Part shown: piece by piece, positions 1-64,000 of the stretch | Position numbering within the stretch: position 1 is the first letter of the stretch | Layout: each line of letters starts with the position of its first letter | From: Sphingopyxis sp. JAI108 | GTDB lineage: Bacteria; Pseudomonadota; Alphaproteobacteria; Sphingomonadales; Sphingomonadaceae | Assembly: GCF_013410105.1 (NCBI RefSeq) | Contig: NZ_JACCCJ010000001.1 | Location: 1,364,001-1,428,000 of the forward strand | Reading direction: 5' to 3' | DNA length: 64,000 bases | Position numbers and translations under genes: made by a program | The notes under the pieces: generated by a model | Told to the model about the DNA's origin: nothing | The model's database searches: none | What the model saw: the letters and a program-made list of their open reading frames with translations, nothing else

Positions 1-18
1 GGGGGTCGAAGGGGCCAT
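1..18 (-). CDS. Possible 5' end of a gene running off the left edge
   Basis: An ATG on the minus strand at 18 is preceded by AAAGGA at a spacing of about 5 bases, and the frame stays open to the window edge (MAPSTP). Only six codons are visible, so the product cannot be named. It would lie downstream of, and co-oriented with, the substrate-binding lipoprotein gene ending at 60. It could also be a chance start. Confidence 0.35.
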
Positions 19-59
19 CAGGGTCCTTTCAAAAGCGCTCGAACTTGAAGCGCCTCCAT

Positions 60-1553
60 TTAGTTAGGCGCGGCGATCAGGTGATTCAATGGGTGCTGCG
101 CACGGCCGTTGGCGCGCAGCCCGGTCAGGCGCTGCGACGCGACCGACCAGCGCAGCGGCGTCGCGAGCGGGATGAAGGGCGCGTAACGCGCCAGCACCGC
201 CTCGGCCTCGCTGATCTGCTGGCGGCGCTGGCCGATATCGATGTTGGCGGTCGCCAGATCGATCAGGTTTTGCGCCTCGCGGTTGCACAGCGTGTCGCGG
301 CGGCACGACAGGCGGCGTATTCCCCACAGGGGATCGTCGTTCGGGGCGACCTCGTCGATCAGGCGAAGGTCGGCGGACGACGCCATCGCGACGCGCCGGC
401 TCGGCACGCCGATCGCGTTGAAGTCGGCGGCGACATAGGCGAACAATATGCGACCGCCCGGCGTATCGGGCACCGCAATGCGCAGCGGCTCGATCTCGCG
501 CCCGGCGGCGCGCCAGGCATCGACCACGCGTTTCGCCTGGGCGAGGCGCGAGGCTTCGTCGAAATCGGCCCAGGCGGGGACCAGCGGCACCGGGCCGCCG
601 TCGCGCGTGTAGAGCGCCGGGCGCAGCGTGACCTGCGGCTGCCATTCGGCGAGGCCAAAGGCCTCGATCAGCCGCTCGCGCCGGATCGCGCGGACGAGCG
701 CGTCGCGGTTGATGTCGGTTGCGAGGAACCCCTCGGCGCGCACGAACGACAGGCCGAACAGGCCGGGCACCGGATCGACGACCAGCCGCGAACGGCCGAC
801 GTTCGAGGCGACGAAATAGGGCAGGGTCGAAAAGCGTCCCCCGATCACGCCATCGGCATAGCCGTTCTTGAACCGCGCGAGCGCGCCCTCGGGCGAGGTG
901 CCGACGAGCTCGATCGAGGCGGCGGGATCGTTCGCGGCGGCCTCGGCGGCTTCGGGATCCTCGGCGAGCGGGTCCGGGACGGGCGACAGCAGCACCGCGC
1001 GGCCGATCTTGCGCCCGCGCATCGGGCCCCAGCCCATGCCCTTGTTGACGATCGCCATCGACGGCTGCGCGAGCAGTTCGAGAATCGCGGGCTGCGGTAC
1101 CGCGAGGCGGATTTCGATGACGGTCTCGGTCATCGCCTTGATCGTCTCGACCTCGGGGAAATCGTCCTTGAGGATGTGACGGCTGGCGGGGGCGAGATAG
1201 GAGCGCAGGATCGCCGAGACATCCTCGGCGGTGACCTTGCGCCCGTTGGTCCACTTGGCTTCGCGAAGCCGGAAGATATAGCTGCGCCCGTCGGTGGTGA
1301 CGGTCCAGCGGTCGGCGAGGCCGGTGTCGATCTGCCCTTCTCCGTCATAGCTGACGAGGCCCTGCGAGGTCGCATCGAGCAGCGCGGCATTGGCGCCCGA
1401 CAACTCCCCCGAAAGCGGCGTCGCCGCGGGATTGAGCGTGCCGATGGCGGCGATTTTCACAGGGCCGCGTTCGCCGAACAGGTCGCAGCCCGAAAGCGCG
1501 ACCGATGCGGATGCGACGAGGGAGAAGAGGATAGCGGGACGGATCAGGCGCAT
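60..1553 (-). CDS. ABC transporter substrate-binding lipoprotein, family 5 (peptide/solute type)
   Basis: 497 residues. The N-terminus is a lipoprotein signal: RLIRP charged start, hydrophobic stretch, then the lipobox LSGC with the lipidated cysteine at residue 23. The body has the layout of family 5 extracellular binding proteins: an early DATSQGLVSYD segment, DRWTVTTDGRSYIFRLRE, and TNGRKVTAEDV, the usual 'far more conserved' block of DppA/OppA-like proteins. It should sit on the periplasmic face of the inner membrane and bind an oligopeptide or other solute. No permease or ATPase of the peptide class is adjacent; the ABC genes at 1.8-3.5 kb are exporter type and on the other strand, so its partner is elsewhere or in the gene starting at 18. 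Confidence 0.85.
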   Translation of the reverse strand: MRLIRPAILFSLVASASVALSGCDLFGERGPVKIAAIGTLNPAATPLSGELSGANAALLDATSQGLVSYDGEGQIDTGLADRWTVTTDGRSYIFRLREAKWTNGRKVTAEDVSAILRSYLAPASRHILKDDFPEVETIKAMTETVIEIRLAVPQPAILELLAQPSMAIVNKGMGWGPMRGRKIGRAVLLSPVPDPLAEDPEAAEAAANDPAASIELVGTSPEGALARFKNGYADGVIGGRFSTLPYFVASNVGRSRLVVDPVPGLFGLSFVRAEGFLATDINRDALVRAIRRERLIEAFGLAEWQPQVTLRPALYTRDGGPVPLVPAWADFDEASRLAQAKRVVDAWRAAGREIEPLRIAVPDTPGGRILFAYVAADFNAIGVPSRRVAMASSADLRLIDEVAPNDDPLWGIRRLSCRRDTLCNREAQNLIDLATANIDIGQRRQQISEAEAVLARYAPFIPLATPLRWSVASQRLTGLRANGRAQHPLNHLIAAPN

Positions 1554-1625
1554 TGCGAACGCACCCTAGGACGGCGCGCTTCGCAAGGCCATGCCCTATT
1601 GCCGACCGTTCCGGCGGGGCAATCT

Positions 1626-1710
1626 GGTGCGGACGGCGGGACTTGAACCCGCATGACACTAGGCCGGCAGATTTTAAGTCTGCTGCGTCTACCGATTTCG
1701 CCACGTCCGC
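1626..1710 (-). tRNA. tRNA-Leu (anticodon TAA)
   Basis: Read on the minus strand, the acceptor stem GCGGACG pairs with CGTCCGC and is followed by A and an encoded CCA. The anticodon arm is GCAGA-CTTAAAA-TCTGC, giving anticodon TAA. A variable arm and a T arm with GGTTCAAGTCC follow. Class II tRNA length (85 nt with CCA) fits leucine. Confidence 0.96.
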
Positions 1711-1799
1711 CTGGCCCGTTGGTCAAGCCGATGGGTCGATGGAGGTCAAGCGATGTTTGTCGCTTCACGGCAAGGGGTTGCTCGGCTAGACGGCGTGTC

Positions 1800-2747
1800 A
1801 TGACAGCTGTCCTCCAAATTTCCGGTCTCGGAAAAACCTACAAGAGCGGTCACAAAGCCCTGAGCGACGTCGACCTTACCATCAACAAGGGCGAGATTTT
1901 CGCGCTGCTCGGGCCGAACGGCGCGGGCAAGACGACGATGATCAGCATCGTCTGCGGCATCGTCACGCCGAGCGCGGGGACGGTGACCGTCGGCGGTCAC
2001 GACCACGCGCAGGGCTATCGCGCCGCGCGGGCGCTGATCGGGCTGGTGCCGCAGGAACTGCACACCGACGCGTTCGAGACGGTGATGGCGACGGTCACTT
2101 TCTCGCGCGGCCTGTTCGGCAAGCCCAAGGACCCGGCGTTCATCGAGCAGCTGCTGCGCGACCTCTCGCTCTGGGACAAGCGCTCGTCGAAGATCATGGA
2201 ATTGTCGGGCGGGATGAAACGCCGCGTGATGATCGCGAAGGCGCTGAGCCACGAGCCCGAAATCCTGTTCCTCGACGAACCGACCGCGGGTGTCGACGTC
2301 GAATTGCGCCGCGACATGTGGAACATGGTGCGCGGCCTTCGCGAGCGCGGCGTGACGATCATCCTGACAACCCATTATATCGAGGAAGCCGAGGAAATGG
2401 CCGACCGGGTGGGGGTGATCACCGGCGGGCGGCTGATCCTGGTCGAGCAGAAGGACGAGCTGATCAAGAAGCTGGGGCGCAAGACGCTCACGCTCAATCT
2501 CACCGAACCGCTGGCGGCGATCCCCGAAGAGCTCGCGCAGTGGAAGCTCGAACTCGCGGGCGAGGGCAATGAGCTGGTCTATGAGTTCGACAGCCGGGCC
2601 GAGGCGACGGGCGTGCCGTCGCTGCTGCGGCGGATGACCGACATCGGGGTCCAGTTCAAGGATCTGCACACGCGGCAAAGCTCGCTCGAGGATATTTTCG
2701 TCGGGCTGGTGCACGAATCGAACGGCATAAAGGGAGAAGCCGCATGA
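1800..2747 (+). CDS. ABC transporter ATP-binding protein (ABC-2 exporter type)
   Basis: 315 residues from the ATG at 1800; a longer open frame upstream crosses the tRNA and is not real. Walker [10 protein letters not shown] is at residues 38-46, signature LSGGMKRR at about 135-142, Walker B ILFLDEP near 155-161, and the H-loop TTHYIEEAE near 190. The C-terminal extension after residue 230 is typical of drug/polysaccharide exporters such as YadG. It overlaps the permease gene by 4 bases (ATGA), so the two are translationally coupled. It should energise export of an unidentified substrate. Confidence 0.92.
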
Positions 2748-3511
2748 CCGCGAACTGGCGCGGCGTACGCGCGATCTACGCCTTCGAAATGGCGCGCTTC
2801 GGGCGCACCTTCTGGACCAGCCTGATGCTGCCGGTGATCACCACGGCGCTTTATTTCGTCGTCTTCGGATCGGCGATCGGCAGCCGGATGACCGAGGTCA
2901 GCGATGTGCCCTATGGCGCCTTCATCGTGCCCGGGCTGATGATGCTGACGATGTTCACCGAAAGCATCAGCAACGCCTCGTTCGGCATCTATATGCCGAA
3001 ATGGACGGGGACGATCTATGAAATGCTGTCGGCGCCGCTGTCGCCGCTCGAAACGGTGATCGCCTATGTCGGCGCGGCGGCGACGAAGTCGGTGGTCATC
3101 GGGTCGATCATTTTCGCCACCGCGCACCTGTTCGTCGACGTGCAGGTCGCCTATCCGCTGTTGATGGTCGCCTTCATGATCCTGATGGCGGTGACCTTTT
3201 GCCTGTTCGGCTTCATCATCGGCATCTGGGCGCAAAGCTTCGAGCAGCTTCAGGTCATTCCGATGCTGGTGATCTATCCGCTGACCTTCCTTGGCGGCGC
3301 CTTCTACTCGCTCGACATGCTGCCCGCGGCATGGCGGACGATCACGCTGTTCAATCCCGTCGTCTATCTGATCAGCGGCTTCCGCTGGACCTTCTTCGGC
3401 AAGGGCGACGTCGGGATCGAGGTCAGCATGGGCGCGGTCGCGCTGTTTCTGGCGCTGTGCCTTGGCGTGATCTTCTGGATGTTCCGCACCGGATACCGGC
3501 TCAAGAACTGA
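2744..3511 (+). CDS. ABC-2 type transporter permease
   Basis: 255 residues with about six hydrophobic segments and the ABC-2 membrane signature region ([15 protein letters not shown] followed by the [13 protein letters not shown] motif). It resembles YadH-like permeases that work as homodimers with one ATPase. The start overlaps the stop of the ATPase gene, marking a two-gene operon. Substrate is unknown; this family includes capsule, O-antigen and drug exporters. The operon ends at a perfect palindrome just after the stop. Confidence 0.92.
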
Positions 3512-3522
3512 GGCTTCAATAA

Positions 3523-3561
3523 CGTCATGGCGAGCGCAGCGAAGCTGCGCTCGCCATGACG
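3523..3561. repeat. Perfect 18-bp inverted repeat (REP-like or terminator)
   Basis: Two 18-base arms (3523-3540 and 3544-3561) flank GAA. The arms contain ATGGCGAGCGCAGC, related to the CATTGCGAGCGAAGC hairpins at 52425 and 60897. It lies between convergent genes (permease stop 3511, ihfB stop 3578). No strong T tract follows, so a REP-type element that may also stop transcription is likelier than a classical terminator. Confidence 0.8.
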
Positions 3562-3577
3562 GCGTTCGGACTGTCGC

Positions 3578-3856
3578 TCAGCTGTTCAGCCGCTCGCGCA
3601 TTTCCTTGCCCGGTTTGAAATAGGGGACGCTTTTCGCCTTCACATCGACGGCGGCCCCGGTGCGGGGGTTGCGGCCGGTGCGCGATTCGCGCGAGCGGGT
3701 CGAGAAGGCGCCGAAGCCGCGCAACTCGACGCGGCCGCCCGCCGCGAGTTGGTCGACGATCGAGTCGAAGAAGGTGTCGACGATGCGCTCGACTTCTTCG
3801 AGTCTCAAATCGCTGTTTTCGCTCGCGATCTTTTGAACCAGTTCTGACCGGATCAT
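3578..3856 (-). CDS. ihfB: Integration host factor beta subunit
   Basis: 92 residues, normal for the family. MIRSELVQ start, the dimerisation helices with [12 protein letters not shown], and the DNA-contacting arm with [11 protein letters not shown] and GRNPRTG are all present. Pairs with IHF alpha (encoded at 43341) to bend DNA sharply. It lies downstream of rpsA on the same strand, the order usual in proteobacteria (cmk-rpsA-ihfB). The perfect rpsA terminator between them suggests ihfB has its own promoter in 3857-4000. Confidence 0.96.
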
Positions 3857-4000
3857 GTGCTTCCCCTAATATATACAGCCACGCGTTTCCCGCCGAAGCA
3901 GGATTCCGGACGTTGCCGGCCCTTAATGCGTGAGACCCCTCCCAACGCGCCGCAAAGGTATCACGAATCCCGATCCGGTCAAAAATATATCGCGACATGA

Positions 4001-4035
4001 AAAAGGCCCGCAGAGGGACACTCTGCGGGCCTTTT
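4001..4035 (-). terminator. Rho-independent terminator of rpsA
   Basis: A perfect 15-bp stem (4001-4015 with 4021-4035) with a 5-base loop. The stem is GC-rich and ends in AAAA/TTTT, so it can act on the minus strand 25 bases after the rpsA stop. Confidence 0.9.
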
Positions 4036-4060
4036 CTGTTGCCTGACGGCGGAAGGAGGA

Positions 4061-5773
<1,713 letters not shown>

Positions 5774-6081
5774 AGAGTGTATTCCTTACTTCATTGTTCC
5801 GGCCAAGCGGTTGGTTCCGCTGGTCTTGTGGCCGATCCGTCCCGTCCGCCGGATGCGAGGCGGGACATCTTCAGGGCTGTTCGTCGGCCAAGGCATGGGC
5901 AAAGCAAAATGGGCGCGAAGGGTGAACCCCATCGCGCCCGACGCCCGATTGCGAGCGGCGGCTTGTCCGTGCCTCGACCGGCAAAAGCCCGTCGGACGGC
6001 GCGCGTATATGCGGGAAAGGGGCTTTCGGCAAGGGAAAAGGCCGGGCCGGCCGCCTTCGGGCGGCCTCTGCGCGATGCTCT
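5774..6081. other. Intergenic region cmk-rpsA: rpsA leader and a hairpin after cmk
   Basis: No gene seen. On the minus strand the cmk end is followed by a GGCCGCC-TTCG-GGCGGCC hairpin (6049-6066) without a clear T tract. The remainder is a long leader in front of rpsA, where S1 autoregulation would be expected from other proteobacteria; I could not fold it by eye. Confidence 0.5.
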
Positions 6082-6711
6082 TCAGCCGCGCGCGCCGATC
6101 CTGCTTTCCACAAAGGCGATCGCGGCGGCGATGGCGGCGTCGCGATCGAGCGCGCTATTGTCGAGCAGCATCGCGTCGGGCGCGCGGACGAGCGGAGCGT
6201 CGGCGCGACCCGTGTCGCGTGCATCGCGGGCATGGACGTCGGCGAGCACCGCGTCGAAACTGACCTCGACTCCGCGGCCCAGCATTTCGGCGTGACGCCG
6301 GCGCGCACGTTCCTCGGCGGTCGCTGTCACGAACAATTTGGCGTCGGCGTGCGGCGCGATGACGGTGCCGATGTCGCGCCCGTCGAGCACCGCGCCGCCG
6401 GGCTGGTTCGCGAAATCGACCTGGCGCTGGAACAGCGCGGCGCGGACCTGCGGGTGGACCGACGCGCGGCTGGCGAGGCTGCCCGTGCTTTCGAAGCGCA
6501 GCGCGGGATCATCGAGCAGGCTGGCGGGGAATTCGCAGGCAGCGAGCGCGTCGGCGGCGTTGTCGGGGTCGCCGTGATCGAGCTGGGTCTGATAGCCGAC
6601 CGCGCGATAGAGCAGGCCGGTGTCGAGCACGGGAAGGCCGAAATGGGCGGCGAGCGCCTTGGCGATCGTGCCCTTGCCCGACGCGGTGGGGCCGTCGACC
6701 GCGATGATCAT
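6082..6711 (-). CDS. cmk: Cytidylate kinase
   Basis: 209 residues from the ATG at 6711. Transfers phosphate from ATP to CMP/dCMP in pyrimidine nucleotide synthesis. The P-loop [15 protein letters not shown] is at residues 6-20, the CMP-binding region is [12 protein letters not shown], and [10 protein letters not shown] and the lid region ARRRH follow. The start overlaps the aroA stop by 4 bases, so translation is coupled. A much longer open frame upstream is only the shadow of aroA. Confidence 0.96.
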
Positions 6712-8036
6712 TGTTGCAAGCCCGCAAGCAAGGCTTCGAAATTGGGGAAGCTCGTCGCGACCGGCGCAATGTCGTCGATCGTCACCGGCGCCTTGCAGAC
6801 GAGCCCCGCGACCGCGAAGCTCATGCAGATGCGGTGATCGAGGTGGCCCGCGATGGTCGCGCCGCCAGGTAACAGATCGCCGCCGGTGCCGTGGATGACG
6901 AGGCCATCTTCGCTCTCTTCGACGCGCACGCCGATCGCCGCGAGGCCGGTTGCCATCACGGCCAGGCGGTCGCTTTCCTTGACGCGAAGCTCGTCGAGCC
7001 CGGTCGTGACGGTGCGGCCTTCGGCGAGCGCCGCGGCGACGAACAGGATCGGGAATTCGTCGATCATGCTCGGTGCGACGGCGGGATCGACGTCGATGCC
7101 CTTGAGCGCGCTGTGGCGGACGCGCAGGTCCGCGACCGGCTCGCCGCCGACTTCGCGCGCATCGAGGAGTTCGATGTCGCCGCCCATCTGCCTGAGCACC
7201 TCGACGAGGCCAGCGCGGGTGGGGTTCAGGCCGACATTGGCGATGGTGACGTCCGATCCGGGCACGACCAGCGCCGCGACGATAAAGAAGGCGGCCGACG
7301 ACGGGTCGCCGGGGACGATGATCGTCTGCGGCTTCAACTCGGCTTCGCCGCGAATGCGGATATGGCGCGTGCCTTCGCCGTCGGAGTCGACCGTCAGCTC
7401 GGCGCCGAAGCCCTTGAGCATGCGTTCGCTGTGGTCGCGCGTCGGGACGGGTTCGATGACTTCGGTGATCCCCGGCGTGTTGAGCCCGGCGAGCAGCACG
7501 GCGCTCTTCACCTGCGCCGATGCCATCGGCAGGCGGTAGGAAAGGGGGATGGCGGGGGCGAGGCCGCGGATCATCAGGGGAAGGCGGCCCCCCGGAGAGG
7601 CCGAGATGTCGGCCCCCATCAGCGACAGCGGATCGATGACGCGGCCCATCGGGCGCCCCGACAGGCTGGCGTCGCCGACGAAGGTGGCGGTGATCGGGTG
7701 GCTGGCGACCAGCCCCATCAACAGGCGCGTCGAGGTGCCGCTGTTGCCCATGTCCAGCGCTGCGCGCGGCTGGAGCAGCCCGCCGACCCCGACGCCGTGG
7801 ATGCGCCATTCGCCATCGTCCCGCCGCTCGATGGTTGCGCCCATCGCGCGCATCGCCGCGGCGGTCGCGAGCACGTCATGCCCTTCGAGCAGGCCGGTGA
7901 CGCGGCTTTCCCCGACCGCGAGCGCGGAGAGCATCAGCGAGCGGTGCGAGATGCTTTTGTCCCCCGGAATCGCGATCCTGCCCTTCAGCGGAACGGAAGC
8001 GGAAAAGCTGCGCGGGGTGGCGGTTTGATCGGTCAT
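6708..8036 (-). CDS. aroA: 5-enolpyruvylshikimate-3-phosphate synthase (class II, CP4-like)
   Basis: 442 residues; start at 8036. Sixth step of the shikimate pathway: joins shikimate-3-phosphate and phosphoenolpyruvate. Visible motifs are [12 protein letters not shown] (24-35), [40 protein letters not shown] and RDHSERML, all close to the CP4 class II enzyme. The loop [11 protein letters not shown] carries glycine at residue 100, where CP4 has the alanine tied to glyphosate tolerance. First gene of the aroA-cmk-rpsA run; 4-base overlap with cmk. Confidence 0.96.
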
Positions 8037-8160
8037 GGCGTGCGGCTTTTGACAGCGGCCTTGCAATCTGGCAAGGCGCACGCCGATTTGACGGATAGCT
8101 ATTCAGGCGCCGTCGCTCTTCCATATTTCTATCCTGTTTCCAAAGGATTATGAGGCGTTT

Positions 8161-8487
8161 ATGATCAAGGCTGAATGGGGCACGAAGCGCAGCTGCCCGA
8201 AATGCGCCACCCGATTCTATGATTTGACGAAGGACGATCCGGTCAGCTGCATCAATTGCGGCTATAGCTGGATTCCGGAATCGGTGCTGAAATCGAAGCA
8301 GCCGATGCCGTTCGAAGAAGCCGAGAAGCCCGGCAAGGTCGTGAAGGAAGATGTCGCGGCCGACGAGGATCTGGATCTGGACGTCGATGTCGACGAGGAC
8401 AGCGACTCGCCGGACAATGATGTCGACCTTGGCGGCGACGACGATCTGGGCGTTGCCACGGGCGACGACGAGGACGACGAAAGCTGA
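8161..8487 (+). CDS. TIGR02300 family zinc-ribbon protein with acidic tail
   Basis: 108 residues. The N-terminal third has two CxxC pairs (C12/C15 and C30/C33) and the family hallmark FYDL followed by DP, so it likely binds zinc. From residue 60 the chain is almost entirely Asp/Glu in runs such as DLDLDVDVDED. The family is restricted to alphaproteobacteria and has no assigned role. Divergent from aroA, and followed by tRNA-Ala. Confidence 0.9.
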   Translation: MIKAEWGTKRSCPKCATRFYDLTKDDPVSCINCGYSWIPESVLKSKQPMPFEEAEKPGKVVKEDVAADEDLDLDVDVDEDSDSPDNDVDLGGDDDLGVATGDDEDDES

Positions 8488-8616
8488 TTATCGGCGGGTG
8501 AGCGCCGGGGGTCAAAAAAGCATCGAAAGATGATTTGGCCCCTTGCATCACCCGACGGCGCTGCTAAAGGCGGCGTCCCGGTCGCACCGCCCAGGCGCGA
8601 CCCGCACGAATGGCAC

Positions 8617-8692
8617 GGGGCCTTAGCTCAGCTGGGAGAGCGCCTGCATGGCATGCAGGAGGTCAGCGGTTCGATCCCGCTAGGCTCCACCA
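8617..8692 (+). tRNA. tRNA-Ala (anticodon GGC)
   Basis: 76 nt with encoded CCA. Acceptor GGGGCCT, D arm TTAGCTCAGCTGGGAGAGC, anticodon arm CCTGC-ATGGCAT-GCAGG giving GGC, and T arm GCGGTTCGATCCCGC. Confidence 0.97.
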
Positions 8693-8769
8693 TTTCTGTT
8701 TAACTCCCGATATCGAACGAAACGGCAATCCGAGCCGGCGATGGTCAATGCCGTCGCCGATGGCCTCAA

Positions 8770-9714
8770 TCAGGTCGCGAGGCCGGTCGGCCGTCGTTCG
8801 GGTAAGCGGATGATCCACAAGCAGGCGATGGCCACCGACAGGATGATGGCGGTCTCGCGCGGCCAGCCAAAATGAAATCCGGCCTGCACGATGGGCATGT
8901 GAATCGCATATAGCGGAAATGAAATGTCGCCGAGCAGGGCCGATGGCCCCTTGGGCGCGCTCGGGTCGAGTCCGGCGAGCAGCGCCAGGGGGGCAACCAG
9001 GAAGATGAAAGGCAGCGGCCAGAAGGCGAACGGCCACGCCGTCACCAGCGCGATATAGGCTGGAAGCGCCGCGGCCCCGGCCCAGAAGGGAATCTTCGGC
9101 AGCGACCGTTTCATCGTCAACCGCGCCACCAATATGCCGATGATATAAGCCGTCATCGCCCGGAATATGATCAGCAACTGGGTTTCGGCGGACGTGTGTT
9201 GAAGAATGCGCGGGAAGCCGCCGTAGGAATAGGCCGCCACAAACGCCGCGCTGACCGTTGCGAGCGCGACCCACAACATGCGATCACCCATCTTTGCCAA
9301 CCACAGGCCGTGAAGCGCATTTGCCAGAAGCTCATAGGTGATCGACCAGGCCGGGCTGTTCAGGATATAGGGCGTCGTTGCTCCATAGGGGATCAGGAGC
9401 ATGGCGAATAAATAGGTCACCGCCAGATTGGGCGACGGCCCCAGCGCCCAAAGAGGCAAGGCCAGGCCAAGCGATGCGCCGACGGCCATCGTGAACCAGA
9501 GCCGCCGATAGCGTTTGAGCAGAAAGGACAGGGGGCTCAGCGACCTGTCGCGAAGGCGATCCTCATAGGTGCGGGCCATGACGAAACCCGACAGCATGAA
9601 GAAGAAATCGACCGCAAGATGCGCTCCGGCCAACGTCTGGCTCGCGTGCATCAGCAGGACGAGCCACGCGGCTATCCCACGCAATGCGTCGAGACCATGG
9701 ATCCTGCCCCTCAT
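8770..9714 (-). CDS. Acyltransferase 3 family membrane protein
   Basis: About 314 residues from the ATG at 9714 (an upstream TTG at 9732 is possible). The N-terminus IHGLDALRGIAAWLVLLMHAS carries the family's LRG and catalytic-region His, followed by DFFFMLSGFVMARTYE. About ten membrane segments follow. Such proteins O-acylate sugars of exopolysaccharide, O-antigen or peptidoglycan across the inner membrane. No glycan cluster is adjacent, so its acceptor is unknown. Confidence 0.88.
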   Translation of the reverse strand: MRGRIHGLDALRGIAAWLVLLMHASQTLAGAHLAVDFFFMLSGFVMARTYEDRLRDRSLSPLSFLLKRYRRLWFTMAVGASLGLALPLWALGPSPNLAVTYLFAMLLIPYGATTPYILNSPAWSITYELLANALHGLWLAKMGDRMLWVALATVSAAFVAAYSYGGFPRILQHTSAETQLLIIFRAMTAYIIGILVARLTMKRSLPKIPFWAGAAALPAYIALVTAWPFAFWPLPFIFLVAPLALLAGLDPSAPKGPSALLGDISFPLYAIHMPIVQAGFHFGWPRETAIILSVAIACLWIIRLPERRPTGLAT

Positions 9715-9806
9715 GATAGCGGTGTGGGGCAAATTGGTTAATGTCCGGCTAAATGCCGCGTTGGCGCCGGCTGCTCAAGCGAAGCCGTAGTGGGGCGGCG
9801 GCGAAG

Positions 9807-10253
9807 CTATTCCGCCGCCTCTTCCTTGTCGAACAGCGGCAGCATCTCGATCGGGTCGGCGAGCGTGATGCGGTCGAGGATCGACGCCGTGTCGTCGCGG
9901 ACCCGGAGCATCAGGCTGCGCAACCGGCAGTCCATTTCGGGCAGGCAATTCTTGCAATGCTCGTGCGCGTTGCGTGCGGCGCAGGGGACGAGCGCGAGCG
10001 AACCGCGCGTCAGCCGCACAAGATCACCATAGCTGATGTCGATCGGGGGCAGCGCGAGCTGGTACCCGCCATCGCGCCCGCGCTGCGAGATGAGCAGCCC
10101 CTCGCGCGCCATTTCGGACAGGATCACGGTCAGAAACTTGGGCGGGATATTCTGCGCGTCCGCAATGTCCGCCAGCTGCACCTGCCCCTTGCCCCAATGA
10201 TCGGCCAGGTGCTGGAACGCGCGGATCGTATAGCGGGTCTTCTGCGAGAGCAT
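9807..10253 (-). CDS. Rrf2 family transcriptional regulator with a cysteine cluster
   Basis: 148 residues. Winged helix with the Rrf2 hallmark RGRDGGYQLALPP near residues 58-70. Four cysteines at 91, 100, 103 and 109 are placed where IscR, NsrR and RirA bind an iron-sulfur cluster, so it probably senses iron, NO or redox state. The spacing is close to but not identical with the three-Cys pattern of IscR, so the signal cannot be assigned. It stands alone, without an isc/suf operon. Confidence 0.87.
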   Translation of the reverse strand: MLSQKTRYTIRAFQHLADHWGKGQVQLADIADAQNIPPKFLTVILSEMAREGLLISQRGRDGGYQLALPPIDISYGDLVRLTRGSLALVPCAARNAHEHCKNCLPEMDCRLRSLMLRVRDDTASILDRITLADPIEMLPLFDKEEAAE

Positions 10254-10402
10254 GGCGGCGTTACTGTGACATATTCGACCTTAATTCAACCTGTCTGGAT
10301 GACAAATGTTGCACGGTTGATGAAAATCACAGCGGGTGGCATGAATCACCGATAAAAGGGTCGCTGGACAGCCCGGGTTCGGGCGCATCGAGGGTGGACA
10401 GG

Positions 10403-10963
10403 ATGATGCGGAAAATTTTGGCGACCCCGGCCGTGCTCGCGGCCTGCCTGCTTGCCGTCGCGCCGGCGCAGGCGCAGTTCGGCGGCCTGCTTCGCAAGGT
10501 GACGACGCCGGCGCCCAAGCCGAGCGAGGACGACAATGGCGGCTGCCCCAAGGGCAAGAAGGGCAATAGCATCGGCCGCAACATATTGGGCAATGTGATC
10601 AACGACGCGGTCGGCGATGTCGCGAGCAAGGCCGGCGTCTACTCCTATGTGCCGATTTCGGAGGTCAGCGGCACGCTCACCGACGCCATCGCCTGCCGCC
10701 TCGACCCCGCCGAACAGGTGCAGGCGGCGGCGGCGACCGAGGAGGCGACGCGCGGCGAAGAGGTCGGCGCGACCGCGAACTGGACGAGCGGAACGCGCGA
10801 GAATGTCAGCGGGTCGTCGACGGTCGCGGCGAAGAACGAACTTGCCGATGGGACTCAGTGCATGAACGTCACCGACATCATCATCGTCGAGGGCGAGGAA
10901 ACGCGCGTGTCGAAACGGATGTGCAAGGGGCCGGGACAGGCACGCTATGTCCTGGCCGCGTAA
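10403..10963 (+). CDS. Secreted protein of unknown function
   Basis: 186 residues from the ATG at 10403 (adjacent ATG at 10406 also possible; a GTG at 10394 is less likely). A signal peptide ends near AQAQFGG. The mature part has GRNILGNVINDAVGDVA and three cysteines. I do not recognise a family. The last 17 bases overlap the start of the ClpP-like gene, so the two are one transcription unit and probably act together in the periplasm. Confidence 0.75.
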   Translation: MMRKILATPAVLAACLLAVAPAQAQFGGLLRKVTTPAPKPSEDDNGGCPKGKKGNSIGRNILGNVINDAVGDVASKAGVYSYVPISEVSGTLTDAIACRLDPAEQVQAAAATEEATRGEEVGATANWTSGTRENVSGSSTVAAKNELADGTQCMNVTDIIIVEGEETRVSKRMCKGPGQARYVLAA

Positions 10964-11663
10964 ATTCGTTCGTCTCGCGGCGGCGGCGGGGCTGATCGCC
11001 TGCCTGACCGGCGCCGCGAAACCGGCGGTCGATCCGGCGAACCCGACCTGTCCGCTGAACCCCGACTGGTCGGCCAATCCGGCGATGAAGCTCACCCCCG
11101 TCGCCATGAAGAACGGCAAGGTGCTGCTCGCCGAGGGGCGGATCGACGCGGGGCTGCCCGAGCGGCTGAAGGCCGCGCTCGCCGCCAATCCCGACGTCGG
11201 CGAGGTCTGGCTGCGCTCGCCGGGCGGCGACGCGCGCGCGGGCAATGCCGCGGGACGGATCATCCGCTCGAACTTCGGGCTGACGACGCGCATCCCGGCG
11301 GGCTGGGCCTGTTTCAGCGCGTGCAACTTCGTCTTCATGGGCGGCCAGCCGCGCGTGATCGACCCCGGCGGGCTCTTCATCGTCCATATGTTCACCCGCA
11401 CCGGCGATCGCAGCACGATCGACATGAGCGTCGCGATGGGCACCGACGCGACCAAGGAATTGATCGGCGACATCGAACAGGACGCCGCGCTGCTCGCGAG
11501 CGAGGACAATGATTTCCTCATCCGCATGGGGGTGTCGCGCAAGCTGCTGACCGAGGTCATGTACCAGCAGAAGGCGCTCGAAAATGCCGACGACAAATCG
11601 ACGCGCCGCTGCCTGACGCAGGCCGAGGTGAAGACCTATAACGTTGCAAATAACAACGAATAG
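10947..11663 (+). CDS. Periplasmic ClpP/crotonase-fold protein (COG3904-like)
   Basis: 238 residues with an N-terminal signal sequence (WPRKFVRLAAAAGLIACL). The core follows the ClpP fold: EVWLRSPGGDARAGNAAG, then AGWACFSACNFVFMGG with a candidate nucleophile Ser124, then GGLFIVHMF with candidate His147. This resembles COG3904 predicted periplasmic proteins, of unproven activity. If active it would cut a substrate in the periplasm; the overlapping upstream secreted protein is the obvious candidate partner or substrate. Confidence 0.75.
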   Translation: MSWPRKFVRLAAAAGLIACLTGAAKPAVDPANPTCPLNPDWSANPAMKLTPVAMKNGKVLLAEGRIDAGLPERLKAALAANPDVGEVWLRSPGGDARAGNAAGRIIRSNFGLTTRIPAGWACFSACNFVFMGGQPRVIDPGGLFIVHMFTRTGDRSTIDMSVAMGTDATKELIGDIEQDAALLASEDNDFLIRMGVSRKLLTEVMYQQKALENADDKSTRRCLTQAEVKTYNVANNNE

Positions 11664-11696
11664 GATAGGCTGCGCCTCAAAATAGGAGAGGCTGCC

Positions 11697-12299
11697 ATGA
11701 ACGAGATGACGCACGATCACGCCACTTTCCGCTCGATGATCGACGGAACGCAGGAAGATTGGGACATTATCGCACGCGAGCAAAAGGAGTTCGCGCCGAA
11801 CAATGGCAAGCGCATCCTCGACCATCTGAAGCTGCTCGGCGGCGATTATGGCGGCTTCCCCGTCGACCGGCTCGAACATTGCCTGCAGACCGCGACCAGG
11901 GCGCATAGGGATGGCCGCGACGAGGAATATGTCGTGATGGCTTTGCTCCACGACATCGGCGACACGCTCGGCGCGTTCAACCACCCCGACGTCGCGGCGG
12001 CGATCCTCAAGCCCTTCCTGTCAGAGGAAAATCTGTGGATCGTCCAGCATCACGGAATCTTCCAGGGCCATTATTTCTTCCACTATCTCGGGCTCGACCG
12101 CGACATGCGCGACCAGTTCAAGGATCATCCCCATTATGCCGCGTGTGCCGAATTCTGCGAAAAATATGACGCGCCGGCGTTCGACCCCGATTATGACAGC
12201 GAGAGCATCGAGTTTTTCGAGCCGATGGTGATGCGCCTCTGCTCCTATCCGCGCACGAGTATCTACAAAAAGGTGATGGTCGAGGAAGCGGCGGAGTAG
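11697..12299 (+). CDS. HD-domain protein, possibly a PhnZ/MIOX-like oxygenase
   Basis: 200 residues. His61 in LEHCLQTA and the HD pair 85-86 in ALLHDIGD give the 24-residue spacing seen in HD enzymes such as the di-iron oxygenase PhnZ. Further candidate metal ligands are His96, His118-119 and His125. It may therefore be a mixed-valent di-iron oxygenase or a phosphohydrolase; sequence alone does not decide. A good ribosome site (AGGAGAGG) precedes the ATG. No phosphonate gene is nearby. Confidence 0.72.
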   Translation: MNEMTHDHATFRSMIDGTQEDWDIIAREQKEFAPNNGKRILDHLKLLGGDYGGFPVDRLEHCLQTATRAHRDGRDEEYVVMALLHDIGDTLGAFNHPDVAAAILKPFLSEENLWIVQHHGIFQGHYFFHYLGLDRDMRDQFKDHPHYAACAEFCEKYDAPAFDPDYDSESIEFFEPMVMRLCSYPRTSIYKKVMVEEAAE

Positions 12300-12327
12300 T
12301 AGCGGGTTGCGGGAGTTCAGTTAACCG

Positions 12328-12567
12328 ATGTGGTCGCGTTTCAAGGCATTGAGGAATTTCAACAAATCCCTTCTGCTGATACTTCTGTTCATATCGATCG
12401 TGCTACCGCTAGAAATCTTCAATAAGATTTCTAGCGGCGTTGAAATGAGCGGCGAAGATTATCTGAAATATGCCCTGATCTGGGCCTCGTTCGTGTTCGG
12501 ATTCGTCTTCATAAATTTTGTTGATTTTATCGTGAGAGCGATGAACGGCGACAGCGCGGAATTGTGA
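12328..12567 (+). CDS. Small membrane protein, hypothetical
   Basis: 79 residues with two hydrophobic helices (about 14-30 and 48-68). Noticeably more A/T-rich than its neighbours. No family recognised. A perfect 14-bp inverted repeat lies inside the coding region (12406-12419 with 12424-12437). Confidence 0.55.
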   Translation: MWSRFKALRNFNKSLLLILLFISIVLPLEIFNKISSGVEMSGEDYLKYALIWASFVFGFVFINFVDFIVRAMNGDSAEL

Positions 12568-12623
12568 CACTTCTGGCCTAACCGGTAAAAGTCATCGGTC
12601 GACGCCGGATATGTTTTCCGGAC

Positions 12624-13430
12624 TTACTTCCCCTTGAACTCGGTCTTGCGCTTCTGCTGGAACGCCATGATGCCTTCCATCGCGTCCGCGGTGCCGCCCG
12701 CGATGAACTGGCCCTTGGCTTCGGCGTCGAGCGTGGTTGCGAAATCCTGCGACAGCCCGTCGCGCAGCACCTTGCGCATCGTGCCGAGCGCGATGGTCGG
12801 ACCGTTCGCGAGCCGCGTCGCCAGCGCCTTTGCTTCGGCCATCAACTCGGCATCGTCGACGCATTTATAGATCATGCCCCAGTCGGCCGCCTGCTCGGCA
12901 CCGATCTTCTCGCCGAGCATCATCATCTGCAACGCGCGCGGCACGCCGATCAGGCGCGGCAGCAGCCACGAGGATCCGCCGTCGGGAACGAGCCCGATAT
13001 TGACGAACGCCTGCAGGAAATAGGCGCTCTTGCCCGCGATGGTGAAATCGCCCGACAGCGCAAAGCTGCACCCGACGCCCGCCGCGGGGCCGTTGACCGC
13101 GACCACGACGGGGATGTCGAGATTGGCGAGCGAAAGCAGCATCGGGTTGTAATGGCCGCGCAGCGCATTGCGGCTCCGCGCCCCGCCGCTGACGGCGTCG
13201 CCCGCCGACCGGTCGCCCGCCAGATCGGCGCCCGAGCAAAACCCCCGGCCTTCACCCGTGATCAGCAGCGCGCGCGCGCCAAGCCCCGGCAAATGATCGA
13301 GCGCCGCGCGAATGTCGTCGGCCATCGCGGGCGGCATCGAATTCAGCCGGTCGGGGCGGTTGAGCGTGATCGTCGCGACATTGTCGGCGACGGCGAGCTT
13401 GATCGTGTCGAAGCTGGGACTGTCGGTCAT
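12624..13430 (-). CDS. Enoyl-CoA hydratase/isomerase family protein
   Basis: 268 residues from the ATG at 13430; the longer open frame upstream runs through repeats and is discarded. Crotonase features: ITLNRPDRLNSM, oxyanion-hole segments GRGFCSGADL and NGPAAGVGCSFALSGD, and GLVPDGGSSWLLPRLIG. The DGGSSW segment and FQQKRKTEFKGK tail are typical of PaaG/PaaB-like isomerases and hydratases of fatty-acid or phenylacetate breakdown. No other degradation gene is adjacent. Confidence 0.88.
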   Translation of the reverse strand: MTDSPSFDTIKLAVADNVATITLNRPDRLNSMPPAMADDIRAALDHLPGLGARALLITGEGRGFCSGADLAGDRSAGDAVSGGARSRNALRGHYNPMLLSLANLDIPVVVAVNGPAAGVGCSFALSGDFTIAGKSAYFLQAFVNIGLVPDGGSSWLLPRLIGVPRALQMMMLGEKIGAEQAADWGMIYKCVDDAELMAEAKALATRLANGPTIALGTMRKVLRDGLSQDFATTLDAEAKGQFIAGGTADAMEGIMAFQQKRKTEFKGK

Positions 13431-13570
13431 GGGGAAGAATCCTCTCGCAAATGCTTTACCTTTACGTTCACGTAAAGTTGTGACGCATTTGCCGGGCGAG
13501 TGCAAGGGGGAAGGGGGCGCGACCACGCTCGCATCCCGCCGATGGCAGCTGCTCGCCTTCTTGCTTCGCC

Positions 13571-13647
13571 ATCCCCGCGAAAGCGGGGGGCCAGAGCGGG
13601 CTTGGGCCGACCCCGCACCGGGTTCCCGCTTTCGCGGGAATGACGGG
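13571..13647. repeat. REP-like inverted repeat
   Basis: CCCCGCGAAAGCGGGG and, 40 bases on, CCCGCTTTCGCGGGAATGACGG form nested hairpins of the kind scattered through sphingomonad intergenic DNA. Confidence 0.75.
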
Positions 13648-13660
13648 GGAGGCGGGATCG

Positions 13661-13730
13661 CCCGCTCTCCACCCCATGTCGGTCGTCGGTGGCCGATCTG
13701 GCGGCAATGACCGGCACCGATTGCCGACAT
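13661..13730 (-). repeat. Dispersed repeat family 1, copy A1
   Basis: On the minus strand it shows GTCGGCAATCGGT, a GTCATTGCCG block, GATCGGC and GGGGTGGAGAGCGGGC in the same order as copies at 13833, 14842 and 28231, with substitutions. Confidence 0.65.
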
Positions 13731-13740
13731 GCAGCCCAAC

Positions 13741-13825
13741 TCCGTTCGCATCGAGCGAAGTCGAGATGCCCCTCGGGCGAAGCGCCACGTCGATGGATGT
13801 CTCGACCTCGCTCGACACGAACGGA
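13741..13825. repeat. Dispersed repeat family 2, copy 1
   Basis: Arms GTTCGCATCGAGCGAAGTCG and CTCGCTCGACACGAACGGA bound an 85-base inverted repeat. Near-identical arms occur at 51328-51409 and 59043-59123. Confidence 0.8.
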
Positions 13826-13832
13826 CAGAGAG

Positions 13833-13919
13833 GAGCGTCCGCTCTCCCCCCCCCCTTTCCGACCATTCACTGCCGATTTGGCAAGAATGACGGCATTCGA
13901 CCGATTTCGGACGCTCCCG
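13833..13919 (-). repeat. Dispersed repeat family 1, copy A2
   Basis: Minus strand reads GGGAGCGTCCGAAATCGGTC, a TCATTCTTGCC block, AATCGGC and a G-run ending GAGAGCGGACGCTC. Ends 57 bases before the orphan gene at 13977. Confidence 0.7.
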
Positions 13920-13976
13920 TGACAGGAACTAGAGCTTGAAAGCTGACTTTGCACGTTTGCCGAGGTACGACGTGCC

Positions 13977-14795
13977 ATGGATAAAACCGATCGAGCTAAG
14001 TTAGGTCCGCCGGATGATACGCCGATTATGGGGTGGTACGACGGCGTGTATTCGCATGGGTTCGTCGCCGTTCATCCATTTTTCACTGTCGAAGGATTGG
14101 ATCCAAACACGTGCGAGCATGGCACTTTGGTTCTCTCAGGTCGCGAAGCTCCGCGGGAACTCGGTTTGATGGAGTGGGCGGACGAAGAGTCTGCACAACG
14201 ACGGGTCGGCAAAGAAATTACCGCAGAAGGGGTTGATGGTCTCGCAAAGCGATTCGGGCGGCAGGTTAGTTGGCGAATGATGTGTCAGCAGGCCAACTTC
14301 GCCAACCACTGCGAATTGGACCGGGCGCTTCGAACGGGGATTGGAGGGCTTAGGCAGGATCTTGCAGATACCGCTGCGTCCGATCGGCTTGCCTACTACT
14401 GCTCTGAGCATCGAATCTTCACCCCAAATGAAGGAAGGTTTGAACCATCAATGCAATCCAGCTTGGCAAAACTCTTTCGAGCCGCGGGTTTTCTTAAAGT
14501 CGTGGTCGGCGATGAGTTTGGTGACGACGAGCGGCTAGTAGATATTGAACTGCTGGAGCGAGACGAACTGTGGGACGGGATGAACGAGCTTCCGCAGTAT
14601 GGCATCAAACGCTTGATCGCTCCCGATCATTCCCTTCTTGCGTGGGTCCACTGGGACAGCTTCTACACTCTGATACTTGGGACTGGCGACTCCCTCCGCG
14701 AGCTTAGGATCGATCGTTCGTTCGAGGGGTTTTGGTGCTCCGATGAAACTGACACTTACTGGCTTAATCAAGTCTGCCTTCCGCTCATCCAATAG
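13977..14795 (+). CDS. Hypothetical protein, repeat-bracketed orphan
   Basis: 272 residues, soluble, no signal peptide or membrane segment. Codon use is clearly less G/C-biased than in neighbouring genes, suggesting recent transfer. Conspicuous segments are GWYDGVYSHGFVAVHPFF and IKRLIAPDHSLLAWVHWDSF. I do not recognise the family. GAGG lies upstream of the ATG. It is bracketed by family 1 repeats at 13833 and 14842. Confidence 0.7.
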   Translation: MDKTDRAKLGPPDDTPIMGWYDGVYSHGFVAVHPFFTVEGLDPNTCEHGTLVLSGREAPRELGLMEWADEESAQRRVGKEITAEGVDGLAKRFGRQVSWRMMCQQANFANHCELDRALRTGIGGLRQDLADTAASDRLAYYCSEHRIFTPNEGRFEPSMQSSLAKLFRAAGFLKVVVGDEFGDDERLVDIELLERDELWDGMNELPQYGIKRLIAPDHSLLAWVHWDSFYTLILGTGDSLRELRIDRSFEGFWCSDETDTYWLNQVCLPLIQ

Positions 14796-14841
14796 GTTTA
14801 GGTACGGTCGGCTTATTCCACATGGCCGATCAATATCAGAC

Positions 14842-14921
14842 AGTCCGCTCACCACCCCAAAACCGACGTTCGTCGCCGATCCGGATGCAATGTCGGGAAA
14901 CGACCGATTGCGGACGTTCCC
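14842..14921 (-). repeat. Dispersed repeat family 1, copy B
   Basis: Complete-looking copy: minus strand starts GGAACGTCCGCAATCGGTCG and ends TTTTGGGGTGGTGAGCGGAC. Positions 14868-14905 (38 bases) are identical to the reverse complement of 28237-28274. Confidence 0.85.
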
Positions 14922-14949
14922 ACCTAACTCAGCGGGAGACCTAGACGCC

Positions 14950-15534
14950 CTACAGCCCGTCGGGGTGCGACGATAGCCAATCGGCATATTTTGATCGCAA
15001 CTCCTTCGCCTCTGCTTCTGAGGGCAGGAACATATCTACTCCACCGTCGTAAGGCGCAAATACTGCGCCGCTCTCGGCAGATATCCAAAGTGTAGGTGCA
15101 GCCCGTTCGTCGGCAATGCGCAACAGCGCGTTATCAAAGCCACCCTGTTTCCATCGAACAGGGGCCGCCATAACGTCCCAAGTAGCAACAGCATCGTCTC
15201 CTTCATCCAAGCCGAAGGAGAAGGCGTAATTGAGCCCAAGCTCGCGCGTTTCGCGGAACATCTCGCGCTTGTCGGCCGATTCGACAACGCCTTGTGGCGT
15301 GATCCAGCAAGCTTGCGCCATCCAACAGGCGCGGCCGTTCCCCAGAACCGCGCTGGCAAGCGCATTTTGCCTGCCAAGGAGGGACGAATATTCTTCCTTG
15401 GTTTCCGCGTAACGTTTCGAATGTGGAAGCGAGTGAAAGCGGATCCAGTGTCGGACATTGGCTGCTCGCATCAGCCAGCCAGTAGGCTCAGCGTCAGGGT
15501 GGAACGTTCTCCACAGATCAGCAAACTCGCTCAT
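14950..15534 (-). CDS. Hypothetical protein, repeat-bracketed orphan
   Basis: 194 residues, soluble, with many Trp residues and the C-terminal block GAVFAPYDGGVDMFLPSEAEA. GGAG precedes the ATG at a good distance. Lower G/C at third positions than neighbours. Family not recognised; the compact acidic, Trp-rich character recalls single-domain immunity or phage-associated proteins, but nothing proves this. It is convergent with the gene at 13977 across repeat B and is followed upstream by repeat C. Confidence 0.68.
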   Translation of the reverse strand: MSEFADLWRTFHPDAEPTGWLMRAANVRHWIRFHSLPHSKRYAETKEEYSSLLGRQNALASAVLGNGRACWMAQACWITPQGVVESADKREMFRETRELGLNYAFSFGLDEGDDAVATWDVMAAPVRWKQGGFDNALLRIADERAAPTLWISAESGAVFAPYDGGVDMFLPSEAEAKELRSKYADWLSSHPDGL

Positions 15535-15592
15535 GTTATGCTCCGGCGTTGCTTCGTTGCGACGCCGCTATGGAGGAATCGACCTTGAAGCT

Positions 15593-15625
15593 CAATGTCC
15601 GCTCTCCACCCCAAAGCCGCCAATC
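15593..15625 (-). repeat. Dispersed repeat family 1, copy C (partial)
   Basis: Minus strand GGCGGCTTTGGGGTGGAGAG followed by CGGACATT matches the 3' end of the repeat. Lies between the orphan gene and the APC permease. Confidence 0.7.
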
Positions 15626-15711
15626 GCCGCCCTCCCGATTGCACGTCTTGCGCTGGCGCCGGACGACCTTACAAGCGGCCGAAAGCCATTTAGCGCCCAA
15701 GGGGGATCCGC

Positions 15712-17112
15712 ATGACCGACAGCCTGTTTCGCCGCAAACCGATCGTTCCGGAACGGCGGGAGGGGGAGCAGGCGCTGGCGCGGACGCTCGGCTGGCCGCA
15801 CCTTATCGCGCTCGGTGTCGGCGCGATCGTCGGCACGGGCATTTTGACGCTGATCGGCGTTGGCGCCGACAAGGCGGGGCCGGCGGTCATCCTCTCTTTC
15901 GCCGTGGCCGGGCTGATCTGCGCCTGCGCCGCGCTCGCCTACGCCGAGATGGCAACGATGATTCCCGCGTCGGGCAGCGCCTATACCTATTCCTATGTCG
16001 TGATCGGCGAACTCATCGCATGGGTTGTCGGGTGGAGCCTGATCCTCGAATATTCGCTCGTTGTCAGCGCGGTCGCGGTTGGCTGGTCGGGCTATGCCGC
16101 GCCCTTGCTCCAGGCGTGGGCGGGATTCCCGATGGCGCTGATGCAGGGGCCGGAACTCGGCGGCATCGTCAACCTGCCGGCGATCGCGATCATCGCCGTC
16201 GTCGCGGGGCTGCTGCTTGTCGGCACGCGAGAGAGCGCGACGCTCAACGCGATCCTCGTGCTGGTCAAGATCGCCGCGCTTGTCGTCTTCGTCGCGGTCG
16301 CGCTCCCCGCCTTCGATGCGGCCAACCTCGAACCCTTCAGCCCCTATGGCTTCGCCAAGCATATGGGCCCCGACGGCGTCGAACGCGGGGTGATGGCGGC
16401 GGCGGCGATCATCTTCTTCGCCTTCTACGGCTTCGACGCGATCGCGACCGCGGCCGAAGAAGCGAAAAATCCCGACCGCGACCTCAAGATCGGCATCGTC
16501 GGTTCGATGGTCGCGTGCGTCGCCATCTATATCGCGGTCGCGGTCGCCGCGGTGGGGGCGATCGCCTACACGCGCTTCGCCAACAGCCCCGAACCGCTCG
16601 CGCTGATCCTGCGCGAACTCGGCAGTCCGCTCGCGGCGCAATATCTCGCCGTGTCGGCGGTCATCGCGCTGCCGACCGTGATCCTCGCATTCTTTTACGG
16701 ACAGAGCCGCATCTTCTTCACCATGGCGCGCGACGGCTTGCTGCCCGCGGGCCTTGCGAAGCTGTCGTCGCGGGGCACGCCGGTGCGCATCACCATCTTC
16801 ACGGCGATCGTCGTCGCGGTGCTCGCGGGCTTCATTCCCCTGGGCGAGCTCGCCGCGCTCGCCAACGCCGGCACGCTCGCGGCTTTCTCCGCGGTGTCGG
16901 TGTGCATGCTGATCATGCGCCGCCGCGCTCCGCAAGCACCACGCACCTTCCGCACGCCGCTGCCGTGGGTCGTGGGCGGCATCGCCGTGCTCGGCTGCAT
17001 CTATCTCTTCTTCAGCCTGCCCGTGCAGACGCAGCTCTGGTTCGTCGTCTGGAATATCGGCGGGCTGGCAGTCTATTTCCTCTACGCGCGCCGCAACGCG
17101 GCCGTGGGCTGA
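15712..17112 (+). CDS. APC superfamily amino acid permease
   Basis: 466 residues and about twelve membrane helices. GVGAIVGTGILTLIGVGADKAGPAV is the substrate-binding first helix of APC carriers, and EMATMIPASGSAYTYSY is the third-helix motif of the cationic amino acid transporter subgroup. Imports an amino acid with protons; specificity not readable. A run GGGGGAT serves as ribosome site. The YoaK-like gene follows 11 bases after the stop. Confidence 0.93.
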   Translation: MTDSLFRRKPIVPERREGEQALARTLGWPHLIALGVGAIVGTGILTLIGVGADKAGPAVILSFAVAGLICACAALAYAEMATMIPASGSAYTYSYVVIGELIAWVVGWSLILEYSLVVSAVAVGWSGYAAPLLQAWAGFPMALMQGPELGGIVNLPAIAIIAVVAGLLLVGTRESATLNAILVLVKIAALVVFVAVALPAFDAANLEPFSPYGFAKHMGPDGVERGVMAAAAIIFFAFYGFDAIATAAEEAKNPDRDLKIGIVGSMVACVAIYIAVAVAAVGAIAYTRFANSPEPLALILRELGSPLAAQYLAVSAVIALPTVILAFFYGQSRIFFTMARDGLLPAGLAKLSSRGTPVRITIFTAIVVAVLAGFIPLGELAALANAGTLAAFSAVSVCMLIMRRRAPQAPRTFRTPLPWVVGGIAVLGCIYLFFSLPVQTQLWFVVWNIGGLAVYFLYARRNAAVG

Positions 17113-17123
17113 CCGCGGCCGGC

Positions 17124-17762
17124 ATGATCCGTTTCGACCGGTCGCAGCAGAGGCTGGCAGCGGGCGTTTCGGCGCTCGCCGGCTTTATCGACGCGATCGG
17201 CTTTGTCGAATCGGGGGGCTTTTTCGTCTCCTTCATGACCGGGAATTCGACGCGGCTCGCGGTCGGGGCGGCGGAATGGACCGCCGCGGCGCTGATCGCG
17301 GGCGCGATCATCGCGCTGTTCCTTACCGGGGTCGTCGCGGGTTCGCTCCTCGCCGCGCGCGCGGCCGTCCGGCGGAGCGGGTGGATCCTTCTGTCCGTCA
17401 CCATGCTGCTCGCCGTCGCCGGCGCGCTTCGGCTGTTCGATCTTGCATGGCTTTCGGTCGCCTGCCTCGCGCTCGCGATGGGCATGGTCAATGCGGCGAT
17501 CGAGGGGCGGGGCGGGGCCGTCGTCGGCGTGACCTATATGACGGGAACGCTGGTCCACATGGGTCACAAGATCGCCAATGCGCTGCGCGGCGACGGTGAC
17601 GCGCGCTGGTTGCCGCACCTCGCATTGTGGGCGGCGCTCGTCGTCGGGGCGATCGCCGGTGCGCGCGCCGTCATCTGGTCGCCGCCGCTGGCTTATGGCC
17701 TGGCGGTTCTGTTTTCGGCAGGGCTGACGGCGCGGGCGCCATGGGCGGAGCGGCGCACCTGA
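17124..17762 (+). CDS. YoaK/DUF1275 family membrane protein
   Basis: 212 residues, about six helices, with the family signatures AGFIDAIGFVESGGFFVSFM, then TGNSTRLA, and later the repeated VTYMTGTLV. Function of the family is unknown; a transport role is often assumed. It is co-directional with and close behind the APC permease, so probably cotranscribed. Confidence 0.9.
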   Translation: MIRFDRSQQRLAAGVSALAGFIDAIGFVESGGFFVSFMTGNSTRLAVGAAEWTAAALIAGAIIALFLTGVVAGSLLAARAAVRRSGWILLSVTMLLAVAGALRLFDLAWLSVACLALAMGMVNAAIEGRGGAVVGVTYMTGTLVHMGHKIANALRGDGDARWLPHLALWAALVVGAIAGARAVIWSPPLAYGLAVLFSAGLTARAPWAERRT

Positions 17763-17780
17763 CGGCGCGCCGCCGCCGCT

Positions 17781-18080
17781 TCAATCGAACAGGTCGCTGA
17801 GGAAGCTCTTTTTGTAATTTTTCTTGTACGGCTTGCCGCCATAATGGCGGTCATCATAGCCGCGTTCGCGATATTCGGGCTGTGGCGGCGGGGGAGGGGC
17901 CGACGCGCGCGGCGCGGGGGCGCTCGCGGCTTCGCTGCGCTCGATGATCTTGTCGAGTTCGCCGCGATCAAGCCACACGCCGCGGCATTGCGGGCAATAA
18001 TCGATCTCGATCCCCTGACGTTCCGACATCGTCAAATTCACGCGGCAGGTCGGGCAAAGCAGGCCTTGGGGTTCGGACAC
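17781..18080 (-). CDS. Zinc-ribbon (TFIIB-type) protein
   Basis: 99 residues from the GTG at 18080, which has AAAGGAA at proper distance; the longer frame to 18131 lacks a site. CPTC and CPQC form a zinc ribbon, followed by RGVWLDRGELDKII, the hallmark of zf-TFIIB proteins. The tail is Pro-rich, then Tyr/Lys-rich, ending KKSFLSDLFD. Role unknown. Same strand as the DUF2218/PadR genes, 123 bases downstream. Confidence 0.85.
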   Translation of the reverse strand: MSEPQGLLCPTCRVNLTMSERQGIEIDYCPQCRGVWLDRGELDKIIERSEAASAPAPRASAPPPPPQPEYRERGYDDRHYGGKPYKKNYKKSFLSDLFD

Positions 18081-18203
18081 GGATATTCCTTTCTTCGTAA
18101 AGGCGGCCCACCGGCTGCCGTCTCGCTTCAACGTGCCACCGCCGGCCTGCGTTCCGCAAGCCGGAAGGCCCGATCCGGCCTACGGAGGCGGAGCGGGCCG
18201 ATG

Positions 18204-18524
18204 TCAGGCGGGTTTCCAGTCGAACGCCAGCGGGGCTTCGCGAAAGGCAAAGCGGTCGAGGTGGCGTGCGACGACGCCCGTCATCGCTTCGACATGCGCC
18301 TCGCTGCTCGCATCGATACGGACCGACAGTGCGTCGGCGCCGGCGTCGAAGGTGACGAGCGCATCGCTCGTCCAGGTGGCGCCGCGCCCATCCTTGGGGA
18401 AGGTCACGGTGCCATGGTCGGGGGTGAATTCGACCGCGAGGTTGTGCTGCCAATGCTTGCACAGTTGCTGCAGGTATTTGCTCGCATGCGCCGTCGGTAC
18501 GTGCGCTACCGATGATAATGTCAT
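18204..18524 (-). CDS. DUF2218 domain protein
   Basis: 106 residues. Start MTLSSVAHVPTAHASKYLQQLCKHWQHN with the conserved His/Lys and the later segment ARHLDRFAFRE define DUF2218. In other proteobacteria this domain is found with, or fused to, siderophore-interacting (YqjH-like) ferric reductases. It lies 12 bases behind the PadR gene and is surely cotranscribed with it, hinting at metal homeostasis. Confidence 0.88.
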   Translation of the reverse strand: MTLSSVAHVPTAHASKYLQQLCKHWQHNLAVEFTPDHGTVTFPKDGRGATWTSDALVTFDAGADALSVRIDASSEAHVEAMTGVVARHLDRFAFREAPLAFDWKPA

Positions 18525-18536
18525 GGTCTGATTTCC

Positions 18537-19148
18537 TTACAGTCGTTCGATTTTTTGTGATGCCTCGTCGATCAGCGCGACAATGGCGTGCATGGTCTCA
18601 TTATCGAGATCGCGATCGCCGAGCCGGTTCATCAACACCGCTTTCAAATTGCCCATCGCGCGGCGGACCGAAGCGGGGTCGGTGCGCTGGGTTTCTTCGC
18701 CAACCGCGGTCAGGCGGGCGAGGGCGGCATCGACGATCTCGCTGTTGGCCTCCAGTTCGGCGCGCCCGGCGTCGGTGATCGCGAACAGCTTTTTGGCGCC
18801 TTCGCTCTGCTGCGCCTCGATCTGTCCCATGTCGTCGAGCATCGTCAGCGTCGGATAGATGACGCCGGGGCTCGGCGCATAGGAACCGCCGGTCAACTCC
18901 TCGATGTGGCGGATCAGATCATAACCGTGACGCGGTTCGTCGCCGATCAGCTTGAGCAGCACAAGCCGCAACTCGCCGCCGTCGAACATCCGGCGGCGCT
19001 CGCCGCGCTCGCCCCGGCCGCCGCCGCCGCGACGGCCCCCGCCGCCAAAGCCATGTCCGAAACCGTGGCCAAATCCTCGCCCGCCGCCGCGATGGATCGC
19101 CCGCCGCCCGCCGCAACCCCGGCCGTCCAATTTTGCATAAAAAATCAT
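18537..19148 (-). CDS. PadR family regulator, YqjI-like
   Basis: 203 residues. The first 52 residues form a Gly/Arg/His-rich extension (repeats of FGHG), then a PadR winged helix: GELRLVLLKLIGDEPRHGYDL and SYAPSPGVIYPTLTMLDDMG. The match to E. coli YqjI, a nickel-responsive repressor of the ferric reductase gene yqjH, is good, including the later NLKAVLMNRL. The extension here has few Cys. GAGGAA precedes the ATG. Likely autoregulated through inverted repeats at 19171-19200. Confidence 0.88.
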   Translation of the reverse strand: MIFYAKLDGRGCGGRRAIHRGGGRGFGHGFGHGFGGGGRRGGGGRGERGERRRMFDGGELRLVLLKLIGDEPRHGYDLIRHIEELTGGSYAPSPGVIYPTLTMLDDMGQIEAQQSEGAKKLFAITDAGRAELEANSEIVDAALARLTAVGEETQRTDPASVRRAMGNLKAVLMNRLGDRDLDNETMHAIVALIDEASQKIERL

Positions 19149-19170
19149 TTGTCGTTCCTCAGAGTGATTC

Positions 19171-19200
19171 TAGATGTGTCTAAGATATATCGTAATACGA
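19171..19200. promoter_or_regulatory. Putative PadR operator
   Basis: Two small inverted repeats stand 22-52 bases upstream of the PadR start: TAGATGTGTCTA (19171-19182) and TCGTAATACGA (19190-19200), in a locally A/T-rich tract holding GATATATCG. Autoregulation is inferred from the family. Confidence 0.5.
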
Positions 19201-19339
19201 ACTTTGCAAGGGCTGCCCCCCGCGCTGCGCGGCACCTTCGCCAACTTCCACCGCACGCCTTGACTTCGCGGCCATTCCCGCTATTAGCGCCCCCGTGTTG
19301 CCACGGGCTTGCTCGCGGCAATTCCGTCCGAGACAGTTG

Positions 19340-19559
19340 GTGAAGGGGATCTGCCCTTCTTAATTTCCAGCCGAGACGGGGAACAGTCTTTTTCGGTCGC
19401 CCGCCTGTTTTCAGGCGACGCGTCTTGACCGACCCCATCGGACATCGTTGCGCAAATGCAGGTGAGCCTTGGCTCGCGTCGGCATTTGCGTGTGTTAGCC
19501 GCCCGGCGGCGCGCGTGCTTCGGCGTGCGGGCATCCGGGCAGATGAGTGGAGTATAGGC
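19340..19559 (+). ncRNA. Probable ribosomal protein L10 leader
   Basis: A long untranslated leader precedes rplJ, with several pairable segments such as GCAAATGC...GCATTTGC (19453-19492) and GGCGCGCGTGCTTCGGCGTGC. L10(L12)4 binding to such leaders is the usual autoregulation. The boundaries are approximate. Confidence 0.5.
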
Positions 19560-20075
19560 ATGGATCGTACGGAAAAGGCCGAAGCCGTATCCTCGCTGAA
19601 CGCTACGCTGGGATCAGCTGCTGCTGTTGTGGTCGTCCGCAACCTCGGCATGACCGTCGCTCAGTCGACGGTGCTGCGCCAGCAAATGCGCGATGCAGGG
19701 GCCGACTTTCGCGTCACGAAGAACCGTCTTGCCAAAATCGCGCTCGATGGCACGTCCTACACCGGTATCGGCGAACTGCTGACCGGTCCCACGGCCCTCG
19801 CGACCTCGACCGATCCGGTCTCGGCTGCGAAGATCGCCGTGGAATTTGCCAAGACCAACGACAAGCTTGAAATCGTTGGCGGCGGCATGGGCGACGTGGT
19901 CCTCGACGTGAATGGCGTGAAGGCGCTGGCTTCGCTTCCCTCGCTCGACGAGCTCCGCGCCAAGATCATCGGTCTGGTGCAGGCTCCGGCCACCAAGGTT
20001 GCGCAGATTGCCGCAGCCCCGGCGGGCCAGTTGGCGCGGGTTTTTGGCGCATATGCCGCCAAAGAAGCAGCGTGA
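19560..20075 (+). CDS. rplJ: 50S ribosomal protein L10
   Basis: 171 residues from the ATG at 19560. MDRTEKAEAVSSLN start, VVVVRNLGMTVAQ and FRVTKNRLAKIAL are typical, and the C-terminal helix LARVFGAYAA anchors L7/L12 dimers. Forms the stalk base at the GTPase centre. The upstream extension of the open frame reads the leader and is rejected. Followed by rplL after 58 bases. Confidence 0.97.
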   Translation: MDRTEKAEAVSSLNATLGSAAAVVVVRNLGMTVAQSTVLRQQMRDAGADFRVTKNRLAKIALDGTSYTGIGELLTGPTALATSTDPVSAAKIAVEFAKTNDKLEIVGGGMGDVVLDVNGVKALASLPSLDELRAKIIGLVQAPATKVAQIAAAPAGQLARVFGAYAAKEAA

Positions 20076-20133
20076 TTTCGAACTAACTTTGAAACTTACT
20101 GCCGGGATATCCCGGTTCTGATGGAGAATGAAC

Positions 20134-20505
20134 ATGGCTGATCTTGCAAAGATCGTTGAAGAATTGTCGGCGCTGACCGTCCTCGAAGCGGCTGACCTGT
20201 CGAAGATGCTCGAAGAAAAGTGGGGCGTTTCGGCCGCCGCTGCTGTCGCTGCCGCTCCGGCCGCTGCCGCTGCTGGCCCGGCTGCTGAAGAGCAGACCGA
20301 ATTTGACGTCATCCTGACGGGTGACGGCGGCCAGAAGATCAACGTCATCAAGGAAGTCCGCGCGATCACCGGCCTGGGTCTTGGCGAAGCCAAGGCGCTC
20401 GTCGAAGGCGCGCCGAAGGCCGTGAAGGAAGGCGCCAGCAAGGCGGAAGCCGAAGAGCTGAAGAAGAAGCTCGAAGCTGCCGGCGCGACCGTCGAACTGA
20501 AGTAA
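20134..20505 (+). CDS. rplL: 50S ribosomal protein L7/L12
   Basis: 123 residues from the ATG at 20134, chosen over 20128 because GGAG lies 7 bases before it. N-terminal dimerisation helix, Ala/Pro hinge (about 36-52), and the C-terminal factor-binding domain EFDVIL...[20 protein letters not shown]. Multiple copies form the stalk that recruits elongation factors. A strong terminator follows, so rpoBC is not in this transcription unit. Confidence 0.97.
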
Positions 20506-20549
20506 TTCGGTTCGGGGTTCCGGCCGGTCAACCGGCCGGGTTCCAGCGA

Positions 20550-20585
20550 AAAAAAGGGCGGTGCCGGAAGGCACCGCCCTTTTTT
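20550..20585 (+). terminator. Terminator of rplJ-rplL
   Basis: Perfect 16-bp stem (20550-20565 with 20570-20585), loop GGAA, with A6 on one side and T6 on the other, so it can work in both directions; the gene ending at 20606 converges on it. Confidence 0.93.
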
Positions 20586-20605
20586 ATTCGGCGGGAGGCC
20601 GCCGG

Positions 20606-21664
20606 TCAGTTCCGGGCAAAGCCGGGGCGAAGCGTACCAAGGCGTACCGAGCCGCGCTCGGGGCGGCGAACTTCCTGTTCCGCGGGCGTCTGAGTGACTT
20701 CGCGCTGGGCAATTTCCCATGCACTTACTGGCTTGCGCGTCATATCTTGCTGATTAGCCAGCGTTTCGTCGTAGGCGACGCGTTCCTGACGGTCGAGGAA
20801 ACGGGCACGCTTGAGGCGCTTGCTGAGCGTCGCAAAAGGATTGCCGGGCGTCGGCCCCGCAAGGGCCATCGCTTCGTGACGTCCCATGCTGCCGCTCGGC
20901 GCCGCGGCGAAAGCGGGGGTGGTGCGCGGTGCCTCGACGCGTTCGCGCGGAGTATAAGCGGGTGTGATCCACGGCTGCGCTTCGGTCATCGCGGGCGTGG
21001 CGGTCACCGCCGGCTCACTGTCATAGGCGCGCGCATTTTCTGCATTCGCGCTCGCGCTGCGGCGGCGGCGGCGAGCAAAGGCGAGACCCGCACCCCCGAC
21101 GATGAGCAGCGCGGCCGCGCCGCCAGCGAGTTCCCAAGGGAAATCGTTGCCGCCAACGCTCGAATTTTCAGCAATCGGCGGCGATGCGGCTTCCGCGACG
21201 GGTTCGGCGGGGGCAGTCATCTGAGCGGCGACAGGTGCGACATCTTGGGTAGGCGCGGCATCGGTGGCGGGCGTTTCGGCGACCCGCTCAGGCGCGGCTG
21301 CCGGAGCAGCGGCCGTGCGGGCGCGCGGCGATGCCCGTTCGCTCTTGGCCGGAGCAGGAGCGGCTCGCTCGGCCGTCTTAGGCGCGGGGGCGGGTTCCGC
21401 CGGCTCGATTTCGAGCGGCACTCGGATGACCGGCCTCGGCGCCGGCGGCTGCGTGGCGGGGGGCTGTGCGGCTTCCGGCGCCGCAACGGGGGCGGGCGTA
21501 CTCGGCTCGGGCACCGTTGGCGGGGTTTGCGGGGCAGGCGCAGCGACCGGCGGGGTCATTGTGATCGTCGGCGCTTCCTGTGCGAACGCGCCGGGGGTGG
21601 ACAGGGCCAGAAACGCGGCAATCGCGCTCATGGCGGGGCGGGAGAGGGCGATATTCTTTGTCAT
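20606..21664 (-). CDS. Secreted/anchored Pro-Ala-rich protein, hypothetical
   Basis: 352 residues from the ATG at 21664. Signal peptide (SAIAAFLALSTPGAFAQ), then about 130 residues dominated by Pro, Ala, Glu and Thr, then a membrane helix at WELAGGAAALLIVGGAGLAF followed by RRRRRS, and a cytoplasmic-looking tail with GNPFATLSKRLKRARFLDRQE. The layout suggests a surface or periplasmic stalk anchored by a late helix. No family recognised. It ends 20 bases from the rplL terminator. Confidence 0.72.
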   Translation of the reverse strand: MTKNIALSRPAMSAIAAFLALSTPGAFAQEAPTITMTPPVAAPAPQTPPTVPEPSTPAPVAAPEAAQPPATQPPAPRPVIRVPLEIEPAEPAPAPKTAERAAPAPAKSERASPRARTAAAPAAAPERVAETPATDAAPTQDVAPVAAQMTAPAEPVAEAASPPIAENSSVGGNDFPWELAGGAAALLIVGGAGLAFARRRRRSASANAENARAYDSEPAVTATPAMTEAQPWITPAYTPRERVEAPRTTPAFAAAPSGSMGRHEAMALAGPTPGNPFATLSKRLKRARFLDRQERVAYDETLANQQDMTRKPVSAWEIAQREVTQTPAEQEVRRPERGSVRLGTLRPGFARN

Positions 21665-21895
21665 AGTGAGGAAGGAACGAGCCACGTGTTGAAAGTGCTG
21701 CCCGAAATGCGGCGCTTCCGCGACGAGCCGTGCGCGTCGAACGGCGCGGCGAAGATTTCGCCACGATAGACCATTATAGGGAAGCCGCCTTTTCCAGACT
21801 TTTGGGGATGAAAGTGACAGTGATTTTGCGTTTTGATGGCAGCCGCGTCACCAATACGTCATTCGCGCGCAACCTTGGCGTGATCAACGCCGGGC

Positions 21896-22924
21896 ATGAA
21901 GACGACCGACCCTGTCCCCACCCGGCTACCCGACCATCTGCGCGAAACGCAGCGCCTGCTTTTCATCGCCAAACATGCGCGCTGGACGGGCGGCCTGCAT
22001 CCCGACGATGGCAACCACGCGCCCTATCACAGCGAAATGCGCGAAACGCTTGAGCGGCTTGGCATCGCGCTATCGATCGCTGACAGCTATGCCGCGCTGT
22101 TCGATCGGCCGGCGGTCGATTTCGTCTTTCCGCTACTGAATCGTGGCGGCTTCTTCAATTCGGAAATGCTGCTTCCCTTGCTGTGCAACCAGCATGGCTT
22201 GCCGTATCTGGGCGCCTCGCCGATTGTTCGCGGCTTGTCCGACGACAAGCATCTGACCAAGCTGGAAGCAGCGGCGCGCGGCGTGCCGACTGCACCCTGG
22301 GCCTTGTTCCGCCGCGGCGCGCCCATCGACGTGTCGCGTTGCCCGCCGGCGCGGCGCTGGGTGATCAAGCCGAACAACAGCTCCGCCTCGTGGGGCGTGC
22401 GCGATGCCCACGACCGTGTGCAACTTGCGCGGGCGGTCGCCGGAATCCACGCGCTTGACCATGATGCGATCGTCGAGCCCTTTATCGACGGCAGCGATAT
22501 CGAGGTGCCGGTCATCACGCTCGATGGCGAGCCGACCATGCTGCCGATGATGATTTTCGAGCAGGCCGACCCGACCCAACTCCGCTCGTATCAGGAGAAG
22601 CGCGACCTGGTCGGTCATGTCGGATATTCGATCAAGCGGTTCGACGATCCATTCATCGCTGGCCGGGTTGCGGACTATACGGCTCGAATGGCGGATATTT
22701 TTCGCCCGTTCGATTATGGTCGGTTCGAGTTTCGCGTCGATCATGCGACCGGCGACGTCCGGTTGCTCGAGGTCAACCTGAACTGCAACCTCTGGTCCGA
22801 AAAGCTGTTCTCGCGCTCCGCGGTGGCCGCGGGCTTTTCCCACGCCGAGCTGATCGAAACGATCGTCGCGGAAAGCATGATCCGCCAGATCGTGCCCGCG
22901 GCAGCGCGGCGCAACGCGGCGTGA
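21896..22924 (+). CDS. ATP-grasp ligase (D-Ala-D-Ala ligase-like)
   Basis: 342 residues. ATP-grasp layout: N-terminal domain with VDFVFPLLNRGGFFNSEMLLPLLC, the segment GLPYLGASPIVRGLSDDKHLTK used by D-Ala-D-Ala ligases to open the ATP site, RRWVIKPNNSSASWGV as the nucleotide-binding lysine strand, EPFIDGSDIEVPVI, and the metal site RFEFRVDHATGDVRLLEVNLNCN. It should join an acyl group to an amine via acyl phosphate; the substrate is unknown. Stop overlaps the GTG of the nucleotidyltransferase gene by 4 bases. Confidence 0.8.
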   Translation: MKTTDPVPTRLPDHLRETQRLLFIAKHARWTGGLHPDDGNHAPYHSEMRETLERLGIALSIADSYAALFDRPAVDFVFPLLNRGGFFNSEMLLPLLCNQHGLPYLGASPIVRGLSDDKHLTKLEAAARGVPTAPWALFRRGAPIDVSRCPPARRWVIKPNNSSASWGVRDAHDRVQLARAVAGIHALDHDAIVEPFIDGSDIEVPVITLDGEPTMLPMMIFEQADPTQLRSYQEKRDLVGHVGYSIKRFDDPFIAGRVADYTARMADIFRPFDYGRFEFRVDHATGDVRLLEVNLNCNLWSEKLFSRSAVAAGFSHAELIETIVAESMIRQIVPAAARRNAA

Positions 22925-23781
22925 GCGGATCGATCCTGATCCTGGCCGGGCGGCGACAAGGAGCCGTCGATCCGCTTGCCGAGGCGCATGGCGTTGCCGA
23001 CAAATGCCTTGTTCCCGTCGCGGGACGGCCGATGATCGCGCATGTTCTTGAAAGCGCGGCGGACAGCAAGGCGGTGCGGATCTTCGTTTCGACGCACCAC
23101 GCCGGGCTGCTCGACGATCTCGCCGATCCGGTGGTCGAATTGCTGGGCGGCCGCCTGATGGTCACGCCGGCGGCCGACAATCTGGCGGATTCGGTCCTCG
23201 CGGTTGCCGACAACGCCGCGTTTCCTTTGCTTGTCACCACGGCGGATAATTGCCTGCTGACCCCTGCGACGATCGCGGAGATCGAGGCGGAGGCCGTGCG
23301 GCTGGATGTCGATGCGGGCGTGGCGCTGGCGCGCCGCGAGGACGTGCTTGCGGTCCATCCGGAAGGTCAGCGGCGCTTTTACGAGTTTTCGGACGTCGCG
23401 GTGTCGAACTGCAACGCCTATTGGATCGGCCATCCCGGCGCCTTGAAAGCGGCGGAGGCATTTCGCGGGGGTGGGCAGTTCGTGAAGAAGCCACTCCGCG
23501 TGATGCAGGCGTTCGGCCTCATCAACTTGCTCCGTTTCCGCTTCGGCCTTGGACCAATCCATCATATCTTCCGGCGCATTTCACGTCATCTGGGAGTCGA
23601 GATCGCCCCGTTGCTGGTGAGCAACGGGGCGACGGCGATCGATGTTGACAATGAAAGGTCGCTACGAGTGACAGAGGCGCTGATGAAGCGCCTCGATATC
23701 ATCAATCCGCGACCCAGTTCCCGTGAAAACCCGGGGGGACGCGGTGGGGCAGGTGAACGACAGCTTGCGGTGACCCGGTAA
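22921..23781 (+). CDS. NTP-transferase family protein (MobA/GlmU-like fold)
   Basis: 286 residues; GTG start at 22921 overlapping the ATP-grasp stop (GTGA). LILAGRRQGAVDPL replaces the usual LAAGxGxR of nucleotidyltransferases, then DKCLVPVAGRPMIAHVLES, and TTADNCLLTPATI with the metal-binding Asp. It may transfer a nucleotidyl group to a sugar phosphate, alcohol phosphate or similar compound. From about residue 262 the chain runs antisense to the carotenoid oxygenase gene and looks like read-through (RPSSRENPGGRGGAG). Confidence 0.78.
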   Translation: MSGSILILAGRRQGAVDPLAEAHGVADKCLVPVAGRPMIAHVLESAADSKAVRIFVSTHHAGLLDDLADPVVELLGGRLMVTPAADNLADSVLAVADNAAFPLLVTTADNCLLTPATIAEIEAEAVRLDVDAGVALARREDVLAVHPEGQRRFYEFSDVAVSNCNAYWIGHPGALKAAEAFRGGGQFVKKPLRVMQAFGLINLLRFRFGLGPIHHIFRRISRHLGVEIAPLLVSNGATAIDVDNERSLRVTEALMKRLDIINPRPSSRENPGGRGGAGERQLAVTR

Positions 23782-25144
23782 AATCATCGGCGTCGACGAT
23801 GACGAGCGCGGTCGTTTCGTTATTCATGTTCACGACCAGCCCGATCAGCCAGCCGTCATCCTCGGCGCCGCTTGCGCTGCGCGGGACGAAGACGAACTCG
23901 CCGGGATGGCGGCCGGGACCGAAATCATGGATGGCGGTCGTTCCCTTTTCGAGGTCGTGCTTGAACAGGCGCGTTTCTGCCAGCGCCCATTCGGCAGACA
24001 CGTTGTCGGGGATCGCAATCGTATAGGCATAGCGATAAGGCTTCGTCGTCAATCGTTCATCGTAGCGCGGGAATTCCTGCGCATGATCGTGGATGACGGT
24101 GCGGGTCGTCGTTCCGGCGACCGGATCGATCGTCCAGCGTTCCAATCGCGATTTTTCGCTGTCGGGACCGCGCTTCGAACTCGCGAACATCGTCTCGTGC
24201 GCGACGACGTCGACGATCACCTTGCCGTCAGCTGTTTCATAGGCGTTTGCGGGGTGGAAGACATAGCAGGGCTCGACCGGCACCCAGATGATACTGTCGC
24301 CGCTGCCTTTCCTGGGGAGGAGCCCGACGCGCGCTGGATGCGCATCGTTCCATGCGTAGGGGAAGCGATAGCCCGCCAGCAGCATTTTCATCGAGAAGGT
24401 GACGGGGAGGTCAAAGACCAGCACGTAATTTTCGGTGATGGCGCAATCGTGGATCGAAGGGCCGTCGCTGACCGTGACCGGCTCCTCCCGGATGACGTGC
24501 GCTTGGCTGTCGAGCACGACGTGCCAGACCTTGTTCGGCTCGTCGCCGCGATAGGTGATGGCGTGCATCTCGTCGGTGAAGGGATCGTGATGCGGATGTG
24601 CCGTATATCCTCCGATCAGCGTGCCGTCGAACGGGTTGTGCGCGATCGTGTTCAGCTCGTAGCCCAGTTCGACAGGCTTTCCGCCGGCCTCGACGATAGC
24701 GAACGTACGACCCGCGAGGCCGACGACATTGGTGTTCGGCGCGTCGTTGCGGCCTTCGCGCGGGCCGGGAGGCAGTTCCTCACCCAGAACTTCGCACGCC
24801 TCGGTGCCGCGGACCCAGCGGTTGCGGTACCAGTCGGCCTTGCCGCCTTCGATGCGGATGCCGTGGACCATGCCGGCGCCGGTGAACCAGTGGTAGCTGG
24901 CGGGATCGGGCGCGGCGGCGGGGTTCGGGCCGTTGCGCAGGTAGCGGCCGGTGAGCTGCGCCGGGATCTCGCCATCGACGCGGAGCGCTTCGAGCGTGAG
25001 TTCTTCGGTCATCGGTTTGTGGATGCCGGTGAGGAAGGGGTGGGCGTCGGTGGGGCGGGGGAGGCGCTTGCGGTTGAAGTCGGCGACCTTGCCGATGCCT
25101 TTGACGACCGCGCCGCGGATGAGGGTTTCGACGTTGCTTGCCAT
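23702..25144 (-). CDS. Carotenoid cleavage oxygenase family protein
   Basis: 480 residues. RPE65/lignostilbene dioxygenase family: RYLRNGPNPAAAPDPASYHWFTGAGMVHGIRIE near residues 67-97, TAHPHHDPFTDEMHAITYRG and DCAITENYVLVFDLP with iron-binding His residues, and C-terminal VHLPHRVPPGFHGNW with the last iron His. Four His bind Fe(II), and the enzyme splits a conjugated double bond with O2. Sphingomonads use such enzymes on carotenoids or lignin stilbenes. Divergent from a TetR gene whose promoter holds two operator-like repeats, so it is likely the repressor's target. Confidence 0.93.
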   Translation of the reverse strand: MASNVETLIRGAVVKGIGKVADFNRKRLPRPTDAHPFLTGIHKPMTEELTLEALRVDGEIPAQLTGRYLRNGPNPAAAPDPASYHWFTGAGMVHGIRIEGGKADWYRNRWVRGTEACEVLGEELPPGPREGRNDAPNTNVVGLAGRTFAIVEAGGKPVELGYELNTIAHNPFDGTLIGGYTAHPHHDPFTDEMHAITYRGDEPNKVWHVVLDSQAHVIREEPVTVSDGPSIHDCAITENYVLVFDLPVTFSMKMLLAGYRFPYAWNDAHPARVGLLPRKGSGDSIIWVPVEPCYVFHPANAYETADGKVIVDVVAHETMFASSKRGPDSEKSRLERWTIDPVAGTTTRTVIHDHAQEFPRYDERLTTKPYRYAYTIAIPDNVSAEWALAETRLFKHDLEKGTTAIHDFGPGRHPGEFVFVPRSASGAEDDGWLIGLVVNMNNETTALVIVDADDFTGSPQAVVHLPHRVPPGFHGNWVAD

Positions 25145-25212
25145 GACGATGCTCCTTACGGAAGGTGACGAAGGTGCCGCGTAGCGTGGGGGTTGCGCCG
25201 GCGACTCGATAT

Positions 25213-25257
25213 GTTTACAGTGGCAACATCATGGCAAGCAAAGATAACAGTGTCAAC
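25213..25257. promoter_or_regulatory. Two direct operator-like repeats, 30 bp apart
   Basis: GTTTACAGTGGCAAC (25213-25227) and GATAACAGTGTCAAC (25243-25257) share the core ACAGTGNCAAC. The first overlaps the start region of the tetR gene and the second lies inside its codons 5-9. Similar sites bind many TetR repressors. Confidence 0.6.
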
Positions 25258-25836
25258 TTAAAAGGCGGGGCGCCGAAGACGGCGCGCGCCTATCATCATG
25301 GCGACCTGCGCGCGGCGGTCATCGCGACGGGGCTGAAGAGGCTGGCCGAGGGCGACGGCGCCGAGCTGGGGCTGCGCGCGCTGGCGCGCGACGTCGGGGT
25401 CAGCGCGACCGCGCTCTACCGCCATTTCCCCGACAAGGAAGCGCTGCTCGACGCGCTCGCCGACGAGGGGCTGCGGCGGCTCGGCGCGTTGCAGGCGCAG
25501 GCGTGGCTGAAGGCGGGCGGCGGGGTCGCGGGCTTCAAGGCGACGGGGATCGCCTATGTCCGCTTCGCCCACGACGAGCCCGCGCTTTTCCGCCTGAGCT
25601 TCACGCGCCAGATGCCCGACCGCAAGGAAGGCGGCGACGGCGGCGAGGTTGCGTACAATCTGCTGCGCGCCGGGGTCGGCGAAGCGCTGCCCGGCGTGGA
25701 CAATGTCGATATCGCCGCCCTGCACGCCTGGGCGCTGGTGCACGGCCTCGCGATGCTGATCCTCGACCGGCGCATCGACTGGGACGAGGCGAAGGTGGCG
25801 GAAGTCGTCGGCCTGACCTTTGGCGGGGTGGACTGA
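25231..25836 (+). CDS. TetR family transcriptional regulator
   Basis: 201 residues from the ATG at 25231. HTH with RALARDVGVSATALYRHFPDKEALLDALAD at about 47-76; the C-terminal ligand domain is of the WHG type (LHAWALVHGLAMLILDRRIDW). Divergent from the carotenoid oxygenase gene, which it probably represses together with itself. Confidence 0.9.
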   Translation: MASKDNSVNLKGGAPKTARAYHHGDLRAAVIATGLKRLAEGDGAELGLRALARDVGVSATALYRHFPDKEALLDALADEGLRRLGALQAQAWLKAGGGVAGFKATGIAYVRFAHDEPALFRLSFTRQMPDRKEGGDGGEVAYNLLRAGVGEALPGVDNVDIAALHAWALVHGLAMLILDRRIDWDEAKVAEVVGLTFGGVD

Positions 25837-25912
25837 TCGCGGGAAAAACCGGGCCGCAAGGGCGGCGCGTTATATTAGCGGTTTATTTTACCCTTTTCGG
25901 CTAACTGGTTGC

Positions 25913-27715
25913 ATGACCCAGTCGCTGTCCCCCAGAGTCGAGGCGGTCTTTTGGTTCCTCCTGACCGCGACGGGATATTTCCTGCTGGCGAGCCTGTCGC
26001 TGCACGCGACCAAGGGCGCCGACAATATCGCGGCGGTCTGGCCGCCGAGCGGCTATTTCCTGGCGCTGCTGCTGTTGATGCCGAGCCATGCGCGCGCGCG
26101 CCTTTCGGCGTTCGCGGGCATGGCGTCGGCGAGTTTCGCGGCGAACCTGTGGGGCGGCGTGCCGCCGCTGTCGTGCATCGCCTATACATTGGCGAACGCG
26201 TGCGAAGCCGCGGTCGCGCTGTGGCTGATCCGCCGCCGCGAGGTGGGCGAGCTGTCGTTCATGGTTCCGCGCGCGGTCGCGGGTTTTTGCCTAGCGGCCC
26301 TGGGCGCGAGCGTGGTCAGCGCCGCGGTGGCCTGGGCCCTGGTCGAAGGACTGACCGGGGCGAGCGCCGATTTCTTCCTGTCGTGGCTGACCACGGTGCT
26401 GTTGGGGATGCTGATCGTCACGCCGCCGATCGTGATGCTCGCGCGGATGATCGGGACAAAGGCGATGGACAATGCATCGCGGGCGATGAAGGCCGAAGCC
26501 GCAGCGATCCTGACGCTGTCGGGCCTCGTCACCATCGCGGCCTTTTCGCAGTCCGAGTTTCCGCTGACCTTCCTGCCGTGCATGGCGGTCGTCGCGGCGG
26601 CGTACCGGCTCGGTCCGTTCGGCGCCGCGGCAGGAATGCTGATCGTGACGATCATCACATCGTTGATGACCGGGCAAGGCTATGGGCCGATCGCCGCGAT
26701 CGAGGAGGCGTCGAAGGTCAAGGTGCTGTTCCTGCAATTCTATCTGCTGTCGCTGCTGTTCACGACGCTGCCGCTGGCGGCGATGCTGATCGTCCGCCAG
26801 CGGCTGGCGAAGCGGCTGGAGCAGAGCAACCGCTGGCTGCTCCAGGCCGAGGCGGCGGCGCTCGTCGGCCATTGGCGCGTCGATCTGGTCGGCTGGTCGA
26901 TCCGCTGGTCCGACCAGGCCTATCGCATCCACGGGCTCGTTCCCGGCACGCCCGTCGATGTGAACTATAGCGTCGAACAATATATCGCCGAAGACGGCGT
27001 CGCGGTGCGAAAGATATTGGAACAGGCGGTCCGTACCGGCGAACCGTTCGAGTTCCAGGGGCGCATCCGGCGCGCCGACGGCGAGATTCGCCACGTGAAG
27101 TCGCACGGATCGATCGAAACGGGGCGGGGCGGCCGGGCCATCGCGATTTTCGGTACCGTGCAGGACGTCACCGAGATCGTCGAAAATGCGCGGATACTGG
27201 AAGCTGCGCGCAGCGCCGCCGAGCGCGTCGCGAACACCGACATGCTGACCGGCCTGCCCAACCGGCGGCACACGCTGGCCTTCCTCGAAAAGGCGCTGGA
27301 GGGCGCGCGCGAACATGGCGCGCCGCTGGCGGTCGCGATATTCGACATCGACCATTTCAAGCGGATCAACGACACCCACGGCCATGCGATGGGCGACCGC
27401 GTCATCCACCGCGTCGGTCAGCGCGCCAAGGCCGCGCTGCGCGACGAGGATATGCTGGGCCGGATCGGCGGCGAGGAATTCGTCTGTATCCTCCAGCGCG
27501 CGAGCGCGCAGGCCGCCGAAATCGTCGCCGAGCGCGTCCGCAAGGCGGTCGAAACCGGCACCGCGGCCGAAGACGGCCTGCCGCAGGCGACGGTCAGCAT
27601 CGGCCTTGCGGTCTTTGACGGCGAGCTCGACATCGAGGAGCTGTTGCACCGTGCGGATCAGGCGCTCTATGCGGCGAAGCGCGACGGCCGGAACCGGCTG
27701 CGCATGGCGGCCTGA
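25913..27715 (+). CDS. Diguanylate cyclase with MASE1 membrane sensor
   Basis: 600 residues from the ATG at 25913. An eight-helix MASE1-type sensor (about 1-300; the WPPSGYFLALLLL motif near 45), a PAS/PAC domain (about 320-430, with RRADGEIRHVKSHGSI) and a GGDEF domain (about 445-600). The catalytic signature is GGEEF in RIGGEEFVC, fully active type, and the product-inhibition site RxxD (RDED) lies exactly five residues before it. It should make c-di-GMP in response to an unknown signal. Confidence 0.93.
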   Translation: MTQSLSPRVEAVFWFLLTATGYFLLASLSLHATKGADNIAAVWPPSGYFLALLLLMPSHARARLSAFAGMASASFAANLWGGVPPLSCIAYTLANACEAAVALWLIRRREVGELSFMVPRAVAGFCLAALGASVVSAAVAWALVEGLTGASADFFLSWLTTVLLGMLIVTPPIVMLARMIGTKAMDNASRAMKAEAAAILTLSGLVTIAAFSQSEFPLTFLPCMAVVAAAYRLGPFGAAAGMLIVTIITSLMTGQGYGPIAAIEEASKVKVLFLQFYLLSLLFTTLPLAAMLIVRQRLAKRLEQSNRWLLQAEAAALVGHWRVDLVGWSIRWSDQAYRIHGLVPGTPVDVNYSVEQYIAEDGVAVRKILEQAVRTGEPFEFQGRIRRADGEIRHVKSHGSIETGRGGRAIAIFGTVQDVTEIVENARILEAARSAAERVANTDMLTGLPNRRHTLAFLEKALEGAREHGAPLAVAIFDIDHFKRINDTHGHAMGDRVIHRVGQRAKAALRDEDMLGRIGGEEFVCILQRASAQAAEIVAERVRKAVETGTAAEDGLPQATVSIGLAVFDGELDIEELLHRADQALYAAKRDGRNRLRMAA

Positions 27716-27741
27716 CGGCGGAAGGTTCCGGTTTGGGAATA

Positions 27742-27768
27742 TTGGCGGGTTTGGGGTGGGGAGCGGAA
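27742..27768 (+). repeat. Dispersed repeat family 1, copy D (partial)
   Basis: GGCGGGTTTGGGGTGGGGAG followed by CGGA matches the 3' block of the repeat. It stands between the diguanylate cyclase and the RraB-like gene. Confidence 0.7.
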
Positions 27769-27800
27769 AGCGGGCCGGATGCTGCGACGCTGGGATGGGC

Positions 27801-28208
27801 TCAGTCGGTTGCTTCTTCGACGGAAGTTTCCCATCCGTCATATTTTACCTTGTAATGAGCCTCCATCCTCAGCGTGTCTTGGCGAAGCCGAGCCAAATCC
27901 TCGGGCGTCGTCGATTGCTCTCGTTCAAGCCAAAGATAGAGTTTGCCGTCAGCGTCACTTACATCAACCAATCGCCAACCTAAGGCAATGGCATCGCCTT
28001 TAAGTCGATTGATCGGTGCATCTTCCCCAGCAAAATACACGCTGACTGGTCGAACGATATTGGGGGCGTCCCCAGCGTCCCTCAGGGCGCTGACGACTTC
28101 AGCGTCAGACATCTCCTCTTTTGCGAGGCGCTCTGCCGTGATCGGAACCTGATCCAACCCCATTGAGAGGATTCCTGCGGCGAGAACCATCGATAACATT
28201 TGGCTCAT
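27801..28208 (-). CDS. RraB-like domain protein with a hydrophobic N-terminus
   Basis: 135 residues. The C-terminal half follows the RraB (RNase E inhibitor) fold: RLKGDAIALGWRLVDVSD, a middle strand YLWLERE, and the hallmark KYDGWETSVEE. The first 20 residues (SQMLSMVLAAGILSMGLD) look like a secretion signal or anchor, unlike cytosolic RraB. If the start is instead an internal Met the protein would be cytosolic. Lower G/C than neighbours and bracketed by repeats D and E. Confidence 0.7.
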   Translation of the reverse strand: MSQMLSMVLAAGILSMGLDQVPITAERLAKEEMSDAEVVSALRDAGDAPNIVRPVSVYFAGEDAPINRLKGDAIALGWRLVDVSDADGKLYLWLEREQSTTPEDLARLRQDTLRMEAHYKVKYDGWETSVEEATD

Positions 28209-28230
28209 GTGCCACTGCCCACCGATGTCT

Positions 28231-28299
28231 GCAACTGGTCGTTTCCCGACATTGCATCCGGATCGGCGACGAACGACAGAAACGGGGTGGGAAGCGGAC
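28231..28299 (+). repeat. Dispersed repeat family 1, copy E
   Basis: Second well-preserved copy, in opposite orientation to copy B. Positions 28237-28274 are identical over 38 bases to B; the 3' block is GGGGTGGGAAGCGGAC. Confidence 0.85.
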
Positions 28300-28399
28300 A
28301 GTCGGTTTTCAGGACCGGTACGTCGTTAAGCGGATCGTCACAATTAGAAGCCCAAACTCAGACGGACGAGCACTTCTACTACCCAAGAATGAGCCGAGC

Positions 28400-28888
28400 A
28401 TGAAACTTGCGATACGGATTGTAGTTACGATGCTCACGGCTGCCACCATTGCACCCGCAATGTCGGCCGAAAAACCAGCTGATCAATTGGAACTGCTTCA
28501 TGATCCTGAAATTCGGGTCATCGTTATCGGTCGCCAATGGGTGCCAAGCCCAGATGTCCAACAAAGTGCGTTCGATTTCGGAGAGACGTTCTTCGCAAAC
28601 GGCACGTGGCAAAGCTGGCGCGCCGAGCGCGCCTTGGTTCAGCTAGAAGGCGTATGGACAATCGAAAACGATAAGCTTTGCGTCAAGCTTACGAAAACGC
28701 GCTCTGGCGTTCCAATGGCGGGCGATATCCGTTGTCGGACAGTGCGGCGGATCGTCGGTGGCGATAAAATCGCAATGACAGATCTCGATGCTTCCATCGG
28801 TCAGGCCGACCAATTACTTGTTTTTTCGGAGAGGCCGTTTCTTTCGGACACGCACTTGTTCCCGAGCGACGGCTTTCGACGGCGCTAG
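28400..28888 (+). CDS. Secreted hypothetical protein
   Basis: 162 residues from the ATG at 28400; the open frame upstream lies in the repeat. Signal peptide ending near APAMSA. The mature part has FANGTWQSWRAERALVQLEGVWTIENDKLCV and a second Cys near RCRTVRR, a lipocalin/DUF-like beta pattern (strand, W-x-I-E-N-D). No family assigned. Lower G/C than its neighbours and next to repeat E. Confidence 0.65.
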   Translation: MKLAIRIVVTMLTAATIAPAMSAEKPADQLELLHDPEIRVIVIGRQWVPSPDVQQSAFDFGETFFANGTWQSWRAERALVQLEGVWTIENDKLCVKLTKTRSGVPMAGDIRCRTVRRIVGGDKIAMTDLDASIGQADQLLVFSERPFLSDTHLFPSDGFRRR

Positions 28889-28944
28889 CCGCGCGCCCAA
28901 CGTCAAATTGTGGTCGAAAGCTACCGTTCGCCATCGCGGGCTCT

Positions 28945-29715
28945 TCAAATCATCGGGGCCTGCGCCGGATCGGGCCGCAGGTCTTCGCCCTTTACCGCGG
29001 CGGCATGGCGCGCGGCGACGGCGTTGCTGCCCGCCATGGTCAGCGCCAGCAGGCCGACGACGAGCGCGTCGAGCAGGAGGAGCGGCCCGTCGATGATCGC
29101 CGGGGCGACGATCGCGCCGAAGCTGAGCGCATAATGCACGATCATCAGCGGCAGCACGCCCGCGAGGATCAGCAGCACGGTGCGCCAGAAGCTGCCCGCC
29201 ATGATCCGGATCGAGCGGATCGGGCCGATCGCGGCGTTGCCGAGCGCCCAGGCGACGGTCCATGCGGTGAAATAGATGCCGGCAATGCTGCCGAGCAGGA
29301 CCAGCGCATAGCCGGTCCATTGCGCGGCCGGGCCGGAAAGGCCCATGAGGCCGGTGAGCGAGGGGCCGAACAGCGCCCACCATTGCTGCAAGCCATTGAG
29401 CGCAAACAGGATGAGCCACAGGCCGATCGCGGGCCATTCGATGCGTGCCGCGCGCCGCGCGTCGAAATCGAAGAGGATGTAGCGCGTGAACCAGTAACCG
29501 GGCAGCAGCAGCGCCAGCGTCTTCGCGAACCCGAACTGGAGGCGAAGCATGTCGCCCTCGGCCGCCTTGGCCCCGGCGATCCCGTCGTACATGCCCGCGC
29601 GCCATTCGACGACATGCTGCGCGAGTTCGACCAGCACGGGAATGATGAAGAGGAGCGGGCAGGCGAGGGCGAAGGCCCACGCGCTGCGATAGATGGTCGC
29701 GATGTCAGTCTGCAT
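28945..29715 (-). CDS. Multi-pass membrane protein, hypothetical
   Basis: 256 residues with about six hydrophobic segments and a conserved-looking stretch IGPIRSIRIMAGSFWRTVLLILAG. No family recognised. Its ATG lies inside the last codons of the upstream Xre gene (11-base overlap), so it is translated as the third gene of the DUF2975-Xre operon. Confidence 0.72.
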   Translation of the reverse strand: MQTDIATIYRSAWAFALACPLLFIIPVLVELAQHVVEWRAGMYDGIAGAKAAEGDMLRLQFGFAKTLALLLPGYWFTRYILFDFDARRAARIEWPAIGLWLILFALNGLQQWWALFGPSLTGLMGLSGPAAQWTGYALVLLGSIAGIYFTAWTVAWALGNAAIGPIRSIRIMAGSFWRTVLLILAGVLPLMIVHYALSFGAIVAPAIIDGPLLLLDALVVGLLALTMAGSNAVAARHAAAVKGEDLRPDPAQAPMI

Positions 29716-29929
29716 CGGCGGGCCCTTCCGGGTCGAAGGCGATCAGGTCGCCGGGTTGGCATTCGAGCGCGCGGCAGATCGCGTCGAGCGTCGAGAAGCG
29801 GATCGCCTTGGCCTTGCCGGTCTTGAGCACCGACAGGTTGGCGACGGTGATGTCGACGCGTTCGCTGAGTTCGGTCAGCGTCATCCGCCGCCGCCACAGC
29901 ATGTCGTCGAGCAGGATGCGGATCGCCAT
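29705..29929 (-). CDS. Xre-type HTH regulator (YozG-like)
   Basis: 74 residues, a single HTH domain: MTLTELSERVDITVANLSVLKTGKAKAIRFSTLDAICRALECQPGDLI. This small Cro/CI type is regularly encoded beside DUF2975 membrane proteins. It sits 9 bases behind the DUF2975 gene and overlaps the following membrane gene. Likely binds the palindrome at 30476-30490. Confidence 0.88.
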   Translation of the reverse strand: MAIRILLDDMLWRRRMTLTELSERVDITVANLSVLKTGKAKAIRFSTLDAICRALECQPGDLIAFDPEGPADAD

Positions 29930-29938
29930 ATTAGGACC

Positions 29939-30442
29939 CTAAATCGTCTGTTCGAGTTCTTCGCGCATCGCCGCGCCCTGTTCAAAGATGCGCGCGAGGA
30001 CGAAGAGGAGGAGGACGGCGAGCCACGCGGCCAGGCTGGGCTGCCAGCCGAACACCTCTCCGCTGGTGCGCGACATTTCGAGCGAAAGCCAGCCGTAACC
30101 CGCGTCGATGACCTGCGTCGCGAGCAGCCACCAGCCGATCGTGCGGAGGCGCCGGGCGTTATCGGAGGTGAAGGCCGCGCCCGCCCGTGTCGCGTCGATC
30201 ATCGCGATCAGCCGCGTGAAGATCGCATGCGCCGCAATGGCGATCGGGATGCAGAGCAGGAGGGTGATGCGGAACAGGTCGAGCATGTAACCGCCATCGA
30301 CTGCGGGCTTGGCGCCGGCGATCGCGTCCACGACGATATCGGGCCGCAGGCTGGTCGCGACCAGCGCCACCATGAACAGCGCGAGCAGCACCCAGTTCAG
30401 GATATTCAATCCCATGAGCAGCCGGCGGCTCCAGAGCAACAT
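29939..30442 (-). CDS. DUF2975 family membrane protein
   Basis: 167 residues from the ATG at 30442, which has AGAGGGA upstream. Four membrane helices, the middle one followed by FTSDNARRLRTIGWWLL, the family hallmark. DUF2975 proteins pair with a small Xre regulator and may control its activity from the membrane; this is inferred from repeated gene pairing. First gene of a three-gene operon. Confidence 0.87.
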   Translation of the reverse strand: MLLWSRRLLMGLNILNWVLLALFMVALVATSLRPDIVVDAIAGAKPAVDGGYMLDLFRITLLLCIPIAIAAHAIFTRLIAMIDATRAGAAFTSDNARRLRTIGWWLLATQVIDAGYGWLSLEMSRTSGEVFGWQPSLAAWLAVLLLFVLARIFEQGAAMREELEQTI

Positions 30443-30475
30443 CGCGAATCCCTCTTTGATTATCGACACGCTACA

Positions 30476-30490
30476 TATCGATAATCGATA
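30476..30490. promoter_or_regulatory. Palindrome upstream of the DUF2975 operon
   Basis: TATCGATAATCGATA is a perfect 7-bp inverted repeat with a central base, 34 bases before the start codon and close to a further TATCGA. Position and symmetry suit an Xre operator. Confidence 0.55.
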
Positions 30491-30623
30491 AGTTGTATAT
30501 TGCAAGGCGATATTGCGACGGCTGAGCTGATGACGATCAGGAGAATGGGGCGAGGGTGGCTTCGCGCATGGAAAAGGGCGCGGAAGCGATGCTTCCGCGC
30601 CCCGATCCCTGAGCCGAAACGGC

Positions 30624-31469
30624 TTAGTTGGCGGGCTGTTCGACCGTCGCGTCGGCGGCGGCGGTCGCGTCGGCCTGCTGCGCCGGTTCGCCCGTCGCCT
30701 GCGCGACGGCGGCGGCGAACTGTTCGGCGGTATAGGCTGCTGCCAGGCCGGCGGGCGACATCAGGAAAGCGCTGCGCGGCAGGCTGACATCATCGCCCGA
30801 AGGCGTCGTCACCACAACCGCATCGGCGCTGGCCGACTTGACCTTGCCGAGCACAGCGGCGCCCTTGAGGCTGCGGACGTCGGTGCCCGCCACGAGCGCT
30901 GCGGCGACCGCGGCGTCATCGGCGGCGGCGGCGGTGTTCACTTCCTGCATCGCGGCGGCGAACTGTTCGGCGGTGAAGCTGGTCGCGAGACCGGCCTGGC
31001 CGATGAAGAAGGCGCTGCGCGGCAGTTTCACGTCGCCGGTCGGGCTGGTGAGCACCACGCCGTCGGCGGCGACAAGCTTGACCTTGCCGAGGATGGAGTT
31101 GCCGTTGACGCCGCGGACGTCGGCGCCGGGCTGGAGCGCGGCGGTCAGCTTGGCCTCGTTGCCCGCGGCGGCCTGATCGACCGCAGCCATGACCTGCGCC
31201 TTGGTGGCGCCGATCGTCGGACCCTGTTCAAGCTTGCCGAAGGAATTGGCCGGGAGGGTGACCTGCTTGCCTTCGCCGAGATCGACGACGACATTCGCGC
31301 CCTGCGCGCTCGAGACGGTGCCGAGTTCGGCGCCCTCGGAGTCGAAAACCTTGGTGCCGACCGAAAGGTCGACCGTCGCCGCGGCGGCGTCCTGTGCCAT
31401 TGCGGGGGCGGCCACGACGGCCGCCATGCCGAGAGAGAAAGTTGCAACAAAGCCTGCGAGTTTCCGCAT
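30624..31469 (-). CDS. Secreted protein with three PRC-barrel-like repeats
   Basis: 281 residues from the ATG at 31469. Signal peptide ending AAPAMAQ. Three related modules follow: GTKVFDSEGAELGTVSS...LPANSFG, GADVRGVNGNSILGKVKLVA...LPRSAFFIGQAGLA and GTDVRSLKGAAVLGKVKSAS...LPRSAFLMSPAGLA; the second and third are close copies, each ending in an (S/A)(F/Y)TAEQFAAA helix. The module resembles a PRC-barrel strand pattern. Function unknown; an envelope or periplasmic role is likely. Confidence 0.75.
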   Translation of the reverse strand: MRKLAGFVATFSLGMAAVVAAPAMAQDAAAATVDLSVGTKVFDSEGAELGTVSSAQGANVVVDLGEGKQVTLPANSFGKLEQGPTIGATKAQVMAAVDQAAAGNEAKLTAALQPGADVRGVNGNSILGKVKLVAADGVVLTSPTGDVKLPRSAFFIGQAGLATSFTAEQFAAAMQEVNTAAAADDAAVAAALVAGTDVRSLKGAAVLGKVKSASADAVVVTTPSGDDVSLPRSAFLMSPAGLAAAYTAEQFAAAVAQATGEPAQQADATAAADATVEQPAN

Positions 31470-31879
31470 CGCTTGGGGTCTCCTTTGAGGAATTGAGATT
31501 GGAACGGATGAATCTTGAACGCGCATAAGGGCGCAAGGGCCACGCCAAGGCTGACGAACCGTGCCTTGGACGGGGTGAGGCGAGTATTTGCCGTAGCGGG
31601 AGGAGCGAACCGGCATTCCGGGGGACTCGCCCCGGGGACCCGCAGCGCCTCTTGCCCATTTGGGTGATGCGGGCCCGCGGGGCGGTCGGTCGAGGCCAGC
31701 GCGGCTATGAATCCCCGATCAGTTGCGGCACGGCGACGCGAGGGCATCCACTCTCCCTCTTGGGCAGTCGTCCTTTCTCCGGAACATTCTGTCGCCGTCA
31801 CGGAACATCTGTCCCCGCGCCTCGTTGGTTGGACAAGAGGCGCACCCCCTTCGCCTCTGGAAAAACAAGGAGATACGCC
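31470..31879. other. Divergent intergenic region with the csbD promoter
   Basis: 410 bases without a supported gene. It includes a likely EcfG promoter (31802-31826). The rest of the stretch showed nothing I could name. Confidence 0.55.
31802..31826 (+). promoter_or_regulatory. Probable EcfG (general stress sigma) promoter
   Basis: GGAAC, 16 bases, CGTT: an exact match to the alphaproteobacterial EcfG consensus (GGAAC-N16/17-cGTT), 54 bases before the csbD-like start. Confidence 0.7.
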
Positions 31880-32062
31880 GTGGGTGAACTCACCGAAAAA
31901 GCCAAAGGTCTTGCCAACGAAGCCGCCGGCAATGTGAAGCAGGCGACGGGCAAGGCGACCGACAACGAGCGTCTTCGTGCCGAAGGCGAGGCGCAGGAGC
32001 GCAAGGGCGAAGCCCAGAATCTGAAGGGCAAGGTCCAGGGCGCGCTCGGCGACAAGATCTGA
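31880..32062 (+). CDS. CsbD family stress protein
   Basis: 60 residues from a GTG at 31880 with AAGGAG upstream. Lys/Glu/Ala-rich with repeated GKA/GKV units (EKAKGLANEAAGNVKQATGK, EAQNLKGKVQGALGDKI), the CsbD/YjbJ pattern. Such small hydrophilic proteins are made under general stress; here an EcfG-type promoter precedes the gene. Too short for many gene finders. Confidence 0.88.
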   Translation: MGELTEKAKGLANEAAGNVKQATGKATDNERLRAEGEAQERKGEAQNLKGKVQGALGDKI

Positions 32063-32098
32063 CCGCCAAGACCTGATAGCCTGCTCACGCAAGCGACG

Positions 32099-32135
32099 AA
32101 AAAGGCCCCGGGAACCCTCTCCCCGGGGCCTTTTT
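32099..32135. terminator. Bidirectional terminator
   Basis: 14-bp perfect stem (32099-32112 with 32122-32135) with A5/T5 at the ends, between the convergent csbD-like gene and the lipoprotein gene ending at 32159. Confidence 0.9.
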
Positions 32136-32158
32136 CATGGGCCGCGCGGAGGTGAGGC

Positions 32159-32911
32159 CTATTTGCCGCCCGAGGCGACGATATCGACGTCGGTCATCCC
32201 GCCGTCGCGGCGCATCATCAGCACATAGGCGAGATCGCCCTTCGTGCCGCCGAGCAGATGCTCGTTGCCGTTGACGCGGTGATCGCTGGTATAGCCGGCG
32301 CGGATCGCCATCGTGTGATAATAATCGAGCACTGCCTGCATCGACGCCGCGGTCTGGAAATTGACGACGCGGATATTGCATTTGCCGCCGGCGATCCCGG
32401 CGGCTTCGCGCAGCGTCGCGCGCGGATAGACTTTGAACGCGGCGGGCAGGCGGTCGGCCCAGGCGTTGCTGTAGGTCAGCTTGGCGTCGCAGCCGCCCTT
32501 CTGCTGGTCGCGCGCGAGCGCGCCGATGGTGACCGGGCGCGCCTGTGCCGCGCAGCCGTCGCAGCCGGCCGCTTCCATCGGAAGCGCCCGGGGCGCGGTG
32601 AGCAGCTTGCCGGCCTTCAGCGCCGCGGCGGCTTCGGCAGCGGTCGCGGCCTTGCCGCCCGCGATGCCGGGGACGCCGCCGTCGATCGGCCGGTTGCCCG
32701 GCCCGACGGCGTTGCGGTTCGACTGGCCGGCGAGCTTCGGATCGACCATGATCTTGTCTTCGAGCGAACCCTTGATCGCGGGATCGTCGCTCGTCAGCCC
32801 GTCGTCGAGCGGTGCGAGATCGGCCTTGGCATTCGGATTGTCCCGGCAGCCGCCGAGCGGCATCGTCGCCATCAGCAAGCCGGCAACGATCCAATTTCCG
32901 CGCAACTTCAT
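32159..32911 (-). CDS. Lipoprotein of unknown function
   Basis: 250 residues from the ATG at 32911 (GGGAG upstream; a GTG at 32920 is an alternative). Lipobox LGGC near residue 22. The mature part has Cys pairs (AGCDGCAAQ, KGGCDAK, GGKCNIRVV) and ends with a segment DLAYVLMMRRDGGMTDVDIVAS. No family recognised; common in sphingomonads by gene position. Attached to the inner or outer membrane. Confidence 0.72.
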   Translation of the reverse strand: MKLRGNWIVAGLLMATMPLGGCRDNPNAKADLAPLDDGLTSDDPAIKGSLEDKIMVDPKLAGQSNRNAVGPGNRPIDGGVPGIAGGKAATAAEAAAALKAGKLLTAPRALPMEAAGCDGCAAQARPVTIGALARDQQKGGCDAKLTYSNAWADRLPAAFKVYPRATLREAAGIAGGKCNIRVVNFQTAASMQAVLDYYHTMAIRAGYTSDHRVNGNEHLLGGTKGDLAYVLMMRRDGGMTDVDIVASGGK

Positions 32912-33047
32912 CGCTAACACTCCCTTAATCCTTTACCGGGAATGCCCGATCCTGGTCAAAAAGGCCCAAATAAAATGCGTTAACGCGGTGGGGTTTATGC
33001 CCCGAAAACTGTCTCGGAGCGAGACGCTTTCGCGAAATGGCGCGCGT

Positions 33048-33599
33048 TCAGGGCTGAAATTGCTTGCGCCTGGCGCGCCACGCGTCGGCGCTCTGCGTCC
33101 ACGCATCGACGGGCGCGTCCTCGAACGGCGCGGGGAGGCGGGTCGGCCCGCTGTTCGTCGCGCCGAGCCGTTTCGCGAGGGCTTGCGAGCGCGTGTTGGC
33201 GGGATCGATGCTGTGCATCAGTTCGGGCCATTTCAGGAATTCGACCGCGAAATCGCAGGCGGCGACGCTGCCTTCGAAGGCGTAGCCCTTGCCCGCGAAG
33301 CGCGCGCTGACGCCATAGCCGATCTCGGGCGCCGGCCAGCCGTCGGGCTCCCACGGGCCGAGGCGGCCGACCCATTCGCCGGTATCGCGTTCGATCACCG
33401 AGAACATCGAAAAGCCGCGGATATGCCACGCGCCCGCAAGCGTGCACCATTGGCGCCACGCCGCCGAGCGCGGGCACGCGCCGCCGATGAAGCGCATCGT
33501 GTCTTCTTCGGCGCACATGGCGGCGAAAGCCTCGAAATCCTCCGCCGCGGGCGGGCGGAGGATCAGGCGCTCGGTGACGAGCAGGGGGCCGTTCAGCAT
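33048..33599 (-). CDS. GNAT family N-acetyltransferase (RimJ/RimL-like)
   Basis: 183 residues. Starts with the RimJ/RimL-type TERLILRPPAAEDFEAFA and has the acetyl-CoA-binding region EIGYGVSARFAGKGYAFEGSVA, where the usual QxxGxG/A is FAGKGYA, then IDPANTRSQALAKRLGA. Acetylates an amine on a small molecule or protein N-terminus; the target is not readable. Confidence 0.88.
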   Translation of the reverse strand: MLNGPLLVTERLILRPPAAEDFEAFAAMCAEEDTMRFIGGACPRSAAWRQWCTLAGAWHIRGFSMFSVIERDTGEWVGRLGPWEPDGWPAPEIGYGVSARFAGKGYAFEGSVAACDFAVEFLKWPELMHSIDPANTRSQALAKRLGATNSGPTRLPAPFEDAPVDAWTQSADAWRARRKQFQP

Positions 33600-33673
33600 G
33601 ATCTATCACTTTCCCGCAGCGTTGGACGACGCTTGTGGGGCAAGAACGGTCGATGGACAAGCCGCACGCGCTT

Positions 33674-33701
33674 GAGGGCACCGGCGTTAACCGGTGCCCT
33701 C
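33674..33701. terminator. GC hairpin, weak terminator candidate
   Basis: Perfect 11-bp stem (GAGGGCACCGG with CCGGTGCCCTC) and loop CGTTAA, 61 bases downstream of the glycine-zipper gene. No T tract on either side, so termination is uncertain. Confidence 0.45.
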
Positions 33702-33761
33702 GCCATCAGCGTGTACGGGTGGAGGGGTCTCGAACCCGCACTCGAGACGGTTTCTGTCTCA

Positions 33762-34160
33762 TTAGCGGCAGCGATATTTGTCGCGGTCGATCTCGCGGCC
33801 GAGCAGCGCGCCACCCGCGGCGCCGAGCACGGTACCGAGCAGCTTGTCGCCGCCACCGGCGATTTCGTGGCCGGCGAGGCCGCCGACGGCGCCGCCGATC
33901 AGGAGGCCGGTCGTGCCATTGTCCTTCTTGCAGCGATAACGGCCATCATTGTCGCGCCAGATACGGGTGTTGCGGCTGACGCGCTCGTCACGCGCATAAT
34001 AGCGGCGATCCTTGCGCTTGCGGTAGAAGTCCGACGCCTGTTCGAACTCGTGATAGCCCGGCGCCTTGGCGGGGGTCGTCACGCCGGCGTGAAGCGGGGT
34101 GGTGCCGAGGACGCTGGCGGCGACGAACGCGCCCATCAGGCCTTTGGTGAAGATACGCAT
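33762..34160 (-). CDS. Glycine-zipper 2TM envelope protein
   Basis: 132 residues. Signal peptide ending TPLHAG, then a basic Tyr-rich part (FYRKRKDRRYYARDE), then the glycine zipper GTTGLLIGGAVGGLAGHEIAGGG and GTVLGAAGGALLGREIDR of the Rick_17kDa/2TM superfamily, ending in CR. Expected in the outer membrane or periplasm. Role unknown. Confidence 0.85.
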   Translation of the reverse strand: MRIFTKGLMGAFVAASVLGTTPLHAGVTTPAKAPGYHEFEQASDFYRKRKDRRYYARDERVSRNTRIWRDNDGRYRCKKDNGTTGLLIGGAVGGLAGHEIAGGGDKLLGTVLGAAGGALLGREIDRDKYRCR

Positions 34161-34344
34161 AGTAAAGTCCTTTCCTGGTTCGGCAGCTCCGCCCCCTTTG
34201 AACAGGGGCGTGCGCTTCGAGGGAAAAACGAGCCGGCTCCCGATCGCGTTGCATTAACCCAAGGCAACAAGACGAAGCGAGCGCATCCATCGACGAACCG
34301 AAAGGCCCTTGCCGCATCGGCAGCGGCGTGCGAGAAACGGAGCC

Positions 34345-34564
34345 ATGCTCAATATCGGATCGCTCGTCATCGGCGCCATCGCCTTGGTTCTGGCCGTTTT
34401 TGCGTTCATTCCGCTGCTCGGCTGGGCGAACTGGGTCATCATCCCTTTCGCCGTCATCGGGCTCGCGCTGCGCGATGTCGGACAAGACGAGCGGGCGGAA
34501 CCTCAATATCGTCGTCATCGTCATCGGCGTCATCCGCCTGATGCTGGGCGGCGGCATCATCTGA
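34345..34564 (+). pseudogene. Small two-helix membrane protein gene with a frameshift
   Basis: Frame 1 from the ATG at 34345 encodes LNIGSLVIGAIALVLAVF and WANWVIIPFAVIGLAL, then loses sense; the next frame resumes at about 34476 as MSDKTSGRNLNIVVIVIG, then VIRLMLGGGII and a stop at 34562. Together they make one coherent protein of about 72 residues with three hydrophobic stretches. The shift lies in GCGCTGCGCGATG (34465-34477), equal to one extra or two missing bases. Without correction, frame 1 runs to 34572 with a nonsensical His/Arg tail. May be inactive, a sequencing error, or a recoding site. Confidence 0.65.
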
Positions 34565-34584
34565 CCCTCTAGAAGTCAAAAGCC

Positions 34585-35502
34585 ATGGCTCAGACACCGG
34601 GCCCCGCGGGGAGCGACCAGGGCGGGCTGCCCTATGCCATTGCAGCCTATGGCATCTGGGGCTTCGTCCCGCTCTTCTTCAAGCTGATCGCGAGCGTCCC
34701 GCCGGTCGAGGTGCTGGCGCAGCGGATCATCTGGTCGCTGCCGCTCTGCTTCGCGATCATGCTCTTCCGGCGGCAGATCGGCGAATATCTGGCGGCATTG
34801 AAGGACTGGCGGACGCTGCGGCTGCTGCTGGCAAGCGCGGTGCTGATCGCGGTGAACTGGCTCGTCTATATCTATTCGATCTTCACCGACCATGTGCTCG
34901 CGGCGAGCCTCGGCTATTATCTCAACCCGCTGGTCAATGTGATGCTGGGGATGATCTTTCTCGGCGAGCGGTTGTCGCGGTTGCAGCTGGTGGCGGTCGT
35001 CATCGCGGGCGTGGGCGTCGCGATCCTGCTCGCGGGGGCGCTCGATACGCTGTGGATCAGCCTGACGCTTGCCTTCTCTTTCGGTATCTATGGTCTGCTC
35101 CGCAAAGTCGCGCCGGTCGGATCGCTGCCGGGGCTTTCGGTCGAGACGACGGTGCTGCTCTTGCCCTCGCTCGGCGTCGCTGCCTGGTATCTGTGGGCGG
35201 GCGACGGGCGCGGCTTTGGATCGGACACGTCGATCAGCCTGCTGCTGATGGCGGGCGGTGTCGTCACCGCGGTGCCGTTGCTGCTCTTTGCGACCGCGGC
35301 GCGCCGGATGAGCTATGCGGCGCTCGGCTTCGTCCAGTTCCTCGCGCCGACGCTGCAGTTCCTTTTGAGCCTGTTCGTGTTCCACGAACCGCTCAAGCCC
35401 GTGCAGCTCGCCTGTTTCGTGCTGATCTGGATCAGCATCGCAGTGTTCAGTTTCGACATGCTGCGCAAGATGCGCGCCGAACGGATGATCGAGGTGGCCT
35501 AG
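34585..35502 (+). CDS. rarD: EamA family transporter RarD
   Basis: 305 residues with ten helices. AAYGIWGFVPLFFKLI at the start, ASLGYYLNPLVNVMLGMIFLGERLSRLQ in the middle and FVQFLAPTLQFLLSLFVFHEP near the end are the RarD subfamily marks. A drug/metabolite superfamily permease; the substrate is unknown (RarD was linked to chloramphenicol sensitivity in Pseudomonas). Confidence 0.9.
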   Translation: MAQTPGPAGSDQGGLPYAIAAYGIWGFVPLFFKLIASVPPVEVLAQRIIWSLPLCFAIMLFRRQIGEYLAALKDWRTLRLLLASAVLIAVNWLVYIYSIFTDHVLAASLGYYLNPLVNVMLGMIFLGERLSRLQLVAVVIAGVGVAILLAGALDTLWISLTLAFSFGIYGLLRKVAPVGSLPGLSVETTVLLLPSLGVAAWYLWAGDGRGFGSDTSISLLLMAGGVVTAVPLLLFATAARRMSYAALGFVQFLAPTLQFLLSLFVFHEPLKPVQLACFVLIWISIAVFSFDMLRKMRAERMIEVA

Positions 35503-35524
35503 GGCCGCCTATTCTGTCCTCTTC

Positions 35525-35641
35525 ATGCCGGACTTGATCCGGCATCCATCGCCGCAGCCGCTGCATGGACCCCGGCTTTCGCCCGGGAGCATGAACTTAC
35601 GTGCCCACAGGGGATAATCTCCGGCCAAGTCCGGGTGACGA
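35525..35641. repeat. REP-like inverted repeats
   Basis: ATGCCGGA-CTTGA-TCCGGCAT (35525-35545) and further partial arms up to TCCGGGTGACGAAG. Same type as the pair of hairpins at 62361. Lies between convergent rarD and pyrC. Confidence 0.7.
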
Positions 35642-35647
35642 AGAAAG

Positions 35648-36670
35648 TTAAACCAGCCGCCAGCCCAGCGTTTCGCCCGCGTGGAAGGGGACGACTTCGC
35701 CGATGCGGTCGGGGACGAGCGTCCCGGCGCGTTCGAGCGTCACCGTGCCCTCGTTGAGCGGCAGGCCGTAGAAGCGCGGGCCATGTTCGCTGGCAAAGCC
35801 TTCGAAATGGGCGAGCGCGCCGTCCTCGTCGAACGCCTTGATGTAGCTTTCGAGCGCATAGGGCGCGTTGAAGATGCCCGCGCAGCCGCACGAGGCTTCC
35901 TTGGTATGCACGGCGTGCGGCGCGCTGTCGGTGCCGAGGAAGAATTTGGGCGAGCCCGAGGTCGCGGCCTTGCGCACCGCGAGCCGGTGATGCTCGCGCT
36001 TGGCAACGGGCAGGCAGTAAGCGTGCGGGCGGATGCCGCCGACAAGCATCGCGTTGCGGTTGATGTGGAGATGCTGCGGGGTGATCGTCGCGGCGACATT
36101 GGCGGGCGCGTCGGCGACGAACTGCGCCGCTTCGGCTGTCGTGATATGTTCGAAGACGATCTTGAGGCCGGGCAGCGCACGGACGAGGGGTTCGAGCGTG
36201 CGTTCGATGAACACCGCCTCGCGGTCGAAGATGTCGACGTGTGCGTCGGTGACCTCGCCGTGGATGAGGAGCGGCATGCCGATGTCCTGCATCCGTTCGA
36301 GCACGCCCATGATGTTCGCGACGTCGGTAACGCCATGCGCGCTGCCGGTGGTCGCGTGCGCAGGATAGAGTTTGGCGGCGGTGAACACGCCCTCTTCATG
36401 GCCGCGCGCCATCTGGTCGGGGTCGCTGTGGTCGGTGAGATAGGCGACGATCAGCGGCGTGAAATCGAGATCGGCGGGCACCGCAGCGTTGATGCGGTCG
36501 CGATACGCGCGGCCTTCCTCGGCGGTCGTGACCGGCGGCGAGAGGTTCGGCATGACGATCGCGCGCGCGAACTGGCGCGCGGTATAGGGCGCGACATGGG
36601 CCAGCATCGCGCCGTCGCGCAGATGGACATGCCAGTCGTCGGGGCGGCGGATCGTCAGGCGGTCGGTCAT
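35648..36670 (-). CDS. pyrC: Dihydroorotase (type II)
   Basis: 340 residues. Cyclises N-carbamoyl-aspartate to dihydroorotate in pyrimidine synthesis. [11 protein letters not shown] gives the zinc-binding HxH at 14/16, [11 protein letters not shown] the carboxylated lysine, LLIHGEV and FEHITT further His ligands, and [15 protein letters not shown] the catalytic Asp. Length and motifs match the E. coli type II enzyme. The stop lies beside REP-like DNA. Confidence 0.96.
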
Positions 36671-36728
36671 CGAAAAGACTCGTCGTAAGTGGGCTTGGCT
36701 TTGGCTGCCGCGTCCCTAGATTATCGCC

Positions 36729-37466
36729 ATGGCCAATACCACCCTTCACGACCGCGCCCTCATCCGTCTGTCGGGGGAGGACGTTCGCGGCTTCCTGCAA
36801 GGTCTGGTCACCAACGACACGTCGGGCAATCTGCCGGTGTGGGCGGCGCTGCTCACCGCGCAGGGCAAGGCATTGTTCGATTTCCTGATCTGGGCCGACG
36901 AGGAGGATGTGCTGATCGACTGCGAGCGCGAGGCCGCCGACGCGCTCGCCAAACGGCTGACGCTCTATCGGCTGCGCCGGGCGATCACGATCGAGCGCGA
37001 CGAGGGGCTTGCCGTCCACTGGGCGCCCGAAGGCAACCTTGGCGTCGTCGATCCGCGGCTTTCCGAACTCGGCCAGCGCTGGCTCGCGCCGGCGGATGAA
37101 GGCGCAGGCGCAGACGGGGACGCCGATGCGGCGTGGCGCGCGCATCGGCTGGCGCTCGGCGTCACCGAAGGGCGCGCCGAGCTTGGCGACGGAACGACGC
37201 TCTGGCTCGAATGCAATGCCGCCGAACTCAACGGGGTCAGCTTTACCAAGGGCTGTTACGTCGGGCAGGAAAATACCGCGCGGATGAACTGGCGGCAGAA
37301 GGTGAACCGGCGGCTGGTCGTGGTGCCGATCGCCAATGCTGACGAAAAGCGGCAGGTGATCGCCTATCCCGAACTTGGCTGGTCGGTCGAGCATCGGCGG
37401 GCGGAGAATGTCGATGCCGCCGAAGCGCCGGAATGGCTGCGCGAGGGGCTCGCCGCCGGTTCATGA
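36729..37466 (+). CDS. ygfZ: YgfZ/GcvT-like folate-binding protein
   Basis: 245 residues. Starts with RALIRLSGEDVRGFLQGLVTND and carries the hallmark FTKGCYVGQENTARM. This IBA57/YgfZ family uses tetrahydrofolate to support iron-sulfur assembly. Divergent from pyrC. Confidence 0.92.
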   Translation: MANTTLHDRALIRLSGEDVRGFLQGLVTNDTSGNLPVWAALLTAQGKALFDFLIWADEEDVLIDCEREAADALAKRLTLYRLRRAITIERDEGLAVHWAPEGNLGVVDPRLSELGQRWLAPADEGAGADGDADAAWRAHRLALGVTEGRAELGDGTTLWLECNAAELNGVSFTKGCYVGQENTARMNWRQKVNRRLVVVPIANADEKRQVIAYPELGWSVEHRRAENVDAAEAPEWLREGLAAGS

Positions 37467-37497
37467 CAGGTGCAGGCTTTGCTGATAGATTGCGGCC

Positions 37498-38118
37498 ATG
37501 CGCGCACTGCTGATTTCCTCGGCGCTCGCCGCCGCTTTTGCCCTGTCGGCCGCCGTCGGCGCGGTGCCGACTTCGTTGCTGCCTGCCGAGCCGGAGATCG
37601 CGGCGCCGCCCTCCCGGCTTTCCCCGCTCGCGGCGGACTCGGCGTGGACCCCGCGTTTCGAGGCCGCGGCGGACGAACTGGCAGCGGCGCTGCGTTCGCG
37701 CGACGAGGCCCAATGGGCGCCGCTGCTTGGCGGACGTTGGCTGGCCGCTGCCGATCGCGAGCGCATAAGGAGCCTGCTCGACGATCGTGACAGCCCGTTC
37801 CTTCATGCACTTTTCTCGAAGGGATATACGCATCGCGCGATTCTTGGCTGGAACGCCCCCGCGTCGATGAGCGCCGCCGAGCGCGCAGCGATCGAAGCCG
37901 GGAAGGAGGCCGAGGCGCTCGTCTGCTGGACCGCGGGCGGAAGCGGCGAGGGGCCCTGGCCGGCGACGGCGCGCGACGCCGACAATCGCCCCGGTCAGCC
38001 CTATGCCTGCGCACGAATCGCTTACAGCATTCGCGGCGAGGCGCCGACCTGGCGCGCTTTCATCGAACAGGGCGAGGAGCGCGCGGCGGCGGCCGCCGCA
38101 CCACGCGAACCCGCTTAA
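37498..38118 (+). CDS. Secreted hypothetical protein
   Basis: 206 residues, Ala-rich, with a signal peptide (SSALAAAFALSAAVGAVP). The body is helical in the first part (RFEAAADELAAALRSRD), with LGGRWLAAADRERI and two Cys (LVCWTAG, PYACARIAY). No family recognised. 31 bases behind ygfZ and 35 before the retropepsin gene, so possibly one transcript. Confidence 0.72.
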   Translation: MRALLISSALAAAFALSAAVGAVPTSLLPAEPEIAAPPSRLSPLAADSAWTPRFEAAADELAAALRSRDEAQWAPLLGGRWLAAADRERIRSLLDDRDSPFLHALFSKGYTHRAILGWNAPASMSAAERAAIEAGKEAEALVCWTAGGSGEGPWPATARDADNRPGQPYACARIAYSIRGEAPTWRAFIEQGEERAAAAAAPREPA

Positions 38119-38153
38119 CCAATCTCCAACCCAAATTTGCGACAAACCCGTCC

Positions 38154-38717
38154 ATGATCGGACGGTTTCTTGGATTGGCGGTCGCCATCACGGCGTTGGC
38201 GGTCGGCGTGGCGAGCGTCGCCAGCCGATCGACCGGCGATGGCGGCGATGCGCCGGTGACGGCGGCGACGCAGGACAACAGCAACTGGACGACGCAGCGC
38301 GGCAAGCGCGGCTGGTCGTCGGGTGTCCCGTCGTCGGGCGCGCGATCGCCGGGCGGCGAAGTGCGGCTCGGCCGGTCGGGCGATTCGCATTTCTATGCCG
38401 ACACCGAAGTCGACGGCACCAATATCCGGATGATGGTCGACAGCGGTGCGTCGATCGTCGCGCTGACACGCCGCGATGCCGAGGCGATCGGGATCGATGT
38501 CGACAGCCTGCCGATCGGCGGCATGGCGCGCACCGCGGGCGGCGACGTGCCGATGCGCACCGTGACGCTCGACAGTGTCGTCGTCGAGGGGATCGAGGTG
38601 CGGCGGGTCCCGGCGGCGGTGATCGATGCCGACATGGGCGTGTCGCTGCTCGGGCAGAGTTTTCTGTCGAAGCTGGATGCCGTCAATGTCGAGGAGGATA
38701 TGATGACGCTGCGGTGA
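38154..38717 (+). CDS. Periplasmic retropepsin-like aspartic protease (TIGR02281)
   Basis: 187 residues. One N-terminal membrane anchor (GRFLGLAVAITALAVGVA), a polar linker, then a retropepsin domain with the active-site triad region MMVDSGASIVALT (Asp near 100), flap region GGMARTAGGDVPMRTVTL and the C-terminal LLGQSFLSKL. One domain, so it must dimerise. Expected to act in the periplasm; substrate unknown. Confidence 0.9.
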   Translation: MIGRFLGLAVAITALAVGVASVASRSTGDGGDAPVTAATQDNSNWTTQRGKRGWSSGVPSSGARSPGGEVRLGRSGDSHFYADTEVDGTNIRMMVDSGASIVALTRRDAEAIGIDVDSLPIGGMARTAGGDVPMRTVTLDSVVVEGIEVRRVPAAVIDADMGVSLLGQSFLSKLDAVNVEEDMMTLR

Positions 38718-38720
38718 CGC

Positions 38721-38745
38721 GGCGGCTTTGGGGTGGGAAGCGGAC
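38721..38745 (+). repeat. Dispersed repeat family 1, copy F (partial)
   Basis: GGCGGCTTTGGGGTGGGAAG then CGGAC, the 3' block. Directly before the orphan lipoprotein gene. Confidence 0.7.
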
Positions 38746-38844
38746 TGTCTGGTAATGACCTTGGCTGTTCAGAGCGGACGCTTTGATTTGTTGCGCGGAC
38801 GGGTAAACAGATCAGTGAACGGGTTTCGGGACAGGGGCAATCGA

Positions 38845-39363
38845 GTGCACAAAGGGGCTTCTATCTTAGGCTTGATTGCCATGCTGTGCCTTGGCGGATG
38901 CGAGGGGGACGAGGCATCTCGCTCGTCGCAACAGCGGCGTGGAGAAAAAGCTATCTCTACCGTGTCGGCTAGCCCCGAGATTCAGAATCCTTTTCCGGGC
39001 GCCAAGGAAGTTCGGCTTTTTGTTGAAAAAGGATATGGCCCGGATGGCACGCCAATTTTGAGTAGGCCCGAGGGTCGCCTTTTAAGTGCCAGCGAGTTGG
39101 CAGATTTTGAAGGGGCCTTGCGTATCGAAAAAGCTCCAGAAGCCATGGCCGCTTGTTTTATCCCACATCATTTTTTCCGCTATTATGACGAGCGCGGCAG
39201 GCAAATCGGCGAGATCAATATCTGCTTCTGCTGCTCAGGCGTAGAAGCATCCAAGGGCGCAAAAATATCGGTAGGTCCTGATCAAATCCTGGCGGCCGAT
39301 TACAAGAAGCTGGAGGCTCTCGTCCTTCGTCTAGGCGAACCGACAGATGTGCTCTGCGATTGA
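38845..39363 (+). CDS. Lipoprotein, hypothetical orphan
   Basis: 172 residues from the GTG at 38845 (AGGGG upstream; a GTG at 38815 is possible). Lipobox LGGC. Later the unusual ICFCCSG Cys cluster (NICFCCSGVEASKGAK), and RLGEPTDVLCD at the end. Lower G/C than neighbours. Family not recognised. Repeat F precedes it and a weak repeat remnant follows near 39418. Confidence 0.68.
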   Translation: MHKGASILGLIAMLCLGGCEGDEASRSSQQRRGEKAISTVSASPEIQNPFPGAKEVRLFVEKGYGPDGTPILSRPEGRLLSASELADFEGALRIEKAPEAMAACFIPHHFFRYYDERGRQIGEINICFCCSGVEASKGAKISVGPDQILAADYKKLEALVLRLGEPTDVLCD

Positions 39364-39514
39364 TGGAGCGGGGCCTCAAATAAATTGCCGCTTTCGGGAT
39401 CGAGAGCGTTTGCATCTGAGGACGGCAATCGGTCGTGAACTGCCACACCGGGGCGGCGGTCGCGATCGCGCGCCGGCCTTGCCATTCGCGACGCTTTTCC
39501 CCACATCGAGCGCC

Positions 39515-40180
39515 ATGAATGCTTCCAATCCCCCGATGCGCGCGGCGATCGTGCCGGTCACCGCTTTCCAGCAGAATTGCACGCTCCTGTGGTGCACCGC
39601 GACGAACAAGGCGGCCTTTGTCGACCCCGGCGGCGACCTGCCCAAGCTGAAAGAAGCGGTGCAGCAGACCGGCGTCGAGGTCGAGAAGATCCTCGTCACC
39701 CATGGGCATATGGATCATTGCGGGCAGGCGGGGATGCTCGCGAAGGAACTTGGCGTCCCGATCGAGGGGCCGCACGAGGACGACCGTTTCTGGATCGAAG
39801 CCTTTGCCGAGGACGGCGCGCGTTTCGGGATGGTCGGCGAATCCTTCGAGCCCGACCGCTGGCTGGTCGATGGCGACACGGTGACGGTCGGCAATCTCGA
39901 GATCGATGTCATTCATTGCCCGGGGCATACGCCGGGGCACGTCGTGTTCCACCATGCGCCGTCGAAGCTGGCGATCGTCGGCGACGTGATCTTTCAGGGA
40001 TCGATCGGGCGCACCGACTTCCCGCGCGGCAACCACCAGCAATTGCTCGATTCGATCACGCAGAAGCTGTGGCCGCTGGGCGGCGACACGACCTTTCTGC
40101 CGGGGCATGGTGCGCACAGCAATTTCGCCCACGAACGGCGGACGAACCCGTTCGTGAGCGATATGGCGCTGGGCGGCTAG
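39515..40180 (+). CDS. MBL-fold metallo-hydrolase (glyoxalase II-like, YcbL type)
   Basis: 221 residues. THGHMDHCG is the metal motif HxHxDH, CPGHTPGHVVFH and VGDVIFQGSIGRTDFPRG give the other ligands, and LPGHG the last His. Length and the FQQNCTLLW start match YcbL-type hydrolases that act on thioesters such as lactoylglutathione. Cytoplasmic. Confidence 0.92.
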   Translation: MNASNPPMRAAIVPVTAFQQNCTLLWCTATNKAAFVDPGGDLPKLKEAVQQTGVEVEKILVTHGHMDHCGQAGMLAKELGVPIEGPHEDDRFWIEAFAEDGARFGMVGESFEPDRWLVDGDTVTVGNLEIDVIHCPGHTPGHVVFHHAPSKLAIVGDVIFQGSIGRTDFPRGNHQQLLDSITQKLWPLGGDTTFLPGHGAHSNFAHERRTNPFVSDMALGG

Positions 40181-40185
40181 ACGGA

Positions 40186-40623
40186 TCAGCGCGGCGCGAC
40201 CGCCACTTCCTCGATTTCGGTCGTCGTGATGTTCGTCGGCGTCAGATAGACGATCGCGAGCGCGCCGATGGCGAGGCCGAGCAGCGTCAGCATGGTGATG
40301 ATCGTGCCGGCCATGCGGCCCCACATCATGCCGTCCATGCCGAGCGCGTGGAGGATGCGGCCGACAAGGTAGAGCGCGCCAACGCCCCACAGCCACATCG
40401 ACGAGCCGAGGCCGAGTTCGACGAGCGCGAGCAGGATCAGCACGAAAGCGGTGTTTTCGACGAAATTGCTGTGCGCGCGCATCCGCCGGGTGAGGAGGTC
40501 GTTGCCGCCGTCGCCGATAAAGACCTTTTCCCTTGTGCGAACGCGGCCGACGCGGACCGAGAGCCACAGGTTGAGCAGCGCCGCGCCGGCGGCGATCGTC
40601 AGGCTGATCGGCAAGATTATCAT
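40186..40623 (-). CDS. MAPEG family membrane protein
   Basis: 145 residues, four helices. MRAHSNFVENTAFVLILLALVEL is the MAPEG hallmark (glutathione-binding N-terminal E/R region RAHxNFxE). Eukaryotic relatives are microsomal glutathione transferases; the bacterial role is unclear. Convergent with the MBL gene, 5 bases apart. Confidence 0.9.
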   Translation of the reverse strand: MIILPISLTIAAGAALLNLWLSVRVGRVRTREKVFIGDGGNDLLTRRMRAHSNFVENTAFVLILLALVELGLGSSMWLWGVGALYLVGRILHALGMDGMMWGRMAGTIITMLTLLGLAIGALAIVYLTPTNITTTEIEEVAVAPR

Positions 40624-40952
40624 TTGGCTTCCCCCTTATGGGCCGGTCGTTCCGGCGATGGGGGCGGTGTGGCATCGCCGGGCGCGCAGGGCAAGCTTGT
40701 GCCCGATAATGAAGCCGTGGCCATCTTCGCGCGCAATGGGCTTGCCTTTGCGGGCAAAAACGCTATAGCCGCGCCCGATCCGGCACCCGACACCATCTGG
40801 CGTTGAGGCACCTTCCGGCGGAAGATTTTTCCTGCGTCATCTGGGCGGGAATGGGCTTCGGCGTGGCGGGCGGGCCAGTCATTCCCGGCGACGGAGATGA
40901 CAAATCCGGGTAGCCGATTCGTGACACACTATTTGAGAATGCAGGAAAAATC
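40624..40952. other. Intergenic region before rpmF
   Basis: 329 bases. A short open frame on the plus strand, ending at 40806, reads AVAIFARNGLAFAGKNAIAA and looks protein-like but has only a TTG at 40624 as a start. A REP-like fragment (GTCATTCCCGGCGACGGAGA) follows. The rpmF promoter should be in the last 100 bases. Confidence 0.5.
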
Positions 40953-41132
40953 ATGGCCGTTCCCAAGCGAAAAACCTCGCCCTCGAAGCGCGGAATGCGT
41001 CGCAGCCACGACAGCCTGAAGGTCGAAGCCTATCAGGAATGCCCGAATTGCGGCGAGCTGAAGCGCCCGCACAACCTTTGCAACGCCTGCGGCCACTATA
41101 ACGGCCGCGAAGTGGTGTCGGTCGGCGCGTAA
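40953..41132 (+). CDS. rpmF: 50S ribosomal protein L32
   Basis: 59 residues: [20 protein letters not shown] start, then [19 protein letters not shown] with four Cys for zinc, so it is the zinc-binding form. Followed after 22 bases by plsX, the order found across proteobacteria. Confidence 0.97.
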
Positions 41133-41154
41133 AAATTCAGCCGGAGGGCATTAG

Positions 41155-42189
41155 ATGGCACTGACACCGCGAATCGCAATCGATGCGATGGGCGGTGACG
41201 TCGGCGTGCAGATGATGCTCGCCGGCGCCGCGATGGCGCGCCACAAGCATGATGGCCTCCGCTTCATCCTCGTCGGCGACGAGGTGCAGATCAAGGCGGC
41301 GCTCGACAACCACCCGAACCTGCGCGCGGCGTCGGATATCCTCCACACCGACGGCGTCGTGAAGGGCGAGGACAAGCCCAGCCAGGCGATCCGCAAGGCG
41401 AAGAGCACCTCGATGGGACTCGCCATCGACGCGGTGAAGCGCGGCGATGCCGGCGGCGCCGTGTCGGCGGGCAACACCGGCGCGCTGATGGCGATGGCGA
41501 AGCTGGCGCTGCGCACGATGCCGGGAATCGACCGGCCCGCGCTCGCGGCGCTGCTGCCGACGCTCGGCGACAATGACGTCGTGATGCTCGACCTCGGCGC
41601 CAACACCGATTGCGACGCCAACAATTTGATCCAGTTCGCGGTCATGGGCGCCGCCTATGCGCGCACCGCGATGGGGCTGGAACGTCCGCGCGTCGCGCTG
41701 CTCAACATCGGCACCGAGGAATTGAAGGGCACCGACGAGATCCGCGACGCCGCGGCGCGGCTGCGCGAGGTGCACGGGCTGCCGATGGAATTCACCGGCT
41801 TTATCGAGGGCGACAAATTGTCGCGCGGCGATGTCGACGTGATCGTCCACGACGGTTTTTCGGGCAATATCGCGCTGAAGACGATCGAGGGGACGGCGCG
41901 TTTCGTGACCGACCTGCTCCGCCGCGCCTTCACCAGTTCGACGCGCTCGAAGATCGGCTTCCTGATCTCGCGCCCGGCGACCGAACTGCTGCGCCACCAT
42001 CTCGACCCCAATAATCACAATGGCGCGGTGTTCCTCGGCCTCAACGGCGTGGTGCTCAAGAGCCATGGCAGCGCCGACGCGAAGGGGGTCGCGAACTGCG
42101 TCCACCTGTGCGCCGAGCTGATCGAAAAGGATATCACGCGCCAGGTGACCGAGGATCTCGCGAATTTCCGCAGCGGCGACGCGGCATGA
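41155..42189 (+). CDS. plsX: Phosphate acyltransferase PlsX
   Basis: 344 residues. Makes acyl-phosphate from acyl-ACP for phospholipid synthesis. [12 protein letters not shown] at the start, [31 protein letters not shown] and [15 protein letters not shown] are the family blocks. A CCGGAGGGC site precedes the ATG. The stop overlaps fabH by 4 bases (ATGA). Confidence 0.97.
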
Positions 42190-43151
42190 CGCTGCGCGCC
42201 ATCCTGGCCGGCACCGGATCGGCGCTGCCGCGCACGCGGGTTTCGAACGCGGAACTGGCGCAGCGCGTCGATACCAGCGACGAATGGATCGTCGAGCGCA
42301 CGGGCATTCGCTTTCGCCACATCGCCGAGCCTGACGAGACGACCGCCACGCTTGGCGCCGATGCGGCGCGGCAGGCGCTGACGGCGGCGGGGCTCGAGCC
42401 GTCGGACATCGGGCTGATCATCGTCGCCACCGCGACCCCCGACAACACTTTTCCCGCCAGCGCCACGAAGGTGCAGGCGCTGCTCGGCACGCCCGACTGC
42501 ATCGCGTTCGACGTTGCAGCGGTCTGTTCGGGCTTCCTCTATGCCGTGTCGGTCGCCGACGCGATGCTGCGCACCGGCGCGGCAAAACATGCGCTGGTGA
42601 TCGGCAGCGAGACGTTCAGCCGTATCCTCGACTGGGAAGACCGCACCACCTGCGTGCTGTTCGGCGACGGCGCGGGCGCGATCATATTGTCGGCGGAGGA
42701 CGTCGCCGACGACCGCGGCATCCTCGCGACGCGGCTCCACGCAGAGGGCAAATATTCGGACATGCTCTATGTCGATGGCGGACCATCGACGACCGGCACC
42801 GTCGGCCACGTCCGGATGCAGGGTCGCGAAGTCTTCCGCCACGCGGTCACCAACCTCGCGAGCGTGCTCGGCGAAGTGATGGAAGATATCGGCCTGTCGG
42901 CCGACCAGATCGACTGGGTCGTCCCGCATCAGGCGAACAAGCGGATCATCGACGCGACCGCCAAAAAGCTGGGTTTGCCCGCCGAGCGCGTCGTGCTGAC
43001 GGTCGACCAGCACGCCAACACATCGGCGGCGTCGGTGCCGCTCGCGCTCGACCTTGCGGTGCGCGACGGGCGCATCAAGCGCGGCGATCTTGTAGTCCTC
43101 GAAGCGATGGGCGGCGGCTTCACATGGGGCGCGGCCGTCCTCAGGATGTGA
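42186..43151 (+). CDS. fabH: 3-oxoacyl-ACP synthase III
   Basis: 321 residues. Starts fatty acid synthesis by condensing acetyl-CoA and malonyl-ACP. Catalytic Cys114 in [11 protein letters not shown], His in [10 protein letters not shown] and Asn in QHANTSAAS complete the triad. [16 protein letters not shown] binds CoA. Coupled to plsX. Confidence 0.97.
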
Positions 43152-43340
43152 CCAAAGGCGGACGCGTCGGCGGCCCGCAGCGGGGCACGGCGGAACTCGT
43201 CGCGTCAACTTCTCGCTCCATCCGTTTCAGTTTGGCGGATTAATTCGGATTTGTTACATATGCGTAACGGGACTCGTGACGGTGGGGGCTGTCACAGGAC
43301 CAATTGCGCATTTTCGCTTCAGGAGGGGGAAGGGATCAAC

Positions 43341-43634
43341 ATGACCGCAGGGACACTTACGCGAGCCGATATCGCCAGCCGGATCAACCAGCAGATCGGG
43401 CTGTCGCGCAATGAATCGGCGGCGATCGTCGAATCGATTCTGGACCATATGTCCGACGCGCTCGCGGTGGGGCAGAATGTCAAAATCTCGGGCTTTGGAA
43501 CCTTTGTGCTGCGCGACAAGGCGCAGCGGATCGGCCGCAATCCCAAGACGGGGATCGAGGTGCCGATCCTGCCGCGGCGCGTGATGACGTTTCGCGCCAG
43601 CCAGACGATGCGAGCACGCGTTGCCGGCAAATAG
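43341..43634 (+). CDS. ihfA: Integration host factor alpha subunit
   Basis: 97 residues from the ATG at 43341, preceded by AGGAGGGGGAAGG. Dimer helices [20 protein letters not shown], the DNA arm KISGFGTF and [12 protein letters not shown] are present. Partner of ihfB at 3578. Followed by the MerR gene as in most alphaproteobacteria. Confidence 0.96.
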
Positions 43635-43663
43635 CTTTCGCCCCATCGATGCCGAGGCCTGGC

Positions 43664-44035
43664 ATGGCCGGCGATGACGGCAAGGCGCCCAGCGCCATGC
43701 TGGCAATCGGCGAACTGGCGGTACGCATCGGGGTGCCGACGCATGTGCTGCGATATTGGGAAACGCGTTTTCCGCAATTGAAGCCGCTCCAGCGGTCGGG
43801 CCGCCGTCGCTATTACCGCGCCGAGGATGTCGCGCTCGCCGAACGTATCCACCATCTGTTGCATGTGCAGGGATTTACGGTGGAAGGCGCGCGCAAGGCG
43901 CTGTCGGAGCCGGACGCGGCGCCTGCACCACAGGCGGCGCCGATGCGCGATACCCAAGCGCCGCCGCGCGCGGCCGGAATCCCGGTCGAGGCGCTCGTCG
44001 CGCTGCGCCAGCGGCTGGCCGCGGCGCTGCAGTGA
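43664..44035 (+). CDS. MerR family regulator
   Basis: 123 residues from the ATG at 43664 (GAGG upstream; an ATG at 43649 is less good). HTH AIGELAVRIGVPTHVLRYWETRF and wing RRRYYRAEDVALAERIHHLL. The C-terminal part is Ala/Pro-rich without a Cys-based metal site. It regularly follows ihfA; the target is unknown. Confidence 0.9.
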   Translation: MAGDDGKAPSAMLAIGELAVRIGVPTHVLRYWETRFPQLKPLQRSGRRRYYRAEDVALAERIHHLLHVQGFTVEGARKALSEPDAAPAPQAAPMRDTQAPPRAAGIPVEALVALRQRLAAALQ

Positions 44036-44447
44036 GGCGACGGCGGTTCGGTCCGATAAGGCCGGCCTAGGGTGAGCGTTTCCGATCCTCCGGGCGGGAA
44101 GGATCGGCAGCTTCCAACCAAAAAGAACCTCGATGTGGCGCGGGATTCACGGAAAGAGCCCTGCCAGACGACAGGGCCCTCCCGTCCTCTGCGGTCATGA
44201 CCAAAGGAAGCCCCGTCGGCTTTCCGGGTCGCCAAGGAAAGCCTCTGTCGTACGAGGCTAGGCCTATTCGGCGATATGTCGAATCAATTCGGCCGCTTCC
44301 GCGAGGAGGGCAGGTTTGACGCGCGTTGCGCGGAGCGCGCGCCTTGAAAAACAGGGCTGGCGATCCCACTTACGATATATCGCTGGCTTTGTTCTGCATG
44401 CCGGAGACTGAGAGACGATCGCGCTCCCGCAAAAAGGGAGGATGACG
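44036..44447. other. Intergenic region before the small-gene operon
   Basis: About 410 bases without a clear gene. On the minus strand a short frame ends LLAEAAELIRHIAE near 44264 and could be a gene remnant. A GCCCTG...CAGGGC hairpin lies near 44160-44178. No recognised promoter. Confidence 0.45.
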
Positions 44448-44948
44448 GTGGATCTCAACCAACTTCTCTATCATCACCAGATGGCGCTCATGGTCGTGAG
44501 CCAAGCCCGGCGCGACGGCCATTTGCTGCCGAGCTTCGATCTGCCGCGCTATTATGCGAAGCGGATCAACGAATATCGCGAGCGCCGCGGCCTGGGGGAC
44601 GGGTTTGTCGCGGTGGCCGAGCAGGCGCATGGCAGCCCGAAGGCCGGCGCGCCGGTTTCCGAGCCTGCGGCCGATTATCCGGTTTTCGTTGGCGACACGC
44701 TGGTTGCCGAATTGCTCGTCAACGAGGCGCTCGCCATGACCGACGAGGAAAGGACATCCTTCGGCCTTGACGACGTCGTTGGCCGCCTTGCCGAGGTCCA
44801 GGAAGATATCTGGATTATCGGACGCGACATTTATCGTGCGCTGGGGTTCGATGAGGACAAGCTGGCCACGCTCGCCGCCAAATTGCCTGCCTCGCCCGAT
44901 TTGCATGGCCGGACGAAGAGCGGGGGCGACGATGCCAGATCCGGATAA
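44448..44948 (+). CDS. Hypothetical protein, first gene of a small-gene operon
   Basis: 166 residues from the GTG at 44448, which has GGGAGG 6 bases before it; an ATG at 44442 touches that site and is less likely. N-terminal helices DLNQLLYHHQMALMVVSQARRDGHL and YYAKRINEYRERRGLG, a linker, then ELLVNEALAMTDEERTSFGLDDVVGRLAEVQEDIW. Soluble, acidic C-terminus. Family not recognised. Its last 17 bases overlap the next gene. Confidence 0.68.
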   Translation: MDLNQLLYHHQMALMVVSQARRDGHLLPSFDLPRYYAKRINEYRERRGLGDGFVAVAEQAHGSPKAGAPVSEPAADYPVFVGDTLVAELLVNEALAMTDEERTSFGLDDVVGRLAEVQEDIWIIGRDIYRALGFDEDKLATLAAKLPASPDLHGRTKSGGDDARSG

Positions 44949-45231
44949 ACCCCGCCCTGCCTCGGCGAGTCTGCGTACAAATCCGTTTCGGCGAAATCGC
45001 CGGTTGACGCCCCTCGCGCCCGATGATGCGCAGCGGCAAGGCGCCATCAGCGCGCTGGCGTTCCAGCTACTTGGCGGGCGGGATGCGGCGCTCGACTTCC
45101 TCAACACCGAAGACGCAGTCCTGAGCGGACGTCCGATCGCCGTCGCAACACAAAGCGAGGCTGGCTATGCCAGCGTCGAACGGGAAATCCGCGCGCGATC
45201 CGTTTTGCCGGGCGCGCGCCATGGAGAATGA
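44932..45231 (+). CDS. MbcA/ParS/Xre antitoxin-like (DUF2384-type) small protein
   Basis: 99 residues. A basic, disordered N-terminus (ASASLRTNPFRRNRRLT), then a helical domain whose end QLLGGRDAALDFLNTEDAVLSGRPIAVATQSEAGYASVEREI follows the toxin-binding domain of MbcA/ParS antitoxins (G...A..WL...n..L.Gr.P...). No RES-type toxin is adjacent and the usual Xre part is missing. Overlaps both neighbours (17 and 11 bases). Confidence 0.65.
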   Translation: MPDPDKPRPASASLRTNPFRRNRRLTPLAPDDAQRQGAISALAFQLLGGRDAALDFLNTEDAVLSGRPIAVATQSEAGYASVEREIRARSVLPGARHGE

Positions 45232-45454
45232 TCCCCCGGATGCGAGCCATATCGTGCGATGCTGGTTCGAATGGCAGATCGACGGCCTTGCGCGAAAGGT
45301 CATCCTTGTCGTCGAAACCGATCTCCCCATGCAGCCGGACGAAAACGGCTATGAAGTGATCGCTCTCGACCATCTGCGCGCCGCAGCCATCGCGCGGTCG
45401 CGTGCGTCACCCGGCGCCATCGACGGGATCCGCATTGTGCCGGTTCGTTACTAG
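45221..45454 (+). CDS. Hypothetical small protein, third gene of the operon
   Basis: 77 residues. Segments HIVRCWFEWQIDGLARKVILVVETD and YEVIALDHLRAAAIARSRASPG; no membrane helix or known motif. The ATG overlaps the preceding stop by 11 bases. A GGAGAATG start region lies in the end of the gene before. Confidence 0.62.
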   Translation: MENDPPDASHIVRCWFEWQIDGLARKVILVVETDLPMQPDENGYEVIALDHLRAAAIARSRASPGAIDGIRIVPVRY

Positions 45455-45498
45455 GGCAGGCCCCTGGCCTGCCCCGACAAGAGGATCGAACGTCCGAT

Positions 45499-45768
45499 AT
45501 GGCAGACTATGAGATCATCGCCGTTCGCGAAGGTACCGGTAACGGCCGGACGCATCATATCGCAGCGGTGAAAGTGGGCGAGAGCCTGTTCCTCGCCGAT
45601 CAGATCGTCGACTGGATCAACGCCGGGACGCACCGTTTCTGGGTGTGGTTCCAGAATGAAGAGATCAATGTGATCGCGAGGGAGCAAGGCTCTTCGCGGC
45701 GCTATTACCTGACCATAACAGGCGGGAGCTTTCCGCCGATCGCTCTGCTATCGCTGCCCCGGTTCTGA
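45499..45768 (+). CDS. DUF3892-like small protein
   Basis: 89 residues. EIIAVREGTGNGRTHHIAAVKVGESLF, WINAGTHRFWVWFQNEEINV and the end YYLTITGG...IALLSLPRF agree with the DUF3892 pattern (HI, I..G...Y, YL.T..D, LLSLP). Function of the domain is unknown. 44 bases behind the preceding gene, so it may belong to the same transcript. Confidence 0.7.
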   Translation: MADYEIIAVREGTGNGRTHHIAAVKVGESLFLADQIVDWINAGTHRFWVWFQNEEINVIAREQGSSRRYYLTITGGSFPPIALLSLPRF

Positions 45769-45823
45769 TCAGGATGCCGGCCTGGCTCGATGGCCGGCAT
45801 TCCGCGCGATACCGGCGATGCCC

Positions 45824-46375
45824 TCAATCGTCGTCCATGGCCGGGGCAAGCGCCGGGTCGAGGTCACGGGGGCGGATGAAGTCGGCGAAGCGCGCGATTC
45901 CGGTGTCGAGATCGTGCCAGTCGGCGATGTCGAGGTCGAGCCGCGCGAGCGCCGAGGTCGGAAGCTTTTCCTCCACCTTCGCGCGGAGCTCGTCGCCCGC
46001 CGATTCGGGGACGAGCATCAGGACCAGATCCTCGAGGCCCGGATTATGGCCCGAGATCAACAGGTGCTGCGCGTCGCGGCCGGTGTCGCGGATCACGTCG
46101 ATCAGCGTCGCCGCCGACGCGAGATAGATGCGGCGGTCCCAATGCGGTTCGAGCATATCGAGGCCGGCGGCGGGCTGAAAGATGTCGAGCGTTTCGGTCA
46201 CGCGCACCGCGGGCGAGGCGATGATGCGATCCACCGGTAGCTTCCGCCGTTTCAGCCATTGGCCGATGATTTCGGCGCCGCGCGCGCCGCGCTTGTTGAT
46301 CGGGCGGTCGAAATCGCGTTCAACCTGGACGTCCCAACCCGATTTGGCGTGGCGCAGGATGGTCAAAGTCTTCAA
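45824..46375 (-). CDS. SixA-like histidine phosphatase
   Basis: 183 residues from a TTG at 46375 with GGGAG correctly placed; there is no ATG near. LRHAKSGWD is the RHG phosphohistidine motif, RDFDRPINKRG and the second-His motif SGHNPGLEDL complete it. SixA-type proteins dephosphorylate phosphohistidine in phosphotransfer proteins. The C-terminal extension (after 150) is longer than in E. coli SixA. Confidence 0.9.
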   Translation of the reverse strand: MKTLTILRHAKSGWDVQVERDFDRPINKRGARGAEIIGQWLKRRKLPVDRIIASPAVRVTETLDIFQPAAGLDMLEPHWDRRIYLASAATLIDVIRDTGRDAQHLLISGHNPGLEDLVLMLVPESAGDELRAKVEEKLPTSALARLDLDIADWHDLDTGIARFADFIRPRDLDPALAPAMDDD

Positions 46376-46432
46376 AATATCTCCCCGCGCCGCTGCGCTA
46401 TCCCTCGATTTCGCAGGCCTTGTGCCGGAAAC

Positions 46433-49180
46433 TTATGACGGTGAAAAGGCTGGAAACGCGGTAGACTTCGTCCCCCGTCTGCGCGCGACATTGGCAGCGG
46501 CGACATGGTTGACCGCCTCGTCGAGCGGCAGGCGGCGGATCGGCGTGCCTTCGGGAAAGGCGCCGAGCAGCCGCGAGGGAAAGCTGGGCGAGAGCATGAC
46601 GAACTGGCCGAAATCATCGGCGCGGCGGATCAGGCGGCCAAATGCCTGCCCGATCCGCGCGCGGATGACCATATCGTCATAGGCGCTGCCGCCCTGCGCC
46701 GCGCGCCGCGCCGCGTGCAGGATCGTCGGGCGCGGCCATGGCACCCCTTCCATCACGACGAGGCGGAGCGAATCGCCGGGGACATCGACGCCGTCGCGCA
46801 AGGCATCGGTGCCGAGCAGCGAGGCGTGCGGGTCGGCGCGAAAAATATCGACGAGCGTGCCGGTGTCGAGCGGATCGACATGCTGGGCATAGAGCGGGAG
46901 GCCGGCGCGGGCGAGGCGGTCGGCGATGCGCGAATGGACGATGCGGAGGCGCCGGATCGCGCTGAACAGGCCGAGCGCGCCGCCGCCCGCCGCCTCGATC
47001 AACCGGCTGTAAGCGCCGGCAAGCGCGGGCAGGTCGCCGCGCGCGATATCGGTGACGATCAGCACCTCGGACTGGCGGGCATAGTCGAAGGGGCTCGGCA
47101 CCGCGAAATGGCGGACGCCGCCGTCCATGTGGCGCGCGCCGGTGCGGATGTCGGCGTCGGCCCAGCCGCCGCTGCCGTGCCCGCCGCCGCGTAACGTCGC
47201 TGAAGTCACGAGCACACCCTGCGCCGGGCGATAGACAACCTCGGCGATCGGACGCGCAGGGTCGAGCCAGTGGCGGTGGAGGCCGCAGTCGAACTCGCGC
47301 CCGTCGTAGCGGTCGACCGCGAGCCAGTCGACGAAATCGGGGTCGGCGGGGCCCCCGACGCGCCCGAGCAGCGACAGCCAGCCGCCGAGCGTGTCGATGC
47401 GCGTGCCAAGGCTGTGGCGCGCGCCATCGACGCGCGCGCGGGCCTGTCCGTCGAGCCAGTCGGGCGGGTCCTCGGTCAAGGCTTCGAGCCGTTTGCCGAG
47501 CGTCATCAGCGGACGGAGCAGCGCCTCGATCGCGTCGCTCGCGCTCGCGGCCGCGGTGACCAGTTCGGGGTCGGGATCGGCGAGCTCGGTTTCGAGACCA
47601 TAGCCCGTGTCGGCGGTGCGGCTGTCGATGCCGCGGGCATAGACCATCGCACGCACCGCGACGAGCAGCCGCTCGACCGCGCCCCACGGTTCGTTTTCCG
47701 AAAGGCGGCCGAGCCAGCCGTCGCCGGGCAGTTCGGCGGCGGCGGCGATCGCGGCCTGGATCGCGCGGTCGCCCGCCTCGTCATAGCTCGCGACATCGGC
47801 GAGGCGTGCGGCGAGCCCGCGGCGGCGCCCGCGCGATTTGCCCTCTGGCCCCAGAACCCAGCGGCGGATTTCGACCGCTTCCTGGCCGGTGAGCGCCGCA
47901 GCGAACATGCTGTCGGCGGCGTCCCACAGATGGTGGCCTTCATCGAAGATCAGCCGCGTCGCGGGCGCGCCCCCATCGCGCGGACGCGCCGCCTGCACCA
48001 TCGTCAGCGCGTGGTTGGCGATGACGATATCGGCCTGCGTCGCCGCGCGAGCCGAGCGTTCGATGAAGCATTTGCGGAAATGCGGGCAGCCCGCATAGAT
48101 GCACTCGCCGCGCCGGTCGGTCAGCGCGGTTGTGCCGTTGCGGCGGAACAGCGCGGGAAGCCAGCCGGGCAAATCGCCGCCGACCATGTCGCCGTCGCGC
48201 GTATAGGCGGCCCAGCGCGCCACAAGCTGCGCAAGGATCGCGGCGCGGCCCGAGAAGCCGCCTTGCAACGCGTCTTCGAGGTTGAGCAGGCAGAGGTAAT
48301 TTTCGCGCCCCTTGCGCACGACGACTTTTTCACGGTGCGTTGCGGCGTCGGGGTAGAGCCGTTCGGTTTCACGCGACAGCTGGCGTTGCAGCGCCTTGGT
48401 GAAGGTCGAGATGCACACGCTGCCCGCCGACTGGTCGATCCATTGCTTGGCGGGAGCGAGGTAGCCGAGCGTCTTGCCGATGCCGGTGCCGGCCTCGGCA
48501 ACGAGCATCTGCGGCGCGTCCTTGCGCTCGCGCGGCGCGAAGATCGCGGCGGTTGCGCGGGCGTAATCCTGCTGCCCCGGGCGGCGTTCGGCGCCGTCGC
48601 CGGTCAGACGGTCGAGCCGCGCCACGACGTCGGCTTCGTCGATCGTCACCTGGCGCGGGACCCCGCGCGGCGGCGTTTCCTCCCATTCGGGGAGGCGCGC
48701 GAAGAGCCAGCGTTCGCTGGCGTCGGGGCGGGGCAGGCGCGGCTGGACCAGCGGCGCCCACGACCAGCGCTGGCGCGACAGCGCCTCGGCGCCGTGCCAC
48801 GCGCCCTCGCGCTCGGGCCAGTCGGGATCGTCGAGGGTCGAGAGCATCGCGGCGGCGGCCCTGGGCAGGAAAGCGGCGATATCCTCTTCGCTTTCGGGCG
48901 GAGTCAGGGCGACGGCGGCGGCGATACCCGCCGGGGTCGGCACCGCGAAACGCGCGGGATAGAGGAACGCGAAAAGCTCGAGCAGGTCGAGCCCCGACAG
49001 TTCGGGATAGCCGAGCCGGTCGCCGGTCAGCGTCGCATTGAGGAAAAGATGCGGCGTCGCCGCGACCGCCGCGATCGCCTCACCGCGCCCGACGCGCTGC
49101 ACGCGGCCGTGCGCGTCGGCGATCCAGATGCCGATGTGGCTCGCGTGGATCGCGGGCAGGGTAAGCGGGTGGGGCGCCAT
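46433..49180 (-). CDS. DinG/XPD-type ATP-dependent DNA helicase
   Basis: 915 residues. N-terminal 200 residues of unknown role, then motif I AEAGTGIGKTLGYLAPA, an iron-sulfur cluster region with Cys in NYLC, GEC, AGC and RKC, Walker B LIFDEGHH, and helicase motifs V/VI ASLLGTDALRDGVDVPGDSLR and ARIGQAFGRLIRRADD. A 5'-3' SF2 helicase with an Fe-S domain as in DinG/YoaA, acting on damaged or R-loop DNA. Longer than E. coli DinG because of the N-terminal part. Confidence 0.92.
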   Translation of the reverse strand: MAPHPLTLPAIHASHIGIWIADAHGRVQRVGRGEAIAAVAATPHLFLNATLTGDRLGYPELSGLDLLELFAFLYPARFAVPTPAGIAAAVALTPPESEEDIAAFLPRAAAAMLSTLDDPDWPEREGAWHGAEALSRQRWSWAPLVQPRLPRPDASERWLFARLPEWEETPPRGVPRQVTIDEADVVARLDRLTGDGAERRPGQQDYARATAAIFAPRERKDAPQMLVAEAGTGIGKTLGYLAPAKQWIDQSAGSVCISTFTKALQRQLSRETERLYPDAATHREKVVVRKGRENYLCLLNLEDALQGGFSGRAAILAQLVARWAAYTRDGDMVGGDLPGWLPALFRRNGTTALTDRRGECIYAGCPHFRKCFIERSARAATQADIVIANHALTMVQAARPRDGGAPATRLIFDEGHHLWDAADSMFAAALTGQEAVEIRRWVLGPEGKSRGRRRGLAARLADVASYDEAGDRAIQAAIAAAAELPGDGWLGRLSENEPWGAVERLLVAVRAMVYARGIDSRTADTGYGLETELADPDPELVTAAASASDAIEALLRPLMTLGKRLEALTEDPPDWLDGQARARVDGARHSLGTRIDTLGGWLSLLGRVGGPADPDFVDWLAVDRYDGREFDCGLHRHWLDPARPIAEVVYRPAQGVLVTSATLRGGGHGSGGWADADIRTGARHMDGGVRHFAVPSPFDYARQSEVLIVTDIARGDLPALAGAYSRLIEAAGGGALGLFSAIRRLRIVHSRIADRLARAGLPLYAQHVDPLDTGTLVDIFRADPHASLLGTDALRDGVDVPGDSLRLVVMEGVPWPRPTILHAARRAAQGGSAYDDMVIRARIGQAFGRLIRRADDFGQFVMLSPSFPSRLLGAFPEGTPIRRLPLDEAVNHVAAANVARRRGTKSTAFPAFSPS

Positions 49181-49234
49181 CGCGCCACGGTAGGGACAAA
49201 AGGCGAACGCGGCAAGGCGATCGCGACGGATCGA

Positions 49235-49603
49235 TCAGGACAGGCCGCGGCGTCCGAACACAGGCGGGCGGCTGCTGTGGAAAATCTGCGCGGGCACGAC
49301 AAGGGCCGCGTCGCGTGCGCTCCGGAGGATATTGTAGAGTGCGCCGTGCGCGAGTTCGTAGGGGAAGCGCACGCCCATGCGGTCGTGCTCGGCCCACATG
49401 ACCACGGCATAGGTCACCTGGCCGCCATAATGGATTTCGCAGCGCGAGCGCGCCGGCATGCTGGCGCCGTCGATGCGCGCGCCGCCCTCGGACAGGTCGG
49501 TGATCCGGCCGTCGACGAAGTTGAGCACGCCGTTGACGGTGACGTCGATCGACACCGGGGTGCGTTTGTGGCCGCGGGCCGTGGGGATGCGAAAATGGTC
49601 CAT
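49235..49603 (-). CDS. PilZ domain protein
   Basis: 122 residues. RGHKR gives the RxxxR c-di-GMP site, followed by ITDLSEGGARI, the DxSxxG motif. A stand-alone receptor for c-di-GMP, fitting the cyclases encoded at 25913 and 53646. Confidence 0.88.
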   Translation of the reverse strand: MDHFRIPTARGHKRTPVSIDVTVNGVLNFVDGRITDLSEGGARIDGASMPARSRCEIHYGGQVTYAVVMWAEHDRMGVRFPYELAHGALYNILRSARDAALVVPAQIFHSSRPPVFGRRGLS

Positions 49604-49709
49604 GTCCGCGACGCTACGCCTTCATGGTAAATTTTCCGGTAACGATGTTGGATCGCGGCGGGACAATTTTGCCTTTCGATTCCGCCCCGCTTGCCGCTAT
49701 GGGCGCGGG

Positions 49710-51311
49710 ATGACCGACTTGCATCTTCACCCGTCGCTGCGCGAACCCGCGCAAACGTCCAAGGCCTGGCCGTTCGAGGAAGCGCGCAAGCTGGTCAAAC
49801 GCTATCCCGACGGGAAGCCCGGCGGCGAGGCGGTGATTTTCGAGACCGGCTATGGTCCGTCGGGGCTGCCGCATATCGGCACCTTCAACGAAGTGCTGCG
49901 CACGACGATGGTCCGCCGCGCCTATGAGGCGCTGACGGGCGGCGCGCCGACGCGGCTGATCGCGTTCAGCGACGACATGGATGGCCTTCGCAAGGTTCCC
50001 GATAATGTGCCCAACGGCGACATGCTGCGCGAATATCTGGGCAAGCCGCTCACCGCCATCCCCGATCCGTTCGGGAAGTTCGAAAGTTTCGCGCACCATA
50101 ACAATGCGATGCTGCGCGAATTCCTCGACCGCTTCGGCTTTGAATATGAATTCGTCAGCTCGACCGAGCAGTACAGGGCGGGCGCGTTCGACGACGCGCT
50201 GAAGAATGTCCTGCGCCACAATCAGGACATCCTCGACATCATGCTGCCGACGCTGCGCGCCGAGCGCGCCGCGACCTATTCGCCGATCCTGCCCGTGAGC
50301 CCCAAGTCGGGCATCGTGCTGCAGGTGCCGGTGACCGTCGTCGATGCCGACGCGGGGCTCGTGTCGTTCGAGGACGAGGGCGAGACGATCACGCACTCGG
50401 TGCTCGGCGGCGGCGCGAAGCTGCAATGGAAGGTCGACTGGGCGATGCGCTGGGTCGCGCTGGGCGTCGATTACGAGATGTACGGCAAGGACCTGACCGA
50501 CAGCGGCGTCCAGTCGGGCAAGATCGCCAGGGCGCTCGGCGGGCGCAAGCCCGAGGGGCTGATCTATGAGATGTTTCTCGACGAGAAGGGCGAGAAGATT
50601 TCGAAGTCGAAGGGCAACGGCCTCTCGATCGAGGAATGGCTGAGCTATGGCAGCGAGGAAAGCCTGGCCTTCTTCGCCTTCCGCGAGCCCAAGGCGGCGA
50701 AGCAACTCCATATCGGCGTCGTGCCCAAGGCGGTCGACGAATATCTGCAGATGCGCGGAAATTATCCGGCGCAGGAGCCCGACAAGAAGCTCGGCAACCC
50801 AGTGCATCACGTCCATGTCGCGCGCGGGCAGGATGTGCCGGCGGCCGAACTGCCGGTGACCTTCGGTCTGCTGCTCAACCTCGTCGGGGTGATGGGCGCC
50901 GACGCGTCGAAGGAGCAGATCTGGCGCTATCTCGGCCAATATGTCGCGGGCGCGAATGCCGAGGCCCATCCCGAACTCGATCGGCTGATCGATAATGCGA
51001 TGGCGTATAACCGCGACTATGTCGCGCCGACGCTGAAGCGCCGCAAGCCGCAGGATGGGGAAGGCGCTGCACTGAAGGAACTCGACGACAAGCTCGCCGC
51101 GCTGCCCGCCGAAGCCTCGGCCGACGATATCCAGAATATCGTCTATGAGATCGGCAAGAATGAGGCCTATGGCTTCGAAAACCTGCGCGATTGGTTCAAG
51201 GCGCTTTACGAGACCCTGCTCGGGTCGAGCGCGGGACCGCGCATGGGCAGCTTCATCGCGCTGTTCGGCATCGACAACACGCGGCGTCTGATCGCCGAGG
51301 CACTCGCCTGA
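49710..51311 (+). CDS. lysK: Lysyl-tRNA synthetase, class I
   Basis: 533 residues from the ATG at 49710. FETGYGPSGLPHIGTFNE has the HIGH-like motif and EKISKSKGNG the KMSKS-like motif of class I enzymes; it is not the class II LysS type. Charges tRNA-Lys. Alphaproteobacteria commonly use this archaeal-type form. The upstream extension of the frame is rejected since no site precedes it. Confidence 0.96.
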   Translation: MTDLHLHPSLREPAQTSKAWPFEEARKLVKRYPDGKPGGEAVIFETGYGPSGLPHIGTFNEVLRTTMVRRAYEALTGGAPTRLIAFSDDMDGLRKVPDNVPNGDMLREYLGKPLTAIPDPFGKFESFAHHNNAMLREFLDRFGFEYEFVSSTEQYRAGAFDDALKNVLRHNQDILDIMLPTLRAERAATYSPILPVSPKSGIVLQVPVTVVDADAGLVSFEDEGETITHSVLGGGAKLQWKVDWAMRWVALGVDYEMYGKDLTDSGVQSGKIARALGGRKPEGLIYEMFLDEKGEKISKSKGNGLSIEEWLSYGSEESLAFFAFREPKAAKQLHIGVVPKAVDEYLQMRGNYPAQEPDKKLGNPVHHVHVARGQDVPAAELPVTFGLLLNLVGVMGADASKEQIWRYLGQYVAGANAEAHPELDRLIDNAMAYNRDYVAPTLKRRKPQDGEGAALKELDDKLAALPAEASADDIQNIVYEIGKNEAYGFENLRDWFKALYETLLGSSAGPRMGSFIALFGIDNTRRLIAEALA

Positions 51312-51327
51312 GGCAATATGAGAAACC

Positions 51328-51409
51328 CGTTCGTGTCGAGCGAAGTCGAGACACCCATCCGGACGGCGCAAGATCGAGGGGCATCTCGACTTCGCTCGAT
51401 GCGAACGGA
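51328..51409. repeat. Dispersed repeat family 2, copy 2
   Basis: CCGTTCGTGTCGAGCGAAGT and CTTCGCTCGATGCGAACGGA as inverted arms, 82 bases in all, directly after lysK. Confidence 0.85.
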
Positions 51410-51424
51410 ATTGAGGAGGTCCGA

Positions 51425-51919
51425 ATGACCGCTGAGCCTGCTTACGAATTGGCGCAGATCAATATCGGGCGCTTTCGCCTGCCGCCCGAGCATGTCGCGA
51501 ACCGCGACTTCATGGATGCGCTCGACCGTGTGAACGCGGTCGCCGAGGCCGCCGACGGCTTCGTCTGGCGGCTCACCGGCGAGGGCAATAATGCGACCGA
51601 CGTGCCCGTGACCGACGATCCGCACCTGATCGCGAACATGTCGGTGTGGCGCGATATCGACGCGCTCGCGGCCTATGTCTATCGCACGCCCGATCACCTG
51701 ACGGTGATGAAGCGGCGCAAGGAGTGGTTCGAGCATATGGCCGTCTATCAGGCGCTCTGGTGGGTTCCGGTCGGCCATCGCCCGACCGTCGCCGAGGGCA
51801 TGGCGCGGATCGCGACGATCGAGGCGCTGGGCCCGACCGCCGAGGCCTTCACCTTCAAACGGCCGTTCGCGGCGCCCGACGGCACGCCGGCATCGCCCGT
51901 GCAGGATGAGTGCGCGTGA
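51425..51919 (+). CDS. DUF3291 family protein
   Basis: 164 residues. YELAQINIGRFRLPPEHVANRDFMDALDRVNAVAEAADGFVWRL and NMSVWRDIDALAAYVYRTPDHL...WFEHM give the DUF3291 pattern, a monooxygenase-like ABM fold. No role known. Stop overlaps the asparaginase start (GTGA). Confidence 0.92.
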   Translation: MTAEPAYELAQINIGRFRLPPEHVANRDFMDALDRVNAVAEAADGFVWRLTGEGNNATDVPVTDDPHLIANMSVWRDIDALAAYVYRTPDHLTVMKRRKEWFEHMAVYQALWWVPVGHRPTVAEGMARIATIEALGPTAEAFTFKRPFAAPDGTPASPVQDECA

Positions 51920-52404
51920 CCGACATGATCGATATTTTCACGACCGGCGGGACGATCGACAAGGTGTATTTCGATGCGCTGAGCGAGTTCCAGATCGGTC
52001 CCGCGGCGATCCCGGACATGCTGCGCGAGAATAATGTCCATGTGCCCCACCGTGTCACGCAGCTGATGCGCAAGGACAGCCTCGAGCTTGACGATGCCGA
52101 CCGCGAGGCGATCCGCGCTGCCGTCGCCGCGAGCGATGCGTCGCGCATCCTCGTCACGCACGGCACCGACACGATGGTCGTCACCGGCCGCGTGCTGGCC
52201 GGAATCGCGGGCAAGACGATCGTGATGACCGGCGCGATGCAGCCTGCGTCGGTCCGCGCGAGCGACGCCGAATTCAATGTCGGATTTGCATTGGCTGCCG
52301 TGCAGACGCTGCCGCCCGGCGTTTATGTCGCGATGAACGGGATGATCTTTGACCCCGAAAAGACGGTGAAGGACCGGGCAGGGTCGCGGTTCGTCGCGGA
52401 ATAG
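51916..52404 (+). CDS. Short asparaginase-domain protein
   Basis: 162 residues from GTG 51916 (GTG 51910 and ATG 51925 are alternatives). FTTGGTIDKVYFDA has the first catalytic Thr and RILVTHGTDTMVVT the second, with the GTD triad. Only the N-terminal asparaginase domain is present (full enzymes have about 330 residues), but such short forms are widespread and end near the same place. Coupled to DUF3291. Confidence 0.88.
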   Translation: MTDMIDIFTTGGTIDKVYFDALSEFQIGPAAIPDMLRENNVHVPHRVTQLMRKDSLELDDADREAIRAAVAASDASRILVTHGTDTMVVTGRVLAGIAGKTIVMTGAMQPASVRASDAEFNVGFALAAVQTLPPGVYVAMNGMIFDPEKTVKDRAGSRFVAE

Positions 52405-52424
52405 ACCTCGGCGATTTTCGGCTC

Positions 52425-52454
52425 CGTCATTGCTTCGCTTCGCGCGCAATGACG
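52425..52454. repeat. Short REP-like hairpin
   Basis: CGTCATTGCTTCGCTT and CGCGCGCAATGACG pair at the ends (CGTCATTGC with GCAATGACG). Between convergent asparaginase and desaturase genes. Confidence 0.65.
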
Positions 52455-52465
52455 ATGGTTTTGGT

Positions 52466-53497
52466 TCAGCCTTTCGCCGTCACCTGTCGCAGCACGGCGG
52501 TGTAATCGGGCGCGATCGTCATCGAATCATGCTTGCCCGCGCGACCGAGTGCGGCGTGGACCTGGGGCAGACGATAGCAGGGCACACCCATGAACAGGTG
52601 GTGCTCGGCGTGATAATTCACCCAATATGGAGCGACCGTGGCGCGTGCGAGCCAGCCCGCGTGGGTGGTCCGGGCGTGGGTGAAGGGATCCTCGCTGCCC
52701 GTCGTCGTGCAGGCATGTTCGGCGATGTTGCGGACGCGGAGGTAAAGCTGGAAAGTCGTCGCGAGCCCGGCCAGCCAGAGCAGCCAGGGCGTCCAGCCGT
52801 AGAGCGCGAGCGACAGGGCGAGCAGCGCCGCCTGGACGACAAGGAAACGGCCGACCGCGCGGGCCACGGCGATCGCGCCCGCGACGTCGATCGTCGGTGA
52901 CGTCATGCCGTCATCGGACTGCTTGTTGAACGGCGTTCCGGCCTTGGTGCTCGCGCCGCTCTTTTGCGCGGCCTCGCCGCGGAGCATCGCTTTCAATCCG
53001 GCAGAGGCGAAGCCGAATTGCGCCATGCGCTGTTTGAAGAAGGTCTGCCCGGTCAGGTCGCGCAGCATCTTGCGGCGCAGGCTGGCGCGCGTCGTCGGGA
53101 AGGGTTTCGACAGCGAAAGGTCGGGGTCCTCGGGCTGCTGGGTGAATTTGTGATGCTGGAGGTGATAGGTGCGATAGGCGATCAGGTCCGACCCGACCGC
53201 AGCGCCGGTCAGCCACTGGCCGAGGAAATTGTTGATTTTGCGGTTCGGATGCAGCGCGCCGTGCGCCGCGTCGTGCATCAGGATCGCGAGACCGAGCTGG
53301 CGCCCGCCGACGAAGACGATCGCGAGCAGCCATGCGGCAGGGTTCTGCGACCAGGCCGCGAGGCCGACGAGCGCGATGCTGACGATCCATGCGTGCGCCA
53401 CGAGCCAGATGCCGCGCCACGAGGAGGCGCGTGTGATCGCCGACCATTCGGCGCGGTCGAAAAAGCGGTCGGGCGGAAACAGGCGGACGGCGGGCAT
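52466..53497 (-). CDS. Membrane fatty acid desaturase
   Basis: 343 residues from the ATG at 53497. The three histidine boxes HDAAHG, HLQHHKF and HAEHHLF bind the di-iron centre. Four membrane helices (for example GIWLVAHAWIVSIALVGLAAW). Introduces a double bond in an acyl chain or hydroxylates a carotenoid/lipid; the exact substrate is not readable. The longer open frame upstream is discarded. Confidence 0.92.
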   Translation of the reverse strand: MPAVRLFPPDRFFDRAEWSAITRASSWRGIWLVAHAWIVSIALVGLAAWSQNPAAWLLAIVFVGGRQLGLAILMHDAAHGALHPNRKINNFLGQWLTGAAVGSDLIAYRTYHLQHHKFTQQPEDPDLSLSKPFPTTRASLRRKMLRDLTGQTFFKQRMAQFGFASAGLKAMLRGEAAQKSGASTKAGTPFNKQSDDGMTSPTIDVAGAIAVARAVGRFLVVQAALLALSLALYGWTPWLLWLAGLATTFQLYLRVRNIAEHACTTTGSEDPFTHARTTHAGWLARATVAPYWVNYHAEHHLFMGVPCYRLPQVHAALGRAGKHDSMTIAPDYTAVLRQVTAKG

Positions 53498-53645
53498 GGT
53501 TGATTCATAACAAGTTGCGAACCGAAACCCAAGCCCTTCCGTTTTGGCACAATATCGGCGGAAATCAGGGCGCTGCGGTAAGGATTTGGCAACCCTCTTC
53601 CGGCCAGTGAGAACCGCGATCACACAGGCGGAGAGTTTCGGGAAA

Positions 53646-56285
53646 TTGACGGTTCGGCGCACCATCATCCGGCCGGGAGCGGGCGATCCGGCGACGGGCG
53701 AGTCGCTGTTCGATTCGCCCGAGTTCGTTACCGGCGTCATGCGCGTCGCGAAGCTGTGGCATTATGTGCTGATCGGCCGCGTGCTGGCGTTCCTGACCTT
53801 TGCTTTCCTGCCCGGTCTTGCCGGCTTTCTTGATCACCCGTCGCACTGGCTGGTGATGGCGGCCGGGTTGCCGTGTGACGTCGTGCTGACGGTGATCGGG
53901 CAGGCGATGCGCCGGCCGCGGCCGATCGCGCACCAGCGTGTGCGGGCGATGGCGATGCTGTGCATGGCGCTGATCGCGCTCGGCACGCTGTTCAACGCGG
54001 CGGCGATGTTCGCCGCGATCGCGGCGCCCGACGAGGGCAGCTATTTCGATGCCTTCACCGCGATTCATGTCGGCACGCTGCTCGTCGCGGCGTCGGCGGC
54101 GGCGATCGTGCGGCCGGCCTTCTTCACCTTTGCCGGGGCCACAGCCCTTGGCGGTGCGATCGGGGTGGCGTCCTGGCCGTTCGGCGTTGCGGGTTTCATA
54201 TTCCTCGGCCTGCTCATCGTCATGATGCGCGAAGATGTTCGCCATCAGCGCCGCGCGACGCGCGCCGCGCGTCTGGCGATCGGCGACCAGCAGCGCGCGC
54301 TGAACCTGATGCGCGATTTCGAGCGCGCGGGACGTGGCTGGTTCTGGGAAACCGATCGCGAAGGGCGGCTCGTCTATATCTCGCCCACCGTCGCGGCACG
54401 CCTCGAACGGCCGCTCGCGCATCTTCTCGGCCATCCCTTTACCGACATCATCCGCAAGCGCGTCGGAAAGGACGAGAGCGAGGAGCGCACGCTGGGGTTC
54501 AGCCTGTCGTCGCGCACGCCGTTCAAGGAATTGACCGTGCAGGCCGCGGTTCCGGGGGAGGAGCGCTGGTGGTCGATTTCGGGCCAGCCGATCAGCAATG
54601 AATTCGGCAATTTCCAGGGGTTTCGCGGCAGCGGCACCGACCTGACCGACAAGAAAAGGTCGGAGCGGGAGATCAACCAGCTCGCGCGTTACGACACGCT
54701 GACCGGCCTTGCGAACCGGCGCCACATTACCGACCTGCTCGAACGCGCGCTGAAGAGCCACAGCGGCCAGCCACAGCCCTGCGCGCTTTTGCTGATGGAC
54801 CTCGACCGGTTCAAGGCGGTGAACGACACGCTGGGGCACCCCGTCGGCGACCAGCTGCTCCAGCAGGTCGCGGGGCGGTTGACCCAGATCGTCGGCGACA
54901 AGGGACAGGTCGGGCGGCTCGGCGGCGACGAATTCCAGATCGTCGTGCCGCAGATGAGTCAGCCGGAGAAGCTCGCGGGTATCGCCAACGCGATCATCCT
55001 GAGCCTCGCCAAGCCCTTCGCGATCGAGGGCGAGCAGGTGCGCGTCGGATCGTCGATCGGCATCGCCGTATCGGAGGGGCCGGGAGTGAGCGCGTCGGCG
55101 CTCGTCCGCAACGCCGACCTGGCGCTTTATGCGGCGAAGGATGCGGGACGCGGCGTCTATCGCTTCTATGCCGACGCGATGCACAACCAGGCGAGCGAGC
55201 GCAAGGCGATCGAGGATGCGCTGCGCGATGCGCTGGCCAAGGACGAATTGAAATTGCTCTATCAGCCGATCGTCGACGTCACGAGCGAGCGGATTTCGGG
55301 GTTCGAAGCGCTGATCCGCTGGCATCATGCGACCGCGGGCACGATCAGCCCGTCGAAATTCATACCGATTGCAGAGGAATCGAATCTGATCGTGCCGATC
55401 GGCGAATGGATCATCCGATCGGCCTGCGCGGCGATCGCGCGGATTGGTCCCGGCTACCGCGTCGCGGTGAACGTCTCGCCGCGCCAGTTCGCGAACGAAA
55501 AGCTGCCCGCGACGATCGTCAACGCGGTGTCGGCGGCGGGCATCCGGCCCGAGCAGCTCGAGCTGGAGATTACCGAAGGCGTCTTCCTCGACGAAAGCGC
55601 CGAGAATCTGGCGATGTTCCAGAAACTGAAACGCACCGGCGTGCGGCTGGCGCTCGACGATTTCGGCACCGGCTATTCGGCGCTCGGCTATCTCAAGAAA
55701 GCGCCGTTCGACAAGATCAAGATCGACCAGAGCTTCGTCCTTGGCGCCGCCGACAAGAACAGCATGAACGCCGCGATCATCTCGTCGATCGTGGGGCTTG
55801 CGACCGCGCTCGATATGGAGACGACCGCCGAGGGGGTCGAAACGCACGACGATCTCGCGCTGGTCAGGGGGCTGGGGTGCAGCCATGTCCAGGGCTATAT
55901 CTATGGGCGTCCGATGGCGCTGGCCGAGGTGCTCGCGCTGCTCCGCGAAGGCGGCGGGCGCGTCGAAGCCAAGGGTTTCAAAAGCGCGCGCGAGGCGCGG
56001 CTGACGGTCTTTCGCACGATCCAGATCGATAGCGGCGGACACCGTTACGAGGCGATCGTCCGCAACATGTCGTCGCGCGGCGCGCTGATCGAAGGGCTGT
56101 GGAACGTCCCGCCGGGAACACCCCTCACGCTCGAATTCGGGCCCGGCCAGTCGGTCGATGCCGAGGCGCGCTGGTCGGCGGACAACCGCGTCGGCGTCCA
56201 GTTCGCCGCGGGGGTCGAGATCGAGGCGCTGATCGGGTCAAAGGCCGCCGCGCCGGCGCGGGGACGCGTCCGGCGGGCGGCATAA
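53646..56285 (+). CDS. Membrane PAS-GGDEF-EAL-PilZ protein (c-di-GMP metabolism)
   Basis: About 879 residues if TTG 53646 is used; the first ATG is at 53739. The start is uncertain. Six membrane helices, a PAS domain (RGWFWETDREGRLVYISPTVA), GGDEF (intact GGDEF in RLGGDEFQIVV, no RxxD inhibition site), EAL (EALIRW, NVSPRQFA, ITEGVF, DDFGTGYSALGYL, KIDQSFV, AEGVET: complete) and a C-terminal PilZ-like domain (FRTIQIDSGGHRYEAIVRNMSSRGALIEG). Both activities could be present. Confidence 0.9.
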   Translation: MTVRRTIIRPGAGDPATGESLFDSPEFVTGVMRVAKLWHYVLIGRVLAFLTFAFLPGLAGFLDHPSHWLVMAAGLPCDVVLTVIGQAMRRPRPIAHQRVRAMAMLCMALIALGTLFNAAAMFAAIAAPDEGSYFDAFTAIHVGTLLVAASAAAIVRPAFFTFAGATALGGAIGVASWPFGVAGFIFLGLLIVMMREDVRHQRRATRAARLAIGDQQRALNLMRDFERAGRGWFWETDREGRLVYISPTVAARLERPLAHLLGHPFTDIIRKRVGKDESEERTLGFSLSSRTPFKELTVQAAVPGEERWWSISGQPISNEFGNFQGFRGSGTDLTDKKRSEREINQLARYDTLTGLANRRHITDLLERALKSHSGQPQPCALLLMDLDRFKAVNDTLGHPVGDQLLQQVAGRLTQIVGDKGQVGRLGGDEFQIVVPQMSQPEKLAGIANAIILSLAKPFAIEGEQVRVGSSIGIAVSEGPGVSASALVRNADLALYAAKDAGRGVYRFYADAMHNQASERKAIEDALRDALAKDELKLLYQPIVDVTSERISGFEALIRWHHATAGTISPSKFIPIAEESNLIVPIGEWIIRSACAAIARIGPGYRVAVNVSPRQFANEKLPATIVNAVSAAGIRPEQLELEITEGVFLDESAENLAMFQKLKRTGVRLALDDFGTGYSALGYLKKAPFDKIKIDQSFVLGAADKNSMNAAIISSIVGLATALDMETTAEGVETHDDLALVRGLGCSHVQGYIYGRPMALAEVLALLREGGGRVEAKGFKSAREARLTVFRTIQIDSGGHRYEAIVRNMSSRGALIEGLWNVPPGTPLTLEFGPGQSVDAEARWSADNRVGVQFAAGVEIEALIGSKAAAPARGRVRRAA

Positions 56286-56300
56286 AGGGCGGCGCCGCGG

Positions 56301-57539
56301 TCAGGCCGCGAGGCCGCGCCGCAGGTCGAGACCGCTCGGTTCCTGGAACGGGCGGAGGCCGAATTCGGGCAGGATCGCCAGCAGATGGTCGAAGATGTCC
56401 GACTGGATATCCTCATAGGCGCTCCACGCGGTCGTATTTGTGAAGCAATAGATTTCGACGGGCAGCCCCTGCGGCGTGGGATCGAGCTGGCGCACGATCA
56501 GCGTCATATCCTTGGCGATATGCGAATTGGCGCGGAGATATTCGACGATATAGGCGCGCAGCGTGCCGATATTGGTGACGCGGCGGATGTTGACGGGATC
56601 GCGCCCGGCCCGTTCGGCCGCCGCGTTCCATTCGCCGAGTTCGGCCTGCTTGTGGCCGAGATAATCGTCGAGCAGCTGGAAGCGGCGCAGCGCCTGCTTT
56701 TCGTCGGGCGTCAGGAAGCGGATGCCATTCTGGTCGATGAAGATCGACCGCTTGATCCGCCGCCCGCCCGATTCGGACATGCCGCGCCAGTTCTTGAAGC
56801 TTTCCGAAATCAGCCGGTGCGTCGGGATGGTGGTGATCGTCTTGTCCCAATTCTGCACCTTCACCGTGTGGAGCGCGATATCGATCACGTCGCCATCGGC
56901 GTTGAGCGCCGGCATCTCGATCCAGTCGCCGACGCGCAGCATGTCGTTCGAAGTAAGCTGGACCGAGGCGACGAGCGACAGGATCGTGTCCTTGAACACC
57001 AGCAACAGCACCGCCGCCATCGCACCGATCCCCGACAGGAGGATCAGCGGCGACTGGTCCATCAGCGCGGCGATGACAAGGACCGCGGCGCCGCCGTAGA
57101 GGATGATCTTCAGGAGCTGGACATAGCCCTTGATCGGGCGGCTGGCCGCATCGGGGCGGCGGTCGTAGATTTCGTTGCCAAGGCTGAGCGCGCGGCTGAC
57201 CGCCATCGCGACGAACAGGATGATCGAGGCGGCGGCGACATTGCCGATCACGGTGACGGCGGCGGGCGGCAGGTGCGGCACCGCCGCGATCCCGTTCGAT
57301 ATGATGAGCGCGGGCACGATATGGGCAAGCCGGGCGGCGACGGGAAGCGGGGTGAGACCCTCGTGCGGCAGCCACCGGGTGATGACGCGCAGCACGATAT
57401 GCTTGACGATGAAATTGGCGACCCACGCAAAGAATGCGAGGATGCCGAGGCCGGTCAGCGTTTCGGCCCAGGGCGGTAGGTCGGCGAGGAAGGGGATGGA
57501 ATCGGCGGTCGAAAGGCTTTCAATCGTGAACTGGCGCAT
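56301..57539 (-). CDS. Mechanosensitive ion channel, MscS family (YbdG-like)
   Basis: 412 residues. Five helices in the first 180 residues, then the pore helix and beta domain GDWIEMPALNADGDVIDIALHTVKVQNWDKTITTIPTHRLI typical of MscS. Length and C-terminal domain fit the YbdG group. Releases solutes on hypo-osmotic shock. Confidence 0.92.
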   Translation of the reverse strand: MRQFTIESLSTADSIPFLADLPPWAETLTGLGILAFFAWVANFIVKHIVLRVITRWLPHEGLTPLPVAARLAHIVPALIISNGIAAVPHLPPAAVTVIGNVAAASIILFVAMAVSRALSLGNEIYDRRPDAASRPIKGYVQLLKIILYGGAAVLVIAALMDQSPLILLSGIGAMAAVLLLVFKDTILSLVASVQLTSNDMLRVGDWIEMPALNADGDVIDIALHTVKVQNWDKTITTIPTHRLISESFKNWRGMSESGGRRIKRSIFIDQNGIRFLTPDEKQALRRFQLLDDYLGHKQAELGEWNAAAERAGRDPVNIRRVTNIGTLRAYIVEYLRANSHIAKDMTLIVRQLDPTPQGLPVEIYCFTNTTAWSAYEDIQSDIFDHLLAILPEFGLRPFQEPSGLDLRRGLAA

Positions 57540-57660
57540 AGCGTCATACCCGCGAGGCGGCGGGTCGATCTCCTTTGGCTGTGAGCGAAGGCCCCAGGGT
57601 GGACGACGCGGCCCGCCGTGTCAAATGACCCGAAGCTGGCGTGGCCGCGGCGACCGGTGC

Positions 57661-58932
57661 TCAGTCGGCGATGCGGCCGCGCGCCATCACCCAGTCGACC
57701 TTTTCGAGCGCGGTGACATCGGCGAGCGGATCGCCGCTGACCGCGATCATGTCCGCCGACATGCCGGGCGCGATGCGGCCGATCTCGCTTTCCATCGAGA
57801 GCAGCTTCGCGGCAACCGTCGTGGCGCTTGCCAGCGCCTCGCGCGGGGTGAGGCCATATTTGACGAGCAGCGCGAATTCCTGCCCGTTGCGGCCATGTTC
57901 GAACACGCCGGAGTCGGTGCCGAAGGCGATCGGCACACCGAGCGCCTTGGCGCGCGTCACCGCCTTGCCCACATCGCCCAGCGTCATGCGCACCTTCGCC
58001 TCGACCGTCGGGGTATAGATGCCCTTGCCGAGCCGTTCGCGGATCCCCTCGAACGCCATGAGGGTCGGGACGAGATAGGTGCCCTTGGCCTTCATCACCT
58101 TCAGCGTCGCGTCGTCGGCGAAGGTGCCATGCTCGATGCTGTCGATCCCCGCCGCCGCCGAGGCGGTGATCCCGCCCGCGCCATGCGCATGCGCCATCAC
58201 CTTCAGGCCGAGCGAATGCGCGGTGTCGGCGATGCTTTGGAGTTCGGCGCTGGTGAAATGGCCCTCGAGCCCGCGCGCCTGTTGCGACAATACCCCGCCG
58301 GTCGCGGTGATCTTGATGACGTCGGCGCCGGCGCGCGACGCCTTGCGGACCTTTTCGGCGCATTCGAGCGCGCCGGTGCAGGTATAGCCCGTGTCGAGGA
58401 CGTCGTGGACGTCTTCGCGGAAGCCGGTGACGTCGCCGTGGCCGCCGATGATCGACAGCGCGGGGCCGGCGGCGACGATGCGCGGCCCCTCGATAAAGCC
58501 GTTCGCGGTGCCGCGGCGCAGCGCATAGGCGGTATATTGCGCCGACCCGGCTTCGCGCACCGTGGTGAAGCCCGCGCGCAAGGTGATCGCGGCGTTCTTG
58601 GCGCCGACGACGACGCCCCATTCGTCGGGATCGACCGCGGCGGCGCGATAATCGTCGCCGGGATCACCGGTCAGGTGGACGTGGAGATCGACGAGGCCGG
58701 GGAGCAATGTCTTGTCGCCGAGATCGACGATCTCGGCGCCCGCCGGCGCTTCGGCGCGGCCGGGGGTGATCGAGGTGATGCGACCGTCGGTGACAATGAC
58801 GGTCGAGGGCCCCTCAGCGGGCTTGCTCGCGTCGGTGATGACGCGGCCCGCATAGATCGCCGTGGTTTTCGCGTGCGCCGCCGAGCCGAGCAGCGCAAGC
58901 GTCGCGGCCGCGACCAATCCCAATTTACGCAT
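57661..58932 (-). CDS. Secreted amidohydrolase (prolidase-like)
   Basis: 423 residues from the ATG at 58932. Signal peptide (GLVAAATLALLGSAAHA). Amidohydrolase motifs: LPGLVDLHVHLTG (HxH), DVIKITATGGV (bridging Lys), MAHAHG and EHGTFADD (His), AFGTDSGVFEHG (catalytic Asp). Similar to the secreted Xaa-Pro dipeptidase/imidazolonepropionase-like group (COG1228). Substrate probably a dipeptide. Confidence 0.92.
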   Translation of the reverse strand: MRKLGLVAAATLALLGSAAHAKTTAIYAGRVITDASKPAEGPSTVIVTDGRITSITPGRAEAPAGAEIVDLGDKTLLPGLVDLHVHLTGDPGDDYRAAAVDPDEWGVVVGAKNAAITLRAGFTTVREAGSAQYTAYALRRGTANGFIEGPRIVAAGPALSIIGGHGDVTGFREDVHDVLDTGYTCTGALECAEKVRKASRAGADVIKITATGGVLSQQARGLEGHFTSAELQSIADTAHSLGLKVMAHAHGAGGITASAAAGIDSIEHGTFADDATLKVMKAKGTYLVPTLMAFEGIRERLGKGIYTPTVEAKVRMTLGDVGKAVTRAKALGVPIAFGTDSGVFEHGRNGQEFALLVKYGLTPREALASATTVAAKLLSMESEIGRIAPGMSADMIAVSGDPLADVTALEKVDWVMARGRIAD

Positions 58933-59000
58933 GAAGCCTCCCCTGTCTGATCGCGCCACCGTGGCGGAGCGGGCGGGGCAGGGCAAGGGGGGGGCGAAGA

Positions 59001-59030
59001 ATGTCGGCTTTGGGGTGGGGAGCGGACGCT
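59001..59030 (+). repeat. Dispersed repeat family 1, copy G (partial)
   Basis: ATGTCGGCTTTGGGGTGGGG followed by AGCGGACGCT. Adjacent to family 2 copy 3. Confidence 0.7.
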
Positions 59031-59042
59031 CTCAAAAATCTC

Positions 59043-59123
59043 ATTCGTGTCGAGCGAAGTAGAGACACCCATCGACCCTGCACGACGCCGAGGGGCATCT
59101 CGACTTCGCTCGATGCGAACGGA
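59043..59123. repeat. Dispersed repeat family 2, copy 3
   Basis: ATTCGTGTCGAGCGAAGTAG and CTTCGCTCGATGCGAACGGA as inverted arms; the middle differs from the other two copies. Confidence 0.82.
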
Positions 59124-59214
59124 GTTGGTTGGGCAGATTTCGGTCGAAACCCGCCAAAAAAAGGGGGCCGGCGAACCGGCCCCTCAGTTTGTCTTCGGGT
59201 AACCGAAAGGAATA

Positions 59215-60165
59215 TTACCAGAAGAAATCGTAGATCACGTCGATCACTTCGCCCGAATAGGTGTCGACCAGAAGCGCATCGTCATAATAGCGGATCCAGC
59301 GCGTACCGCCGTAGGCGGGCGGCAGGCGGTAATAGCCGGGGTTGTTGATCCAGTAGCGCGAGCTGTAGAACAACGAGTTCAGGCTGAAGCCGATGCTGAA
59401 CCGCGTATATCCGTAACCGCGATACGGGTTGTAATAGCGCGGCATCCGGTAATGGCTGCGGTTCCGCTCGCGATAGCTGCGCCAGTCATAGCGGCGGTCG
59501 CTCCGCCAGTCGCGATTCCAGCTGTGCTGCCTGCGGTTATCGTACCGCCGATCGACGCGATTATTGTTGTTGCGGTCGTAACGCCGGTCGATCCGGCCGT
59601 CGCGGTTGCGATCGTAACGCCCGTCGCGCCGGTCGATGCGATTGTTGTTGTTGCGATCCCAGCGGCGGTCGAGGTCGCCGTTGCGATTGCGGTCGTAGCG
59701 TCGATCGACGCGGTTGTTGTCGTTGCGATCATAACGCCGATCGACCTGGCCATTGCGGTTGCGATCCCACTGGCGGTCGATGCGGCCGTCGCGGTTGCGG
59801 TCATAAGTGCCGCCGCGCTGGCGCTGGGCCGCTACCGCGCGCTGCTGCTGTTCGCGGCGCTGTTGCGATTGCTGGCGCTGCTGGTCGCCGCTGCTGCGCT
59901 GCTGCCATTGCTGGCGCTGCGCCTGACGCTGTGCGTCATTGCCGCGCTGTTGGCGCATTTCGCTGCGTTGCTGTCGCTGCGGTCGTTGCGCGCGGGTTTC
60001 GCCGCGATTGCCGCCGCGCCGCACTTCGGGGCCGCGCGGCCCCCGGTCTCCACGGTCGCCGCGCTGCGCGATCTGGACTCTTTCGCCAGGCGCCTGCGCG
60101 GCAGCCGGGGCAATGGGAGTCAGGATCGTCGCCGCCATCAGCAACCCTCCGAACATCTTTTTCAT
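59215..60165 (-). CDS. RcnB-like secreted protein with Ca-loop-like repeats
   Basis: 316 residues from the ATG at 60165. Signal peptide, then an Arg/Gln-rich region (35-118), then seven loops of the form DxNxDGxxD (residues 122-205, for example DRNRDGRID), and a Tyr-rich C-terminal domain YRLPPAYGGTRWIRYYDDALLVDTYSGEVIDVIYDFFW that is the RcnB family signature. RcnB is periplasmic and acts in nickel/cobalt balance. The loops resemble EF-hand/dockerin calcium loops, spaced by 12 residues. Confidence 0.85.
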   Translation of the reverse strand: MKKMFGGLLMAATILTPIAPAAAQAPGERVQIAQRGDRGDRGPRGPEVRRGGNRGETRAQRPQRQQRSEMRQQRGNDAQRQAQRQQWQQRSSGDQQRQQSQQRREQQQRAVAAQRQRGGTYDRNRDGRIDRQWDRNRNGQVDRRYDRNDNNRVDRRYDRNRNGDLDRRWDRNNNNRIDRRDGRYDRNRDGRIDRRYDRNNNNRVDRRYDNRRQHSWNRDWRSDRRYDWRSYRERNRSHYRMPRYYNPYRGYGYTRFSIGFSLNSLFYSSRYWINNPGYYRLPPAYGGTRWIRYYDDALLVDTYSGEVIDVIYDFFW

Positions 60166-60298
60166 CTCGCCATTCTCCAACTCATGTCCCGTTTGCTGGA
60201 GGCACCAGCCGGGATGATGAAGCGATTCTTACCAGTGGCAAGATGATCGATGGCTGACCGCGCCGTTGCCTCCGGTTCAGCTAGATGAACGGGCGCGT

Positions 60299-60844
60299 TC
60301 AGCTGCCGCGCGGCGGGCGGAGCGAAGGCACGGCGCGCGCGGCGTCCTCGGGACGAATGCCGGGGGGCGGCGCGGCGGCGATGCGCTCCTCGCCGCGCAT
60401 TACGCGGCCGGCGAGGCGGATCGCGGTGCGGATACGCGGATAGGTGCCGCAGCGGCAGATGCCGGTCATCGCGGCGTCGATCTCGGCATCGCTGGGATTG
60501 CTGTTCGCGCGCAGCAGCGCGGCCGCCGACATGATCATCCCCGACTGGCAGAAACCGCATTGCGGCACCTGCTCGGCGACCCACGCCTGCTGCACCGGAT
60601 GGCTGCGGTCGCGCGCGAGCCCTTCGATCGTGGTGACGAAACGGCCCTCGCATTCGGCGATCGTCACCAGGCAGCTGCGGATCGCTTCGCCGTCGATGTC
60701 GACGGTGCATGCACCGCACTCGCCGGTGCCGCAGCCATATTTGGTGCCCGTCAGGTTCGACGCGTCGCGCAGCGCCCACAAGAGGGGCGTTTCGGGGTCC
60801 ATGCGATATTCGACCGGGCGGTCGTTGACCGAGAATCGCGTCAT
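60299..60844 (-). CDS. Small 2Fe-2S subunit of an oxidoreductase (IorA-like), orphan
   Basis: 181 residues. N-terminal ferredoxin fold with KYGCGTGECGACTVDIDG and a fourth Cys, then the helical domain with CGFCQSGMIM and ICRCGTYPRI for the second cluster. This is the small subunit of xanthine oxidase-type aldehyde/isoquinoline dehydrogenases. No molybdenum large subunit is adjacent. A proline-rich tail follows residue 155. Confidence 0.9.
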   Translation of the reverse strand: MTRFSVNDRPVEYRMDPETPLLWALRDASNLTGTKYGCGTGECGACTVDIDGEAIRSCLVTIAECEGRFVTTIEGLARDRSHPVQQAWVAEQVPQCGFCQSGMIMSAAALLRANSNPSDAEIDAAMTGICRCGTYPRIRTAIRLAGRVMRGEERIAAAPPPGIRPEDAARAVPSLRPPRGS

Positions 60845-60896
60845 GCGGGGCTTCTAGCGGCTCGCCAATTCAAATGCGCGCATTTTTCCCCTTCGC

Positions 60897-60973
60897 CATT
60901 GCGAGCGAAGCGACGCAATCCAGGGGCGCCTTATGCCGCTCTGGATTGCTTCGTCGCTTTGCTCCTCGCAATG
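60897..60973. repeat. Long REP-like hairpin
   Basis: CATTGCGAGCGAAGCGACGC and CGTCGCTTTGCTCCTCGCAATG are inverted arms of a 77-base element with AATCCAG/CTGGATT inside. Lies between two minus-strand genes. Confidence 0.85.
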
Positions 60974-60987
60974 ACGAAGCGCGGGGT

Positions 60988-61752
60988 TCAATCGCGCCAG
61001 CTCGTATCGATCTTGTCGACCTTGCGCACCATCGCGTCGAATTCGGCCTTGCCCGCCTGGCCGGGGATCGAGGCCATGAACAGGTCGCGCTGGTGGACCG
61101 CGACGACCTCGTCGGGAACGACGATCGGCTGGCCCATGCTCATCGTCGCCATCTGGATCTCGCAAGCGCGCTGGAGCGCCCAATATTTGATGAAGGCTTC
61201 GGTCAGCGTCTTGCCCATCACGACGGGACCGTGATTCTTGAGCATCAGAATCCGCTTGTCGCCGAGGTTCTGGACGAGGCGCTCGCCCTCTTCCTCGCGC
61301 ACCGTCACGCCCTCGAAATCATGATAGGCAAGCTGGCCCGCGAAGTTGCACGCATAGAAATTGACCGGCTGCAGCCCGCCTTCGAGCGCGCAGACCGCGA
61401 CCGTCGCGGTGGTGTGCGTGTGGATGATCGCGTGTGCATCGGGCAGGACGCGGTGGAACAGGCTGTGCTGGACGAAGCCCGCCTTGTTGACGTGCCAGGG
61501 ATTATCCTCGTCGACCTTGTTGCCGTCGATGTCGATCTTGATCAGCGTCGAGGCGGTCACTTCGCTGAAGTGCATGCCATAGGGATTGATGAGATAGCTG
61601 CCCTCCTCGTCGGGAACCTTCACCGTGATATGGTTGAAGATCATCTCGTCCCAGCCCATCATCGCGAAGATGCGATAGCAGGCGGCAAGCTCTTGCCGCG
61701 CCGTCCATTCGGCTTCGCTATATTTGCTGTTGCGCTTGAGCTGGGTCGCCAT
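60988..61752 (-). CDS. Class II aldolase/adducin family protein
   Basis: 254 residues. GWDEMIFNHITVKVPDEEGSYLINPYG at the start, HTHTTATVAVCALEGG (zinc His pair) and the last His in RILMLKNHGPVVMG. Fuculose-phosphate aldolase-like fold; members without a phosphate pocket act in the cytosol on various substrates, so the reaction is open. Confidence 0.9.
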   Translation of the reverse strand: MATQLKRNSKYSEAEWTARQELAACYRIFAMMGWDEMIFNHITVKVPDEEGSYLINPYGMHFSEVTASTLIKIDIDGNKVDEDNPWHVNKAGFVQHSLFHRVLPDAHAIIHTHTTATVAVCALEGGLQPVNFYACNFAGQLAYHDFEGVTVREEEGERLVQNLGDKRILMLKNHGPVVMGKTLTEAFIKYWALQRACEIQMATMSMGQPIVVPDEVVAVHQRDLFMASIPGQAGKAEFDAMVRKVDKIDTSWRD

Positions 61753-62031
61753 GTTCCTGTCCCTTGGATGATTGGTTTCGTCCTGCTACCTATGCCATAA
61801 GGCATGGGCCAGGCACAATCCCGGGCGCGGGTGGGGCGGTTCGATAGCCATGCAGGCGCGGTTCGCCGCGCGGGGGCTTGCATTTCGGCGCGAATCTCTC
61901 TAGTTGGCGCTTCATCGGAACGTCGCGTGATCGCGGCGCTCTTTTTATTGCCCGAATATCGGCGGTTTATGGCGAACCGGATCCATCCGGTGGCCGCAGA
62001 TCGTTTTGACGAACAGGAGACGACACGGCGT

Positions 62032-62238
62032 ATGCAGATCATCGTTCGCGACAATAATGTCGACCAGGCCCTTCGCGCGCTCAAGAAGAAGCTGCAGCGT
62101 GAGGGCGTGTATCGCGAAATGAAGCTGCGCCGTCATTACGAGAAGCCCAGCGAAAAGCGTGCCCGCGAGCACGCCGCCGCCGTCCGCCGCGCCCGCAAGA
62201 TGGAGCGCAAGCGGATGGAGCGCGACGGTATCAAGTAA
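62032..62238 (+). CDS. rpsU: 30S ribosomal protein S21
   Basis: 68 residues from the ATG at 62032. [20 protein letters not shown] start and basic tail ([15 protein letters not shown]) are typical. Needed for base pairing of the anti-Shine-Dalgarno region. Confidence 0.96.
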
Positions 62239-62268
62239 GACCGTCTCCCGTTCGGGATCCTGATCGTG

Positions 62269-62300
62269 AAAAGGGCGCCGCGGCAACGCGGCGCCCTTTT
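62269..62300 (+). terminator. Terminator of rpsU
   Basis: 14-bp perfect stem AAAAGGGCGCCGCG with CGCGGCGCCCTTTT, loop GCAA, 30 bases after the stop. Confidence 0.93.
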
Positions 62301-62360
62301 TCGTTGGATTGGTGCGGGGTGGGCGGGTTTCGACCGGAAGTGGACATTCTTTTGAACCGT

Positions 62361-62430
62361 CACCCCGGACTTGATCCGGGGTCCACGACTTCAACGCCGC
62401 AGTGGATCCCGGATCAAGTCCGGGATGACG
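62361..62430. repeat. REP-like paired hairpins
   Basis: CCCCGGACTTGATCCGGGG and, 34 bases on, CCCGGATCAAGTCCGGGATG in inverted form; same core as at 35525. Confidence 0.85.
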
Positions 62431-62437
62431 AAGGTCT

Positions 62438-62460
62438 GAAAACGACCGATTTCGGACGAG
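62438..62460 (-). repeat. Dispersed repeat family 1, copy H (5' part)
   Basis: Minus strand CTCGTCCGAAATCGGTCGTT matches the 5' block of the repeat. Confidence 0.55.
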
Positions 62461-62465
62461 CGGTA

Positions 62466-62858
62466 ATGTTGGCACAAAGAAACATGCCGAAGTTACCGAC
62501 ATCCTCATCCGTCTTTAGGCTGTTCCTTTGGTACCTCTGGTCGATTCCGATTGTTGTCGCTGTCCTGCACATCTTCGATCTGCATTTCGAGTATGATGGC
62601 GATCTAATGTTCTGGGTGATCGCGGGCTACATCGCTCCCGCAGGTTTGCTCAGCGAAGCCGTAGGCCAAGGGTTCGGGGTCGGCCTATCGATTTACATAA
62701 TCCTGCTTGCTGTCATTACTGCTTGGTCGGTTCGGCGCAGCAGGCGCGCTAACGCGCCGTCTGAGGAAGCCCGCTCCCCACCCAATAGCCGACATTCGTT
62801 CTCTCGCGGTTCTCATGCTCAATTGCCTCTGGACCGCCGCGCGCCGCACCGCCTATAG
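62466..62858 (+). CDS. Small membrane protein, orphan between repeats
   Basis: 130 residues from the ATG at 62466. Three helices (RLFLWYLWSIPIVVAVLHI, LMFWVIAGYIAPAGLL, SIYIILLAVITAWSV). Lower G/C than neighbours. From about residue 100 the frame reads through repeat I (EEARSPPNSRHSF) so the natural end may have been lost. No family recognised. Confidence 0.6.
   Translation: MLAQRNMPKLPTSSSVFRLFLWYLWSIPIVVAVLHIFDLHFEYDGDLMFWVIAGYIAPAGLLSEAVGQGFGVGLSIYIILLAVITAWSVRRSRRANAPSEEARSPPNSRHSFSRGSHAQLPLDRRAPHRL
62770..62803 (-). repeat. Dispersed repeat family 1, copy I (partial)
   Basis: Minus strand CGAATGTCGGCTATTGGGTG followed by GGGAGCGGG; inside the 3' end of the orphan gene. Confidence 0.65.
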
Positions 62859-62909
62859 GCGTGCGCGACATTCGCCCCCGGGAATGCGGGGCAGGAAAAG
62901 GACTGCAAG

Positions 62910-63449
62910 ATGAGCGTAACGACGGTTCCACTGCGCCCGGTGAGCAAGGGCGGGCTGTGGCTGATGTGGTTCGGGCTCGCGGCGCTGCTGGTCGCGGGCG
63001 CGGCCTTTGCCTGGCACATGACCCCGCGCATCGGGTTCGAGGTCGTCAAGGCAGGCACCGGGCCGAGCCCGACGAAGGCCGACGTCGTTCTGGTCAAATA
63101 TGAAGGCAAGCTCGACGACGGCACCGTCTTTGACGCCAACGAACAGGCGCCGATGCAGGTCGCGCAGGTCGTCCCGGGCTTTTCGGAGGCGCTGACCCGG
63201 ATGCAGAAGGGCGGCGAATACAAGATCAGCATCCCGCCGAAGCTCGGCTATGGCGACCGCGCCGTCGGACCGATCCCGGCGAACAGCACGCTGCACTTCT
63301 CGGTCACCCTGCTCGACTTCCGCTCGGAGGCCGAGGTTCGCGCGATGCAGCAGCAGATGCAGCAGATGCAGCAGCAACAGATGATGCAGGGTGGTCCCGG
63401 TGGCCCTGGCGGTCCTGGTGGTCCGCCGCCGGGCGCGCCGCAGCCGTAA
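62910..63449 (+). CDS. FKBP-type peptidyl-prolyl isomerase, membrane anchored
   Basis: 179 residues. One N-terminal helix (GLWLMWFGLAALLVAGAAFAW), then an FKBP domain (VLVKYEGKLDDGTVFDANEQAPMQVAQVVPGFSEALTRMQKGGEY, PPKLGYGDRAV...IPANSTLHFSVTLLDF), then a Met/Gln-rich stretch and a collagen-like GGPGGPGGPGG tail. Folds envelope proteins on the periplasmic side. Confidence 0.93.
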   Translation: MSVTTVPLRPVSKGGLWLMWFGLAALLVAGAAFAWHMTPRIGFEVVKAGTGPSPTKADVVLVKYEGKLDDGTVFDANEQAPMQVAQVVPGFSEALTRMQKGGEYKISIPPKLGYGDRAVGPIPANSTLHFSVTLLDFRSEAEVRAMQQQMQQMQQQQMMQGGPGGPGGPGGPPPGAPQP

Positions 63450-63474
63450 GGCGCGCGATCACAAAGAAATGCAG

Positions 63475-63505
63475 AACGGCGGCGGGCTAAATGCCTGCCG
63501 CCGTT
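63475..63505. terminator. Bidirectional hairpin between FKBP and AI-2E genes
   Basis: 13-bp stem with one mismatch (63475-63487 with 63493-63505) followed by TTTT on the plus strand. It overlaps the stop codon of the AI-2E gene. Confidence 0.75.
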
Positions 63506-64000
63506 TTCGCATCGGCGGCGCCGGCGTTGCGTTCGGCTTCGCGTTCGAGCGCGACCTTGATCATCGCGACGATCGGGTCGGCGAGGAACAGCCCCATGAG
63601 CCCGAGCAGCGCACCGAAGAGGATCTGCGCGCCGAGCACGAGCGCGGGCGCAAGGTCGACGGTCTTTTTGGCGACCATCGGGACGATCAGATAACCATCG
63701 ACCGTCTGGACAACGAAATAGATGGCGATCGCCCACAGGCCCGTGTCGGTCCCCGCCGAAAAGCCGACGAGCACGAGCAGCACACCCGAGACGATGGCGC
63801 CGATATTGGGGATGAAGGCGAGCAGGCCGGTGAGCAGCCCCATCAACGCCGCCATCGGGATGCCGACCGCCATGCAGGCGAGCCAGGTGCCGACGCCTTC
63901 GACGAACATGCCGAGCAGGCGGCCCGCCATCAGCCGGCGCAGCGTGAAGCCCATGCGCGCGGTCGTGATGTAGAAATTCTCGCGGCTCTTCATCGGCAGC
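63487..64000 (-). CDS. AI-2E family transporter (PerM-like), 5' part missing
   Basis: C-terminal 170 or so residues; the frame is open to the right edge. RLMAGRLLGMFVEGVGTWLACMAVGIP, LTGLLAFIPNIGAIVSGVLLVLVGF, VQTVDGYLIVPMVAKKTVDLAPALVLGAQILFG are the AI-2E/PerM family blocks. Such proteins export AI-2 or act as Na+(Li+)/H+ antiporters. Confidence 0.92.
   Translation of the reverse strand, partial: LPMKSRENFYITTARMGFTLRRLMAGRLLGMFVEGVGTWLACMAVGIPMAALMGLLTGLLAFIPNIGAIVSGVLLVLVGFSAGTDTGLWAIAIYFVVQTVDGYLIVPMVAKKTVDLAPALVLGAQILFGALLGLMGLFLADPIVAMIKVALEREAERNAGAADAKTAAGI

Follow-up and report, generated by a model that had tools for sequence, protein, structure and literature searches.

The stretch of DNA analysed here (the window; 64 kb, contig C1, positions 1364001-1428000 of the 4.05-Mb, seven-contig genome G000) contains two genes near 14-15 kb that stand among copies of a dispersed repeat. 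Repeat A1 (13660-13728, + strand, 69 bp) is followed by an unstranded palindromic filler (13741-13825; TCCGTTCG...CGAACGGA), and both are also present in G003, a sister strain of the same species. These are followed by repeat A2 (13837-13912, + strand, 76 bp), a cassette gene of 272 aa assigned to DUF2711 (13977-14795, + strand; Pfam E 2.2e-7), repeat B (14843-14915, + strand, 73 bp), which separates the first cassette from the second, a cassette gene of 194 aa assigned to DUF3885 (14950-15534, - strand; Pfam E 5.2e-32), and repeat C (15597-15621, + strand). A preliminary description of this DNA had placed repeats of one family before, between and after two orphan genes with weak third-position G/C bias. 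The repeats were recovered at 13660, 13837, 14843 and 15597, and GC3 is indeed low in both genes (0.57 and 0.59, respectively); the genes lie where they had been placed but are not orphans, as protein families exist for both. The repeat copies are likewise real, but what had been taken for a single repeat is actually a junction of two different sites, here termed H (head) and T. A1, A2 and B are H-loop-T junctions and C is an H site; the ends of arrays carry only one of H or T.

The H site reads GTCCGCTYN-CCACCCC-AAAGCCG and the T site TTT-CGACC-RATTGCGGAC, and the two are related. In both, arms flank a short centre, which gives (GAAYGNCGGNTTT)-CGACC-(RATTGCGGACRTTC) for T and (GAACGTCCGCTYN)-CCACCCC-(AAAGCCGMCRTTC) for H. 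Each site forms an imperfect dyad: one offset brings 10 of 14 arm positions into agreement, the others 2-5 (the consensus draws on 70 H contexts and on 30 T contexts that include a few evident chance sites). According to 35 curated cassettes, compiled after the 30-site T set, the inner arms are AACGTCCGC in H and ATGTCCGC (reversed) in T, the centres are CCACCCC and GGTCG/CGACC, and the outer arms of H and T are alike. The GTCCGC arms point to the gene and the opposite arms belong to the chromosome, with identical arm orientation relative to the gene at both cassette ends. Five aligned H-loop-T junctions of the window's species are 73 bp long, and seven junctions of an array in G198, a genome of another genus, measure 61-62 bp each; junctions with two H arms or two T arms were also seen by eye. 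Centre variants include CGATC at locus L060, CGACCCC in G198 and a degenerate form at L057. An initial reading of the sites as hairpins gained no consistent support: single-strand folding was mostly not above that of shuffled sequence, with z from 0.06 to -5.28 at six sites of the window's species (the two best being A2 and a filler hairpin) and from 0.48 to -2.29 at the seven G198 junctions. Known structured RNAs were discarded, as an Rfam search of 12500-29500 gave seven matches, all below gathering scores and none at a repeat.

The preliminary description had further claimed that this bracketing recurs along the window, and we identified repeats around genes at 27.7-28.9, 38.7-39.4 and 62.3-62.8 kb. 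In the first of these arrays, an H site (27744-27768, - strand) closes a cassette with a 135-aa gene of the RraB family (27801-28208, - strand; Pfam E 5.2e-10); the same cassette lies elsewhere in genomes G002 and G068, homology to which begins at 27752-27753. A 73-bp H-loop-T junction with a cassette on either side (28227-28299, - strand; G003 break point at 28290) leads to a 162-aa gene without a Pfam family (28400-28888, + strand), in whose place G003 has other DNA, and the array terminates in a T site (28900-28932, - strand; limits by eye). The second array consists of an H site (38721-38745, - strand; head pattern match), a 202-aa gene without a Pfam family that is unchanged in G003 (38755-39363, + strand) and a T-like site with two mismatches (39421-39435, + strand; pattern match). 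At the third, a T2 site, a palindromic filler and a T1 site (62328-62461, + strand) precede a 130-aa cassette gene (62466-62858, + strand; unchanged in G003), the ORF of which runs out through an H site with three mismatches (62769-62793, + strand; head pattern match). Gene-free intervals exist as well, for example the palindromic filler at 59028-59131, which is preceded by an H site (59003-59027, - strand) and followed by a T-like site with two mismatches.

Comparison with a sister strain, as the preliminary description had suggested, revealed the same repeats, other genes and breaks at the repeats. When 80 genomes of the genus were searched at the DNA level, G003 matched the flanks of the locus at 99-100% identity and carried different DNA from A2 to C. 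Its order is enoyl-CoA hydratase gene, A1, filler, A2, palindromic filler with a second T, 138-aa gene, B, 176-aa gene (X2), C and amino-acid permease gene; A, B and C are kept while both genes differ. Identity stops at 13903, within the T part of A2, which forms the left border of the swapped segment, and restarts at 15597 in the H site of repeat C, the right border; B is 97% identical between the strains over 76 bp. The 138-aa protein replacing the DUF2711 gene belongs to the CDI immunity family CdiI_3 (E 9.9e-15), and X2 occupies the place of the DUF3885 gene. All 80 genomes match some part of the query and, among the matches listed, only the window's own genome covers 13904-15592; conserved orthologues standing at this place without repeats were not found among these matches.

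Over 224 kb (the window and a further 160 kb), G000 and G003 are colinear at 99.1-99.7% identity and differ by six replaced segments of at least 60 bp. In four of the six, a break point lies no more than 10 bp from an H site, of which there are 16 (15 found and a variant head at 28299 added by hand); for the remaining two, the nearest head is more than 11 kb away. When 16 points were placed at random 20,000 times, at most two segments were reached and never four. Thirty-five of all 40 H sites of G000 were comparable with G003; identity breaks at the repeat in 11 and runs through in 24, and the latter count against a cassette reading. The G003 stretches for these 35 sites were picked around repeats, and the 224-kb sample was not so picked. 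Four pairs of loci (L054/L067, L056/L073, L060/L070 and L061/L071) hold a filler in one strain and a gene in the other. The switch between sequences was placed by eye in pairs that share a site: on the left, the difference starts right after CGACC(R) in 7 of 11 pairs, inside the centre in one and 6-8 bases into the inner arm in three, while at the right end the final difference on the cassette side is no more than 2 bases from CCACCCC in 8 of 12 pairs, 6 or about 12 bases away in two and inside the centre in two. Three same-site pairs differ beyond the centre too.

Individual cassettes also occur at different loci. X2 of G003 recurs near 521 kb of contig C2 in G000 (99.7% identity over 604 bases), shortened by a premature stop. 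A 145-aa WapI-family cassette near 2907 kb of G003 is found at the start of contig C4 in G000 (99.8%), and G000 carries a different gene at the place matching the 2907-kb cassette. Another cassette, of 201 aa, is present twice in G003 with 625 of 625 bases equal. The RraB cassette occupies three loci in three species (the window, G002 and G068) at 85-86% identity over 501-502 bases; its neighbours, read by eye, are RlpA-like and glutaminase-like genes in G002 and a patatin-like gene and an 847-aa gene in G068. The stretch shared by these RraB loci begins at the H centre and, on the T side, extends into the outer arm, some 12 bases beyond the centre. Across the copies of all these relocated cassettes, 30-base identity reaches 0.60-1.00 inside the centres but 0.17-0.50 outside them, the level between different cassettes being 0.36-0.41; one inside-centre value of 0.13 (left end, L089/L057) reflects misregistration because the T centre in L057 is degenerate. 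Relocated cassettes keep their T-to-H polarity, and the inner repeat halves move with the gene while the outer halves stay. Sequence comparison establishes replacement of genes between conserved repeats, relocation of cassettes in equal polarity and a change from locus to cassette sequence no more than a few bases from the centres, and single genes are almost certainly exchanged between repeat borders. The G003 swaps, the break points and the relocated cassettes support the idea, raised in the preliminary description, that single foreign genes enter at the repeats in a cassette-like way.

Most T-to-H intervals consist of one ORF that nearly fills them or of a filler of 36-136 bp without a 60-aa ORF; two orthologous 437-bp intervals without a 60-aa ORF form an exception, and some T calls are due to chance. 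The fillers are palindromic repeats of several kinds. Mean GC content is 54.1% in 17 repeat-bounded cassettes of G000 versus 66.9% in 33 flanks. The 34 cassette proteins scanned (31 from the window's species and three from G198) fall into 33 groups, the sole related pair sharing 52% identity over 91 residues. Thirteen Pfam families were matched at E <=0.01 by one protein each, namely DUF3885, SpoU methylase, WapI immunity, homocysteine S-methyltransferase, DUF2750, DUF7668, CdiI_3, RraB, DUF2711, DUF2059, DUF6869, DUF2306 and a zinc ribbon, with the DUF2059 and zinc ribbon matches under curated cut-offs; CdiI_3 and WapI are the two immunity-protein families among them. Known defence or phage proteins were considered as cassette content and rejected, as 0 of 34 proteins matched in PADLOC and 0 of 34 in PHROGs. 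The ORF runs from T to H in 22 of 30 cassettes of the window's species (binomial p = 0.016), or in 25 of 33 by hand tally when three G198 cassettes are included. The count of 30 excludes doubtful ORFs at L074, L075 and L085, the ORF at L086 4720-5330 (unclear ends) and the 62.4-kb ORF (missed by the script), and because ORFs were taken as the longest frame individual cases may be wrong.

The head pattern GTCCGCTYNCCACCCCAAANCCGNC (25 bases, up to 3 mismatches) has 40 matches in G000 and 40 in G003, and the reversed control pattern has none in either genome, which indicates that the repeats are not due to chance. At least one head match is present in 114 of 298 genomes of the family and in 56 of 91 genera. 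The genus of the window is represented in that sample by eight genomes, with 42, 43, 40, 36, 17, 8, 0 and 0 matches; the two that lack any are 2.3 Mb in size. Arrays of two to about four consecutive cassettes occur in the window's species, and G198 possesses a tandem array with ten heads in a row. At the site of the window's RraB cassette, a hairpin filler is all that separates the same half-sites in the sister species G071; among six further species at that site, one has a T-filler-H slot (L220), two have arms arranged otherwise (L221 and L224), and no arms were found in L219, L222 and L223. A shared-word readout of the locus in 28 relatives returned mostly chance words. Relatives of the DUF3885 protein are present in 6 of 397 family genomes, G000 included. 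Two of four relatives of the DUF2711 protein come from Stakelama and Sandarakinorhabdus (Sphingomonadales). Around the relatives in a Sandarakinorhabdus MAG (L236) and in Stakelama marina (L235), T-like and H-like pieces were seen by eye, strict patterns giving no clear pair, and no T or H pieces were seen at the other two (L237 and L238); the DUF2711 relatives may hint at a wider use of cassette sites.

With moderate confidence, we favour the reading that a chromosomal cassette system uses the repeats as its recombination sites, where a putative recombinase would perform a site-specific two-site exchange similar to that of Acinetobacter dif modules but with other arms. A single gene or palindromic filler, flanked by a T half on one side and an H half on the other, would make up a cassette. 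Through one crossover between T sites and one between H sites, the recombinase would exchange the gene at a fixed site for another and keep the polarity; a cassette could not exit as a circle by crossing its own ends, because the end sites are unlike and inversely oriented. According to PMC13141974, dif modules are flanked by sites in inverse orientation, and their replacement proceeds via site pairs with matching spacers. By analogy, we infer that a site-specific recombinase carries out the exchange here as XerC/XerD exchange dif modules. Possible agents are Xer proteins acting on unusual sites, an enzyme from other elements, or plain short-homology recombination.

Three proteins with PF00589 are encoded by G003, a one-contig genome, two of them Xer-like and the third a 496-aa integrase, and both Xer-like proteins fall below the XerC and XerD equivalog cut-offs. 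A resident serine recombinase was rejected as the general enzyme because PF00239 has no match in G003, and RAYT/REP and IS200/IS605 systems were discarded since the Y1 transposase (PF01797), present in 5 of 14 control genomes, is absent from G000 and G003. A scan of 44 recombinase loci for adjacent repeats found a good T-H pair only at L169 (a tyrosine recombinase of G008); L168 has H and T, apart from each other, and the other matches are weak single ones. No recombinase was recognised by eye among the 11 ORFs listed for the 13-kb locus of the G198 array. Carriage by phages or plasmids was likewise rejected, with no phage match for 13900-15620 and no plasmid match for repeat C or the RraB cassette. 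Several observations count against two-site exchange: no recombinase is tied to the sites, the evidence is comparative throughout, 24 of 35 comparable H sites are alike in both strains, the switch point is off-centre in some pairs, RraB homology extends about 12 bases past the T centre, the centres vary, and junctions mostly fold no better than shuffled sequence.

The main rival, unlikely on the whole and yet of appreciable weight, is homologous or annealing recombination, by RecA after DNA uptake or by a phage-type annealing protein, with the 30-75 bp repeats serving as short homology arms. Allelic exchange between strains would then spread alleles, and the switch would look central since the best-conserved part lies there. 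No dedicated enzyme was found in the searches of G003, repeat B and the 130-bp T2-filler-T1 module, whose copies at different places share 97-99% identity, would provide homology, and the left switch falls inside the inner arm in 3 of 11 pairs, all of which agree with such recombination. However, the 30-base identity of outer arms at new loci is only 0.17-0.50, comparable to a background of 0.36-0.41, so that the homology there would amount to about 5-15 bases. Short homology is also difficult to reconcile with a switch at or adjoining the same centres in most pairs and with about 33 different genes bearing the same end pieces.

Transposons without a transposase, moved in trans by a DDE transposase and bounded by inverted ends of about 32 bp, are an improbable explanation. 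Such mobile insertion cassettes, the subject of PMC3913671 and other papers, resemble the present elements in having a passenger gene and inverted repeats and in lacking a transposase gene; here, too, the ends are related inverted repeats, each element has one gene, and the same element occurs at several loci. Transposition, however, would carry complete ends to new places, whereas here the different genes found at one locus have their outer halves and flanks in common. No transfer of complete inverted ends to a new target was found at these loci, where the outer halves remain as the passenger changes.

A remnant of an integron, with attC-like clusters lacking an integrase and mobilised by one from elsewhere, is more improbable still. 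Integrons, including chromosomal arrays and attC clusters without an integrase (PMC8876359; also the subject of PMC9892861 and other papers), share with our arrays single-gene cassettes of mostly unknown function separated by imperfect palindromes; small single genes with a constant-length imperfect palindrome in tandem in G198, and ORFs mostly in the same direction (22 of 30), fit this picture. Classical attC sites were nevertheless rejected, since the core boxes are missing from nearly all sites: RYYYAAC occurs in 0 of 35 H sites and GTTRRRY in 1 of 35 T sites (each kind of site was scanned for one box on one strand). All three PF00589 proteins of G003 stay below the integron-integrase cut-off (TIGR02249, 265 bits), and the junctions mostly fold weakly. 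In contrast to integrons, two kinds of site frame each cassette here, the sites are dispersed along the chromosome, and the chromosome retains half-sites on both sides at array ends.

That repeats and foreign genes only pile up together where selection is weak, the plain alternative of the preliminary description, is scarcely credible: the intergenic position of the repeats, and several sites that contain nothing but other repeats, would fit it, but weak selection does not explain why four of six segments break within 10 bp of H sites, nor why cassettes stand at other loci with their end pieces, the inner halves having moved with them.

Minimal mobile elements of Neisseria are exchanged by homologous recombination in flanking genes. 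They are similar to the cassettes of the window in that different small gene sets lie between conserved flanks, and differ in that here the same cassette is also found at unrelated loci. The site-specific exchange that we favour has its closest counterpart in the pdif modules that XerC/XerD recognise on Acinetobacter plasmids, which, according to PMC13141974, likewise comprise small gene modules and inversely oriented two-arm sites with a short spacer. Those modules reside on plasmids, whereas the present sites are scattered over a chromosome, and their spacers have 6 bases, compared with two fixed kinds of centre here, T with 5 bases and H with 7. The T and H arms match Xer arms at best at 5-6 of 11 positions, which is usual for random 11-mers (the reference being the Acinetobacter arms given in that source; the dif of this genus was not found). 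The present system works like integron cassettes and dif modules and fails the tested defining features of both, that is, boxes and integrase in the former and Xer arms in the latter. Among the open papers searched, titles and the opening lines of abstracts gave no earlier description of the T/H system.

We therefore put forward, tentatively, that a third cassette system may exist beside integrons and Xer-dif, in which unlike T and H sites and a dedicated putative recombinase would allow directed swaps at dozens of chromosomal sites. Equally tentatively, this system might extend across the Sphingomonadaceae, as scattered single slots in the genus of the window and as tandem arrays in another (G198), and serve a family-wide pool of accessory genes. 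If this is true, many orphan genes of this large environmental family would be the contents of exchangeable slots with defined ends rather than random debris, and their origin would become directly testable. The sites would then also provide a simple signature with which to collect the cassette pool, and would point to a recombination system in which unlike sites naturally come in pairs.

Head (H) sites, which together with the related T sites frame each single-gene cassette or palindromic filler, were counted in eight members of the genus using a 25-base head pattern with up to three mismatches. By this count, no H site was found in two of these members (G058 and G074, both with genomes of 2.3 Mb), and the remaining sampled members carried 8 to 43 per genome.

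A module of approximately 130 bp, in which a T2 site is followed by a palindromic filler and a T1 site, shares 98–99% identity among four loci of two strains (62329–62457 of the window, L039 4112–4240, L086 6376–6502, and L103 4247–4379), and these copies are far more alike than the repeats as a whole.

Strain JAI108 and the same-species genome G003 contain different genes at one site (L119 4020–4820 versus L076 10460–11170), which, judged by eye, appear to be of the phytanoyl-CoA dioxygenase type in JAI108 and small and lipoprotein-like in G003. The 176-aa cassette gene X2, located between repeats B and C in G003, is present elsewhere in JAI108 (contig C2, L051 4067–4555), where a premature stop truncates it relative to the G003 copy. 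Immediately ahead of a XerC-like gene in G003 (L124) lies a filler repeat, and a tyrosine recombinase gene of genome G008 (L169) is adjoined by a T-H pair at positions 1288–1433.

In G198, a genome of another genus, ten heads form a tandem array of approximately 5 kb in locus L150 (G198:C1:2338000-2351000), adjoined by transport genes; this array represents a promising spot for finding the full system.
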